Shown here: positions 1 to 64,000 of the stretch, piece after piece
Layout of the letters: every line of letters begins with the position of its first letter
Numbering within the stretch: position 1 is the first letter of the stretch
NCBI RefSeq assembly: GCF_963675165.1
Contig: NC_087390.1
Coordinates: 3,424,001-3,488,000, forward strand
Direction: 5' to 3'
Source: Halichondria panicea
Taxonomy: Eukaryota; Porifera; Demospongiae; Suberitida; Halichondriidae
DNA: 64,000 nucleotides
Position numbers and translations under genes: made by a program
Notes under the pieces: model-generated
What the model was told of the DNA's origin: nothing
The model's database searches: none
What the model saw: only the letters and a program-made list of their open reading frames with translations

Positions 1-1
1 C

Positions 2-3000
2 TTCAAGTTTAACAATGTTTCAGACCTCTTCATTCATGGATTAAAATTCTGTAAATGTGGTCAGAAATCAACAAACGGAACAAACGGCTATTCAACTCTC
101 GGGGTTTTAAACAGCACAAATTTAAACATATCTGATGTAACAATTTGTAAATCAGAATACCAAGGAATACTGGTCAGTAATGTACTTGGTTTGACTTCAA
201 TAGTACATTCATGTATCGTAGAGAGCCGCACAAATCGGTACAACAAGCTCGACAAACACCCAGCAAATGCCATATATTACAGTAATTGTGGCAACAACAA
301 CTCGTCATTGATTGTTTTAGATACTGTGCTTGAAAAAAATGAAAATTTATCCCCTAGCAAGCATAATAGGATACATCAAGCCATTGAATATCCATTTGCA
401 GCAGGCTTGACGGTAGTGATTAAGTGTTCGAATGTAGCTGTCAGTTTGGACAATATAACTGCTGACGGGAACATTGGAGGGGATGGTGGTAATCTTGCCA
501 TTGTATTTCACACACCCGAGTTATTCAGATCGCATCACGTTGTGATAAATAACTCTCATATATCCAACGGTACAGCTATTGAAGGTGGTGGTCTCTTTGT
601 GTCCATTGTTGAACCACGGGCTCAACGAAACAACAGTCAGATTTTGGAAAACAATCATACCATTCTCTCAATCATAAACACAGAGTTTACAAACAATACT
701 GCTTTGTATCTGGGTGGTGCAGTTGGGATACGTCAGAAAGGGTCCAACACATCAAATTTCACTGGAAATGTTAGAATAACTAATTGCAAATTTACAGGCA
801 ATTCTCTAAAAGAGAAAGGGCACGGAGGTATAGCTATAAACTATTTGAACTTCATCGTCACTCAAGTTGATCAGCACATCAGTCCACAATTTAGGGCATT
901 TGTAACTAACTGTACCTTTCATCAGAATTACGTTAAAAAAAACTCGAGAATGTCAGCTGGAAGTTCAGTGATATTTGTGAAGACAACCTCACATTTTAGA
1001 CTACAAGATATTTTGATCGATTCTAATTTTGCATCAGCCATTCTTGGTTTGCAAAGCAACATTGTTTTAGGAGGAAATGTTACTCTAACCAATAACAGCG
1101 CTCAGAGCGGAGGGGGAATACTTCTTTGCCAGAATGCTGTCTTGTACTTGGAAGATGGGGTGAATGTACTGATTTCTGGCAATAATGCTAATCATGCTGG
1201 TGGGGGGATTGCAGTTGAATCAATTTGTTTGGAGTCGGAACCTATATGTTTCTTTCAATTTGTTTCACCTGAGCCGAGACAATATACTGATATAAAGATT
1301 TATGTACATGATAATCAAGCACATCATGCTGGAGACAATCTATACGGTGGATCTGTGGAATACTGCTATTTGATAGAAAGCTCAACCCACGACCTCCTAG
1401 CTAATCACAGTTTGCCTGTGTTTCAAGAAATCTTCAAAATATACTCTGCAGGGGCTGGTTTGCCTTATGTGACCTCCCCACCTGATCATGTGTGCATTTG
1501 CATCGAAAATGTTCCTGACTGTAACATAACTGAATACATTTCCCCCAAGTTGGTTTACCCTGGTCAACCATTCAATTTGACAGTGATTCTTGCTGGTCAA
1601 TTGGATGGATCTGTTCCAGGCATTATTTCAGCACAGTTGGAAAATGTTCAAGAAGATCAGAATATATCTCTTCTAAATCACTACCAAGTTCAAAATGTGA
1701 AAAAGTCCAATTGCACCACAGTGAAGTATGAGATCTACTCGAGCGAAACTGAAACTAATGTTACCTTGGGACTTGTTGCAGCACAGCAAGGAGACACTAG
1801 TGTGACTGAATATTTACGTCAATATAGAGAGCTTAAAGTAAAGGTACCAATTTCAAAGTGCCCGAAAGGTTTCAATCTTTCAGAAGGAGAAAATGGCTTC
1901 ACTTGTAGTTGCGAAACAATATTCACGCAAGCTAATATACACTGCTACATAAAACACCAGACAATCTGGGTCCCTCGAAACACTTGGATAGGTTACTTCA
2001 ATGATTCTAGCACATTTGTACCCCAGGAAACATATGTAGTAGTCAATTACTGTCCACAAGAATTTTGTAAACAAAAAACCTTGAATATTACCACAACACT
2101 AGTTGACTTTGACCAGCGGGATCAATGCCAGGAAAACAGACAGGGAATTATGTGTGGAGAATGCTTGGCAAATTATAGTGCAACTTTTGGAGGAAGTCAA
2201 TGTAAGCGATGCTCAAATGATTGGCTGTGGACGATTCCCTTCTACGGTCTACTTGGCATTATTATTATTTTCCTACTCATGTTTCTTGATATCACAGTGG
2301 CAGACGGAACGATAAATGGGCTCATCTTTTACGCAAACGCTATTCAGGCGAATTATGAAGATGTATTTACCTCACAAGTGAGTGAGTATTGGTTGGCAAA
2401 TCCTTTAAAAGTTTTCGTTGGATGGCTCAGTTTTGCAAATGGTGTGGAGAAATGCTTTTTCAATGGTATGACCGAGTATCACAAAGCCTGGATCCAGTTT
2501 GCTTTTCCAGCCTATATTTGGATAATAATGGGTGCTATTATACTATTAAGCAGACGATATGCCATTGTAGTGCGAATAATCGGGAAGAATACCGTGAAAG
2601 TGTTTGCTACTCTTATTTTACTTTCATATTCTAAACTAATTCTTGCAATCATTGATGGAATTGATAGTACGCTTATTGATGCATCTAACAACAAACAGTA
2701 CCGAGTCTGGTCGAAAAATGGCAATATCCAGTTCCTCCACGGAATACACATACCTCTGTTTGTGTTCTGTGTATGTCTATTAATTGTCTGTGTGCCATTC
2801 ACACTATCGCTTTTGTTCATACAGATTCTCGAACGATACTCTCATCTGCGAATATTTTGGTTTGTCCGTAAACTGAAGCCTCTATTTGATGCTTATACAG
2901 GACCATATGATGACAATGCTCGGTTTTGGACTGGCTTCTTACTCCTGGTTCGAATATCTATATTTTTTGCAGCAATTTGCAGAGGTAGACTACACGATGG

Positions 3001-3436
3001 TGAAAACTTTACCATCACTATTGTTCTACTGTTCGTTGTCCTTTGCACAGCTTTCTTGCTCCGTAGTGGTATTTACAAGAGACGGGCAATCCAATTTCTC
3101 GAAGCATCATTACTTCTCAACTTATCCATGGTGTTTTCTTTCTCTGAATACATACATGTCAATCACAATAAAACGGCTGTTCTTATCCCAATCCTCATAG
3201 GAATCGCATTTGTAACGTTCGTTTTTGTTATTATCTATCACATAGTGAAGAAGCTTTACTCTTTCTCGTGTTTTGAGAGATGTCTGAACGCATTGAAGGA
3301 AAAGGTAACAACACGATGGCAGTATGAAAGGATTGATGAATCACTTGGCAGTTCATGTACCGCAACATATATGCCCCCTGTTGCTCGATTTACCGAAGAT
3401 CGTGAACCGCTGCTAGCAAACACTAATACTGAATAA
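2..3436 (+). CDS. Beta-helix ectodomain / multi-pass membrane protein, 5' partial
   Basis: The frame is open from base 2, with no in-frame stop or convincing start, so the gene begins upstream of the window; 1144 residues are visible and the stop is at 3434-3436. Residues ~60-390 hold glycine/asparagine-rich repeats such as NNTALYLGGAVGI and NNSAQSGGGILL, typical of right-handed parallel beta-helices (pectin-lyase-like fold). Many N-glycosylation sequons suggest an extracellular domain. A Cys-rich stretch follows (CSCE near 635, CGEC and CKRC near 718-738). Then come about seven hydrophobic helices at roughly 741-763, 830-850, 863-885, 914-942, 975-993, 1005-1025 and 1057-1081, with a short charged cytoplasmic tail. 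The motif NGLIFYANAIQ after the first helix is the kind of conserved block seen in large families of similar proteins in sponges and other early animals (from memory). Function is unknown; a cell-surface recognition or adhesion role is inference. No introns are seen in the visible part. Confidence 0.8.
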   Translation, partial: FKFNNVSDLFIHGLKFCKCGQKSTNGTNGYSTLGVLNSTNLNISDVTICKSEYQGILVSNVLGLTSIVHSCIVESRTNRYNKLDKHPANAIYYSNCGNNNSSLIVLDTVLEKNENLSPSKHNRIHQAIEYPFAAGLTVVIKCSNVAVSLDNITADGNIGGDGGNLAIVFHTPELFRSHHVVINNSHISNGTAIEGGGLFVSIVEPRAQRNNSQILENNHTILSIINTEFTNNTALYLGGAVGIRQKGSNTSNFTGNVRITNCKFTGNSLKEKGHGGIAINYLNFIVTQVDQHISPQFRAFVTNCTFHQNYVKKNSRMSAGSSVIFVKTTSHFRLQDILIDSNFASAILGLQSNIVLGGNVTLTNNSAQSGGGILLCQNAVLYLEDGVNVLISGNNANHAGGGIAVESICLESEPICFFQFVSPEPRQYTDIKIYVHDNQAHHAGDNLYGGSVEYCYLIESSTHDLLANHSLPVFQEIFKIYSAGAGLPYVTSPPDHVCICIENVPDCNITEYISPKLVYPGQPFNLTVILAGQLDGSVPGIISAQLENVQEDQNISLLNHYQVQNVKKSNCTTVKYEIYSSETETNVTLGLVAAQQGDTSVTEYLRQYRELKVKVPISKCPKGFNLSEGENGFTCSCETIFTQANIHCYIKHQTIWVPRNTWIGYFNDSSTFVPQETYVVVNYCPQEFCKQKTLNITTTLVDFDQRDQCQENRQGIMCGECLANYSATFGGSQCKRCSNDWLWTIPFYGLLGIIIIFLLMFLDITVADGTINGLIFYANAIQANYEDVFTSQVSEYWLANPLKVFVGWLSFANGVEKCFFNGMTEYHKAWIQFAFPAYIWIIMGAIILLSRRYAIVVRIIGKNTVKVFATLILLSYSKLILAIIDGIDSTLIDASNNKQYRVWSKNGNIQFLHGIHIPLFVFCVCLLIVCVPFTLSLLFIQILERYSHLRIFWFVRKLKPLFDAYTGPYDDNARFWTGFLLLVRISIFFAAICRGRLHDGENFTITIVLLFVVLCTAFLLRSGIYKRRAIQFLEASLLLNLSMVFSFSEYIHVNHNKTAVLIPILIGIAFVTFVFVIIYHIVKKLYSFSCFERCLNALKEKVTTRWQYERIDESLGSSCTATYMPPVARFTEDREPLLANTNTE

Positions 3437-5099
3437 CAAGTACAGCTAGCTAGCTAGTGCCTGAGTTCTCCTTTCTCAGTTGTTTTGTTCGAACGTACAA
3501 TTTACAGTATATTTCACATTCTATACAAATTGAAACGTTATTTAGTTTATAATGCTAACATACTCGCCTGCAAGGTGAATTCTCAGCCTCCACCGGGGAA
3601 ATAACCAAAGAGGTTCACCACACAAAACTCCATACTGGCAAAAGAAGTGATGAATTAACGTAACGTGCAAATAATCCCTTAACAAAGGCTACTTCCGTAT
3701 ACTGGCTCAAGAAAGTGCATGATCATACAATTATTATTATATTACATAATAATTATTATACCTCGTGGTGGGATCGAGGGTGTTCTAAGCCGATCTTGTT
3801 TTTCTACAAATGCACAATTGTATACACATTACACTTACTGTATTACTGCTGTACATATAGAAATGCAGCAATATCCAGAAATTGATGTGCACAGTGGACC
3901 CCCTCTTAAGGACCACACCTAAAGAATTATAAGGTGATCTGCGATATAAAGGCTTATATAGACACTCAGATCCCAAATAAGCAGTTTGTGTACAAAACAA
4001 CTATACAGATGCGCATCATAAGCATCAGACATGCACAGAATTAGGTTGCTAAAAACAATAAATTCACAATAGCTATAGCTAGATCTATCTGTAATAATGT
4101 TCTGCAGACTATAATTATAGTAATGACTTTAGCCTTCTTTATTCTATTAGTCTACCAGCATGCTCAGATTTATGCAATAGAAGACAAAGCATGCATTGCC
4201 ACTATAATTATTATTAGTTGAGGAGAGCATCACCAGTGAGTTAATTACTATTTTAGTGATGCTGTGTGTGACGCTATCCAAGAGGTACGGTATGTCACTG
4301 AGCTTATATATTATTACTGTCATCAGCTTAACTATAATTACCATAATTATTATATATACTACTATTAGTACACAAATTAAGCTGTATAATTATACGCTTA
4401 CAAGTCTATATCTACAATGGTTAAACAGAACAATCAAACCTCCACAAGAGCTACACAATCCTTACATTCACCTAATTCATCTATTGCCCACCCCCATACA
4501 TCTATATATGCTGTAAAGTGGTCATATGCAGTTTAAGAGCAAACATTCAATAAAGTACATACAATTATCCTTAGTATAGGGTTGGGTCGAAAACAGCAAA
4601 AATCCCCCCTCTGGATCTCACCCACAAGACAGAGTTTACATATCTGTTCTAGAACTAGTTGGAGCATGCAAAGACTATAATAATACCAACCCACAAGTGC
4701 ACATGCTGTTTTTTGCACTTTAATTATAATTATTATATCTAGCAATCGAGTTTATACTTTTATGAATATTAAAAGTATACATGCAGTAGACCTGTACAAG
4801 TGTTGCCACCATGCATGCGATCATAAATTCATTCCTATATTGCTGGTGTGGTGAAGTTCAGTGACCACCAGTGAACTTTTTTCTAACTGACTCCCCAATC
4901 CAAATTAGCATTCAGGGAGATTCAAAACTCTTACGCAGAATTGCCAGTTCACTAACTTAATTGTTAGCTATCCAGGACTGAACTATAGGCGACTGACAAT
5001 ACTTAGGAACTATAGATACACCTGTACTGTGGTGTGTCATTTGTACTACTATTATATATAGGACATGCATTTGATTCATCAAGTAATCAGTTTGCTACT
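3437..5099. other. Intergenic, AT-rich
   Basis: This 1.66 kb lies between the convergent ends of the beta-helix gene and the first transporter. It contains only short stop-rich frames and AT-rich runs such as repeated ATTATTATT and ATAATTATT. The last ~150 bases before 5100 resemble the downstream flank of other transporter copies (for example around 9540-9640), so they probably belong to the duplicated transporter cassette. I see no gene here. Confidence 0.6.
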
Positions 5100-6626
5100 C
5101 TATTGACTACGAGTTGTTAGATATCGATCATAGACCTCCTCCACCACTCTGTGTGCATTGTAGTCCTCGTCTCTAACTCTCCTCTTGTACCAGCGAGCCA
5201 TGACACAGTACAGAATGAATCCAAGCAGACTCAAAACGGCCTTGATTACAAACACGATCAGTACCATTTTATTGTTTGTTGTGGGAATCGCACCACTTAC
5301 ATAAATTCCGGCATATGTAGAGGTAACATAAGTTAAACCCTTATAAGCAGCAAATAATCTTCGCATGTTGTATGGTGCCTGAGCACAAACAAACTCCAGA
5401 AATGTACAAATAAAAACATTTGTCAGCAAACCACTCGACACAAATGATAAAATGCTTTTTGTTAAATCAATGGCCTCATAACTGTGAAAGACCTCGAACG
5501 ATTCTAAAATAATATATACAATACTCAAAACTAAAGAAAGGAAAGAGGCAATACCGATTCTCTTTAGAATACTTGGAAACCTATCTCTTAGAAGGGGGTA
5601 AATAAGAAACTCATTAATCAGGATACCGATCATAGACCACCAATGATCACTGTACGTGAAAGAGAAAAGCATATCAGATGTGCAGTTGGTGAGATCAAAA
5701 AAAGTGCGAGGATTCACCGATATGTTAGGACTAAAAGCATGTGCAAACAAGATTAACCACAAGGGTATGCTCATAGCCAATAACCGTAGAATTGATTTTA
5801 CATCTTCCACTTGCTCAGTAGTGAATGGTCCACCGTATCTCAACTTTCCCAGGTCCATTCTTGAAGGTATGTCTTCCTCCCAGTATGTGAGAGCACTGCG
5901 ATTTAGGGGAGCCTTGTGCTTGGCTGCAAATTTAAGAACTTGGTAAACGGTTTTAAATGGTTGGGGTGGGTTAGGTTCAATAATCAACCAGTTTTTAGCG
6001 AAAAGGAGGTCGAGAACAAGAATAATACTTGCGAACAAAGCTGGACATAGACTATAAAGCTGGGTACTACTTATTTCATCATCAATTAGCCCCAAACAGT
6101 TGTCCTTCAAGACAATGTTGCCAAAGTCTCCAATCCAGGCACCAGCTCTTATACTGAACACAGCCCAAGCAATAAAACTAGTGATACTAGAAGATGATGC
6201 ATCAGGCATCTGATCCAAACCAAGCTGTAGTATGCAGAAAAAACACGACATTGCCACCAAACACACACACCACAATAAACAGAACACCATTTCATTGACG
6301 AGCCTGTACTTTCCATGATATATTAGCCCAGGGCCTAGGATTAGGATGTATACACAGAAAACAACTGTTAAAAGAAACAGGGTGATAATTCCGATCCTTG
6401 CTATTATGTAATCTTGAAGCTTGGAATTGGCTAAAAATCCGAGGAACAAAGTTATTGGCAGAAAAATTGACAGTGGTATTATGACTATCCACTCTGGATA
6501 GTCGGTACGAACTGCCCTGATTGTGTTAAGAATAGCATTAGCTGTAGCACTCACAAGCAGTGTCCAAGCTAGCACAAGGTAGGCTCCCTTTGAGTAGAAC
6601 TTTCTCACTCTGTACTTACAGCTCAT
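5100..6626 (-). CDS. POT/SLC15-like transporter, subfamily I copy 1
   Basis: Single-exon gene of 508 residues starting at the ATG of MSCKYR (6624-6626). The frame is open further upstream, but only a TTG sits where one paralogue has ATG, and other paralogues start at MSCKYR/MSCEYR. About 12 hydrophobic segments are visible, split 6+6 by a cytoplasmic loop at ~213-268 containing KHKAPLNRSALTYWEE and GGPFTTEQVEDVK. The first half has QLGLDQMPDASSSS (~134) and the second AQAPYNM (~414); the latter aligns with the SQAP..M block of proton-coupled oligopeptide transporters. The ExxER proton-coupling motif of classical POT proteins is absent from helix 1. The protein is therefore a divergent MFS/POT member, and its substrate cannot be inferred. 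The tail VRDEDYNAHRVVEEVYDRY is near-invariant among copies and is probably cytoplasmic. Confidence 0.78.
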   Translation of the reverse strand: MSCKYRVRKFYSKGAYLVLAWTLLVSATANAILNTIRAVRTDYPEWIVIIPLSIFLPITLFLGFLANSKLQDYIIARIGIITLFLLTVVFCVYILILGPGLIYHGKYRLVNEMVFCLLWCVCLVAMSCFFCILQLGLDQMPDASSSSITSFIAWAVFSIRAGAWIGDFGNIVLKDNCLGLIDDEISSTQLYSLCPALFASIILVLDLLFAKNWLIIEPNPPQPFKTVYQVLKFAAKHKAPLNRSALTYWEEDIPSRMDLGKLRYGGPFTTEQVEDVKSILRLLAMSIPLWLILFAHAFSPNISVNPRTFFDLTNCTSDMLFSFTYSDHWWSMIGILINEFLIYPLLRDRFPSILKRIGIASFLSLVLSIVYIILESFEVFHSYEAIDLTKSILSFVSSGLLTNVFICTFLEFVCAQAPYNMRRLFAAYKGLTYVTSTYAGIYVSGAIPTTNNKMVLIVFVIKAVLSLLGFILYCVMARWYKRRVRDEDYNAHRVVEEVYDRYLTTRSQ

Positions 6627-7499
6627 TTCGACATTATAGCTGTGCAATATTATAGACTATAGTGGTTTAGCATGAGTCTTATAGGTACGTATTAGGGCAC
6701 TATGCATTAGGACAACATTATTTTGTGTATTAGGAAAGTGAAGACAGACTTTGCAAACAATGAAAATGCTTCGATGATCTACTATTGGCGTATTAAGAAC
6801 AACATTAATTTGTGGACATAATTATTGAAAATACATGGTCTCAAACACAAACTTGTGCCATTTCTACGGCATCTTACATGTACGTATGTATCACTTCTCC
6901 CATTTTTTCTAGCTGAATCTACACGTCACTGCAGTTAATCAGTACAAAGCAGAGAAGGTACGACATCCGCGAGACGCAAGAAGTGTTGTATGCACCAGGG
7001 TCAAAGTTCAATTGCGTCACCTACCAAACACATAGCTTAGTATACTACATTAGCTGTCAAGAGTCTGATCTAGGATTGTCATCAGCTTTCTGTAAGAGAG
7101 ATGCCTGGAGTTGCACTTCTTATGACATTAACACTTCCTGTGCCTCGCGGATGTTGTACTTCTTTTGAGTACAAAGTTTGGGTTTACTAATAAATTGGCC
7201 TGGAATCCAGGCTATACTAAATTATAGTAGATGTAGACTTAACATCACAGCCCATGCATGCATACCAAGATGACTATGATAACAGTCCAAAAAATGTTAT
7301 GTAAGAACTGCATGTGTATACAGCATGATGGCCAATGCTTAAGCTTGTGTGACTGGTACATTTCAGTTTCATGTAAGCACACTTTTGACACACTCTATAA
7401 TTAAATTTATCTGAACTAATCCTGCACAAAAATTAGACAATTATATTGATTCTGTCTAGTCGTGTTCACATGCGCTTCCCAACTTAGTCAAGGTGGATG
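6627..7499. other. Intergenic between two transporter copies
   Basis: This spacer lies upstream of transporter copy 1 and downstream of the broken copy 2. Apart from the inverted-repeat element at 6950-7167 no coding or RNA feature is visible. The promoter of copy 1 presumably lies in 6627-6900, but no clear TATA or Inr arrangement can be singled out in this AT-rich sequence. Confidence 0.5.
6950..7167. mobile_element. hAT-like MITE, 218 bp, with target-site duplication
   Basis: Terminal inverted repeats start CAGAGAAGGTACGACATCCG on the left; the reverse complement of the right end begins CAAAAGAAGTACAACATCCG. The match continues through GCGAG and AGAAGTGTT. The element is flanked by identical copies of AGTACAAAG (6941-6949 and 7168-7176), compatible with the 8-bp duplication of hAT elements plus one chance base. 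No transposase frame lies inside, so it is non-autonomous. Confidence 0.75.
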
Positions 7500-8685
7500 A
7501 CAATGTGTTAGATATCGATCATAGACCTCCTCTACCACTCTGTGTACATTGTAGTCCTCATCTCTAACTCTCCTCTTGTACCAGCGAGCCAGGATACAGT
7601 ACAAGATAAATCCAAACAAACTCATAGCGGCCTTAGCTCCAAACATAATCAGTACGACTGTAATGTTTTGTTGGGGAATTGCACCGCTTACTGTATTGTA
7701 CTGTACGTGAAACAGAAAAACATGTCAGATTCACAGTTGGTGAAATTATTCAAAGTGAATGTTAAAATTGTAGGGCTAAATGCAAGTGTAAACGAGATTA
7801 ACCACAAGGGAAGGGAAGGCTCAATGCCGATAATTGTAGAATTGATTTCACATCTTCCACTTGCTCAGTAGTGAATGGTCCACCGTATCTCGACTTTCCC
7901 AGGTCCATTCTTGAAGGTATGTCTTCCTCCCAGTATGTGAGAGCACTGCGATTGAGGGGAGCTTTGTGCTTGGCAGCAAACTTGAGAACTTGGTAGATTG
8001 TTTTAAATGGTTGGGGTGGGTTAGGTTCGATAATCAACCAGTTTTTAGTGAAAATGAGGTCGAGAACAAGAATAACACTTACAAACAAAGCTGGAAACAG
8101 ACTATAAAGCTGGGTAATACTAATTGGATCAGCAACTAACCCGAAACAATTGTCCATCAAAACATAATACAATAAACCCCCAATCCATCTACCAGTATTT
8201 AAACTAAATACAGCCCAAGCGATAAAGCTTGTGATACTAGAAGATGAAGCGTCAGGCATCTGATCCAAACCAAGCTGTAGTGTGCAGGTGAAACATGTTA
8301 GTGCCACCACACACAAACAGAACAATATACAGTATACGACTTCATTGATGAGCCTGTACTTCCCAAAACCAAAGCCGTATCCTATACCAGGACCTATGGT
8401 TAAGACGTACGTGCTGGAAACAATTGCTACAAGAAATAGTGTGACAATTCCGAACCTTACTATTGTGTAACCTTGCAGCTTGGAATTGGCTAACAATCCG
8501 AGACACAATGTTATCAGAAGAAATAACGAAAATGGTATTGCAAGTAGCCAAACAGGGTAGTTGAATTTTGTTGCATTGATTATGTCAACAAAAGTAGTAG
8601 CTGCACCAGACACAAGCAACATCCAAGCTAGCACAAGGCAGGCTCCCTTTGAGTAGAACTTTCTCACTCTGTATTCACAACTCAT
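7500..8685 (-). pseudogene. Broken POT/SLC15-like transporter, subfamily I copy 2
   Basis: The 5' half is intact from MSCEYR (start 8683-8685) through the central loop GGPFTTEQVEDVK. The frame then breaks near 7815, where a short duplication (CCCTTCCCTT) turns the expected LWLI helix into PFPCG followed by a stop. Remnants continue in shifted frames to FTYS near 7700. There the sequence jumps directly to the SGAIP segment and the conserved tail near 7500-7690. Relative to paralogues, roughly 650 bp coding for helices 8-11 is deleted, and the junction is itself out of frame. A full transporter cannot be made from this copy. A truncated six-helix product from the 5' half is possible but unlikely to be functional. 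Confidence 0.85.
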
Positions 8686-8978
8686 TTTAAATTTTATCTA
8701 TACAATGCACTAGCCTATGCAATGGGCTATTTGACAAACTAAGATGGTTATATAGGGAACGGTCTATATAATTCAGGGTACCGTAAATGGTATTGATGTA
8801 AAGATAGACTCGGTAAATAATTAAAAAGCACTCATACAATTACATTAGAACAACATCAATTTGAGGCATTTTGTCAAGATAGTCAACAACACAAGCAAAC
8901 TATACACAATGCTCAAGCTAATATCCTGATCACTTATTAGGTTGCTGCAGCTGCAGTGTTACATTAATGTGTTATGTA

Positions 8979-9193
8979 TTATCAAGGGGGTATATAAAAG
9001 AGAGGGCATGCAAGTTGATGCAACAGCAAAAATGAGCAGAGTTCAAACGTGGGCGGATGAATGCGCATGAAATGCTAAAAATAGAAATTTCTATTTTTAG
9101 TACTTCATGCAAATGCACACATTCCTCCACCCAGTTTGAACTTTGATAGCTTGATAGTGCAGTTGCATGCCCTCTCTTCTTGTATAGGACCTT
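8979..9193. mobile_element. MITE family A, diverged copy
   Basis: The ends read AAGGGGGTATATAAAAGAGA and, in reverse complement of the right end, AAGGTCCTATACAAGAAGAG, followed on both sides by AGGGCATGCAA. This is the same terminal repeat as the clean copy at 12364-12613. The centre is a short palindrome, CTAAAAATAGAAATTTCTATTTTTAG, at 9079-9104 (quoted here as one unit of two mirrored 13-base halves). No coding capacity. Confidence 0.65.
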
Positions 9194-9462
9194 GGTATTA
9201 TCAACCATGAAAATTAATTAGCATACATATTTACTTCACTCTACTTCACTCGGATCACCACCAGTATTAATACTGTCTCAGCTTCTATAAACACAGAAAC
9301 ACAAAATTGTAGTAACTAATTATATAAGTGTTGCCTATCGGCTAAAAATAATTCATTACTACACGGGGTGTTATAGTTACTAGTCGAGGTGAATAATTTA
9401 GTAGTGTATACATGCACCGGTATACATATGTAATTTCCTAGACCAAAGTGAAACGTCTCACA

Positions 9463-9512
9463 CTCCTATTTAAAGTACCATTGTTGTCCAACAATGGTAC
9501 TTTGAATAGGAG
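9463..9512. repeat. Short hairpin (24-bp arms, 2-bp loop)
   Basis: CTCCTATTTAAAGTACCATT pairs with its mirror ending at 9512, with one mismatch in the arms and a TC loop. It could be a very short fold-back element. A transcribed hairpin is possible, but there is no evidence for it. Confidence 0.6.
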
Positions 9513-9874
9513 TTGAGTTACGTGGGTTATTCATGTAGTTACGTAGAACTGCCCGTTCAGCATTCTGTAGCTATTGAAGACTGAAGTAGGAAGGACTATA
9601 GACTGATATACATGTAGTGTGTCTATATAACAGATTACAAAAACTATATAATCAGTACAATGTATCGTTATGGAGAGCATGAGCTTGTTGTTGTACGTTG
9701 TTCTCCTTAATTCATTGATGTTGAGAGATTGCATGCACATGTGCCACAAATGTTGTTCTATATAACTTGCTACTTACTATCCATGTACATCATTCTGTTC
9801 CAATGTATCACTGTCCTACATGTGCATATATTATAGCGTTACAGCAATAGAAAATCCCCATTGTAGAGGCTACC

Positions 9875-10065
9875 ATATAGTGGGTTATTTTCGAGGCGGT
9901 ACATTTTTGCAGATTACTCAAACTAAAACATTTCGTGGATTTTATTTTCAAGGATAGATTCGAGGTTCATATGACCACACCTCTATAGTAGAGAGGTCTT
10001 TCAACTGGAAGTAAACCGATTTTCAAGGTCAATCCTCGAAAACCTCAAAAATAACCAAGAAACCT
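9875..10065. mobile_element. MITE family B, degenerate copy
   Basis: It begins ACCATATAGTGGGTTATTTT, a mutated form of the family terminus ACCGTATAGCGGGTA, and contains the characteristic TTTCGTGG and CTCGAAAA words. The right end is eroded. Other copies are at 13791-13990, 24092-24315, 33052-33240, 55525-55745 and 57716-57945. Confidence 0.5.
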
Positions 10066-10403
10066 TGAATTCAAAAGAATTTCGATCCAGTATACAACAT
10101 GTGAGGATTATGTTGGCTAGAGTATCCAATGCCTCTAAAAAAAATTAGGCAGCTAAAGAGAGTTGACAAGTTTATTGTTCATTATAATTATAACAACACT
10201 AGTAATGGTGACAGAACACAAGGATATAAAAAGAGCTATATACAAATACAAGAGCTAGCGCGTGCATGGCCTCCATGTATGGCGTGTGCAATACAGGAAC
10301 TAATTATGACTGTACATTCAATCATAGTAATCAACTAGTAAACAGATAAGTACAAGTTTCATGTGCTTTCAATTTTCCTTGCCATGCAAACATAAGTTAT
10401 CAT

Positions 10404-12041
10404 TTAATTAGTAATGATTGGATTAAGATATCTATCATATACCTCCTCCACAACAGTTTGTGCATTGTATTCCTCGTCTCTAACTCTCTTCTTGTACCAG
10501 CGAGCCAGGAGGCAGTACAGGACGAATCCAAACAGGCTCACACAATTTTTTACTCCAAATAAAATACAATCAGAGCAATATATATGAGAAGGATGGCCAG
10601 TGGAAGCTAAGCTAAATGATATGATAATAAAGCCCATGAAGTAGCCAGTGAAAAATCCTTTCATGTTATATGGAGCCTGAGCACAAACTAACTCCAGAAT
10701 TGCACAAAATAGAAGGTAGTATAGTACCCCTCTTGATGCATAAAACAAAACACTTACTACCCACAAGGTAAGGTTTTCATTGTTAAAGAAGTGATGAACT
10801 AGCGTCAAAATCAGGAAAATCACACTTAGAACGAACATCAAAGGAAACGTCCTCATTCTACTTCTGCCATGGCTGCGAAATGGCTCAAGTTCAGAGATGA
10901 TGGCAACCATACCAATCCTTTTCAGAATACTAGGCAACTTATCTTTTAATAGTGGATAAGTGACGAACTCATTCAGTACAGCAGTAATCAATGCACACCA
11001 TTCACTCTTGTACGTAAATGCAAAAAAATTATAACTGCTGCAAGAGGTCAAATTGGGGAATATTTCGGGCACTATGTAATTGATGGGGCCATATGAAACA
11101 CTAAGTGAAAGCACCCACAGTGGCAGACTAATAACAAATAGACGTAGAACTGTCTTCACATCTTCAACTTGCTCTGTAGTGAATGGTCCACCATATCTCG
11201 ACTTTCCCAGGTCCATTCTTGAAGGTACGTCTTCCTCCCAGTATGTGAGAGCACTGCGATTGAGGGGAGCTTTGTGCTTGGCAGCAAATTTGAGAACTTG
11301 ATATGCAACTCTTAGTGTATGGGATGAATTTGGCTCAATAATTAGCTACTTTTTAGCGAAGAGAAAATCTGTGACAATAACAATACTCATGCATGAAACT
11401 GGGAACAAACTCCAAAACTGAATTGTATTAGCAGGATACTGACCATTATCGTTCATTAAGCACTTTAAGTAGCTGTTCAACAGAGTTTCAATAATCCATT
11501 TACTAACAGAAAAGTTAAAAACTAACCAGGCAACAAAACTTGTGATACTTGAAGATGAAGCATCAGGCATCTGATCCAAACCAAGCTGTAGCATTGAAAA
11601 GGTTGAAGCTCCAGCTCCTACTAGATACAAAACTTGAATCGAACAAATAAAGATGTTAGTGATGTACTGATTTTTCGTAAAATCATACTCAAGGAATAAT
11701 GTAGCAACGCTGGTAATAAATGTTGCTAGAAACAACAATACAAATCCAAATTTGGCAGCTTTGTAAACACCAAGTTTAGCATTTGTGTTCGCTAGCCATC
11801 CTAAAAGCAGTATTGTCGCAGCAGCAACTGAAACAAGTATTGCAAGGAGCCATTCGAAAGAACCTTTCAATTTGTTGTGCCATATTGCTTGGAGTGTCAT
11901 AAAAGATGACAATGACAAGCTACTCAACAAAACCCAAACTAGAACAAGAAAAGCTCCTTTTGAGTAAAACCATCTAATTTTGTATTTGCACTTACATCTT
12001 CTTCTTTTTGGTGCTGGTTGTCCTCCGATATATGGATCCAT
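10404..12041 (-). pseudogene. Nonsense-interrupted POT/SLC15-like transporter, subfamily II copy 1
   Basis: The frame begins at MDPYIGG (12039-12041) and is continuous to the conserved tail at 10404 except for one in-frame TAG at 11346-11348. There both intact paralogues have TGG (Trp) in AKKWLII, so a single G-to-A change explains it. The codon following the stop is CTA, a context known to favour leaky termination in some genes. A second difference is a 57-bp in-frame insertion (19 residues, containing HGRSRMRTF, about 10862-10918) between IIS and FVLSVIF in the second half, a helix region. All other landmarks are present: Cys/Arg-rich N terminus RRRCKCKYK, LGLDQMPDASSSS, GGPFTTEQVEDVK, AQAPYNM. 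It is probably a young pseudogene. Readthrough, a polymorphic null allele or an assembly error cannot be excluded. Confidence 0.75.
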
Positions 12042-13440
12042 TCAATTAATGACTTTATATTCTGACTTCTGTGATACATTGGATTTACTGTTTCTTTTGT
12101 ATTTTCAACAGACTATACTAATACACTCGTGACGTTGTAGAGGTTACCGTGTTGTAAAATAAACAGATATTGTTTCAAAATGCTAGCTAGCATTATGCAC
12201 CTGCATTTATTATGCATGTACATGGGCACATAAGTAATGTGAAAAGCAAAACAAACAAATTTCCATCAGTGTATAATAATTATACATACTTGTTGCCCAT
12301 GCAGTGAGTGGGCAGATCAAAGCAATCCAGTGCTCTGTATATGGCATGTTGCATCACTACCACCAAGGGCGTATGAAGAGAAGAGGGCATGCAACTACAA
12401 TCTATCCTATTACAAATGGGTGGGGGTTTATGTCTAAAAATAGAAAGTAAAGAATGTATTGTACGTGACTTTATACTCTTTATTCCCTAGTGGGCGGTGG
12501 CTAAATCATGGCTAAATATAGCATATCCTGCTGACTCATCAATAATAATTATGACGCATACATGCACAGTATACATTGTGAGTTGCATGCCCTCTTCTCT
12601 TCATACGCCCTTGCTACCACATTATATCATAGCATAATGCACTGGGATTATATGCACTTGCACTGTGTGTAAATGCAGTAGATTTTGAGAAAGAAATCTA
12701 CTTTTGGGACTTATGCCCCGTCCTCTCACCCAGTAACTCATTTGGTCCGTTTTATAGTATACTACCTTTTCATTAGTTATGGGAACCAAACCTAAGAATT
12801 TACTATGGAATTCATGAATACACTATGTCTTTATTACAGGGAAAAAACTTAAGAGTTTGACGTCATTGGGCAACAAGTTAGTTATTGCAGGCGTCCTCAT
12901 GCAACATGCCATATTATATTGCACTGGATGCGGCCCTCGGGCATTATGTTGCACTCAGTCTATAATACTTATAATATTATGTATATCTCTCAGCAACCAA
13001 CACAGAAACATGCACAAAAGCAACACCATTCGAGGAGTTAATTTTAACGTACAGTACAAGTGCATGTTGCCTATACCATGGCTCAAACAATTTGTTCCTG
13101 GGCACTCAAGGGCGTATAAAAGAAAAGAGGGCATGAAACTACTTGGTACTATAATGCTAGTGATCATAATTATAATTCATAGATGAACAAATCAGGGGTA
13201 TACGGTCTGTACATATGTAATTTCATACATACTCCTTCCCTACCCAGATTACCATTTTTAAGACACTCGTGACTTGTACGTACGTACGCAGAACTGCCAG
13301 TAATCTGGTATATATCCTATGGGCTGTTGAAAATACACATAGGAACTATTAGGAATAGATACACTAAAACTATGACGCCAAGTCTACTATATAACCAGTA
13401 TAGCGCAGCAGTGTGCCTCGCAGGTTAATAAAACTAGTAC
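12042..13440. other. Upstream region of transporter copy 1 (unit 1)
   Basis: This sequence is nearly collinear with 17542-18660 of unit 2, apart from the MITE at 12364-12613. It contains no gene. Near 13108 and, in unit 2, near 18382 lies a solo MITE family A end (CAAGGGCGTATAAAAGAAAA) that predates the duplication, since it is shared by both units. Confidence 0.6.
12364..12613. mobile_element. MITE family A, clean copy with proven insertion site
   Basis: The 250-bp element has perfect 33-bp terminal inverted repeats beginning CAAGGGCGTATGAAGAGAAG and continuing AGGGCATGCAACT. It is flanked by CTACCAC at 12357-12363 and 12614-12620. The paralogous site in unit 2 (around 17849) reads CATCACTACCACATTATA with a single CTACCAC, that is, the empty site. 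Insertion therefore followed the duplication and generated a 7-bp target duplication. No coding capacity. Confidence 0.9.
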
Positions 13441-14410
13441 ATACTCAAAGGTATAGCAATACCAATTCTATAGAAGTCTAGTAACGGGTATATCAAAAAC
13501 CAGGATATGTCCAATCATTGACCAACAATTATAGGTGAAATAGAAAGATGTTCCATGAAATGTATGATGTTAAATGCAAAACATTAACCACAAGTAATTA
13601 AGGCTTATAACCAATAGCTGTAGATTTGATTTTACGTTTATCAGGAGCAGATGAGGGGATGGAGCGTCTTACTATGCATAGTATTGCTTATTCAGTATCG
13701 TCTCACATTTCCTTGTTTATAATGTGCTAAATACTCTGTACATATAATATTATGTGTAGTTGATAACGTGTTTGATCTAATAATATGAAGTACCGTATAG
13801 CGGGTATATTTCGAGGGTATAAACTTTCGCAAACTGACTGTTAGAAAGGTTTTCGCGAAATAGCGCCTTTCTGCAGCATGCATGCATGCATGCGATATTT
13901 AATTCGTGTGTATATAAATGTTCGCAGTACATGCTTAATCAGCAAAAATCATAAACATTTATACCCTCGAAATATACACGCTATACGTTACAATGAATAA
14001 TGTTAGCAGCACTTAGCGGTTTGACATAAATTATACATGGTGATTTGTACATAGCTAGACGATACAGAATCCACATAGTAAAACGCTCGATCTCCTAATC
14101 TGCTTCTGCGTATATATATGTATCTCGACTTTCCCACGTCCATTCTTGGGGGGAGGGGTGAAGCCCTTGACTCAACATTGTAGGTTTTAAACGACTTTTG
14201 TGGGTTAGGTTTGACAATCACAACCAGCTTGAGCAAAAAGGAGATCGCAAAAAAGACAAATACAGCTAAACACAGACTATAATATACAGCTGGGTTGATC
14301 TCACTTTGATGACTAGTGGCTTACATTGCTCTCAAAGCTTGCACAGTCCTGTACTATTACAAAAGCCACTGCCCAAGCAAAGCTAAAGAACACGTAGCAC
14401 ACCTGGAAAG
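13440..14410 (-). pseudogene. Decayed transporter fragment in unit 1
   Basis: Recognisable minus-strand pieces include bases 13500-13640 (similar to the helix 7-8 coding region) and 14120-14400, which encodes remnants of PNPQKSF and MDVGKSRY from the central loop, with frameshifts and deletions throughout. A family B MITE at 13791-13990 splits it. The fragment resembles subfamily I more than the adjacent subfamily II gene (VIVKPNP versus IIEPNPP). The matching relic in unit 2 is at 18780-19170 and a related one is at 23160-23770. Confidence 0.7.
13791..13990. mobile_element. MITE family B copy
   Basis: The left end TACCGTATAGCGGGTATATT and right end AATATACACGCTATACGTTA are inverted relatives. 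Internal words GTTAGAAAGG, CCTTTCTGCAGCATGCATG and AATTCGTG are shared with the copy at 55525-55745, defining a subgroup. The unit 2 counterpart retains only the last ~55 bases (about 18710-18762), so the deletion in unit 2 removed most of the element. Confidence 0.75.
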
Positions 14411-15585
14411 ACGACTATCGCTAAAGGGGTGACATCACCATAAAAGAAGGAAAATGTATTCAAATTCATCTCGCCGCGAACAAAATGGACAGCATGCAAT
14501 GGAGAAAACTACTTGAATATTCAGCAACCTAATGCTCCAGAGCAATGTCAATACAGCACTAATAGAAATGGATGACCTCGTACAGGTTGGAGTGAACAAA
14601 CGTGGGACAAAGCATCAGACTGCTCGAAACTGCTTGAAGCTAAATGGAAAAGAAGCCCAGCCACAGCACTAAATTCCAGCTCCGCCAGAATCGGAACACT
14701 GTTACTTATCTTCGAACTGACAACAGGCCAAAGTATTAGATATGCGGCACTCCACACCCAAGGAGCAGCTGGTCCATCTGGTGTGGATGCGTATACGCCT
14801 GGCGTCGCCTATATGCTCATAATGTTTCAAATGATCTCTGCAATAGCCTGACAGCTGTCGCCTACACGCACCAGCAATGTCCACCCTGATTAGCTAACAA
14901 TGTTTGTGGCCTGTCGACTCATTCTTACACTGAGCAAAGTATGCCACGATGTAGAGAAAGAGCCAGTACTGCACCATTAACAGGATAAACCCTTCCACAA
15001 CCAGCAAACAGACATGCAGGATGATACCAGGGCAGAAATTCGAACAAGAAAGTTTTGGGGAAGGCAGCAAAGTGCATTTTTGATATTCCATCCAATCGCA
15101 AAGCTTCAATATCCCAGCCCTATACCGAAAACATGAACAACTGAAAAGATAGTAGGGTGAGTGAGTGAGGCAAGTGGAAATGGCATCGTTCACGTCACTG
15201 GTTTTGCAACAACTGAAGGCATAAATATATAAAAACGATTAGCCAACCTCATCGCTGCAAAAAATAATTCACAATGCAGCTCACTTTGGCATGGATCAGG
15301 TGAAAACCAAGGCTACTCAGACATGCAGGGAATGCACAATAACTATCAAGAGTCCATAATAAAAGAGAGAGAACACGCAACTTGTGCATCAGATGTAACG
15401 TGACTTCCTCTCTGAAACGCGTGATCAATAATATTGCTGCCTCGAGGCAAGTGGCAGCTCCAGGCCGTTCAGATTAGTCAGTTACCAAGGAGGAAGTCAC
15501 ATTACTTTTCGTTGTAATGCTTTTTCGTTTTTGTTCGTGATCTAAATAATAATATTATACATTTTATTGAAAGATCTCGCATTCG
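14411..15585 (-). other. Duplicated stretch with hydrophobic minus-strand frames, unassigned
   Basis: This region recurs at about 19171-20275. Minus-strand frames encode hydrophobic segments such as CPGIILHVCLLVVEGFILLM followed by YWLFLYIVAYFAQC (14894-15193; 19594-19872) and VWSAAYLILWPVVS (about 14700-14757). The frames are interrupted and do not join into one protein without indels. I read it as the relic of an unrecognised membrane-protein gene carried with the transporter cassette. I cannot name the family. Confidence 0.35.
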
Positions 15586-15948
15586 AAACCCAGTGTACAG
15601 CACGTGAGAATATGTTGGCTGGAGTATCTGATGCGTCCAGCTAAAGATGTGTTTATTATTAGAGACATGCATGCATTAATAGTGGTGACAAAACACAAGG
15701 AAATATAAATGACATCTATATAATAATATTATATATAAGGGTGAAAATGCATGGCCTCCTTGACGTGTGACATACAGGAAACAATTGATAGCTAAATATA
15801 GTAACCATGCAACTAGTATATAAACAGTATAATTATATTCATAATTATAGCTATAGTTATAGTATATAAACATAATTATAAGTACAAGTTTCAAGTCATT
15901 TCAATTTTCCTTGTCATGCGCACCATGAAAACATAGTTATCATTAATT

Positions 15949-17541
15949 TTAATTAGTAATGCTTGGATTAAGATATCTATCATAGACCTCCTCCACAACA
16001 GTTTGTGCATTGTATTCCTCATCTCTAACTCTCTTCTTGTACCAGTGAGCCAGGAGGCAGTACAGGACGAATCCAAACAGGCTCACGCAACTTTTTACTC
16101 CGAATAAAATACAATCAGAGCAATATATATGAGAAGGATGGCCAGTGGAAGAGGATCCTAAGCCAAATGATGTGATAATAAGGCCTGTGAAATAGCCAGT
16201 GAAAAATCCTTTCATGTTATATGGAGCCTGAGCACAAACTAACTCCAGAACTGCACAAAAAAGAAGGTAGTATAGTACCCCTCTTGATGCATAAAACGAA
16301 ACACTTACTACCCACAAGGGTTTTTCATTGTTAAAGAAGTGATGAACTAGCGTCAAAATCAGGAAAATCACACTTAGAACGAAACTGATGATGGCAACCA
16401 TACCAATCCTTTTCAGAATACTAGGCAACTTATCTTTTAATAGTGGATAAATGACAAACTCATTCAGTACAGCAGTAATCAATGCCCACCATTCACTCTT
16501 GTATGTAAATGCAAAAAGTTTATAACTGCTGCAAGAGGTCGAATTGGGGAACACTTCAGTTATTAAGGGCACTTTGTAAGAGACGGGGCCATATGAAACA
16601 CTAAGTGAGAGCACCCACAGTGGCAGACTAATAACAAGTAGGCGTAGAACTGTCTTTACATCTTCAACTTGCTCTGTAGTGAATGGTCCACCATATCTCA
16701 ACTTTCCCAGGTCCATTCTTGAAGGTATGTCTTCCTCCCAGTATGTGAGAGCACTGCGATTGAGGGGAGCCTTGTGCTTGGCTGCAAACTTGAGAACTTG
16801 ATATGCAATTCTTAGTGTATGGGATGACTTTGGCAGAATAATCAGCCACTTTTTAGCAAAGAGAAAATCTGTGACAATAACAATACTCATGCATGAAACT
16901 GGGAACAAACTCCAAAGCTGAATTGTATTAGCAGGATACTGACCATTATCGTTCATTAAGCACTTCAAGTAGTTGTTAAACAGAATTTCAATAATCCATT
17001 TACTAACAGAAAAGTTAAAAACTAACCAGGCAACAAAACTTGTGATACTTGAAGATGAAGCATCAGGCATCTGATCCAAACCAAGATGTAGCGTTGAAAC
17101 GATTGAAGCTCCAGCTCCTACTATATACAAAACTTGAATCGAACAAATAAAGATGTTAGTGATGTACTGATTTTTCGTAAAATCATACTCAAGGAATAAT
17201 GTAGCAACGCTGGTAATAAATGTTGCTAGAAACAACAATACAAATCCAAATTTGGCAACTTTGTAAACACCAAGTTTAGCTTTTGTGTTCGCTAGCCATC
17301 CTAAAAGCAGTATTGTCGCAGCAGCAACTGAAACAAGTATTGCAAAGAGCCATTCGAAAGAATGATTCAATTTGTTGTGCCGTATTGCTTGGAGTGTCAC
17401 AAAAGATGACAATGACAAGGTACTCAACAAAACCCAAACTAGAACAAGAAAAGCTCCTTTTGAGTAAAACCATCTAATTTTGTATTTGCACTTACATCTT
17501 CTTCTCTTTGGTCCTGGTTGTCCTCCGATAGATGGATCCAT
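15949..17541 (-). CDS. POT/SLC15-like transporter, subfamily II copy 2
   Basis: Intact single-exon gene, 530 residues, starting at the ATG of MDPSIGGQPGPKRRR (17539-17541). The first ~25 residues are basic and Cys-containing (RRRCKCKYK) and distinguish subfamily II from subfamily I. About 12 membrane segments are split by the loop KFAAKHKAPLNRSALTYWEE...GGPFTTEQVEDVK. LGLDQMPDASSSS lies before the loop and AQAPYNM in the second half, matching the POT SQAP..M block. The C terminus YKKRVRDEEYNAQTVVEEVY is shared with all copies. The substrate is unknown and the POT ExxER motif is not seen. It is the best-preserved representative together with the gene at 20638. Confidence 0.8.
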   Translation of the reverse strand: MDPSIGGQPGPKRRRCKCKYKIRWFYSKGAFLVLVWVLLSTLSLSSFVTLQAIRHNKLNHSFEWLFAILVSVAAATILLLGWLANTKAKLGVYKVAKFGFVLLFLATFITSVATLFLEYDFTKNQYITNIFICSIQVLYIVGAGASIVSTLHLGLDQMPDASSSSITSFVAWLVFNFSVSKWIIEILFNNYLKCLMNDNGQYPANTIQLWSLFPVSCMSIVIVTDFLFAKKWLIILPKSSHTLRIAYQVLKFAAKHKAPLNRSALTYWEEDIPSRMDLGKLRYGGPFTTEQVEDVKTVLRLLVISLPLWVLSLSVSYGPVSYKVPLITEVFPNSTSCSSYKLFAFTYKSEWWALITAVLNEFVIYPLLKDKLPSILKRIGMVAIISFVLSVIFLILTLVHHFFNNEKPLWVVSVSFYASRGVLYYLLFCAVLELVCAQAPYNMKGFFTGYFTGLIITSFGLGSSSTGHPSHIYCSDCILFGVKSCVSLFGFVLYCLLAHWYKKRVRDEEYNAQTVVEEVYDRYLNPSITN

Positions 17542-18680
17542 TCTATTGATGACTTTATATTCTTCTGTGATATATTGGATTTACTGTTTCTTTTGTATTT
17601 TCAACAGACTATACTAATACACTCGTGATGTTGTAGAGGTTACCGTGTTGTAAAATAAACAGATATTGTTTCAAAATGCTAGCTAGTATTATGCACCTGC
17701 ATTTATTATGCATGTACATGGGCACATAAGTAATGTGAAAAGCAAAACAAACAAATTTCCATCAGTGTATAATAATTATACATACTTGTTGCCCATGCAG
17801 TGAGTGGGCAGATCAAAGCAATCCAGTGCTCTGTATATGGCATGTTGCATCACTACCACATTATATCATGGCATAATGCACTGGGATTATATGCACTTGC
17901 ACTGTGTGTAAATGCAGTAGATGTTGAGAAAGACATTTACTTTTGGGACTTATGCCCCATCCTCCCACCCAGTAACTCATTTGGTCCGTTTTATAGGCTA
18001 CTACCTTTCCATTAGTTGTGGGAACCAAACCTAAGAATTTACTATGGAATTCATGAATACACTAAAAACATAATTGTGTCTTTATTAGAATTTACAGAGA
18101 AAAAACTTAACCAATCAGAAAAGTTTGACGTCATTGGGCAACAAGTTAATTATTGCAGGCGTCCTCGTGCAACATGCCATATATTGCACTGGATGCGGCC
18201 CTCGGGCATTATGTTGCACTCATGCATGCTGAGCAATAACTAATACATACTCAGTCTATAATACTATCTCTCAGCAACCAACACAGAAACACAAAAGCAA
18301 TATCATTCGAGGAGTTAATTTAACGTACAGTACAAGTGCATGTTGCCTATACCATGGCTCAAACAATTTGTTTCTGGGCACTCAAGGGCGTATAAAAGAA
18401 AAGAGGGCATGCAACTACTTGTTACTATAATGTTAGTGATCATAGTTATAATTTATAGATGAACAATTCAGGGGTATACGGTCTGTACATATGTAATTTC
18501 ATACATACTCCTTCCCTACCCAGATTACCATTTTTAAGACACTCGTGACTTGTACGTACGTACGCAGAACTGCCAGTAATCTGGTATATAACACTAAAAA
18601 CTATGACGCCAAGTCCACTATAACTCATAGCGCAGCAGTGTGCCTCACGGGTTAATAAAACTAGTACATACTCAAAGAAA
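17542..18680. other. Upstream region of transporter copy 2 (unit 2)
   Basis: Collinear with 12042-13440, without the MITE insertion, plus small indels. The solo family A end at 18382 is shared with unit 1. The segment CATAATTGTGTCTTTATTAG (18069) is present here and reduced in unit 1. No gene is visible. Confidence 0.6.
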
Positions 18681-19170
18681 GCAATTCTAATTCAATTCAC
18701 CACTTCAGCGAAAATCATGAACATTTATACCCTCGAAATATACACGCTATACGTTACAATGAATAATGTTAGCAGCACTTAGCGGTTTGGCATAATTTAT
18801 ACATGGTGATTTGTACATAGCTAGACGATACAGAATCCACGTAGTAAAACGCTCGATCTCCTAATCTGCTCCTGCGTATATATACATTGTATGTATCTCG
18901 ACTTTCCCACGTCCATTCTTGGGGGGAGGGGTGAAGCCCTTGACTCAACATTGTAGATGGTTTTAAACGACTTTTGTGGGTTAGGCTTGACAATCACAAC
19001 CAGCTTGAGCAAAAAGGAGGTCGCAAAAAAGACAAATACAGCTAAACACAGACTATATACAGCTGGGTTGATCTCACTTTGATGTTATAACTACATCGCT
19101 CTCAAAGCTTGCACAGTCCTGTACTATTACAAAATCCACTGCCCGAAGCAAAGCTATAAAGAACACGTAG
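18680..19170 (-). pseudogene. Decayed transporter fragment in unit 2
   Basis: Minus-strand remnants of the central loop (PNPQKSFKTIYNVES, then RMDVGKSRY in another frame at 18890-19015) and of the preceding helices, matching the relic at 14000-14410. The 3' portion present in unit 1 is deleted here. The tail of a family B MITE lies at 18710-18762. Confidence 0.7.
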
Positions 19171-20275
19171 CAAACCTGGAAAGACGACTATCACTAAAGG
19201 GGTGACATATGTGTATATGTACTTGAATATTCAGCAACCTAATGCTCAAGGGCAATGTCAATGCAGCACTACTAGAAATGGATGACCTCGTACAGGTTGG
19301 AGTGAACAAACGTGGGACAAAACATCAGAAAAAAACTGCTCGAAGTAAAGGAAAAGAAGCCCAGCCACAGCACTAAATTCCAACTCCGCCAGAATCGGAA
19401 CACTGTCACAATAACATTATCTTCAAACTGATAACAGGCCAAAGTATTAGATATGCGGCACTCCACAACCCAAGGAGCAGCTGGTCCATCTGGTGTGGAT
19501 GCGTACGCCTGGCGTCGCCTATATGCTTTAAACGATCTCTGCAATAGCCTGGCAGCTCTGGCCTATATGCACCAGCAACGTCCATCCTGATAGCTAACAG
19601 TGTTTGTGGCCTGTCGACTCATCCATACACTGAGCAAAGTATGCCACGATGTAGAGAAAGAGCCAGTACTGCACCATTAACAGGATAAACCCTTCCACAA
19701 CCAGCAAACAGACATGCAGGATGATACCAGGGCAGACATTCGAACAAGAGGATTTTGGGGAAGGGCAGCAAAGTGCATTTTTAGTATTCCATCCAATCGC
19801 AAAGCTCCAATATCTCAGCCCTACCGAAAACATGAACAACTGAAAAAAGAGTAGGGTGAAAGAGTGAGGCAAGTGGAAATGGCATCGTTCACATCACTGG
19901 TTTTGCCAACTGGAGGCATAAGTATATAAAAACGATTAGCCGACCTCATCGCTGCAAAAAAACAATGCAGCTCACTTTGGCATGGATCAGGTGAAAACCA
20001 AGGCTACTCAGGGGGAATGCACAATAATTATCAAGAGTCCATAATAAAAGAGAGAGAGCATCGCATACTTGTGCATCAGATGTATTCGGAAAGTAACGTG
20101 ACTTCCTGTCTGAAACGCGTGATCAATAATATTGCTGCTTCGAGGCAAGTGGCAGCTCAGTTCAGATTAGTCAGTTACCAAGGAGGAAGTCACATTACTT
20201 TTCGTTGTAATGCTTTTTCGTTTTTGTTCGTGATCTAAATAATTATACAGAAACCTTTTATTTGAAAGATCTCGC
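19171..20275 (-). other. Second copy of the hydrophobic relic
   Basis: Nearly identical to 14411-15585 with scattered indels. It includes a 90-residue frame at 19272-19544 and a 92-residue frame at 19594-19872 with the same CPGIILHVCLLVVEGFILLM segment. The two copies conserve the hydrophobic stretch but differ in frame elsewhere, which argues against selection on an intact protein. Confidence 0.35.
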
Positions 20276-20637
20276 ATTCGAAACCCAGTGTACAGCACGT
20301 GAGAATATGTTGGCTGGAGTATCTAATGCGTCCAGCTAAAGATGTGTTTATTATTAGAGACATGCATGCATTAATAGTGGTGACAAAACACAAGGAAATA
20401 TAAATGACAGCTATATATATAATAAGAGGGTGAAAATGCATGGCCTCCTTGACGTGTGACATACAGGAAACAATTGAGAGCTAAATATAGCAACCATGCA
20501 ACTAGTATATAAACAGTATAATTATATTCATAATTATAGCTATAGTTATAGTATATAAACATAATTATAAGTACAAGTTTCAAGTCATTTCAATTTTCCT
20601 TGTCATGCGCACCATGAAAACGTAGTTATCATTAATT

Positions 20638-22242
20638 TTAATTAGTAATGCTTGGATTAAGATATCTATCATAGACCTCCTCCACAACAGTTTGTGCATT
20701 GTATTCCTCGTCTCTAACTCTCTTCGTGTACCAGCGAGCCAGGAGGCAGTACAGGACGAATCCAAACAGGCTCATACAACTTTTCACTCCGAATAAAATC
20801 AAGTTAATGTTTTTACAATCAGAGCAATATATATGAGGAGGATGGTCAGTGAAAGAGGTTCCTATGGCAAATGATGTGATAATAAAGCCCATGAAGTAGC
20901 CAGTGAAAAATCCTTTCATGTTATATGGAGCCTGAGCACAAACTAACTCCAGAACTGCACAAAATAGAAGGTAGTATAGTACCCCTCTTGATGCATAAAA
21001 TGAAACACTTACTACCCACAAGGTAAGGTTTTCATTGTTGAAGAAGTGATGAACTAGCGTCAAAATCAGGAAAATCACACTTAGAACGAAACTGATGATG
21101 GCAACCATACCAATCCTTTTCAGAATACTAGGCAACTTATCTTTTAATAGTGGATAAATGACAAACTCATTCAGTACAGCAGTAATCAATGCACACCATT
21201 CACTCTTGTATGTAAATGCAAAAAAATTATAACTGCTGCAAGAGGTCCAATTGGGGAATATTTCAGTTGTTAAGGGCACTATGTAAGGGACGGGGCCATA
21301 TGAAACACTAAGTGAGAGCACCCACAATGGCAGACTAATAACAAGTAGGCGTAGAACTGTCTTCACATCTTCAACTTGCTCTGTAGTGAAAGGTCCACCA
21401 TATCTCGACTTTCCCAGGTCCATTCTTGAAGGTATGTCTTCCTCCCAGTATGTGAGAGCACTGCGATTGAGGGGAGCCTTGTGCTTGGCTGCAAACTTGA
21501 GAACTTGATATGCAACTTTTAGTGTATGGGATGACTTTGGCTCAATAATTAGCCACTTTTTAGCGAAGAGAAAATCTGTGACAATAACAATACTCATGCA
21601 TGAAACTGGAAACAAGCTCCAAAGCTGAACAGTATTAGCAGGATACTGACCATTATCGTTCATTAAGCACTTAAAGTAGCTGTTCAAAAAAGTTTCAATA
21701 ATCCATCCACTAAAGAAAAAGTTAAAAACTAACCAGGCAACAAAACTTGTGACACTTGAAGATGAAGCATCAGGCATCTGATCCAAACCAAGCTGTAGCG
21801 TTGAAATGGCTGCAGCTACAGCTCCTACTATATACAAAATTTTAATCGAACAAATAAAGATGTTGTTGATGTACTGATTTTTCATAAAATCATACTCAAG
21901 GAATAACGTAGCAACGCTGGTAATAAATGCTGCTAGAAACAACAATACAAATCCAAATTTGGCAACTTTGTAAACACCAAGTTTAGCTTTTGTGTTTGCG
22001 AGCCATCCTAAAAGCACTATTAATGCAACAACAACTGAAATAGGTACTGCAAGGAGCCAATCAGATAAGCGTTTATTGCGCTGTAGTGCTTGAAGAGTAG
22101 TAAAAGATGACAATGATAAGCTACTCAGAAAAACCCAAATTAGTACAAGAAAAGCTCCTTTTGAGTAAAACCACCTAATTTTGTACTTGCACTTACATCT
22201 TCTTCTCTTTGGTGCTGGTTGACCTCCGATAGATGGATCCAT
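20638..22242 (-). CDS. POT/SLC15-like transporter, subfamily II copy 3
   Basis: Intact single-exon gene, 534 residues from the ATG of MDPSIGGQPAPKRRR (22240-22242). An earlier in-frame ATG at 22285-22287 would add 15 residues, but the paralogues start at MDPS, so the shorter form is preferred. Landmarks are as in the other copies: RRRCKCKYK, LGLDQMPDASSSS, NRSALTYWEE, GGPFTTEQVEDVK, AQAPYNM. It carries a small extra segment (KNINLI) before the penultimate helix compared with copy 2, and YTKRVRDEE replaces YKKRVRDEE. It is probably a functional membrane transporter of unknown substrate. Expression may overlap with that of copy 2, because upstream sequence is partly shared. Confidence 0.8.
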   Translation of the reverse strand: MDPSIGGQPAPKRRRCKCKYKIRWFYSKGAFLVLIWVFLSSLSLSSFTTLQALQRNKRLSDWLLAVPISVVVALIVLLGWLANTKAKLGVYKVAKFGFVLLFLAAFITSVATLFLEYDFMKNQYINNIFICSIKILYIVGAVAAAISTLQLGLDQMPDASSSSVTSFVAWLVFNFFFSGWIIETFLNSYFKCLMNDNGQYPANTVQLWSLFPVSCMSIVIVTDFLFAKKWLIIEPKSSHTLKVAYQVLKFAAKHKAPLNRSALTYWEEDIPSRMDLGKSRYGGPFTTEQVEDVKTVLRLLVISLPLWVLSLSVSYGPVPYIVPLTTEIFPNWTSCSSYNFFAFTYKSEWCALITAVLNEFVIYPLLKDKLPSILKRIGMVAIISFVLSVIFLILTLVHHFFNNENLTLWVVSVSFYASRGVLYYLLFCAVLELVCAQAPYNMKGFFTGYFMGFIITSFAIGTSFTDHPPHIYCSDCKNINLILFGVKSCMSLFGFVLYCLLARWYTKRVRDEEYNAQTVVEEVYDRYLNPSITN

Positions 22243-23159
22243 TCTATTAATTCGATAATTATATTGTTTCTTTCGTATTTTCAACAAACTATACTAATGC
22301 AGCAGTGACGTTGTAGAGGTGACTGTGTTGTAAAATAAACAGATATTGTTTCAAAATGCTAGCTAAGCTTATTATTGCACCTGCATATGTACATGGATAT
22401 AGTATATGCAATGTGAAAAGCAAAACTAACGACTTTCAAATTGCCATTTTTGTCTCAGCTAAATTTCGTATATCTCATTCGTTCACCCTCAAATATTCTA
22501 GTAATACGATAACAACATTCGAGATTATGAACGTATACAGTACAAGTGTAGCCTAAAGTTTGCCCCCCCCCCCCCTGTTTTTAATACTGTAATATGCATT
22601 TATACACGTGCAGATTATTTCAATTATGTATCTTTCACTTGTTTACATTTTGTTATCTCTGAGAACATAAAATGCGCCTCCAGCAAGGAGGAATATCTCC
22701 TCCCGGACCCACCACCTCACCCATGGGCTTCACCTACATTTCTATTTTGTGCCCCCCCCCACTATTCTTACGGCCCTTGCTAGTGAGGTGAACCGTTATG
22801 AATTAACGTATATGGTACACATGTAATTTCACTATTTATTTTTAGGAACTCAAGACTCGTACATACGTAGAACTGTCAGCTAGTAATCTGGTAGCTATAT
22901 CCAAGACTGAATATAAGTGGGCTATTGACTATAGATACACCTGTAGTGTGTCTATAAGAGACTATGACGCCAAGTCTACTATAACCTGTGGTGCAGGGGC
23001 GCACCTTGGGTTAATACAATAATACTAGTGCTCAAAATATATACCATGCACTCTTGTGCAGTAGGAAGTTACAATGATGTAGTGATGTGCCATGAAATGT
23101 AAGAATCAGGTGCAAACATTAATTCATAACAACAAGGAAGTTTGTTGAGCAACCAACGG
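22243..23159. other. Upstream region of transporter copy 3
   Basis: No gene. It holds a run of 13 C at 22563-22575 and another C run near 22743, both prone to assembly error. From 22840 on it aligns to the shared cassette sequence of units 1 and 2. Confidence 0.55.
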
Positions 23160-23770
23160 TTGTAGATTTGATCTACGCACGTAACATCTTCAACTTGCTC
23201 CATAGTGGAACAGTCCAACGTATCTCGACTTTCCCAGGTCTATTCTTGAAGGTGCGTTTAATTTCTCGGTATGTGAGCTAGAGCACTACGATTAATCATG
23301 AGTGAAGCCCTGTGCTTGGCTGTAAACTTGAAAACGACTTTGGTGGGTTCGGCTTGACAATCACAACCAGCTTTGACAAAAAGGAGGTCGAGAAAAAGAA
23401 AAAGAGTTGCAATAAAGCTAAACACAGCTGAGTAGATCTCACTATTGACTCAGCAACTATAATATTATACCAAAACAATTAATATATATCCCTTTAAAAC
23501 AAAATCCACGAACCAATCTATAATATAGGACTTACACTGAACACAAACCAAACGATAAAACCAGAATATGAAACATAATTCAGATGATGCATCTGATCCA
23601 GGCCTAACTGCAGATAAAACAAGACATTGCCACCAAACACACACACTACAATACAAAGAATGCGACTTCGATCATTGATGAGCCTGCATGTACTTTTCAA
23701 AGCGATATTCTAGCCTAGGACTAGGATACTGGAAAGCATTGCCACAAAAAATAGGGTTATAATTTTGTAT
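23160..23770 (-). pseudogene. Decayed transporter fragment in unit 3
   Basis: Minus-strand pieces match the intact genes: the loop region (TCTCGACTTTCCCAGGTCTA at 23222), a VIVKPNPPKSF remnant, LQLGLDQMHHLNY near 23580 (with part of PDASSSS lost) and the GPGL-type segment near 23700. Several frameshifts and deletions are visible. It resembles subfamily I. Confidence 0.75.
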
Positions 23771-24091
23771 AAGCAGGTAGTTAGTTAGCTGAGTTCTGAT
23801 AGGAAAAGAGTCCATAGGTGTCCTTAAGGCTGGTAACAGTGATCGCGATTATACGTGGTCGCTGATCTTTGGTAATTTACTCTATAGTAGCTTAGCCTCT
23901 GCCTCTATACAATGGGATTTTTTATTGCTGCAACGCTATGCACATTATAACTATGTTACAGACAAAATTATGATACATTGCATGGAACAGAATAATGTAC
24001 ATGTAGTCAAGTAGAACAATGCAACATGTGTGGTACTGTGGTACTGTGCTCAAACAAAAAACAATCGATGATCAATTAACGAGAACAACGA

Positions 24092-24315
24092 AATAGTATA
24101 CCGTATAGTGGAAAATGTTCGTGGGTGCAAATGTTCGCTATTTGTCTCCAGCTAGAGCCCTCAGAAGAAATGATCGCGGTTGTAGTATTCACGGTTAAAT
24201 GACAGGAAACCACACCCACCAAGAGCTTTGCATGCGAAACACCGTGCGTGGAAGTTTCTCCCAGTTTAAATCTCGAAATTTGCACCTTACGAAAATTTCC
24301 GCTATACTGTACTAA
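24092..24315. mobile_element. MITE family B copy
   Basis: The left end TACCGTATAGTGGAAAATGT and right end AAAATTTCCGCTATACTGTA form an imperfect terminal inverted repeat. Internal words GTTCGTGGGTGCAAATGTTC and GAAATTTGCACC extend the pairing. About 220 bp, non-coding. Confidence 0.7.
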
Positions 24316-25433
24316 TTACTTCTATACGTACATTAGATTTACCACAAGTTAACTACAATAATTATTGTGCAGAGTGCATTTATCGTTAATGTAATCTCTC
24401 GCACAGTTTGTGGTCACATATTTTATAGGAGGACACAGATTCAAGGGTAGGCCTATAATTTATTGGGACAGCTAAAAATGAACTTTCGCAATTGTAGTTA
24501 TAATGACTGACCTGAGCAGTTTGCAGTTATATAATTATTGGCACTTTACTAGTCCTTCCACCATTAGCCTATATCCGCCGATATACTTGTTAAGGCATGC
24601 AGGCGGCTCCAAAAATCATAACTCTGAGGGAGGGGGGTTAAGACAATCAATCCGTATTCAAATGCCGGACAACTAAGTTTAAAGTGTAGCCTGGATTAAT
24701 TGCAAATTTAGGTCAACTGGCTAGTAAAATATTCATTGAATCTTGTGACTAATATCCTTTAATTTAAACACTAGTTACTAAAACACCTTCATGTCTTCTG
24801 CAGAGACCCCTAGCCCTTGCATTGATTGGACAGGATCAGGAGGGAGAGGGAGCACTCTGAGGTCGAGGAGGGAGGCTAGCCTCCTTCAGAGCTTTCTCTA
24901 TATAGATCTATGCCTTCACAGTTCAAGCTTCACAATTTAATACAAGGCAGTGCGGCCTGGAATGGAGGCTAGAGGGAGGCCAATGTCTAGTTTTCGGTAT
25001 AACCTAGTTTTCAGACTCTATCTAGATTCTGGATTCTAGACTTGTTGGGCTGAAATAGATTTGCAAACTTGTACTATTCTTGAAGGCTGAAGAGTGAAGG
25101 CTGAAGAGTAGATGCAGCAGTGGATTTTGAAATCATCAACAGCATTGAAGATCATCTCCAAAAATCAGACCACCCTACAATTACAAAGACCCAGAAGATG
25201 ATATTCCCGAATCCCCTGGTTTTCCGTAAGCCTAGTTGGCAGCTCAGAGCCTGCTTCGCCTCTGTGTTGGTCACTCCTGTCCTCTACCGATTCTATCTCA
25301 TTATGGTCACCATTGGATACGTACTTTTTTCAAGTATAAAACCATGCCAAGTTTTTTCCTGTGAGTTAAGCACACTCGACAATAACTATGCATTATTGAA
25401 GGCAACACCAAAATTATATGTTTCAAGAGTCTA

Positions 25434-25578
25434 TACCGTAAGCGTTCTAATTATAGAACCAGCCTCGGTTAGGACGCCCTCTTTTGTAACGCCCATAATT
25501 ATACTACATGTACAAAATTTTTTTGTATATTGTGTTTCTAGAAAAATAATTGGTTCTATAATTAGAACGATTACGGTA
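25434..25578. mobile_element. Short MITE with TA-type flanks (family C)
   Basis: The ends are nearly perfect inverted repeats of 28 bp: TACCGTAAGCGTTCTAATTA at the left, and TACCGTAATCGTTCTAATTA as reverse complement of the right, both continuing TAGAACCA. TATA flanks both sides, compatible with a TA target duplication as in Tc1/mariner-derived elements. Size about 145 bp. Confidence 0.7.
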
Positions 25579-26105
25579 TAAATTTTTGCAGAATGCAAAT
25601 TTCAAAACAATTAGTGATCAAGGTCCGAGGTCAAATTGGCCATGTGATGTAGATATAAAGTCTATGTGCATTGAGTTCGGCCCCGGAAGTTATGTAGTCA
25701 ATTATGGCTTCATTTATGCTTTATGTGGTTGACAGTCTATACCAGGGACTTCTACATGGAAAATGCTAACTTTTAGCTGGTTGGAGCTTATCAGCTCTGC
25801 AGCATATAGATAGAAGCGCTTTTTAACAAGGAATCCAATGGTATACAGACAGCCCCCTATAGACCTAGTGACAAGCGAGTTCCTGGTCCCACCACACCCA
25901 TGAACTACCTAACTACACATAACTTATTTGCCTGTATGGTTCCTCGTTATTATTATTTTTTGTACATGTAATTCTTCTTAGCCCCCGAGATGGGAGAGCA
26001 AAAAAAAAAAAAAAAGGTGTCATACAGGGGAAAGGGGGATATCATATCCCCCCCCCCCTTTCAATTATGACTGAGTGTCCATAGCTGGGTATAGCCTCGA
26101 TCCCA

Positions 26106-26176
26106 GTGAAGGAGGCTAAGCTGGGTATTGAAATAACAGTTGTGCCTCGGTGCGCATGTGCAAGCGAGGTATACGG

Positions 26177-26257
<81 letters not shown>

Positions 26258-26740
26258 CTGCTACAGCTGCTCATGGATGAATCAAGTGCAAGTAAGAGTT
26301 TCTATAGGCTTCTAGTCATGTTTTCTTGGATTTTAATTCGTGGATTTGCAAAATAATGCTTCGTTCTCTAGTTTTGCTTACTTGGAATGCCATTGCAGCT
26401 TTTTCAGAAGAGCACGTAGCCAAACTTGTTTACCGAGTATTGCTACTCTACTTAGTAGTTAGCTCTGCACTAGAACGCTAGCTATTGGTAGCTGCAAGAG
26501 TGAGAAGAGAGCTGCAAGGCTCTGCTAATGCAGCCATTAATTTTAGACTTGAACTTTTGGCATCGATCGTTTTTAACAACAATCATGGTCGATCATTACC
26601 CACTCCTTGAGTTTGCATGCGCAGCAAAATTAATTGTTCGTCATGTGTATAAAAGCTATTAGTAGCTTTATGTTATGTAGCTTTGGCATCTCCACCGAGG
26701 CATCAGCACCCGCGGTGCTTTCATTTAGCAACATTTTCTG
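26106..26740 (-). repeat. Dispersed repeat R1, copy 1 (interrupted by microsatellite)
   Basis: Reverse-orientation copy of a repeat also found at about 46135-46540, 49040-49560 and 56985-57495. Shared words include CTTCTAGTCATGTTTTCTTG, TTGGAATGCCATTGCAGC, TAGTTAGCTCTGCACTAGAA and TTTGGCATCTCCACCGAGGC. Length is up to ~600 bp, with no terminal inverted repeat obvious and no coding frame. Confidence 0.65.
26179..26254. repeat. (GT)38 microsatellite
   Basis: An uninterrupted GT run of 76 bases inside repeat R1. In the other R1 copies the same position holds only short imperfect CA-rich sequence, so it expanded at this locus. Confidence 0.95.
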
Positions 26741-27068
26741 GTTACTTTTCTCATTTCCCCCCTCTACTTCAAAATCCTGTATGACACCCTGGTATATGAA
26801 ACTTCGAATTTCAGTGAAGTATGACAACTTTATGAAGGTCGAACTCAACACAAATAGACTTTAGTAGACCACAGAAGTCTCTTTAGAAACATTGTCTTGC
26901 CTTTTTGGTCAAATTTTTTTTTGCAATTAGTGTGACAAGCACATTAAAATTGCAGCTTTACTAAAATAGCCGTTAGTGTATATATATATTGCTTGGTACT
27001 GGTATTCACGGAATTATCTCATAGCACATAATTTTAGTTGTGCTAATACTTCCATTAACTTTACACAG

Positions 27069-27266
27069 CTCCCCCACGTCCTGATTACCCTGCGGTTGAC
27101 TTGAGTTGGACCGGAGTGTTTCCTTGTGAGCTGGGATGGAAGGGGAGTGCCCTGGCCGTTCTCATTCTGTCAGCTGTGTTTATCGCCTGTTACTCACTCA
27201 TCACTGCCTGCTTGGTGAGATGGAACCCTCAGAAACAAAGGAATATTCAATTTTACACATGCTCAG
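27069..27266 (+). CDS. Possible upstream transmembrane exon of the NLR gene
   Basis: An open 198-bp segment bounded by a plausible acceptor (TTTACACAG, ends 27068) and donor (CAG|GTAATC at 27267). It encodes a Pro-rich start (PPRPDYPAVDLSWTG), then one strong membrane helix (SALAVLILSAVFIACYSLI) and a basic flank (VRWNPQKQR). Phase 1 at both ends matches the following exons, so it can splice in frame to 27355. It could supply a membrane anchor in a longer transcript, or belong to a separate upstream gene. No further upstream exon was found with confidence. Confidence 0.4.
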
Positions 27267-27354
27267 GTAATCAAATACATATTTATTATTATCTTCAGGT
27301 AATCAAATACATATTTGTTGTCACGACAGTTATAAACATCAGTCTTATTTCTAG

Positions 27355-30300
27355 TTTTTGATACTCAAGAAAAGCCGACCAAGTTCCAAGTGAGAGTTCA
27401 GAGCACTAATCGACTGATGTTGCCCCCCACTCTCAGTCTGTGTGTACTGTTACTGATGTTCCGCTTACTGTTACAGTCAGGAAATGTTGAAGCAAACCCT
27501 GGACCAATGTTTAGTAAGTGGGTATCTCCTTATGTATTATAATTATTATGCAAACTGCTCGTGGACTGTTTTATAGAGTAAATGCATGCATTATAAACCA
27601 CTGTTTGTATGCCATTGTACTATACTGTAGGTTCAAGTTTGATTCTCAGCGATTTGCAGTCTGTTTATGAGAAATTGATACTAGCCGCTGGAAACTGGTT
27701 TGACCTGGGACTTGCCCTGGGATTAGGTCATGGCACCCTCAGCAATATAAAAGATGACTATCATCGGAATAAGGATTGTCTACGTGAAATGATAGCTGCT
27801 CGCTTGAAGACTGGCCCTCTCACCTATTCTGAAATATGTCAGAGTCTCAGAGCACCAACAGTTGAACGAAATGATGTCGCTGAGGCTATAGAGGAGAAAT
27901 GTTCAGGTATGTAGTAATATAGTGCAAGATGCGAGCCTATAACCTCAGTTACCATCAGATTAGTACTTACAGTGTATATAGCTCTCTAATGGTAAGAGGT
28001 CTACTACCTATACACATGTACACAGACTAAGACCGAATGTGTAGAGTAAGGACATCATTTATTTACTATTATTAACTTCTCAGATGACAATATTTGGCCT
28101 GGGCCATCAAAGAGGCCAAAAGTTTGTGTGATTGAAGCATACAAAACATTCCTTATTAGCACTTATAACGTAAGACAGCTTCCTGCTGATGAGCGCTGGC
28201 CTCTTAGCTGTGTGAAACAATTTATAAACCTGAAGATTGTCGATGATCTTGATCGAGCAACTCGATCCATAATTCAAACACATGAGGTGCACGGGAAAAT
28301 TGATTGTGTAGGTAAAGGCACAGTTTGTTTTGAACAAATTGCATGTAAATTTGCTGACTCATTTCCCAAACTAGTTATCATCAAAGGAGCTCCAGGAGTC
28401 GGTAAGACCACCTTGTCATGGGAACTATGCAGACGGTGGAGTCTAGGGGACATTTGGAGAGACTACTCTCTCGTTGTATTACTGCGACTTCGCGATAAGT
28501 GTACTCATGAAGCTAATAACTTGGTTGACCTATTTGAATGTGGAGATGAAGCTACGTCCCAGAAAGTTTGGGAAGAATTACTTATCTCACAAGGTAAAGG
28601 ATTGCTGTTTATTCTTGAGGGTCTTGATGAATTTCCACAAGCCTTTAGAGAAGCTAAAGATTGTATTATCATGAGACTCATACATGGAAAGCTTCTTCCA
28701 GCTAGCACTGTTGTCATAACCAGCAGACCATGGGCTTTGGATTCACTTAAAAAATGTAGCTGTCGAATTGATCGAACAGTTGTGGTCCTTGGTTTTACAG
28801 AGATACAGATACAAGAGTACATTGATCAGGCAATTAAAGATGGAGCACCAGATGGATTGCGAGCATATATTGCTGCCAACCCACACATTAACAGTTCCAT
28901 GTACAATCCTCTATATGCTCATATTGTTGTTCAAGTGTATATTGAATGCCATTACAGAAAACACAATGTTTTTCCAAACACAACAACAGAACTTTATACT
29001 TCATACTCGCGTGTTTTGCTAAAGCGATACCTCACTGACCATCCAGTGCAAGAGGAGTGGAATGGTGAGCTTCATGAGTTACCTCAATCCCTTCAACCTC
29101 ATTTCCTTCACCTCTGCCAAATTGCACACAAAGGAATAGTATTAAACGAACATCAGCTTATTTTCTATAAAGATGACATCCCTGAAGGCAGTACTACGCT
29201 TGGTTTTATGGATAGTGTTCACCCATTGTATCGATCCATCACAACAACTACATCTCCTTCATTCAACTTTATTCATCTAACGCTGCAAGAGTTCTTGGCT
29301 GCACTCCATATACAGAGAACATACCCCCAACAGAAACAGCTACTTTTCATTGAGACACAATCCGAAAAATACAGTATGATCACTTTATTTTTAGCTGGTC
29401 TCACACGATTTTCTGATCCCTGGACAAAATGTGTTTTACCTATGCCACAGGTTAGTCTAATATCATCAGACGAATTACCTGACGAAATGGAGGTTCACCT
29501 CAATAGAAAACACATACTCTGGCTTTATGAAAGTCAGAATGAACAACTAATTTCCTCTTTCGATAATGTTGTACTCCCTATCAAACTAATGCAGTCACAT
29601 TCGGATTCCTTGTATTTCCTTGCTTTAGGCTATTGCATAGCAATAGGAAAATTTATGTTACATTTTGAAATTGATACTACTTCCCACTATAGCGAGGCAT
29701 TCATAGTTGTTAAGAGTGAGCAAAATCAGCGTCATTTACTATCTGGACTCAAGAGATACAATTCTAAATGCACTTCACAAGTCAAAGTTTTCGATATACT
29801 GTGGGATTTATGCCCATTTCCTGATAGTTTGTATGAAATAATCAACTATATTCCAGCTGCAAGCCAAGGAGTCCTACAAGTGTATGATGGCGAACACATG
29901 CCGTTGGCAAGCAAACTATCTAAATTCATAGTGAATGCTGACACAGTTACTATCCCATCAACAATATCGCCGGATTCATTAGAAGTATTGAGATATGCAA
30001 AAACTGTGAAGACATTATATTGTCCTATTAATGACTCAGAGATACCTAGCATTTTATATGATAGAATTACGGAATTCTGTTCTTCTTTGGAATATTTGGA
30101 AGTTACCATAAACATTGGCTGCATGTATTGATGATAGCGATGATGAATCAAATCTTCATGATAATTCAGAATCAGCTGATAGCAATGCACAATATCTACT
30201 GTTCAGATTGAACATAAGAAGATTTAAAGAACTAAATCGTTGTCAATTATTCCCTGCGAAATTTGGTCCAATATTTACAGTTGATTTTACAGAACAGGCA

Positions 30301-31267
30301 AATAAGTTTATTGTTCATTTTTCTGAATTCTTGGAGTATTTCGGATTATTTACTGATTATATTCCAACATGCAGCAGTGCCTTAAGACTCTCGGTCTTTC
30401 ATTCCCTCTCTACGTGTCCTTTGTTGGAAAAGCTAACAATTCATGTGAACTCCAGTCCTCCTCAAGACATCACATCACTTGCATATGGGCTAGATCTATG
30501 TAAACATAAAACGCTCCAAAAACTTGACATTTTCAATATTCAGTTTAATGGTATCAAGGCACTCGGAGAAAGCTCCTCAGTTAGAGAATTATCTTGTAAT
30601 GTGGAGTTTACATCAGATGACACAGTGGAGGAGTTTTGTGACATGCTGCAGCAAAATATTACTTTAGAGGAAATAGAGCTTGAGGTTTGTCGTTGGGATG
30701 ATATTATGCATAACTATTGGCTGCAAACGATTGGAAGAGGCATACTAGATGAGGTGATGCCAGCTGTTTCATCTCGATTTTTGCAACGAAGATACAGTGT
30801 GCAGTCTGACGCTAAAGAAATTTGTGATTGTAACGAAGTTTACGGATATTAATACTCACATAATTGTCAACACTGATACAATTATGGCTATTTGCAATAC
30901 ACTTGAAAATAATAAGTATCTCGAGTACCTGCATTTTCCAAAACTACGTGTGGAACCACACCAACGTTTCTTACCACCTATCGCACGTGCATTAAGTAAG
31001 AATGTGAGTCTCATAAGTTTGGTATTGGTGTTTGCACATATAAACACGGAAAAACCGCTTCTATCGGAAGACACTAAAGCTGTTGTTGATATGTTGAAAG
31101 TAAATAAGACGCTTCATTTTTTCCACCTAATGGTGGATATTTCCGACTGGTCTCCGATTATTGAAGCTCTAAAACTCAATACAACAATTAGAGAATTACA
31201 TGTTCCATTAAATGCAAAGGAAAGTGCTATAAAGTGTATTGACTATGTTCATGTCAGAAATTTATAG
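27355..31267 (+). CDS. NLR-type receptor: 2A-like leader, Death domain, NACHT, LRR-like C terminus (disrupted 3' end)
   Basis: Exons 27355-27513, 27631-27906 and 28084-31267, all joined in phase 1. From the Met at 27417 the leader is a hydrophobic stretch (LSLCVLLLMFRLLL) running directly into GNVEANPGP, a 2A-like motif. Exon 2 encodes a Death domain (WFDLGLALGLGHGTLSNIKD, with CLREMIAARL). Exon 3 encodes a NACHT ATPase with Walker A GAPGVGKTT (about residue 225) and Walker B LLFILEGLDEFP (about 296), then a helical region and leucine-rich segments (LEKLTIHV, LEEIELEV, IRELHVPL). Two frame changes break the 3' part. The NACHT frame ends at a stop at 30129-30131 and continues +1 from about 30115 to 30852, then again +1 from about 30797 to 31267. 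So this is either a recent pseudogene, a receptor truncated after NACHT, or an assembly with two indels. Expected role: intracellular innate sensing with Death-domain signalling, inferred from the family. Confidence 0.75.
27477..27506 (+). other. 2A-like ribosome-skipping motif
   Basis: Codons read S-G-N-V-E-A-N-P-G-P. The usual consensus is D-(V/I)-E-x-N-P-G-P, preceded by Gly and by a leucine-rich helix; here Asn replaces Asp and everything else is retained. Separation would fall between Gly (27501-27503) and Pro (27504-27506), 29 residues after the Met at 27417. Confidence 0.7.
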
Positions 31268-31531
31268 CTGAATTTATAGCGTGTGTTTCAGTATTAGGCT
31301 ATAGGGAATCTACTAAGTGCGAAGGTATAAAGTGCAATGACTATGTTCATGTTAGGAGTAGAATAAAGTATCCCCCTCTAAAAAGGTGCATAGTGTGCCT
31401 GTGTCCTGCATGGCAGTAGATGAATGTCTGCTAAGCTGCTACTGATAATGGAGGCAAACAGACGAAGAGCTCAAGCCGTAGTAATTTAAGTGCCAACTTA
31501 GACTAAACACAAAAAAGTTCCAACAGCAATG

Positions 31532-31570
31532 TAGCCTCGAATCCACGCCGATTAAATTGATTCGAGGCTA
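31532..31570. repeat. Short fold-back (family D') copy
   Basis: TAGCCTCGAATCCACGCC is followed after a short spacer by a partial mirror ending ATTCGAGGCTA. A complete version with two perfect 18-bp arms is at 51092-51140. Confidence 0.65.
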
Positions 31571-32408
31571 ACGGCAACGGTTCAACTTTTGGCGCTTTTA
31601 AATATGCATGCCTTAACATATATATGTGTATGCACTTTAAGCAGCTGCATGTACTGTATATAACTGTCTAGATGCAGCTGTAAAGACAGAGATAGAATCG
31701 TAGATCCACCTGACTGTACTAAGAGACATTAGTGTGCATATAAGTGCAACCTTGCATGATTTAAGCGCCAGCTCAGATTGAACGAACATTTGAGTTCTGA
31801 AAGCCAGAGTATACTCTGGCTTTTCTGGCTATAATCAACTACGGTTGCAGAAAGAAAATGGCTTGGTCCAACCACCAACCCCACATTGGTGGACTTTCTC
31901 CTGCAAAAAGACATGCACACGCTTACACTATATATGTATACTATTATGTCAAAGATGGCGTCTACAAGTTCCTTTGACAACGTTAGATCTCATCTGAAAC
32001 TGTGCATGTGCTTCCATCAAATCGGCAGTATATAGCAACGAGTCACAAGCTGTCACCATCACTACCACCTGACCACCCTCCCTCTATGAAGCGCCCATCT
32101 GACTCTGAGCTGAGAGACAAGAAGGCTCGTGTATTTGTATGTTGTCAAGGACAATTACGGCTTTATAGGTTAACGTGAAGTACGATCATGACTTTATTGA
32201 AGATAACTCCTACAGTAAGTCATTGATTGTGTTTTAGAGCAATTTTAAGTATAATTATACACTTATGCAGTACCCCAGTACTTGGAGCCATATTATACTA
32301 GTTAACATCGTATTGCCTTATAGCTCAGTCCAATGTGTATATAAATACTCCTCATTGTACTTGAAGCGGTATTCATAAACGTATGCATGTGGCTTCGAAT
32401 TCTAGATA

Positions 32409-32471
32409 TGCCAAAACTTCATTATTGAGCTTAAAATATATAATATTTAAGCTCCATAAATGAAGTTTTGA
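32409..32471. repeat. Long AT-rich hairpin
   Basis: The left arm CCAAAACTTCATTATTGAGC, continuing TTAAAATAT, pairs with the right arm ATATTTAAGCTCCATAAATG, continuing AAGTTTTG. There are a few mismatches and almost no loop. Confidence 0.6.
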
Positions 32472-33051
32472 ATTGGAGTCACGTAATACTCTTCACTAAA
32501 GTTGAATCGCTCTTGACAAGTAAACTTCTAGAATTGGTGTAATCATGGTGTGTCTTGTTGTGCAGGACAAGTCCCATTTTTCTCAAGAAGTATTGCACTA
32601 CTCACTCCAAAGCAGCGATTCTAGTACATGCATGGTATGCAACAGAAAGTGTATTGTTTATGAAGCTATGATTACTCAAAGGGGCTTCCAACTACGTACA
32701 TTTGATGCATGGTTCAAAGTAAATTCATATCTCTACTCTACATCCACTGAATATGTTAACAACTTTTCTAGCATCCAGTAATTTTAGGGCTTTGTGAATG
32801 CACATACATATTATAATGCATGTACCCATACACACATATGGTACACAGTACACTACTGTGCAAGTATAGTATTTGGCTTGTTCAATATACTTCCGCCCTT
32901 ACCCCACACTCATAGAGAGTGCTTTGAGGGTGTCCTGTTGTCGGGGACGCCCACCCTATCAAGACACACAGACCACTGCACTGGACAAGAACTTCAGACT
33001 AGTGTCCCACACTCAGTTCGGACTGAGATACTGCAATGGAGTAGACTATCT

Positions 33052-33240
33052 GTATACCGTATATAGCGGGTAATTTTCTTGTGGTAAAATATTCGTTATT
33101 TTCGTGGGCAAACTGACCTCCATGAAAATTTTCCCTATGAAAATGTATATACAGACAATGAATCAAACAAAATTTCTACTCACGAAAATTGTCGATTTCG
33201 AGTTAAAAGAATTTTTACCCCATGCGCTATATGGTATACA
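33052..33240. mobile_element. MITE family B copy
   Basis: The left end TATACCGTATATAGCGGGTA and right end CCCATGCGCTATATGGTATA are inverted relatives. The body has TTTTCGTGGG, CATGAAAATTTTCCC and ACGAAAATT, as in other copies. Confidence 0.7.
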
Positions 33241-33586
33241 ATGCGCAGCAAAGTCACCGAACTTTCATTAATTTGTTAGGTCTTCCATAAATTACAATGT
33301 ACAATGTTTATAATAATTAACATAATGCATGTGAGTGCCTGTGGTTATAGTTTAAAACTTTGATTGACACAAAACAGTGTAAGAAAATGCACACTATAAG
33401 CAGTGCATGCATGGATATCTCTTTTGTTCGTGTTCGAGAGCATGAGTGCTTTGTTCTCATCGGAGTTTGTTTGTATAACATGCAAAGATTATTTGCTGCA
33501 TAATTATAATTACCGCTACATCTGCTGGTTATTACGCGAGTAGACTCCATACCCGAAAAATAAAATAAGAATAAAACGTTTGTATC

Positions 33587-33661
33587 ATGGCTCGCTGGTA
33601 CAAGAGGAGAGTTAGAGACGAGGGCTACAATGCACACAGAGTGGTGACGAAGTCGAGATGA
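33587..33661 (+). pseudogene. 3' scrap of a subfamily I transporter
   Basis: Encodes MARWYKRRVRDEGYNAHRVV, the near-invariant C-terminal tail, then TKSR and a stop instead of EEVYDRY. Nothing upstream aligns over more than a few codons, so only the tail remains. It lies 0.7 kb upstream of the intact plus-strand copy. Confidence 0.75.
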
Positions 33662-34344
33662 TTGTAACACTTCATGATCTAGAATAGAGACAAATCAATG
33701 TGTTCTGAGTTCAGTTATGTCTATTATTATAGATGTTATAATCATGTACTTGGTACTGAAACGTATACAATGTCATACTATTTTCAATGGCAACAAGTGT
33801 GAGTGACTACAGAAACTGAACATTAGCCATCATGTTGTGTACCACTATCGCATTTTTGTAACATAATACATATCAGAGCCATTGCACGAGATTTGTGATG
33901 TTAAGTTAGCCAAACCGATGTACTGATATTGCAGTGGCATGTATATCTATAGGGTGGAGTTAGCCTCATTCCCAGGCCAATTTTTCACCAAAATATAGTT
34001 GACGGCTCAAAGCGTTATTTTAGAGACAACTCGGCATGGGGACAAGGCTAGGGTGAAGTGAAGTGCTTTGTTTTGCACATCACTATAATAATGGCTAGTA
34101 GTGTTTGTGTTACTTCTTGAGAACATTTTCAATACGTGTGTATCTTACATAGTTGTCCATACGTAATGGTAGTTCAGATTCTATGATAATAAATACAGCA
34201 TTTTCATTGTTTGCAGATCGTCACTGAGTTTCTATTTTCACTTTAATAATACACTTTGTCCTAATGCATGGTACCTAATACCAGGCAGTCCACTAATTGC
34301 ATGCATAGGTTAAACCACTAGTCAACATACATATATGCCATAAT
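33661..34344. other. Upstream region of transporter copy on plus strand
   Basis: Contains a small fold-back element at 33961-34050 (ends TAGCCTCATTCCCAGG and GGGGACAAGGCTA). The last 150 bases would hold the promoter of the gene at 34345, but no specific element stands out. Confidence 0.5.
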
Positions 34345-35904
34345 ATGCACAGCTATAGTGTCGAAATGAGTAGTTGTAAATACAGAATCAGAACGTTCTA
34401 CTCAAAGGGAGCCTACCTTGTTCTAGCTTGGACACTGCTTGTGAGTGCTACAGCTAATGCTAGCCTTAACTTAATCAAGGAAGTTAATATTGATTATCCT
34501 GGGTGGCTAGTTGTAATACCACTTTTGATTTTTCTGCCGATAATATTATGTCTTGGATTTTTCGCCAATTCCAAGCTTCAAGATCACGTAATATCGAGGA
34601 TAGGAATTATTACCCTATTTTTTACAACAATGGTTGTCAGCATATACATCATAATCCTAGGAGACTACTTCGAAAAGTACAGGCTCATCAATGAAGTCGC
34701 ATTCTGTATAATATTGTGTGTGTGTCTGGTTGCATTTATATGTTTTATCTGCATACTACAGCTTGGTTTGGATCAGATGCCTGATGCTTCATCTTCTAGC
34801 ATTACTAGTTTTATCGCTTGGTTTGTGTTTAGTATAAGTGTCGGTAGATGGACTGGGGAGTTTTTGTATTTTGTATTGAAGGACAACTGTTTTGGATTGG
34901 TTGCTGATCCAGTAAGTATTATCCAGCTTTATAGTCTGTGTCCTGCTGTATTTGTAAGTCTTATTCTTATTCTTGACCTTCTTTTCGCTAAGAGCTGGTT
35001 GATAATTGAGCCTAACCCACCAAAATCTTTTACAACCATTTACCAAGTTCTCAAGTTTGCAGCTAAGCACAAGGCTCCCCTCAATCGCAGTGCTCTCACA
35101 TACTGGGAAGAAGACATACCTTCAAGAATGGACCTGGGAAAGTTGAGATACGGTGGACCATTCACTACCGAGCAAGTGGAAGATGTAAAATCAATTTTAC
35201 GATTGTTGGCTATGGGCATACCCTTGTGGTTAATCTTGTTTGCATATGCTTTTAATCCTACATTTCATGGCATTTCATTACAACATCACGATATAAAGTT
35301 TCCTAATCTCACCAACTGCACATCTGATATGCTTTTCTCTTTCACGTACAGTGATCATTGGTGGTCTATGATCGGTATCCTGGTTAATGAGTTTTTTTTT
35401 TACCCACTTTTGAGAGATAGGCTTCCAAGCATTCTAAAGAAAATTGGTGCTGGTTCCTTCCTTTCTCTAGTTTTGAGTATGTGTTTTATTATTCAAGAAT
35501 CATTTGAGGTTTTTCGTAGTTACGAGGCAATCGAATTGGTAAAAAGTGTAATATCATTTGTATCAAAAGGTCTGCTGTCAAATATTTTTCTTTGTGCAAT
35601 ACTGGAGTTAGTTTGTGCTCAGGCCCCATACAACATGCGGAGATTATTTACTGCGTATATGCTTCTGGATTATCTGACTTCCACACTTGCTGGCTATTTT
35701 GGAGGTGTTACCATTTCCCAACAAAATAATAAAATGGTACTGATTGTGTTTGGAATCAAGGCCATTTTGAGTCTGTTTGGATTCATCCTTTACTGTGTCC
35801 TGGCTCGCTGTTACAAGAGAAGAGTTAGAGACGAGGACTACAATGCACAGAGAGTTGTGGAGGAGGTCTATGATCGGTATCTAAATCCAAGCATTAGTAA
35901 TTGA
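34345..35904 (+). CDS. POT/SLC15-like transporter, subfamily I, plus-strand copy
   Basis: Intact single-exon gene of 519 residues from ATG 34345 (MHSYSVEMSSCKYR). The second Met at 34366 corresponds to the start used by the other subfamily I genes, and either is possible. About 12 hydrophobic segments; landmarks LGLDQMPDASSSS, the loop KHKAPLNRSALTYWEE...GGPFTTEQVEDVK, AQAPYNM and the tail RVRDEDYNAQRVVEEVYDRY. It ends in NPSISN like subfamily II rather than TTRSQ or TPP, suggesting gene conversion or retention of the ancestral 3' end. It is the only intact copy on the plus strand, so the cluster includes an inversion. A membrane carrier of unknown substrate; no ExxER motif. Confidence 0.8.
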   Translation: MHSYSVEMSSCKYRIRTFYSKGAYLVLAWTLLVSATANASLNLIKEVNIDYPGWLVVIPLLIFLPIILCLGFFANSKLQDHVISRIGIITLFFTTMVVSIYIIILGDYFEKYRLINEVAFCIILCVCLVAFICFICILQLGLDQMPDASSSSITSFIAWFVFSISVGRWTGEFLYFVLKDNCFGLVADPVSIIQLYSLCPAVFVSLILILDLLFAKSWLIIEPNPPKSFTTIYQVLKFAAKHKAPLNRSALTYWEEDIPSRMDLGKLRYGGPFTTEQVEDVKSILRLLAMGIPLWLILFAYAFNPTFHGISLQHHDIKFPNLTNCTSDMLFSFTYSDHWWSMIGILVNEFFFYPLLRDRLPSILKKIGAGSFLSLVLSMCFIIQESFEVFRSYEAIELVKSVISFVSKGLLSNIFLCAILELVCAQAPYNMRRLFTAYMLLDYLTSTLAGYFGGVTISQQNNKMVLIVFGIKAILSLFGFILYCVLARCYKRRVRDEDYNAQRVVEEVYDRYLNPSISN

Positions 35905-37337
35905 GTGGGCAGACTATAATAATACATTAGTCATAAGAATTCAGCATGCATAATATAATCTAGTACACAATGAACCAAAAATTATAGTTATTGTGTCGCA
36001 TACTGTTGTTGTAAACATTCATCAATATCCCGTAAGAAGTTTTCTATAGGCTAACGCAATACCAAAATCATTGAACTTTGTTTGAAACGTTAGCTACAGA
36101 AATTGAGGGGTATAGAAATTAAGGCAGTGAGTGATGGTGACTGTGGTGTGGTATATAATAGCATTATGGCACACTATACTACACAGTGCATGTACTGGCT
36201 CCATCAAAATCCAATTATTATAATATACCGGTAGTTGGTCCATTTCAGACTATACACCAACCCATAACCTCCTTCATCAGCCTTTAAGAGAAAAGAAGGC
36301 CTGCTATCAACTGCTTGCGCATGCGCAAAATTATTGGATATTTTTTCCCGTACAATTTCCTATAATACTGAATTTTATTTATCAGAGAAAATATCCAAAA
36401 AGTCATACACAGAGCTATATAGCTAGCTACAGACAAAGCTGTAGGGTTGTTGTGCAGCTTTTTCCTTTCTGATAGAGTCAGTAGCAGTAGTATAGTAGAC
36501 TTTCACCAAAGTTAGTGTTAGATGGGCGTGGCCTGTCCATATAGGCTCTTGTTAGTTGGGCGTGGCTCGACCGTCCCTGACGGGAAGTTGGGTTGGAAGC
36601 TTATCTGGGATTTGTTCTGCTGCATTATGTAACACTGCTATGTTTTTCTCAAGTGGGTGTTAACTGACATGATGACGTGGATAAACCACAGCATACTGCA
36701 TGCAGTTTCGCAACTAGATGCAAACAGAAGTGTAACCAAGCACGTGAAAATGCTGCAATCTGATAGGGTTCCACTAGTGGCGCTAGAACAAATCCCAGAT
36801 AGGCTTGCAACCCGACCTCCCGTCAGGGACTGTCTGGCCACGCCCATCTACTTCCTTCAATCCACTTCCGTTCATTGTGATGTCATTGTTTTACCAAGCA
36901 TATACGATGTTATCCAAAGCCCCGAGAGACCGGGGGGATATTAGCGCATGCGCAAGCAGTCGATACCAAGCCCACTCTTCGAGTAAGTGCAGCCTGGGAT
37001 CGAGGCTAACCAGACCCCTGACACAAGTCCATTATAAGTTGTGCACAAAGAAAGTGTACAATCATGTATAAGCACGATAAATAATATTTAACATATCGAC
37101 AAACGTCACTATATGGAGCCAAGGTGAACAAAGCTACCTGTACGATTATGCAATGTGCAGCAAAGTCACTGATCTTTTTCTACGCAGCTTAATCATTGGG
37201 TTTTACAATGCTCATTAACTTTGCTGTGGTAACTATAGTCATGTTTTATGTGAGTATATGGCCTTATTAATTAATTGACACGAGACAGTGTAAGGAAATA
37301 CCCATGCACTTGTGAAGTACTTTACTAGGAATTTAAA
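35905..37337. other. Intergenic, dominated by a fold-back element
   Basis: Apart from the nested inverted repeat at 36290-36990 there is only AT-rich unique sequence. Frames at 36638-37071 lie inside the repeat and are not genes. Confidence 0.55.
36290..36990. mobile_element. Large fold-back element with nested arms
   Basis: Outer arms carry ATCAACTGCTTGCGCATGCG (about 36310-36335) and, inverted, the same word near 36938-36965. Inner arms of ~70 bp contain GGGCGTGGCTCGACCGTCCC...TATCTGGGATTTGTTC (36551-36617) and its inverted partner at 36786-36850. No transposase frame; probably a non-autonomous composite element. Confidence 0.65.
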
Positions 37338-37532
37338 GTGCATGAATATCTCTTTCATGTGACGCTTTCAAGTGAAAACTATGAATTTCTTTGGTTTTGC
37401 CGAGCTAGCTGTTTGTATAAACGAATTCAAGGTGCTCTCGGAGACCAAGCTGCAGTAAGATCGTATTTAAGAAAGCACACCAGTCGAACATATTTTATCT
37501 TCAAGACAAGGTGGTTTATTATACTAGTTGTA

Positions 37533-38447
37533 ATGGCAAAAAAAGAAGCTTCTAGCCAATTCATTTGTCTAGCAAATTTTATCAACGAATTGGATGCCTC
37601 TAAAAAACAGCTAGCTCTCTTATTTAAGAAAGGACCAAAGACAACTTCTAAAGAAGTAGCTTCACGAAATCTTTGGCCTTATTTCCATCAATTGATGGAA
37701 AAGTGGGAGATATTCATCAAAGATCTACTGAAAGAATCTGTAGAAATTGTGTTTAATGAGCTTCTGGCTTCATCAACATCCAAACAAACTAACAAACTAA
37801 CTCCCCATCTTCAAGAAGTTGTGGCACACTCTCTACTACACCATTCCTCCAAAGATGATAAAAAGGCAGCCTTTGAAATGAGCTCTTACCTCCTACCTGA
37901 CCCAGACCTTTGGAGAGACAGTTTCGATAGCTACAAGCGATATCTCTTGGCCAAATGTGATGAGATTGTCCCCGTTTTTGATGGAGCCAATGGCATTGAT
38001 GAGACGTTCAAGGAAATCTTTGAATCTACTGGTACTGCATTCAGCCTTTCTAGTTCTATGATTCCAATCAAAGCATCGTATTTGTATTCAAAAGACCAAC
38101 ATCCAAAAGGGACTGATCTCACTCTTTCCTCAGTTGAAGGTCTATCAACTATTTTGCATCTGTATTATGGAATTCACTGTGTTGTAACAAAGAAAAGCTC
38201 AGACTACTTTTCGAAGATCGATTGCAATCTATTTCAAAATCCGCAAAAATGTTATTTCCAAGAATTGTTCGGAGAAAACCCCGGCGATTTTCTTGAGTAT
38301 TTTTACAGATGTGTGGTAAATCACCCAGACGATCCCTATCTCTATATGAAACAGTGTGAAAGTCTGAAACACTTTTTGTGGACCTTAACACATTCTTTAT
38401 GTGATGCAGTCTCATCATTTATGATGAACCATTTTTATATTACTTAG
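37533..38447 (+). CDS. Uncharacterised helical protein, possibly HEPN-like
   Basis: Single open frame; the preferred start is MAKKEASSQF (37533), giving 304 residues. An upstream in-frame ATG at 37338 would give 369, but the extra segment is not obviously protein-like. The protein is predominantly helical, without signal peptide or membrane segment. It contains NLWPYFHQLMEKWEIFIKDL, a later EGLSTILHLYYGIHCVV and a helical C-terminal region. The arrangement recalls RiboL-PSP-type HEPN domains, in which an early WE-F helix is followed by a YYG-R-C-x-x-x-H segment. Here the Arg and His of the R-x4-6-H nuclease signature appear replaced (GIHCVVTKK). This assignment is from pattern memory only; an unrelated orphan is equally possible. 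It stands alone between transporter genes. Confidence 0.5.
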   Translation: MAKKEASSQFICLANFINELDASKKQLALLFKKGPKTTSKEVASRNLWPYFHQLMEKWEIFIKDLLKESVEIVFNELLASSTSKQTNKLTPHLQEVVAHSLLHHSSKDDKKAAFEMSSYLLPDPDLWRDSFDSYKRYLLAKCDEIVPVFDGANGIDETFKEIFESTGTAFSLSSSMIPIKASYLYSKDQHPKGTDLTLSSVEGLSTILHLYYGIHCVVTKKSSDYFSKIDCNLFQNPQKCYFQELFGENPGDFLEYFYRCVVNHPDDPYLYMKQCESLKHFLWTLTHSLCDAVSSFMMNHFYIT

Positions 38448-39728
38448 ATTGTGTTTATTTTCAGTTTTCAGTACATGAAAATTCACCCCATAATTACATT
38501 TGTCAAATTAGTTCCAATAATTATATCAGAGTTGTAGTAATAAACAACTACAATAATATGGTGGTATAGATCAGGTACTATAAAATGTACGTAACTGAGT
38601 GCAAGTTCATCGTACATAATTATTGTGTCATAATTACCATCATCACCCTTAGTTCCACCCTTTTAGAAGAATGTGTATGCGTCATGTGATGCTGTCTAAT
38701 GGTGTTCATACTTCAGCTTTGTTTGTTAACTGTATCTATCCTAAATCATATACCTTCATAGTGCATGCTATATAAAGTTAACAGTATCTGCTACGTAGCT
38801 TTTAATACAAATAATTATAGGTTGATACCAATCAAGGCTGTATGTACGTATCTCTTAATCCAACCACCTATAACCCAGACGGACCAGTCCGCCTGCCCTC
38901 CTCCTCACAAGTGCAGCAGGCCAGGACTTATAATAGTCTTAATCCTTGTGAGTGCTAGGTCTCTGTGAGGCATTGGACAAGAAGTTTGGTGTGATACAGC
39001 TACCTATGAGGTGGCCCATCACTCCTATTCTATAGGAGTAAAATGAATATACATTTGTTACAGACTGGTCTAATAATTATATAGCGTCTCCTCTAGCCTC
39101 CTATAATAATATAACACATGCCCCTTGACCATGCACTTATAAGGAGCGGAACTATCTATAGTGTCTCTCATATATATACAGATTAGACCATGATCTTCAC
39201 ACAAAATAGGATTCCTTGGCGTGTGCACATCATATATACTAATTGAGCGATGATACATTTATCTTCCAAAAAACACAGTTGCCGTTTGAAACATTGCTAA
39301 GATTGGCCGGAAGCACCAAGACGTGTGGACAACTGGAAAACAAGAATGCGGGAGAGCCGTACGTCAATCCATCACAACGTCATGCTAAAACGCTTTTAAC
39401 CTGGGTTGTAGAGTTGATTAGAACCAGGAGGTGGTGGTTGTACTGTTTCTCGAGAAACTGACTACAAAATACAGTGAAGTGCGGTAATAGTGAAATTTTG
39501 AAATGGCTATACATGTGGACGTTTTGGACTTGTAGATTCTACAAGTCCAAAACGTCCACATGTATAGTCATTAAACACATGCATACATATACATGTACAT
39601 GCAAGAAAGACTTCAAAAAACGTAAATTTGAGTCTTTCCCTGCAAATTAAGATATAACATGCAGTGTACGTAAGTACATGTATTGTCTTAATTCTCACTC
39701 TGCTGATCTACCGGTATATAATTATTAG
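38448..39728. other. Intergenic with a perfect hairpin
   Basis: No gene. A strong hairpin is at 39507-39567. A stretch at 38860-38960 with open frames (NPDGPVRLPSSSQVQQA) may be a remnant exon but cannot be connected to anything. Confidence 0.5.
39507..39567. repeat. Perfect 28-bp hairpin with 5-base loop
   Basis: The arm CTATACATGTGGACGTTTTG, continuing GACTTGTA (39507-39534), is exactly mirrored at 39540-39567 across the loop GATTC. There are no mismatches in 28 pairs. It may be a tiny palindromic element or a transcribed stem-loop. Confidence 0.85.
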
Positions 39729-41264
39729 TCAAGGTGGTGTTAGATATCGATCATAGACCTCCTCCACGACAGTTTGTGCATTGTATTCCTCGTCTCTAAC
39801 TCTCCTCTTGTACCAGCAAGCCAGGACACAGTACAGAATGAATCCAAACAAACTCACAGCAGCCTTAATTCCAAATATGACTAGTACTATTTCATTATCT
39901 TTTGAGTGAATTGCACCGCTTCCATAAATTCCAGCAAGTGTAGCGGTTGTGTAATTAATTAGAATATATGCGGTAAATAATCTTCGCATATTGTATGGGG
40001 CCTGAGCACAAACTAACTCCAGTATTGCACAAAGAAAAATATTTGACAGCAAACCTTTTGATACAAAGGATAAAACGCTTTTTACCAATTCAATTACCTC
40101 GTTTCTGTGAAGAGTCTCCATCGATTCTAGAATAATAAAACCTGTACTCAAAGCTATAGAGAGGAAGGAAGCAACTCCGATTCTCTTTAGAATACTTGGA
40201 AGTTTGTCTCTTAGTAACGGGTAGAAAAGGAACTCATTAACCAGGATACCGATCATAGACCACCAATGATTACTGTATGTGAAAAAGAAAAGCACATCAG
40301 ATTCACAGTTGGTGAGATTAGAAAAATTTAGCGGGGTGTTATGATTTAAAATTGTAGGACTAAAAGAAAGTGAAAAGGAGATTAACCACAAGGGTAAGCT
40401 CATGACCAACAATTGTAAAATAGATTTTACGTCTTCAACTTGTTCTGTAGTGAATGGTCCACCGTATCTCGACTTTCCCAGGTCCATTCTTGAAGGTATG
40501 TCTTCCTCCCAGTATGTGAGAGCACTGCGATTGAGGGGAGCCTTGTGCTTGGCAGCAAACTTGAGAACTTGGTAAATGTTTTTGAAAGATTTTGGTGGGT
40601 TAGGTTCGATAATCAAACAGCTTTTAGCGAAAAGAAGTTCAAGAACAATAATAAGACTTGCAAATACAGTTGGAAACAGACTATAAAGCTGGGTAATACT
40701 TGTTGAATCAGCAACTAACCCGAAACAGTTGTCCTTCAAGGTAAAATACAAAAACTCCCCAATCCATCTACCAGCACCTATACCAAACACAAACCAAAAA
40801 ATGAAACTGGTGATACTAGAAGATGAAGCATCAGGCATCTGGTCCAAACCAAGCTGTAGTATGCAGATAAAACATGTGAGGGCCACCAGAAACACAAACA
40901 ACAATGTACAGAACGCAAATTCATTGATGAGCCTGTACTTTCCAAAACCAAAGCCATATCCTAGACCAGGACCAAGGACTATGACGTATATGCTGACAAC
41001 CATTGTTGCAAAAAATAAAGTGATAATTCCAATCCTTGATATTGCATGATCTTGAAGCTTGGAATTGGCTAAAAATCCAAGACATAATATTATCGGTAGA
41101 AAAAACGAAAGTGGTATTGTGACAAGCCAATCAGGATAATCTATACGAACTTCCTTGATTAAGTTAAGGATAGTATTAGTTGTAGCACTCACAAGCAGTG
41201 TCCAAGCTAGCACAAGGTAGGCTCCCTTTGAGTAGAACTTTCTCACTCTGTATTTACAGCTCAT
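39729..41264 (-). CDS. POT/SLC15-like transporter, subfamily I copy on minus strand (right)
   Basis: Intact single-exon gene, 511 residues, starting at MSCKYRVRKF (41262-41264). Landmarks: LGLDQMPDASSSS, loop KHKAPLNRSALTYWEE...GGPFTTEQVEDVK, AQAPYNM, tail RVRDEEYNAQTVVEEVYDRYLTPP. About 12 membrane segments. The insert GLGYGFGFGKYR after helix 3 is shared with the broken copy at 7500-8685, making these two the closest pair and implying a duplication or move across ~30 kb. The gene faces the plus-strand copy at 34345 tail to tail, with the orphan gene between them. Substrate unknown. Confidence 0.8.
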   Translation of the reverse strand: MSCKYRVRKFYSKGAYLVLAWTLLVSATTNTILNLIKEVRIDYPDWLVTIPLSFFLPIILCLGFLANSKLQDHAISRIGIITLFFATMVVSIYVIVLGPGLGYGFGFGKYRLINEFAFCTLLFVFLVALTCFICILQLGLDQMPDASSSSITSFIFWFVFGIGAGRWIGEFLYFTLKDNCFGLVADSTSITQLYSLFPTVFASLIIVLELLFAKSCLIIEPNPPKSFKNIYQVLKFAAKHKAPLNRSALTYWEEDIPSRMDLGKSRYGGPFTTEQVEDVKSILQLLVMSLPLWLISFSLSFSPTILNHNTPLNFSNLTNCESDVLFFFTYSNHWWSMIGILVNEFLFYPLLRDKLPSILKRIGVASFLSIALSTGFIILESMETLHRNEVIELVKSVLSFVSKGLLSNIFLCAILELVCAQAPYNMRRLFTAYILINYTTATLAGIYGSGAIHSKDNEIVLVIFGIKAAVSLFGFILYCVLACWYKRRVRDEEYNAQTVVEEVYDRYLTPP

Positions 41265-43219
41265 TTCGACAAGTATAATTATAGCTGTTACAGTTCTGCA
41301 GACTATAATGGTTTATCCGTAATGAGTGTAGCGTACCAAATGCTAGGGCAATATTAATTGAATGGCCTTATTAAATTGAAGATGACCCCACAAACAATGA
41401 AAATGCTAAGATCTACACAAGAACAACATTAGGTACTTTTGGGGCATTGTTACGTTAAGACAAATGTATGTGTATAATACTCAATAAGGAACGCAACAAT
41501 AATTATGATAACAAGCTCATGCATGCTGTAATTTATTTGTATTTATAGATCATGTTTGCCATAAATACTGCAATCTGATTGGCTAAAGGAAGTGTTCTAA
41601 GTTGGATAGAAAATCATGTACTTGCTTAGCCTCGGTCCCAGGCCGATTTTTTTGAAGTTGAAAAATACGTTGGCGGCCTAGCTAGAAACAACGAGGCTGG
41701 GAATGAGGCTAGTATTTACTTAGAAAATCACGTACTTCACTTAGAATATCATGTATAGCAAAGATTAGATAAGAACATTCAAATCTGATTGGCTATAGAT
41801 ACTCATGGTTGCTATGATCTAAAATGCCTAGACACTGTTTATACTCACTACGTTCGGGATACTACAACCAGCCCTTTGGGCTTTCATGTACTAAACAGTG
41901 TCTAACTATTATGTTGATGCATCAACGTATATAATTATAGTCGTAGCACCTGATGGCAGGCAGTCAGTGGAAATGCAGGGCACTTCACCAACTAGATCTA
42001 ATATTATTGCGCATGCAGTGAGATTATTTGCTTTTTACTATGTCAGTATAATAGCAAGTAGACTAACTTAACATCACAATGCCCATACATGCATGCCTTC
42101 TCAGTCTATAAAAAAAAATTACAGTACTAGCTTCTTCGAAATAATTAAGGCTTCACCCATAATTATAGTATCCTATAATTATTAATTTTATACACTTAGC
42201 TACGGTGACCATAGTCTCGCAGATGTAAAAAGCGGTGCCTTATTTGGATCAATAGTAAAAGTCCACCTATAGGACCCCACATTTAGCCTTGGATCAGCTG
42301 GAGGGGCAGTACATAATAGATTTGTGAATGACATGACGTGTGGCTATCCCTCGCTTGCTTTAGCCAATCTTAGCAATTTTCACATTGACAATGTTTTGTG
42401 GGACTATTATTATTGTAGTGAAGTGAATGCATCTATACATTGTTTACGATTAGGGTAAATGTCCTGCTGATACTGTTTGAAGCCTGCCACTTGAAGGCTT
42501 GTTTCTAGGACCTGTACAGTGTGTGGGAGAGAGAGAGAATAATAAATAATATCTGTGTGTGACAGTGTATGATTTTGACATGCAGTGCTACATGTACCAT
42601 AATGGGCTCCTACATTGTATATCGATTACAGAACCATCACCCCTATATGGGGGTAATCTACTGACTCTGGAGGAGTTAGTGCATTGGCATGGGAGATTTG
42701 GCACATACTGCTGAGTACGTGCTGCATGAAGGTACGTAATACCAAATTGTGTTGTCAAATAACGTCATTTGCATGGTGAAGTTGTACATGCACATACAAA
42801 TTACTGCATGTACATGTGTATATGCAACTGATTTGTGGTGAAAAGTGTGCATCCATCCACGTACAGACTCTTAGAGTGCAGTACAACTGGACCAATTGAC
42901 CAGAGGTCACTAACATACATGTATATAGGTCTGCTGACCATCGTTCTTAGTCTGTGGATTCAAAACGTTTGTTTTAATAATCACACCTTCGATTTTCACC
43001 ATGGAACTAAAGCTAATTTATACAATGTATGTACATCTTGATACTCCAGTACCGTATAGTCACATTAGAATTAGAAATGCGTGCTTGTCATTGCTTGAGG
43101 CTGTAGAGTATCGAGTAGTTTGGTTAAATTATAAGGATGCTGTAAAACTGAGTCCACGGACAACACCAAAATAGCAGCCATCACGAGTTCAGACGAGTTC
43201 AGTACTTAAAAAACATAGC
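41265..43219. other. Intergenic between transporter cluster and conserved genes
   Basis: No coding sequence is supported. It contains a fold-back of family D at 41627-41711 and a 76-bp inverted repeat at 41829-41904 (arms TAGACACTGTTTA). From about 42550 onward the word TACATGT becomes frequent, as in the whole right part of the window. Confidence 0.5.
41627..41711. repeat. Small fold-back element family D
   Basis: 85 bp with ends TAGCCTCGGTCCCAGG and, inverted, TAGCCTCATTCCCAG. A second copy of 90 bp is at 33961-34050. Both have the internal words GGCC-ATTTTT and a GGCG-type core. Confidence 0.65.
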
Positions 43220-46200
43220 CTATGCAGGGCAGTCTTCTCTTGAGAGAAAAGCTATATACCTACTGTACATGTAGCAGTAATTAGGAGCAGAGGACGAGGC
43301 ACTGATTACCCACATACAACCCCTCACTTGTATTGAGGAAGCTTTGTTTCTCTTATGGTGTGCCAGAGAGCCCTTGACAATTGTACCCCCTCCCATTCCA
43401 CCGTTTATTCTCATATGTGCCCCGCCCAGTGAGGGCAGCGACACAGTCCTACGTTCTTCAACCCCACTCTTCTCTTGACTCAAATGCAGAGGACTCTGAT
43501 TGACACGCATGTACTCTTGCGAGCTCCCTCTTCGCTCAGCTGGGTATTGTGACATCATGCAATCAACTCGAGTGCTAGATCCTTTCAGAGTGCATCCACT
43601 GATCACAGGTGATAGTAGTGCGGTTCTTGGCTCCAGGGTCGAGGGGCCATCCACCGATGAAATAGACACACCTGATGATCGTTTGGACCTGTAAGACAAA
43701 CTGGATTTAGATTTAGAACTTCTGGGTCATTACAATTATATTATTGTTGAATACACAAAATAAATCGCCATTCAAAACTTGCGATAACGTCGTCATGTCC
43801 TACCTGGTTAATAGTATCTTTTGCTTCTTGAGTTGTCTGGTCACGGCAATATTATTGGAGATGTGAGGGAGGGTGGTATCCTCACTGGAAGAGCTACGCC
43901 CCTGAAAAGAGGAGCCAGTTTCACAGTCCTGTACTGGCCTCTGAGGCTTCCTACAGGGGATAGGGTATATAGTATTATGTTTGGTACATACCTTATTTGT
44001 GAGTTATATTGAAAATCAAAAATGCTACTGTGAATAATATTTATAGTCATGCATTCACGATACTACCACCCTCACCTCAATGTATGTACTCTCCTCCCTC
44101 CACTGATCCCCTGACCTGATACAGTGAAAGCTACATCTTCTTTCTTGTCCACCGAGTGACCCTTGAGTCCACATTTTAACCTCTGACCTACTGTCGCTGG
44201 TCCCCTAACCATCGCCCTAGTGAGAGGAATCATTTCGTGCCCTTGTGTGGACTGTCTAGTCTGATGGGACAGCCTCCTATTACGAGGGGGCCGAGTGTAC
44301 ACTGACTTGCCATCGATAGGACACACAGAGTTTGTACGCAACCACTCTTGCAGACACTCACGGTGAAACTGACAAGGACATAATTTATTTCAAGTACACC
44401 AAATTGAGACATTACAACAAATGTACAGTATCTACGGCCCTGATAATTATAATAAGGCATTATTGTATGTATAACTATACCTGGTGTTTGCAAGGTAGTT
44501 TTCTGATCCAGTCCCCTCTGCTGTAGTCCCTAGCACAAATCTGACAGTTGGTCCTGCCCACAATCAGGGGGTGGTCTCCATCCAATGGCTCCACATGGAG
44601 AGAGTTTACTACTCTATCCGAAACACCAATACTCCTGCGACCACTTGGAGAAGTAGCGTGATTGGCTGAGGGGAGGTCCAACTGGAGGAGGACCTCGTAA
44701 TCGTTTTCAGTTAGGGAGCGGCTCTGAGAGGAGAGAAAAAATGTTGCTAAAGCAGATGCTTAACTTATGTTGAGCTTATTCACGCCCTGAACACACAGAC
44801 GGTTATAACAGTAAACCTACATGTAACTACGGCCGCCTATACACATGTATGTATATGCGCCGAGGGCTAATGAGGTAATCTTCTTACAAACATGTACATA
44901 CTCTTATTGTATTGTGTAAATACGCTTTTGTGTAGCCTTTGCTGTACATGTACCTGTAGAGAAGATAATAGTTGTGAGGGGAGTGCTGAGGGTTCAGCAG
45001 GAGGGTGATTGGTGAAGCGAGTGGCCGGTCTCCATGGCTGGTCGGAGTGCTGGGAGGGGGACTGATGACTATAGTAACACTATAATACCTAGTATTATAG
45101 TTACTACGTACACTACTTCCATTGCCTGTGGACAACTATATACATGTACAACAATTAGTATTGCCTTCTCAGGTAATATCACGCTATAGGAAAGTACACC
45201 CACTTTCTGAAAGTCAGCAACTACCCACCTTTCTCATCTGGAACGAGTGCAGAAGATGCACTTGATTGCTTGAGAAGCAGTCATGACATAGATGGTAGCT
45301 AATACATGTCACACATCGGTAGCACTTTCCAGGGACTGGACACACACAACAATGAGAACACGTCACTCCTAAATGGAGCGATGTTTTCTCCACCAGCAAC
45401 CTCTTAGCAGATTTTGATGTAACAGGCTGTATTGGTCCAAACTCCTCTCGACATAACGGACACCGTAAAATCCTCTCCCCTGACACAGACCGTTGATTGT
45501 CTGCCATTATCTTCATACATTTTGTGTGGATGTTTTGTCCACAACCAAATTGACAATAGACAATAGACTGTGTTGAATCCAGGAGGTTGTCCTGGCATAT
45601 TGGACACACATCTCCAGGTTCGATCTGACGCTGTGTCACCATTTTCGTGTGGTCATGTGACTGAATTGAAGATTTTGATTGGTCGGCTGGTTGTCTACGA
45701 AGGTAGCCGAGTATGATCTCATTGATCTCCCTCTCGATGAGTGCTTGCTGCCAGATTAGAGGATTGGTGCGAGGCACACGAAACTTCTTCAGCATAACCC
45801 TAAATACCAAGAAAATTAATGTGCAAAGTGGTGTATATTTAGACCCCAACAAGTATTTTGCAAGACTATTTATACTATAATTTATGGGTGAATTATCAAA
45901 TTTTGTTATATGATTTGCTGGTGAAAAACACATGATCCTTTGCGATAACTACTGCGTTCTGGCAAGGATCGTGTGTATATATGTACTAGTAGGCTTTGCG
46001 TGCAAATTAATCAACCTCGCAAAGTTCGCATAATTATTATGTTTGATGCTCGCAAAACATTCTAGTAATAATGACATAATTTTTATAATTATTATTATTA
46101 TAGCGTGCAAGCCAAAATTAATGAAAGAATCGCGGGTGCTGATACCTCGGTGGAGGCACCAAAGCTATACGATATTACAGTGGTACAAAAACTGAAAAAC

Positions 46201-46864
46201 TGGAACACGATTGACCATTATCGTAGCTAAAAAGGCTCCCCAAAAAATTAATGGCTTCTCACTCTTGCAGCTACCCTAGCTAGTGTTCTAGTGCAGAGCT
46301 AACTACTAAGTAGAGTAGCAACACTCTATGGACAACTTTTGCTACGCACTGTTCTGATAATGGCATTCCAAGTAAACAAACTAGAACGAAGCATTGTTTT
46401 GTAAATCCACGCATTGCAATCCACAGTGACTAGAAGCCTATAGACAATCGTTGAGCAGCTGTAGCTATCTACACAGACACACACTACCTATATACCGTAT
46501 ACCTTGCTGCGCATGGCGGCATGTGCACCGACCCGAGGCATAATAATCATAATTATAATCATTTAAAGTAATACGGTATGCGTGGTGGCGCTGTAATTAC
46601 ATCAACTACGGTAAGGCTCTAGTGTAATAATACTAACCAAAGTATGTGATGACAAAGTTCATGATTCTTCTTGAACTCTGAGCAAGAGCACATGTTTGGA
46701 TCTCCAAGAAACACTTTGATCTTCTTACTACTTTGCTCTCCCTTGAGGACAATTCCTGTGGGTCCAATTTGATGGAGAATGTAGTAACGGGCTGCCAAAG
46801 CCTCATCTATTCTTGTAGATATGAGGTCTGGGCAGAGCCGTCTCCATGAAACACTTCGCAACAT
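43220..46864 (-). CDS. ZSWIM2: ZSWIM2-like E3 ubiquitin ligase
   Basis: Seven exons assemble with consistent phases: 46638-46864, 45229-45799, 44954-45061, 44481-44723, 44076-44368, 43804-43950, 43220-43688, giving 685 residues. Domain order: SWIM zinc finger (CSC...CHH at ~57-72, preceded by HQIGPTGIVLKG), RING (DVCPICQ...CPLC, ~138-190), ZZ finger (CSHC...CYRC...CHDC, ~211-258), second RING-H2 (NCQICARDY...LPCKHQ|FHREC...CPIDGK, ~361-404, split by the intron after exon 4) and a long low-complexity Ser-rich tail. This SWIM-RING-ZZ-RING order is that of ZSWIM2/MEX, which in mammals is testis-enriched and self-ubiquitinates. All metal-binding residues I checked are present. Length is close to vertebrate ZSWIM2. 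The tail after the second RING is not recognisably conserved. Intron 1 contains a repeat R1 copy. Confidence 0.9.
46135..46540 (+). repeat. Dispersed repeat R1, copy in ZSWIM2 intron 1
   Basis: Shares GGTGCTGATACCTCGGTGGAGG, CTAGTGCAGAGCTAACTACT, GGCATTCCAAGTAAACAAAC and GACTAGAAGCCTATAGA with the other copies at 26106, 49040 and 56985 (each word quoted within 22 bases of its site). Non-coding. Confidence 0.65.
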
Positions 46865-47459
46865 AATTATTAATGATCTGTTGTGTCGTTGTGATAATTA
46901 TATCCTCGTCCCCACGGCAACTATTAGTAGATCTAAACAGGGGCTTTCCCTTGACACACCCACGCTAGATCTTTTATTTCAGCGTGGAACTCTGCACAAT
47001 GAAGGATCTATGACTTTTTTATAGTTGCTAAATCAGGATCAAGGGAATGCACCTGGATCTGTCGCTAGAATTCTATAATTATTTTCGTTTGTGATTTTTA
47101 AAAAGCTTACGCATAACAATGGAAATTCCCCCGGCCACCTCGGACCACATGCAGCATGCGTTCATATGCATTACTTATATAATTATTATACAGAAATCGT
47201 AGGGAAGTCTTACCAGAGCTACACGTATGACATGCATGCACATGTAGCCTATAAGATCTGATGTGTCCAATACATGCACTTTATGTGCAGATAATCATAG
47301 GACCAAAATGAAATTCGCTGCTTTTCATTACTATTTATATATTAGTGAGAGTGAAATAATCAGAGCTACAGATAATGTCAGGAGTGCATGCACTCCTGAT
47401 AAATGGATTAAAAGATCAGAGATGTGTCTACGATAATTGTACATGTACATGTAGTAGTG
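46865..47459. other. Short intergenic region
   Basis: Separates the ZSWIM2-like start from the 3' end of the next minus-strand gene, so the ZSWIM2 promoter must lie here or in the neighbouring terminal exon. A 22-bp perfect palindrome (TCAGGAGTGCA and its mirror) is centred near 47390. Confidence 0.5.
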
Positions 47460-50400
47460 TTAGGAATAGTCAATTTTATTGTATGGGTTGTATGGTGACA
47501 CAGTCTTAACCATTTTGGAGAGTATGCTATTCCTTGCAAAGGGTGACTTTTCCTCCTCAAGTTGAATCTCCCTGCAATTAGTGTTGAGAGAAAATTAATG
47601 GTTATATTACAAATGACATTTAGAAAAGCATGTAAGGGGGTACATGTACTTAGACGCTAACTAGCGAAATTTTGTCCTTGCTCCATATTTATTGTGGTCA
47701 CAAAACGTAAAACCTTCGTAAACTAGTCCGTTTACTAAGAATTATGTTCTGTAATACTAATCTCCATGACTGAGTCCCATGAAGCTGTGGCTTTAGGTCT
47801 AAAAGATTTACATATATACTAGTCTGAAACCAGAAAAGGCTCTCATTTTCCTCTACGATGGTTGTACAGCCGGGATGTCTTCGCAAGTAGCAGTTGGAAG
47901 CCATAGACTTGCCATAGCCTGTACAGAACCAGGCTCAGACATCCCGACCATACAACCATTATAGAAGCAGATGAGAGCCTCTTCATGGCAGTGGCGGATC
48001 CAGGAAAAATGAAAGGGGGGGTTCCAAACTAGCGCATAGCGTGAGTAGTGAAAGTCGCGACAGCGCGAATTTTTGGGGGTTACGCCCACTTCCGGTCACA
48101 CGTGACTAGGGAAAATACCATACTCAGCCAGGGTAAGTCCCATAATAGACTTGCGTAGGCTAGCTAGCTGCCACGAACAGTCAACTAGCTAGCCTAGGCT
48201 AACCTGAACACTCCTTTGGCAGTTGATACATCAAAACAATAGGTACAATCATTGAATCAAATTGCAATAGCTACAAAAACTGATAAATAGCTAGCTGGTG
48301 TCATTAAGCCTTCTAAAGTTAACTTCAAAAGGGGGGGTCAAGGGACCCCATGAACCCTCCTCTGGATCCGCCACTGCATGGCTTTGGACTAGTGTAAAAG
48401 CATTTTGGACCAACGCTGGAAAGCTAAGTTGCTTTACATAGATAGAAACATAGATTAAGAGTGCTGCAAGTTAGATAGCTTTGAAGATTAGCTAGTGCAG
48501 TCGCACACTGTTCTATTAAACTTAACTAGCTCGCATGCATCTGCATGCTTGTTCTCTAATTATTCCGGACACTTTGCATGCTCTACAAAAATTTGTTCCA
48601 AAATAATTATTTTGCTGTCCGATGATATACGGTAAGCGTGGTCATGCCTGGTTGACGCCTACACAATTAAAATGTTTCCACGCTCACGTAGGTAGTTCAA
48701 TGATATGTAGCTAAAGGCATACCTGTGTGTCCTAGCGGAGGTTGTGGGTTCAGGTAAAGGCATATTGCTGTGTGCATGGGCCACAGCTGTCCAGTGAACA
48801 CATCCAGTGTAACCAGGAATATTTGCCAATCTGTGTGTGTGTGTGTGCATGCATACTTCAAGGACTCGTATGCTAACAGCTCACCTGGACGTGTTAGTTG
48901 CCCTTGGTTTGAGAGATCTGATAAGGAAAGTCGGCTTACTATTTGAATCTGGCATGTCTGTCATCCAGTTATCAGGAATGTGCCCACTGAATACAAACAT
49001 ACATGTATATGTATACAATGATGCAATAACGCTGCTGCAGGTTCTTATAATAACACCACGATGGTGCTGATGTCTCGTTGGATGTGTCAAAGCTACACAA
49101 CATAAAGCTGCTACATGTAGCTATTGCTAATACGATATCATGAGAACATTTTTGCATTGATTTTGCTGCATGCAGGCAGAATCACAGGGAAACTCAAAGA
49201 GTGGGAATGATTGTTGATAAAAAGGATGCCAATTGCAAAAGTCAAAATTAATGTGCATCAGTAGGGTATTGCAGCTACAAAAAAGTAACTAAGGAATAGC
49301 AACACTTCATGGACAAGTTTTGTTACGCACTCTTAGTCTACTGAAAAGGCTGCAATGGCATTCCAAGTAAGCAAAACTCAAGAACCCAGCATTATTTTGC
49401 AAATCCACAAATTAAAATCCCAAGAAAACATGACTAGAAGCCTATAGAAGCTCTTACTTGCACTTCATTGATCCTTGCAGCTGTACCAGTCTACACAGAC
49501 AGACACACAAACATACTACCGTACTCGCTTGTTTGTGCATGCGCACTGAAGCATAATAATACGTACGTGATATATACATTAGAAGTTACTGTTGTGAATC
49601 ACTTACTAGTATCCTGGTATTTGCTGTGTTTTGCGGCTGCAGCTATGATTGTGGCAAAAGTTGAATGTACAGTAGCCATGCAACATACTATACTCACTAG
49701 TTTATGCCCTGAGGACCATTGATAAATTTGCCACGACGAGACTGGACAAAGTCCCATTCAGCTCCAAAATTCTGTGAACAGCATAATTATACAATACAAG
49801 TTGTCACAGTTGCTTCAAGGGTACACAGATGTTAAAATGGAATTTACATGTACCGTACTCTACCGAGTTATGCCCACGTCCGAAATTACGCCTACCCCCA
49901 CTTTTGAGTGAAAGTTCCTACATAGGCTAATTTGCCTCAAGAATACGCCCACTAGGAAGTGATGCATTTGTCAGTGAGCAAGCTGTCAAGAAAAGGTTTA
50001 CTGGTAGCAGATTATTGTGTACGCTGGTTAGCTGGTTAGCTCTGAATATAGCAATAGATAATTATAGCTAGTCCTATTTATAAGTACAAGAGATAAGCTA
50101 TTTTACCCATGCATATAATTATGTTGTATATCATTGTATTTCAAGAGCTGGCAGGCTGTCAGACGCATACAGAAAAGAATAGTTTCTTGGCTAAATTTCA
50201 AGGCAAAACTGCTGTTTTCGAAATTAAGCCCATCCCACCTGTAGCTGCTTTTGTAGCATACAATTAGGGTGGCGTAATCTCAGTAGAGTACGGTATCGTT
50301 AATGCACAACGTATAGAGTATAGTTGCCTTCATTGTGCACAGAAACATACGAATGCTACATTCCCTTGCATATGAACCGTACCTGCCATTCAGCTGGTTC

Positions 50401-51771
50401 ACTGTGATAACGTCTGAAAGTGAGCTTCATGGAGACTGGATCGGGAAACTGCTCTATAGTGGACACCGCAGGAGGTACAGAGGGGGGTACTCGCTCATTC
50501 CAGCCAATCTCATCTGCAGCTCTGCATGTAATGAGAAATTTAATCATGAAAATTAATCCTAATTAATCCTCTTATTAGAAAACCAAACATAGAAAACCAA
50601 CTTTCTACAATCGAGGCTAGGATAATTATGCCTCAATTTTTGGAGCTGCTGGAGGGTCCACTGTATTCATTATTTTGTATTCATGGGATGGTGGGAGGGT
50701 CATTATTGTACAATGAACATTCCATACGACTGTGAATAGTCACTTTAGTTTATTGGATAGCCTAATTATTCACTGTAGGTACAATTTACAGCCTGTAAGC
50801 ACTCCTTAGCATGTTAATAATTAAGGATGTGTCTATTAGTGTTACCTCTGAGACGATGTCCTCCAAGTGTAAGCTCTTACTAGTGCATCTCTCTCGCTCT
50901 GTTCAGCATCCTCAAGGTCTACAACTTGAGCTGTGCTTTCAGTGTAGGCTCGTTTATGGGGAAGAGGGGTGCTGCTGCGTGTCACAGGAGGTTCAATCTC
51001 AGTTTGCACACCCTGACTTTTTCCTACAATAAAGGGTCATGTTGTGCAATCATTCTTGTCCTAGTGCAGTGATTGACTTCAGCCTTCAGTCTAGCCTCGA
51101 ATCCACGCCACGTATTTTAATCGGCGTGGATTCGAGGCTACCTTTAGCCATGGCTAGCATGTTCATTTTTATACTTAGACTCTATATACATGTATGTACA
51201 CTGAGGAATTTTTACCTTTTGCCTGATCAGCATATACCACTAAGTCCCTCAAACCGCCTACTGTTTTCGGGCGTTCATGTGAACAGCTTGTCACATGACT
51301 GGGAGATGAAAGTTGGTGGTCGCGAGCAGTTGCAGACTTAACCATTCGCACTCTGGTTTTGATCCGAGGTAGTCGCTCAGACTGGGTATTGGATTCGTCC
51401 TCCTGAGCAAACTGGACACACGACTTATCTAAACCATCAACCTTTGGTAATTGATTCCCTGGTGATAACTTTGTTTTGCTTCTTGCATCCAGGTTTAAAT
51501 TATTTTGTTTTGTTTGACTGGTTTTTAAAGTTGCCGGGTCTTTAGTTTTCAATTGGAAAATCTTTCGACTGACTGGTCCTGACAGCATGAGCGAACTGTT
51601 CGGTTTCTTGTAGCCTAGTTCGTGAGATCTCTCCTTTTGTTCTTGAAGCAGTGCAATATTCTTAGACCTCAGTAACCTCTGGTGCTCAGAGTACGATAGG
51701 CCATCTTTTGTTGAGTCAGATTGAAGGAAAGTCTCAAAGGTTGGACGTGGTCGTGGTGCAGCGTCAACCAT
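47460..51771 (-). CDS. Probable sperm/ciliary microtubule inner protein (SPMIP7/SPATA48-like)
   Basis: Seven exons with consistent phases: 51216-51771, 50846-51023, 50383-50521, 49698-49771, 48885-48986, 48723-48830, 47460-47571, giving 422 residues. The start is MVDAAPRPRPTFETF (ATG 51769-51771); only a TTG lies further upstream in frame. The protein has no membrane segment, signal peptide or enzyme motif and is basic and disordered in the first half. Conserved-looking blocks follow: EWDFVQSRRGKFINGPQGI, YGHIPDNWM, then ANIPGYTGCVHWTA and PFARNSILSKMVKTVSPYNP. The IPGYTG-type motif and short aromatic/proline blocks resemble axonemal microtubule inner proteins, in particular the vertebrate SPATA48/SPMIP7 group. 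That identity is from memory and is the uncertain part; the exon model is firm. A 5' untranslated exon with donor GAG|GTAAGC near 51846 is likely. The next gene downstream is the ZSWIM2-like ligase. Confidence 0.65.
47770..48410. mobile_element. Fold-back element split by a hAT-type MITE
   Basis: Left arm 47818-47880 (ACTAGTCTGAAACCAGAAAA...GGGATGTCT) pairs with right arm 47937-47988 plus 48382-48393, once the insertion at 47989-48376 and one CATGG copy are removed. Weaker pairing extends outward to about 47770 and 48410. It lies in the last intron of the SPMIP7-like gene. Confidence 0.75.
47989..48376. mobile_element. hAT-type MITE, 388 bp
   Basis: The ends CAGTGGCGGATCCAGG and, inverted, CAGTGGCGGATCCAGAGG are classic for hAT-derived elements. 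CATGG flanks both sides (47984-47988 and 48377-48381). The insertion point interrupts the inverted arm of the surrounding fold-back, so the host arm sequence confirms the boundaries. Just inside both ends is a G-rich run (AAAGGGGGGG). Confidence 0.85.
49040..49560 (+). repeat. Dispersed repeat R1, copy in SPMIP7-like intron
   Basis: About 520 bp between exons 4 and 5 of the SPMIP7-like gene. It shares GATGTCTCGTTGGATGTGTC, ATGGCATTCCAAGTAAGCAA, GACTAGAAGCCTATAGAAGC and TGCATGCGCACTGAAGCAT with the other copies. Confidence 0.65.
51092..51140. repeat. Hairpin with two perfect 18-bp arms (family D')
   Basis: TAGCCTCGAATCCACGCC, a 13-base spacer, then the exact mirror GGCGTGGATTCGAGGCTA. It lies in intron 1 of the SPMIP7-like gene. 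A truncated relative is at 31532-31570. Confidence 0.85.
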
Positions 51772-51879
51772 TGTTCCCAACCTTTATGAACACAGTGTAG
51801 ATTTTAATCCATAGCTATAAATACTTATATACATCGTGGAGCTTACCTCTATCAAACAATGCAAAGAGAGCTACTAGGC

Positions 51880-51895
51880 AACATGGCGGGCAGCT
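51880..51895 (-). promoter_or_regulatory. Candidate YY1-like initiator-proximal site
   Basis: ACATGGCGGGCAGC on the plus strand is a near match to the animal YY1 consensus AANATGGCGGC, often found near transcription starts of TATA-less genes. It lies about 110 bp upstream of the predicted ATG and just upstream of a probable 5' UTR exon. Prediction only. Confidence 0.35.
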
Positions 51896-52419
51896 AGCGG
51901 CAACTATACGTAGCTAAGCAACACCAGAACGCCCTCGAAGTAGAGAGAAACATTGTGAGCATGCGCAATAGGCCAATAGGCCCTGGTATGCTCTTTTTCT
52001 GCCTATAATTACAGTACTATGCTTTTGAGTACTGCCTCAAATTCAGCCTATACTATGCATGCTTGTCAAAAGAATGTACTATCGAACTGCAAAACATTTG
52101 CAATGTGAACGTTGCTAGAATTGCCAGGAAAAGCGCGAAATTCGGCGAGTGCATTAACTCCAATCTGTTATACAACGTCATTCACATCATAGATACCGTA
52201 TCTATGTTCACATGTACTGTTTGTTTTTGTGCTTTTTCTGGCCAATCCTAGGCCTTTCACATATTGCAGTAACAATTTATAGTGATGGTGATGTTTAAGC
52301 AGTATACGTAGGTCTACTTCGTAACCAAACTCTTGTTGTATTGTACATTTGTAACAAAACTGAGGATTCAACATAGATGTAAAGAAGGCTTTTAGAAAAA
52401 AACACGTTCAGCAGCAGCA

Positions 52420-52827
52420 GGGAACCATTTAGTCTCGCGAGCAGACTTGTAACTATTGCAGCAATTCCATGGCACTGAGGAATGTAGTCACGTGCAAGAT
52501 ATTTGTTAATTAACCAAATTCACATGTAGACAAATATTTTCATTCGCAGCTAGCTAGCTCTTGCTTGGTCTGAGCTCCTTGTAATCGAGCTCCTTCGCAG
52601 CCAGGTATGGTTCAACACTAAAATTAACCTTTGCTAGAGTCAATAATCCTTCTTTTCACGTTCATTTTATGCTATAATAGGAAAATATACGGGGTGTTAC
52701 CACCCACTATGACGTGGACAAATCTGATTGGCACTGCCAACATTCTGGCAGGGGTCCACGGAATTGCTGCAATAGTTACCAGACGTTCCCTCCCTCCCAC
52801 GTCTGCTCGCGAGACTAGGAACCATTG
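52420..52827. mobile_element. Fold-back element
   Basis: Left arm GGAACCATTTAGTCTCGCGA...TAACTATTGCAGCAATTCC (52421-52479) pairs with the inverted arm at 52760-52827, which has a ~20-base G/A-rich insertion. The middle is unique and non-coding. Confidence 0.65.
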
Positions 52828-53055
52828 GATTTGCACGAAACTGACCAAATTCACAATTTTAACCTATTATGCCTCAATTATGCCAGCATAATGGCTTAAC
52901 CTATTATGCCCCAAATTATGCTGGCATAATTTGCCAGGGCCTAATATCAACACACATTTCTTGAAGATGAGAGCACTACATGTAACATAGTAAACATTAA
53001 ACATTCATACAAACACAAGCGCTGCAATAAACTACTGACACAAACTGTACATAGT

Positions 53056-56000
53056 TTACTTCCGAAAAACAGACTCATAATTGTTAATCATTATCTCAAC
53101 AATTCCATTCTGTACTGGCATTAGTATGGCCATTTCCATTGAGTCCATTTCTGCTCTCATTAATGTCGGTCCGAATACTATGGCTACATTGGAAGCCTGC
53201 ATCTTGTTGACATGTCCATGCTCCACCACTCTGTGAAGAGAGAATGATCAGTTACTGACAGTACAATCTACATAGTACGCAAGTAGAACGTAAACACTGG
53301 TTTGGTTTCCTGGATATTCACCCTACACATTATTACATGTACCCAATAATATTATTTTGTCCGTATCCATTGAACTCTAAATCTGAAAACTATACATTCA
53401 GTATTCCAATATACAAACTTGGTATACTGAATACACATAATTATTGGAGATTACGCCCACCCTAATTGCATGCTACAAAGCAGCTACAGGTGGAATGGAC
53501 TTAGCCCTACGGTATACGCATCACACTATTATTTTGTGAGAATGAAACTACGTGTACAATGTAAGGCTAGGGGAAAATACAACAAGGAAATTGAAATACA
53601 GTGTACATGTACATGTAGGTTCACAACGTACGGTAAGTTTTATGAACTACATGTACATGTATAGCAGTAAGTGGCTCTGCAGATACATGTTAAAATTATA
53701 TGTCTTGGTTACAATCATGTACCAAAACAACTGCCCCTACTTTTTAAAGTGTTGTATCAGTGCCTTTAGTGTGCAGTAGTTGGGTTTTGGTAAGTCCATC
53801 ACTCTTGCTACAATATTCTGTACTCGCTCTGCTTGAGACGATGCTCCTGGATAAAGACAAGTTGTGAGAATGAAGTAAAATTGCTTACATGCAGCCCTAC
53901 ATGTATATACATGTCACAGAGTGGCAGTGCAACCGAAAATGTTCAAAGGGTGGCTTAAACTACAAGGGTTCATAATATTGGTCAAAATAATAACAGTAAA
54001 CCATAAACTGTGGTGCACATTATACGCTCACAATGGAAGCACATAATACACTAAACGTACTTGCAGAGTCTATGAAGCTCCTGAACATTCTGAAGGGAAT
54101 GATAGGATCAGGCAACTCTCTGAGATAGAGTTTGAGACACCCGGTCACAATGTTTATGTCAGCCCACTCCTGATCGTCCAGGTGGATGAGATTGTCCTCT
54201 CCTGGTGAGGGGCCACAGTGACAGTGTTTAGCATAATTACTACAGTGGTACGTGTACTTAATTCTAATAAACGCACATCACTATCATAATCTTTTGGATA
54301 GAACATACTTGTGAGCATTGTACATGTACGTACAATTTCATATATTTGACAGTAACATTCATACACACTGACAAACAATAAGTTGAGACCGACGAATGCA
54401 CTGTCCATGTACATGTTTCGAGTACAGGCTTGTTGCAGATACTGATCATACTTATTAATACATGTGCGTACTTGTACTTGCTAACACTATTATATAAACT
54501 CATGACCATACCTTGATCGACTTGGTATCTGAGTTTGGTGACCGAGGCAGCGTTCCCGGAGAGTCTGTATATACCGACAACATCAAGGCCCTCCTTTTCA
54601 ATGTGCTCCATGAACCGGACCAGGAACCGTGGGACATTGCTCCCCTCTCGCTCACACAGCGTCTCCAGCTCACATCCAAACACTGGGTCTGTGGTTTAAA
54701 TTAGTATTTAAATTATTCTGGAAAACTACGATACACAGTTTCAGATTACGGAGTGTCTGTCTAATAACTAGTCGATCATACACATGTACGAGTATGTGTG
54801 TACTAAAACAAAGGGCAATTAATTATACCACTCAACAAGGGGGTAGGTACATGTAGGATATTCATCACTGCCCTGGCTTAGTTTAAATGTACTCGGCTAC
54901 CATCTGAGTGGTTTGCTTACCCTCGAGAATTCCTTTCTTTCTGAGCTGTTCAGCATGTGGCCTCTTGGCCATCAGTTTCTTTAGCCGCGTGCGCACACGA
55001 ACTACACAGAAATGAGAAGCCAAGTCAAGCACATCCTTTTAACGTGTGACTCACAAGCAGTACAGTGCATGGTTCATGCACACTATAGGTAATAAAAAAT
55101 GAAGCACACAATATTACCATGGCATACGCAATATACATGACTTGTACATCTACAGTGCTCATCACATACACATGTACATGACTGTACTCTGTACCTGATT
55201 TGTCTTCTGGGGTAATATCATCCATGAACATTGGGTCATTCTCATCATCAACAAGCTCTTCTGCAAATGGTGTACGTGTGCTCTTAAAGGAGTTGTGTAC
55301 CAGGAAGTGAAGGTAAAGTAGTGATACTGAATCCCTAATTGTTGTGTACAACTAAAACCACAGTCCGTACATGTACATGTATACGTAAGCAATGTGACCT
55401 GGTCTCGAATAAGGGCCAGATCAAGTCTGAAACACAATTTGACCAAATACATGTATACTAGCTGAATGTGTACATACATGTACATGTACATTACACATAA
55501 AGTGTACAGATTACATGTATATATACCGCATTAGCAGGTATATTTTGATGGTATAAACTTCGCAGAATGACCGTTAGAAACGGATTTAACGTTTGCGGAA
55601 TAGCAGCCTTTCTGCAGCATAGCAGCCTTTCTGCAGCATGCAATATTAAATTCGTGAGTATAAATTTTCGTAGTACATGCTTGATCAGCGAAAACCGTGA
55701 ACATTAATTTTATACCCTTGAAATATCTGTACACACTATACGGTACATACAGACACTCTACGTATATACCCACCTGCATTACTGGTGGACCTGCCTAAAG
55801 CTCTTCTGCCCTTCTTGAGTTTGGGAGAGTGCTCCCCGTCGTCCTCTGGCAGGGAGTCCTTGAACCGCTCAGGATGATCTTTGTACTCCTGATTCTGAGG
55901 GGTGGTGAGTGACCAACAGATAGTTAGAATATAGCACAGTATAAATGCAATTCTAAGCTGATCAAAGATTACCCTTAGTGTGAACATCTTTTATACACAA

Positions 56001-59000
56001 AATGAAGCTCTTCCGATATAAATTAAATACAGTGGCAGATGTTGATGTAATGTACACTGCACTAAAAGGGCCCCTGGGTCTAGTGCTCACAGTTAAAAAA
56101 CACAAATCTGTAAAGTATACAAGCACACAGGTACTTACAGTACTGTCTATGGTGGCTTGGATGGTAGTGTACCAGTTGTTCATGATGGGCATAGAGTCGG
56201 CTTGTAGCAAGAACTGCTCTCCAAACGGTGAGCTCACCTACATGTGTATATATAAGTACGGGGTGTGGGGCATGTATAACGACTGTTAAGACAACGTTCA
56301 GAGAAGAGAACAGAGCAATTACTTTCCACGAATAGCAGCATGAAACACGCACCTACATGTACACGTAAAGACAGTATGTGCACGGATGTGCTGTACACAC
56401 AATGCTCGCTCAAGCTACTGCACATGCAGACTTATAATATACATGTAGATCTGGATAAGAATAACACCTCGACCCAGCTAGTGTGAAAGTACCTGAAAGG
56501 CATTCTTTTTCTTGTCTTTTTCCTTGGCGCAGGGGCGGATGGTAGCATGAAGGAGGGAGAATGTGGACAAGGGTTTTGCTCCTGATAACTCCCTGGACTT
56601 GTGGTCAGAATAGAACAACAACTCAGGGCTCTGTAGCATCACGTACAACTTCTGCCAATTGCTCTTACACCTGTGTGAGAATCAGCAAAACTTAGTGGTG
56701 TACAGTAAAAAAGATTATAATTACTGTTCCTCAATCTGCACTGTAAACAATGATTACTACTACATGTACATGTACATGTACGTACAACAACTGTAACAGT
56801 ATAGCATGCTGCACACACATGACACATGTAGGAGCAATACTTGCATACTAGAAAATGAAAGCATCGTCGCCAGGTTTCAGGATTTTGCAATATCAAGCGG
56901 GTGATCGACAAGGTGCAGGTAGGAAATTTACTTGCTCCAAGCAGGTGGAAATTACCCGCTAACCAGCACTGAAATAAACCCTGGGTGCAGGTTGCTGATA
57001 CCTCGGTGGAGTCGCCAAAGGTTTATGGCAATGAAGCTACTGCAGTACTATCAATACACACATGTACATGTACACTATTAAACAGTTATATACACTACAC
57101 CTGCAGAGAATGGGATCAACCATGGCTAAAAAGGATCCTGAAAGTTCAAAGTCCATAATTATTAATGGCTACAAACTAATGGCTTTGCAGCTCTTTTCTC
57201 ACTCTTAAGCGAGTTCTAGTGCAGAGCTAACTACTAAGTAGAATAGCTACGTTATAATATCAGATTTTGCTACGCAAGAGTCTGAAGAGTCTGCAACAGC
57301 CTTCAAAGTACATGTAAGCAAAACTAGCCATATTTGTAAATCCACCACAATTGCAATCCAAGAAAACGTGACTTAAAGCCTATAAAAACTCTTACTTGCA
57401 TTTCATTTATCAAGCAGCTGTAACAGTCTACACATACCGACAGACAGGCACACTAAAATATACACCTCGCTTGCGCATCCGTACACCTAGGCATACAAGC
57501 TACAGGTACAGCAAGTCCACACACATGATGAAATCATAGATAGAAGAAAGAAAGGTTTCGTTCTTCTATCTACATGTATGATGTAATTTGCTCACTTTTT
57601 TCCCTGTGAGTCATGCACCTTCTTTCTGTGTACATAGCCATGCTTGTTCTGTAAAACAAGAGTACAAAATCATTGAATTTGTGAATTTGCTACAACTTTT
57701 TACAAGGATAGACGTGTACCGTACGGGTAGAAAATTTCGAGGGTGTAAATTTTCGTGCAATTCAATATTCTGTCTTATTTGGAAAATTTCGTGGGTAGTA
57801 AATTTCGTGGAGTTAGGGTGTGTCACTATCTCGCATGCGTAAACAAAGCCTTTGCGGGTTTTAATTTTCGTGTTCTGCAGCCACCCACGAAAAACGCGAA
57901 ATTAAAAACACCTCGAAATTTTCTACCCGTAGGGTATGTATCCACTTGCAGCTACGTACTGTACATTGTTGTATCTCGACACTAATGCATGCATGCTCAC
58001 CATTGAGCCTGAGAGAGAGTTGGCAAACACTCCGAGATGAGAGGCTACTGGGAAAACAGGAGCTGGAGGCATCGGCTTGATCTCTTCCACAGGGGCACGA
58101 GGTTGATTCTGTGTAGTTAGGGAAGAGGATCATACTAGAGGATCATACTATACAGTATGTGTTGTTATAATTATTACTATACATGTACATGTATTCATGC
58201 ACTCCTGATGTACAGGTGTATGCTTCAAAGTCCACAGAAATTACCCAATAGTACACATTGTACCCATTTCTAGGGTTTGAACCTTTCCACAGCATCAGTT
58301 TTATAAACTCTGATTGCACGTACGCCAACAGGATGCATGATTGTAAAACTCACCTCTGGTTCCCCGGCGATAGGGGCTAGGGTGTCGTAAATGTTTTCCT
58401 GAGGGAAAGGGGCTCTAGTGGGTGTGGCATGAGCACTTTCAGTGACAGGAGCCTGGAAATGAGCAGGTACATACAATACTCCAGTAGAAACGCATCATTA
58501 TACAATATACAATCTAGAGAGGAGGGTACCCTGGTATCCCCCCTATAAGTCTGATGATGTTATCAAAAAGTAGGATTTTCTACGTCATTAAAAAAAGTAT
58601 CGTATGGTCCGAAACACACAAAAAACCCAAATTGCACCTACACTGTAAAATTTTTTCCGGCAAACAACCCCCAGACCCCCCTGAATTAAACGTTTCCCCC
58701 TCCAAGCTAAAAATCCTGTGTGAAACACTGACAGTGTACTGGTATGCAAATGTACACGTACAATATATATAAGAGAAGCAGTGTCACTAATTCATTCACC
58801 ATGCTAGCCCAGATTTGCTTCCCATAAACAAACTACGTGTAACACATGCAGTACCTTAGTCTAGTACTGCACAGTGCATGTACAGGTACAGGTACGTAGT
58901 CATGTGTACCCTAGCCTACCTCTGCCACAGCAGGCAGCTCCCCCACAGTGAGGGAGGGGTTAGTCATATTGTAGTAATAGAAGTTGCCTGCTCCATCGCT

Positions 59001-60349
59001 GGCTACTGACCACCTCTCACCAGTCCGGGAGTTGGTGTAAATGGGTGTACTTGTAATCGGGTTGATTTGACGAGTCCACCCACGAGGAGGACGCTTCTGT
59101 AGAGTGTAGGGAGAGGGGGGTGGTTATATACACATAATTGTACTAGCATTGAGGTAAGACAGATTTGGATTACAAACTCGTAGAACCTTGTACGGACTAT
59201 TACAGTAAGTCTGTTCTCAATACAAATATGCATGAATTTGATTACCATCCAATTAATGCATACACTGGATTGTCATACTTCAGTGCAAGAAAGGAGGAGT
59301 ACATGTAGGTAAGAGTGGTACTTCTGCTCTGAGTTTCCCAATGAGCAGCAGACAAGAAGCCTTTATAATACTGTAACAGTGTACAATTATAATAATTAAG
59401 TAACTATAATTTTATGGCTGCTACAAAATATACCCATCCCCAATATTTCCGCATTGCTTTCCTACACATTCTAACATACCGGTAGAATGTACTTGCATCA
59501 TGTGGGATGACAAGGCCTGGTATCATGCAGTTAATGGTACCAACAATTCCACTGAATTGGTAGTCAAGTTACACAGCTATATATTGTAATACAGGTGTTG
59601 TTGCCCAACAGAGCCTGTGTTGTAGACACAATAAACTGAAAACTAAGCCGGTTCTGATGGTGGATAAACACACTGGCTAAGGAATGTGGTTGTATGGGTT
59701 CACTAGATAAAACACAGGAAGTATTGTGAATACAACACGACTACTCGGGAGTTGATGAATAGTTGGCAATACAAGGCAGCACTGCTCGTCATTATTATAT
59801 GCGAGCATAAAATATTGTGTTTTTGGTCATTATAAGGCCACGAAAACATTATTATTTATGCAATTAATCTTATTTCCTCGATTTAACGCTGCAGTTCTAA
59901 TGGAGATTGTACAGGTCTCAAAAAAGGCCATTGTGCGATACAAACATTATGCGATATGGTAGGCACTCGTATAGTTTGTATCTAGCACTACAGTATTATC
60001 ATTATTATTTCATTATGCATAAATGAATAATGAGGTCTGATTCTGTTTACATATCAGTTTACATAAGGCTCGGTTCAATCATGTGTATACATAATTAATA
60101 ATAAACAGATACAGTGAACTTGTACACATTACTTATTATGCTTGTGAGATAATGACAGTGTGTACATACCTCCAACTGTGATTTGGTATTCTCTGCTGTG
60201 CTGTCAGCAGTCTCAGATGGGCGTGTCCATGAAGACTGACCCGTGGAGGTATTGTAATAGTAGAGGTGGCTACTGCTCGTCTTGTGCTCCGTCCAATCAG
60301 GTGGCAGGGAGGGTGACACCGGTGAGGAGCGCTCCTCCGTTCCGTTAGA
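53056..60349 (-). CDS. WW-WW-PH-RhoGAP protein (ARHGAP12/15/27 type), 5' partial
   Basis: Fourteen exons join with consistent phases: 60170-60349, 58920-59096, 58354-58452, 58001-58108, 57596-57648, 56493-56670, 56139-56237, 55774-55894, 55195-55260, 54921-55001, 54512-54688, 54061-54201, 53741-53846, 53056-53230; 586 residues are visible. Exon 1 shown carries a WW domain (LPPDWTEHKTSSSHLYYYNTS..WTRP). Exon 2 carries a second, atypical WW (PRGWTRQINPITSTPIYTNS). Exons 5-7 form a PH domain (KHGYVHRKK..NWQKLYVMLQ..FLLQADSMPIMNNWYTTI). Exons 10-14 form the RhoGAP domain with arginine finger GIYRLSGN, KLYLRELPDPIIP, and NVAIVFGPTLMR near the end. It should accelerate GTP hydrolysis on Rho-family GTPases at membranes. 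The first visible exon starts in phase 0 with no start Met, so upstream exons (in relatives often encoding SH3) are missing; I found none to 64000. Confidence 0.9.
55525..55745. mobile_element. MITE family B copy in a RhoGAP intron
   Basis: The left end ATACCGCATTAGCAGGTATA and right end TACACACTATACGGTA are inverted relatives. It includes an 18-bp internal tandem duplication (AGCAGCCTTTCTGCAGCAT twice). Same subgroup as 13791-13990. Confidence 0.7.
56985..57495 (+). repeat. Dispersed repeat R1, copy in a RhoGAP intron
   Basis: Shares GCTGATACCTCGGTGGAGTC, TTCTAGTGCAGAGCTAACTA, GCCTATAAAAACTCTTACTT and CGCTTGCGCATCC with the other copies. Lies between the two exons that encode the start of the PH domain. 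Confidence 0.65.
57716..57945. mobile_element. MITE family B-related copy in a RhoGAP intron
   Basis: The ends GTACGGGTAGAAAATTTCGA and, inverted, CTACGGGTAGAAAATTTCGA pair almost perfectly and continue through GGTGT. The core has repeated AAATTTCGTG words. Size about 230 bp. Confidence 0.75.
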
Positions 60350-60350
60350 C

Positions 60351-60353
<3 letters not shown>

Positions 60354-60386
<33 letters not shown>

Positions 60387-60391
60387 GGGGG
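60354..60391. repeat. GT microsatellite followed by G run
   Basis: About 14 GT units followed by about ten G, immediately upstream (on the minus strand) of the acceptor of the first visible RhoGAP exon; read on the minus strand it forms a CA-rich tract leading into CACTCACAG. Confidence 0.9.
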
Positions 60392-60803
60392 GGGGTATGG
60401 GAAACTGTTCACTAGGTACAGTGTACATGTACTGTGCAAGTTTATCGCGGCAAAGAACGTTCGGTTACTGTATGGGTGATTACACGGGCAACCAATTAAG
60501 AACAGCTGAAAGTGAAGACAACACACAGACTTCTTTGACTAACCTCAACTTCACAGCTGCAATACACAGTGAAGTAGCATTTAGAAACTGGTAGAGGCTA
60601 AATAAACAAGGAAGCCTCGTGTGCACACTACAAACTCTTTAATGCAAACTGTACAATGTCATACTGTTTGCACATAAGCAACTTCTTCACAGTAACCTAC
60701 TGTAGTTTGGGCCGAACATTTAACGAATTGCCAACAGCAACTCTTAAACCTAATCCTACAGCACTTACAAGTCAGGCATACACTTACAAGTCAGGCATAC
60801 ACT

Positions 60804-61610
60804 GTACATGTAAAGGTTACATGTACACACCAAGAATCAACTGCAAGTGGTTCAACAGCTTCAGAACATGGCCAACAAATGACTTATCACACTTTGGTTC
60901 AAAGAAAATAATGATTCCTAAGAAGCAGTATCATACATGCAAGCAAATTAACATACACATAAACACATGCACACAAACAAACACACACATACACACACTA
61001 CAGGATCAACTTGGTACGTGTCTGAGCAGTGAGCACACACAGACGACAAAATTAATGCATTGATGTACATGTACATGTATGCACTGCCTAAAGTGCCTAA
61101 AGTGCTTGACCACTAAATACCTGGGGATGAATACCATGTGTGAAAACAGACTATAAAACAACAGTTTATGGTGTGGGGGATACACAGTATGTAGGGTGTT
61201 TGTACATGTAAAGGTTACATGTACACACCAAGAATCAACTGCAAGTGGTTCAACAGCTTCAGAACATGGCCAACAAATGACTTATCACACTTTGGTTCAA
61301 AGAAAATAATGATTCCTAAGAAGCAGTATCATACATGCAAGCAAACACACACATAAACACATGCACACAAACAAACACACACATACACACACTACAGGTA
61401 CGTGTCTGAGCAGTGAGCACACACAGACAACAAAATTAATTATCAATAAAGCACATTGATGCAAATGATGTACATGTACATGTACATGTATGCACTGCCT
61501 AAAGTGCCTAAAGTGCTTGACCACTAAATACCTGGGGATGAATACCATGTGTGAAAACAGACTATAAAGCAACAGTTTATGGTGTGGGGGATACACAGAT
61601 GTAGGGTGTT
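60804..61610. repeat. Two-unit tandem duplication (~400 bp each)
   Basis: Unit 1 at 60804-61201 and unit 2 at 61202-61610 both begin GTACATGTAAAGGTTACATG. They are nearly identical except for small indels in the CA-rich part and a longer TACATGTA run in unit 2. Directly before, CACTTACAAGTCAGGCATA is itself repeated twice (about 60765-60802). Confidence 0.9.
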
Positions 61611-64000
61611 TGTGATATCAATGGTGTATTAGTAATAATCAAGGGTAGGTGATGTACATGTATATCAGTGCCAGGAAGTACGGGCAGTTGCTCTAATTGG
61701 TTCATCATGACTGGTGCTGGCTACCAGCCATTGTTACTACATGTACATGTATGGCTCCCACATAGATGGCTATAAGGCTATAGATAACTAATATGAGCAA
61801 GGGACATACCACACACTGACAGACATTTAGTGTACATTTTGTGTACAAGTAATAATTGTCACAATAAACCTGTAGTCGAGTTCAACCATCCCAGTACAAA
61901 CAAACAGTCACTTAAATGTACTCGAAAATCCAATACATTTTAATTAGGCATGAATATAAATCACAGTGCAGTACATCGTAGGTGTTCCAGGTAATGAATA
62001 AAGTGGAATGGCATTGTGGGTTAAACCAGTACACCCACTTGTGGCCATTACAGAGCCTCAAGGTCCCCACACAGGAGATCTCACTGTTATCCATTGCACA
62101 TATTAGTTGACAGCCACAACAACAACTCTCCAGAGGAAATTAATACACAGAGAATTGCATACTGTAGCGTAACTATTATGCATCTACCATATTCACACAT
62201 ACGCAAATGCTAAAAAAATTATTGGCAACCTCTAAATGTTGAGGTACAGTACATGTACATGTACCTACAATTACACAAGCATGTACATGTACATACAGCA
62301 CAAGTAATTGCACTACGCACTAGTATTTTGCACATGAGAATATACATTCAAAAACCTGGCTCAACGTGAAATATAAGGTGTATCAACAGCAACCTGCCCA
62401 CTGCTTACAATTACATTCTGGTTAAAGGTATACAGACTTTTGGCAACAATGCAGGGAATTCTATCGCACATGTAAATTGGATCCTTGGGGGAGGTCAAGC
62501 TACATGTACATGTCATTGTAGGTGTAGATCGAGTGATAATTATTACAACAGCACAAGTGGTCCTACACTGTACGTACGCAAAATATATCAGCACATTTTT
62601 AAGTAGAGATGTAGAAATATAATGTAAAGAATATCCCCACTTACATATTAATGATTATATATGCATGGTGTTTACTAAGAATGAGAACTGTGTTTTGGCA
62701 ACTGAAAATAAGACAACATGTTGAATTTCCGCCTCCACAGTCAGCTAGTATAGCCTGACATTTAATAAGGATATCACATTACAGTGAGGACCATATTGAG
62801 CACAACCAAAGAACTAATACTACAAGCTGTTTGAAAGGGAACTTGTGACGTGTACAATGAACAGCCAAATACCACAACACATACCCTGTACAACACACTA
62901 CAAGTAACTAATTGTATTGTACGTACATTATAATTACATACAAATTATACAGAAAAGAAAAAATTGTGTAAGTATTTTTAGGTAAAAATAGGGGAAAATA
63001 CACTAGACAGAATGTCTATAATTATAATAATCAATGCACATGTTCAGCCATTACTTAAGTTACTTACAGTATACAAATGTAGTAGGAAAGCACTCTGGCA
63101 ACCAACTGTAAGCGTGCTACATATATTATTGTATAGTGTACAGTGTACATGTATGTACAAAATGTAGCTCAACCTTAAGACTATGGCCGAGCCATTACTG
63201 GAACACTGGAACTGAAAGGCCAACAAAAATAACATTTTATTGTGACAGCTGGTAAAAGATAAATCAACAACATAAGTGGAAAGCGAACCTTGACGGAATC
63301 AGTAGAGTGAAACCTGCTACAGAATTATGACCACTTGCATACAAAAGACAACCTTTGTTTTGAGACCACTCACTACTTGCTTCAACAATCCTATTGATTT
63401 GACCTCCCTACAGAGACAAACTTTCTATTGAGACTACTATTTTGCTGTTGGCCCATACAGACAGGTTTAATACACATTTAATTGTCTTACATCCAACATA
63501 AAAAGCACTGTAGCTACAGATACACAATCTGTGTTCGCAGTACAAAACATGGTTCCTACAAAAGAATTGTGATTGAAAGTACAACCCAATCTAAATTGAC
63601 AATACACATACGTATACATATCTAGAGGCACAATGTGCTGCCCACCCAGACAATACTGCCCACTTGGTAAACTAGGCCCTTTATGGGCATTATTGTAACG
63701 TTACAACAGCTGCAGAAAACAATATACTGGTAATTAAGGTTTGTGTATTCTGCTCGGTGATGAGTGTACGCACTGTATAGGCATCCACGTACATAATCGC
63801 ACTAGCTAGCAATGCTATTATCATCTTGATGTAGAGCATACCTGGCAATATGCAGCTATTTGTATCAATTAATACCAGGAGTACGTCGGTTGAATTCTAT
63901 GCATGACTGGCTAAAAAATAAATTACCAAAGATATCTACATAATTGTACCATTTTCAGCACTAAAAACAAACTTCAGCATAAACAACAATACACAGTATA

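Follow-up and report, generated by a model that had tools for sequence, protein, structure and literature searches.

A candidate StopGo junction between membrane-protein exons and a Death-NACHT receptor in the sponge Halichondria panicea

Gene layout in the window

The window analyzed here is a stretch of 64,000 nucleotides from Halichondria panicea (C14:3424001-3488000). It belongs to a genome of 131.5 Mb in 39 contigs, which was scanned for copies of the sequences described below. On its forward strand, the window carries a series of predicted exons in which a StopGo (2A) motif stands between sequences for a small membrane protein and sequences for a Death-NACHT receptor. The features are as follows.

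25198..25360, + strand: exon A of the membrane product (MIFPNPLVFRKPSWQLRACFASVLVTPVLYRFYLIMVTIGYVLFSSIKPCQVFS), with the first hydrophobic segment; 45 listed genome copies, no stop
27069..27266, + strand: transmembrane (TM) exon, with the conserved loop VDLSWTGVFPCELGW, the hydrophobic segment LILSAVFIACYSLITACLV and basic RWNP; 47 copies, no stop
27355..27513, + strand: 2A exon VFDTQEKPTKFQVRVQSTNRLMLPPTLSLCVLLLMFRLLLQSGNVEANPGPMFS, bordered by ag/gt, with phase 1 at both ends; 51 genome matches, no stop
27417..27419, + strand: ATG that the earlier note on this DNA called the start
27483..27506, + strand: StopGo octapeptide NVEANPGP; predicted skipped bond between Gly 27501-27503 and Pro 27504-27506
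27631..27906, + strand: Death-domain exon by profile and model; 167 genome matches
28084..30131, + strand: NACHT exon in the spliced frame, open to TGA at 30129-30131
30115..31267, + strand: LRR-like sequence that continues the receptor in two further frames (ORFs 30115-30852 and 30797-31267), with two frame breaks in the window copy

When 25198-25360, 27069-27266, 27355-27513, 27631-27906 and 28084-30131 are spliced, they form one frame of 947 aa with GT-AG borders. Product 1 of this model is 170 aa long, and its residues 19-37, 86-104 and 142-160 form hydrophobic segments; product 2 begins with Pro. We propose ATG 25198 as the start codon of exon A. A 7-nt insertion is present near the start of exon A in the window, so this start is uncertain; other copies begin MKMTSQRH... 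or MQWIL... when read by eye. Near the 3' end of exon A, eight copies differ by indels of 3 and 15 nt that keep the frame, and they share the donor T/GTRAGT. In the intron that separates exon A from the TM exon, a long (GT)n tract occupies approximately 26180-26255. The search for a Pfam name for the membrane product gave a match to Commissureless (E=0.006), below the cut-off of that family.

Two domains of an NLR are identified in the receptor body. The NACHT domain is recognized by PF05729 (E=5e-20, 72.4 bits against a cut-off of 26.7). Pfam detects the Death exon weakly: the window exon scores E=0.18, below the cut-off, and three of 43 aligned members match Pfam Death at E<=0.01. When the profile of these 43 sequences was compared with the PDB, all 13 matches at E<=1 were PIDD or FADD chains, the best at 0.0024. 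The AlphaFold2 model of the exon has a pLDDT of 93.1, and its ten best Foldseek matches are death domains (FADD, oligomeric complex 2of5, RIPK1, TNFR1) at probability 1.00, TM 0.67-0.77 and E 0.028-0.097, none of them reaching E 0.001. The N-terminal death fold of an NLR is thus identified by profile, AlphaFold2 model and Foldseek. Downstream of NACHT, ORF 30115-30849 yields a weak Pfam match to LRR_14 (E=0.2) in a region that is frame-broken in the window copy. In four C14 paralogs, the stretch matching this ORF lies within open frames of 1056-1081 aa.

Other long reading frames surround the receptor. An array of similar ORFs occupies 5100-22287 (- strand), 34345-35904 (+ strand) and 39729-41264 (- strand), the fullest being about 510-550 aa. 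These share LDQMPDASSSS and ALTYWEEDIPSRMDLGK and look by eye like multi-spanning transporters; the one tested (34345-35901) has no Pfam match at 0.001. The 1081-aa ORF at 191-3433, whose C-terminal part appears polytopic by eye, likewise has no Pfam match at 0.001.

The motif and its partners across the genome

NVEANPGP at 27483-27506 fits the widened StopGo core, (D/G/C/N)(V/I)ExNPGP, given in PMC12846837. The upstream stretch LLLMFRLLLQSG is L-rich; the same paper describes L-rich upstream context for active 2As, and also describes the context rules as loose and chimeras as often inactive (PMC12846837). To count the motif, we searched the genome with the pattern RAYRTNGARNNNAAYCCNGGNCC, i.e. 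(D/N)(V/I/M)ExNPGP, and used the reversed pattern as a control. There are 118 exact matches, positions being listed for 117, and none for the control. A same-strand motif lies at most 1.2 kb upstream of 60 of the 150 listed Death-exon matches (167 were found), and none lies downstream of the 150 or on the opposite strand. On these counts, chance occurrence of the motif was rejected. The earlier note made its case depend on conservation of the motif in related NLR loci, and this conservation is found within this genome, where the motif precedes 46 of the 54 closest Death matches. Of the 150 listed Death matches, 90, 47 of them on C1, have no exact motif upstream, so a Death protein of this genome can dispense with it.

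The membrane-protein exons are paired with each other and with the motif. All 45 listed copies of exon A are followed by the TM exon on the same strand, 120-1977 bp downstream, and all 47 listed copies of the TM exon are followed by a 2A motif within 165-240 bp. In 40 of these 47, the motif lies at 165-239 bp and a listed Death match follows; in the other seven, all on C2, the motif lies at 225-240 bp. The intron between the TM and 2A exons measured 48-57 nt in six copies. The open frames of the TM and 2A matches are equally long in 25 of 37 C14 copies. A single stop-free frame therefore crosses the short intron, making the link between the exons independent of splice prediction in those copies.

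Both sides of the 2A are conserved coding sequence in one frame. The TM exon of the C2 copy L059 differs from those of four C14-type copies mostly at third codon positions (8/11/23 to 11/10/24 differences by codon position). Among close C14-type paralogs, dN/dS is only moderately low, at 0.58 in the TM exon (n=10) and, with the 2A exon divided in two, at 0.43 and 0.81 (n=9); these values are not strong within such close copies.

The motif also accompanies other leaders and other domains. Of 58 loci examined, a sample that was not random, 39 have the motif followed within about 1.2 kb by a Death or CARD-like match; the match at one of these, L024, is weak and spans 24 aa. Some 2A families of the genome carry LAGDVESNPGP, which we take to be the F2A core. 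In the C5/C10 and C11/C3/C4 families, the 2A lies in a single exon that starts MGI.VELWRARIG and has one or two hydrophobic segments. L044, L046, L048, L051 and L056 belong to otherwise distinct 2A families and have a similar start, of the type MGI.VELWRARIG.F.GGRG or MDDLQTWRARIG. The C2 copy read has the order TM exon, 2A, CARD-like and Death exons, and both loci read on C1 have a 2A and then a CARD-like exon. The CARD-like exon has no Pfam match. Its best fold match is a de novo design, followed at ranks 2-8 by the Apaf-1 CARD (probability 0.99-1.00, TM 0.65-0.76, E>=0.16), none of these matches being at E<=0.001. A NACHT of the window type is found downstream in only some of the other 2A families, so not all of them are established as NLRs.

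At five sites that lack the TM exon, an exon for an EHD ATPase takes its place and runs in frame into the 2A exon:

C13:6488089-6488498 (L057): EHD-2A fusion
C14:1233155 (L006): EHD-2A fusion
C14:1235173: EHD-2A fusion
C14:1259025: EHD-2A fusion
C14:1314225: EHD-2A fusion

The exon matches EHD4 at E=1.4e-25, and at all five sites the open frames of the EHD and 2A matches are equally long. No P-loop was found in the examined flanks of the chimeras L006 and L057. Two further EHD matches on C14 (1222326 and 1283176) lie in open frames of 510 and 462 aa. L075 (C14:1225842) has the same CATCGAGGATAC junction, with no EHD match listed there.

A separate group of motif-bearing loci (L011, L012, L014, L015 and L052) resembles retroelements that carry 2A, the reverse transcriptase and endonuclease domains having been tested in L052 only. 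The open 1023-aa frame at L052:2501-5569 encodes a 2A, a PHD finger, an endonuclease and a reverse transcriptase, and is a non-LTR element. Such 2A-bearing elements of the APE type were reportedly described by Odon in 2013. L052 shares the octapeptide with them and with the window family, and differs from the latter in encoding a PHD finger, endonuclease and reverse transcriptase and no receptor. A search for stray relatives in prokaryote genome contigs gave 34 pattern matches and no relative.

Alternative readings of the 2A exon

The earlier note had described a 29-residue peptide starting at ATG 27417, followed by Pro and the Death-NACHT body. Translation agrees: MLPPTLSLCVLLLMFRLLLQSGNVEANPG (29 residues, ending GNVEANPG) is followed by P, M, F and S and then by the gt donor at 27514. 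The claim that a 2A leader forms the N terminus of the receptor survives only in part, since the element does precede the receptor and is conserved in paralogs, whereas the start at 27417 is not supported. In 17 of 28 2A exons read, a 9-nt in-frame deletion removes this ATG and leaves the exon free of Met. The sample is biased because 16 of the 28 were selected for unusual match length; the deletion is present in 14 of these 16 and in three of the 12 others. Judged by match length, 20 of the 47 loci of the window family carry the deletion (17 confirmed by letters), two of which also gained 6 nt. The 2A exon of L059, the only C2 copy read, is also without Met and sits between the TM exon and the CARD-like and Death exons. 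In the alignment of the 28 copies, protein-like sequence with in-frame indels is conserved 5' of the ATG. ATG 27417 is thus probably an internal Met codon, and a gene model with a signal-like leader starting there is probably wrong.

The exon is otherwise kept in frame. The frame is preserved in 27 of the 28 exons read, despite indels of 3, 6, 9 and 24 nt. The acceptor AG 5' of the exon is absent in four of the 28 (L004, L035, L073, L074); together with a frameshift in L031, this indicates that some copies may be dead. L031 (C6:1051713) is an outlying copy with a 4-nt frameshift in the leader, and L074 (C16:4371402) is an outlying copy whose leader is shorter by 24 nt and whose 2A is retained. 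A suspected broken donor in L003 was rejected, as the donor reads TTAG/GTATAA.

The main reading, to which we assign a probability of roughly three in four, is that the 2A is the internal junction of a fused gene, at which a membrane protein is split from a Death-NACHT-LRR receptor. A leader at the N terminus was rejected as the main model given the pairing with the TM exon, the ATG deletions and the shared open frames. It could still apply if a second promoter or start made the protein begin at ATG 27417, with the 2A leader acting as a dual signal sequence as in SpNLR2A6; the receptor would then be cytosolic after skipping and exocytic without it. We consider this unlikely. Read from 27417, the leader is hydrophobic, with a mean of 2.02 over its best 19 residues. 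Its 29 aa are close to the 26 aa of SpNLR 2A leaders, and for one of those leaders signal-sequence function has been demonstrated (PMC4981915). The single-exon 2A leaders starting MGI.VELWRARIG in C5/C10 and C11/C3/C4 also speak for such a start. Against it stand the in-frame loss of the codon, the pairing of all 47 listed TM-exon copies with the motif and the conserved protein-like sequence that precedes the ATG. The 2A exon looks internal, in a position other than that of an SpNLR2A-type dual signal sequence.

Less probable again, and in our judgment very improbable, is that the 2A is a relic of fusion with a 2A-bearing retroelement, kept by recent duplication and without working recoding. 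The genome does contain such an element in L052 (2A, PHD, endonuclease, RT), and the C14 copies are recent and similar. However, at least three leader types (TM-exon, MGI.VELWRARIG and C1) keep the octapeptide at an equivalent position before Death or CARD-like domains, and in L074 the 2A stayed when the leader lost 24 nt.

A further reading concerns the window copy alone and is compatible with the internal junction as the preferred reading of the family. On this reading the window copy would be a decaying duplicate, its Asn and leader functionless even if the family functions, and we hold this at slightly less than an even chance. The copy sits some 1.8 Mb away from the main cluster, its frame is broken twice downstream of NACHT, and its exon A carries the 7-nt insertion close to the start. 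Its TM, 2A, Death and NACHT exons, however, are all open. The Asn variant occurs at two of the 117 listed sites: the window copy has it, and so does C14:1031503, the paralog closest to it. This paralog differs from the twice-broken window copy in having the LRR stretch within a 1079-aa open frame. The intact frame of this sister argues that the Asn is not simply decay. The variant also need not be weak. Natural StopGo variants with p12=N are more than 95% active in their own context, whereas D12N in a foreign context is only modestly active, according to PMC12846837. As this literature evidence points in both directions, the proposal that Asn weakens skipping was not adopted.

Proposed function and relation to known systems

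In StopGo, contacts between the nascent chain and the exit tunnel halt formation of the NPG/P bond, the upstream product is released and translation continues (PMC12846837). On the internal-junction reading, one mRNA would carry a single frame for two proteins, a Death-NACHT-LRR receptor and, ahead of it, a small membrane protein that measures about 170 aa in the window copy. Most ribosomes that reach NPG/P would release the membrane protein and then make a separate receptor starting with Pro. Two hydrophobic helices are predicted ahead of the 2A. In L058, basic residues flank them (RHAR..KPSWQLR before helix 1, RWNPRK after helix 2), from which we infer that both ends of the membrane protein would be cytosolic. 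A receptor made without skipping would therefore be tethered to the cytosolic face of the membrane and would not be secreted. StopGo would most likely yield a membrane protein and a soluble NLR, with a tethered NLR upon failure. With a TM exon upstream of an internal 2A, a choice between secreted and cytosolic forms is less likely than one between tethered and soluble forms. The two released products may also be functional partners.

The closest known system is SpNLR2A, the 2A-like signal sequences at the N termini of Strongylocentrotus purpuratus NLRs, 85 of 241 of which have a 2A (PMC4981915). There, an uncut leader sent a reporter to the exocytic pathway (PMC4981915). Both systems place a StopGo octapeptide and a hydrophobic leader before a Death-NACHT-LRR receptor and have many members. 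They differ in where the motif sits. In sea urchin it is N-terminal or nearly so, and the leader has 26 aa in each of the 14 sequences listed (PMC4981915), whereas in the window family it lies within the frame, preceded by either an EHD exon or a conserved membrane protein of about 170 aa. For this reason, the unskipped form of the window family should be membrane-tethered rather than secreted. Viral StopGo junctions such as F2A of FMDV (PMC12846837) likewise yield two products of one frame and are L-rich upstream. In contrast to these, the genes here are cellular immune genes spread over exons, and one family has Asn at p12 in two copies.

Sponge NLR gene models with transmembrane segments are also comparable. 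Those of Dysidea avara are interpreted as putative membrane-bound receptors in PMC12909245; a 2A would separate the two parts, and the terms "2A-like" and "skipping" are absent from the text of that paper that was searched. Among the titles listed in our literature searches, no report of 2A in sponge NLRs was found, though Rao et al. 2025 (Cell Rep 44:115822), a survey of viral and cellular 2As, may contain some. 2A-NLRs themselves are already known in sea urchin (PMC4981915), and membrane segments have been reported in sponge NLRs (PMC12909245). The layout described here, with membrane-protein exons upstream of a 2A-NLR, appears to be new. Yuen is said to have described transmembrane NLRs in Amphimedon in 2014.

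A wider reading, which we regard as evenly balanced, is that StopGo is a standing polyprotein junction in a superfamily of animal immune genes, arranged as a short membrane cistron, a 2A and a death-fold effector. It would span receptor genes of NLR and other Death or CARD types, and the membrane half would be exchangeable, being a two-helix protein, a leader of the MGI.VELWRARIG kind or a fragment of an EHD ATPase. If this reading is true, each locus would supply a membrane partner and its matching cytosolic sensor one for one, a small fraction would stay tethered to an extent that depends on 2A strength, and some sponge "membrane-bound NLRs" would be cut apart during translation.

According to PMC12846837, StopGo is found very rarely in cellular genes. 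In this single animal genome the pattern matches exactly 118 times, and a match lies just upstream of 60 of the 150 listed death-fold exons. The natural series of variants (Asp, Asn, Val/Ile, leader deletions, swapped partners) is suited to studying how 2A strength and context evolve. If the junctions are active, they would form a natural cellular polyprotein system that couples a membrane protein one-to-one to an intracellular sensor, and gene models in which these receptors appear as membrane-bound or N-terminally secreted would need correction.
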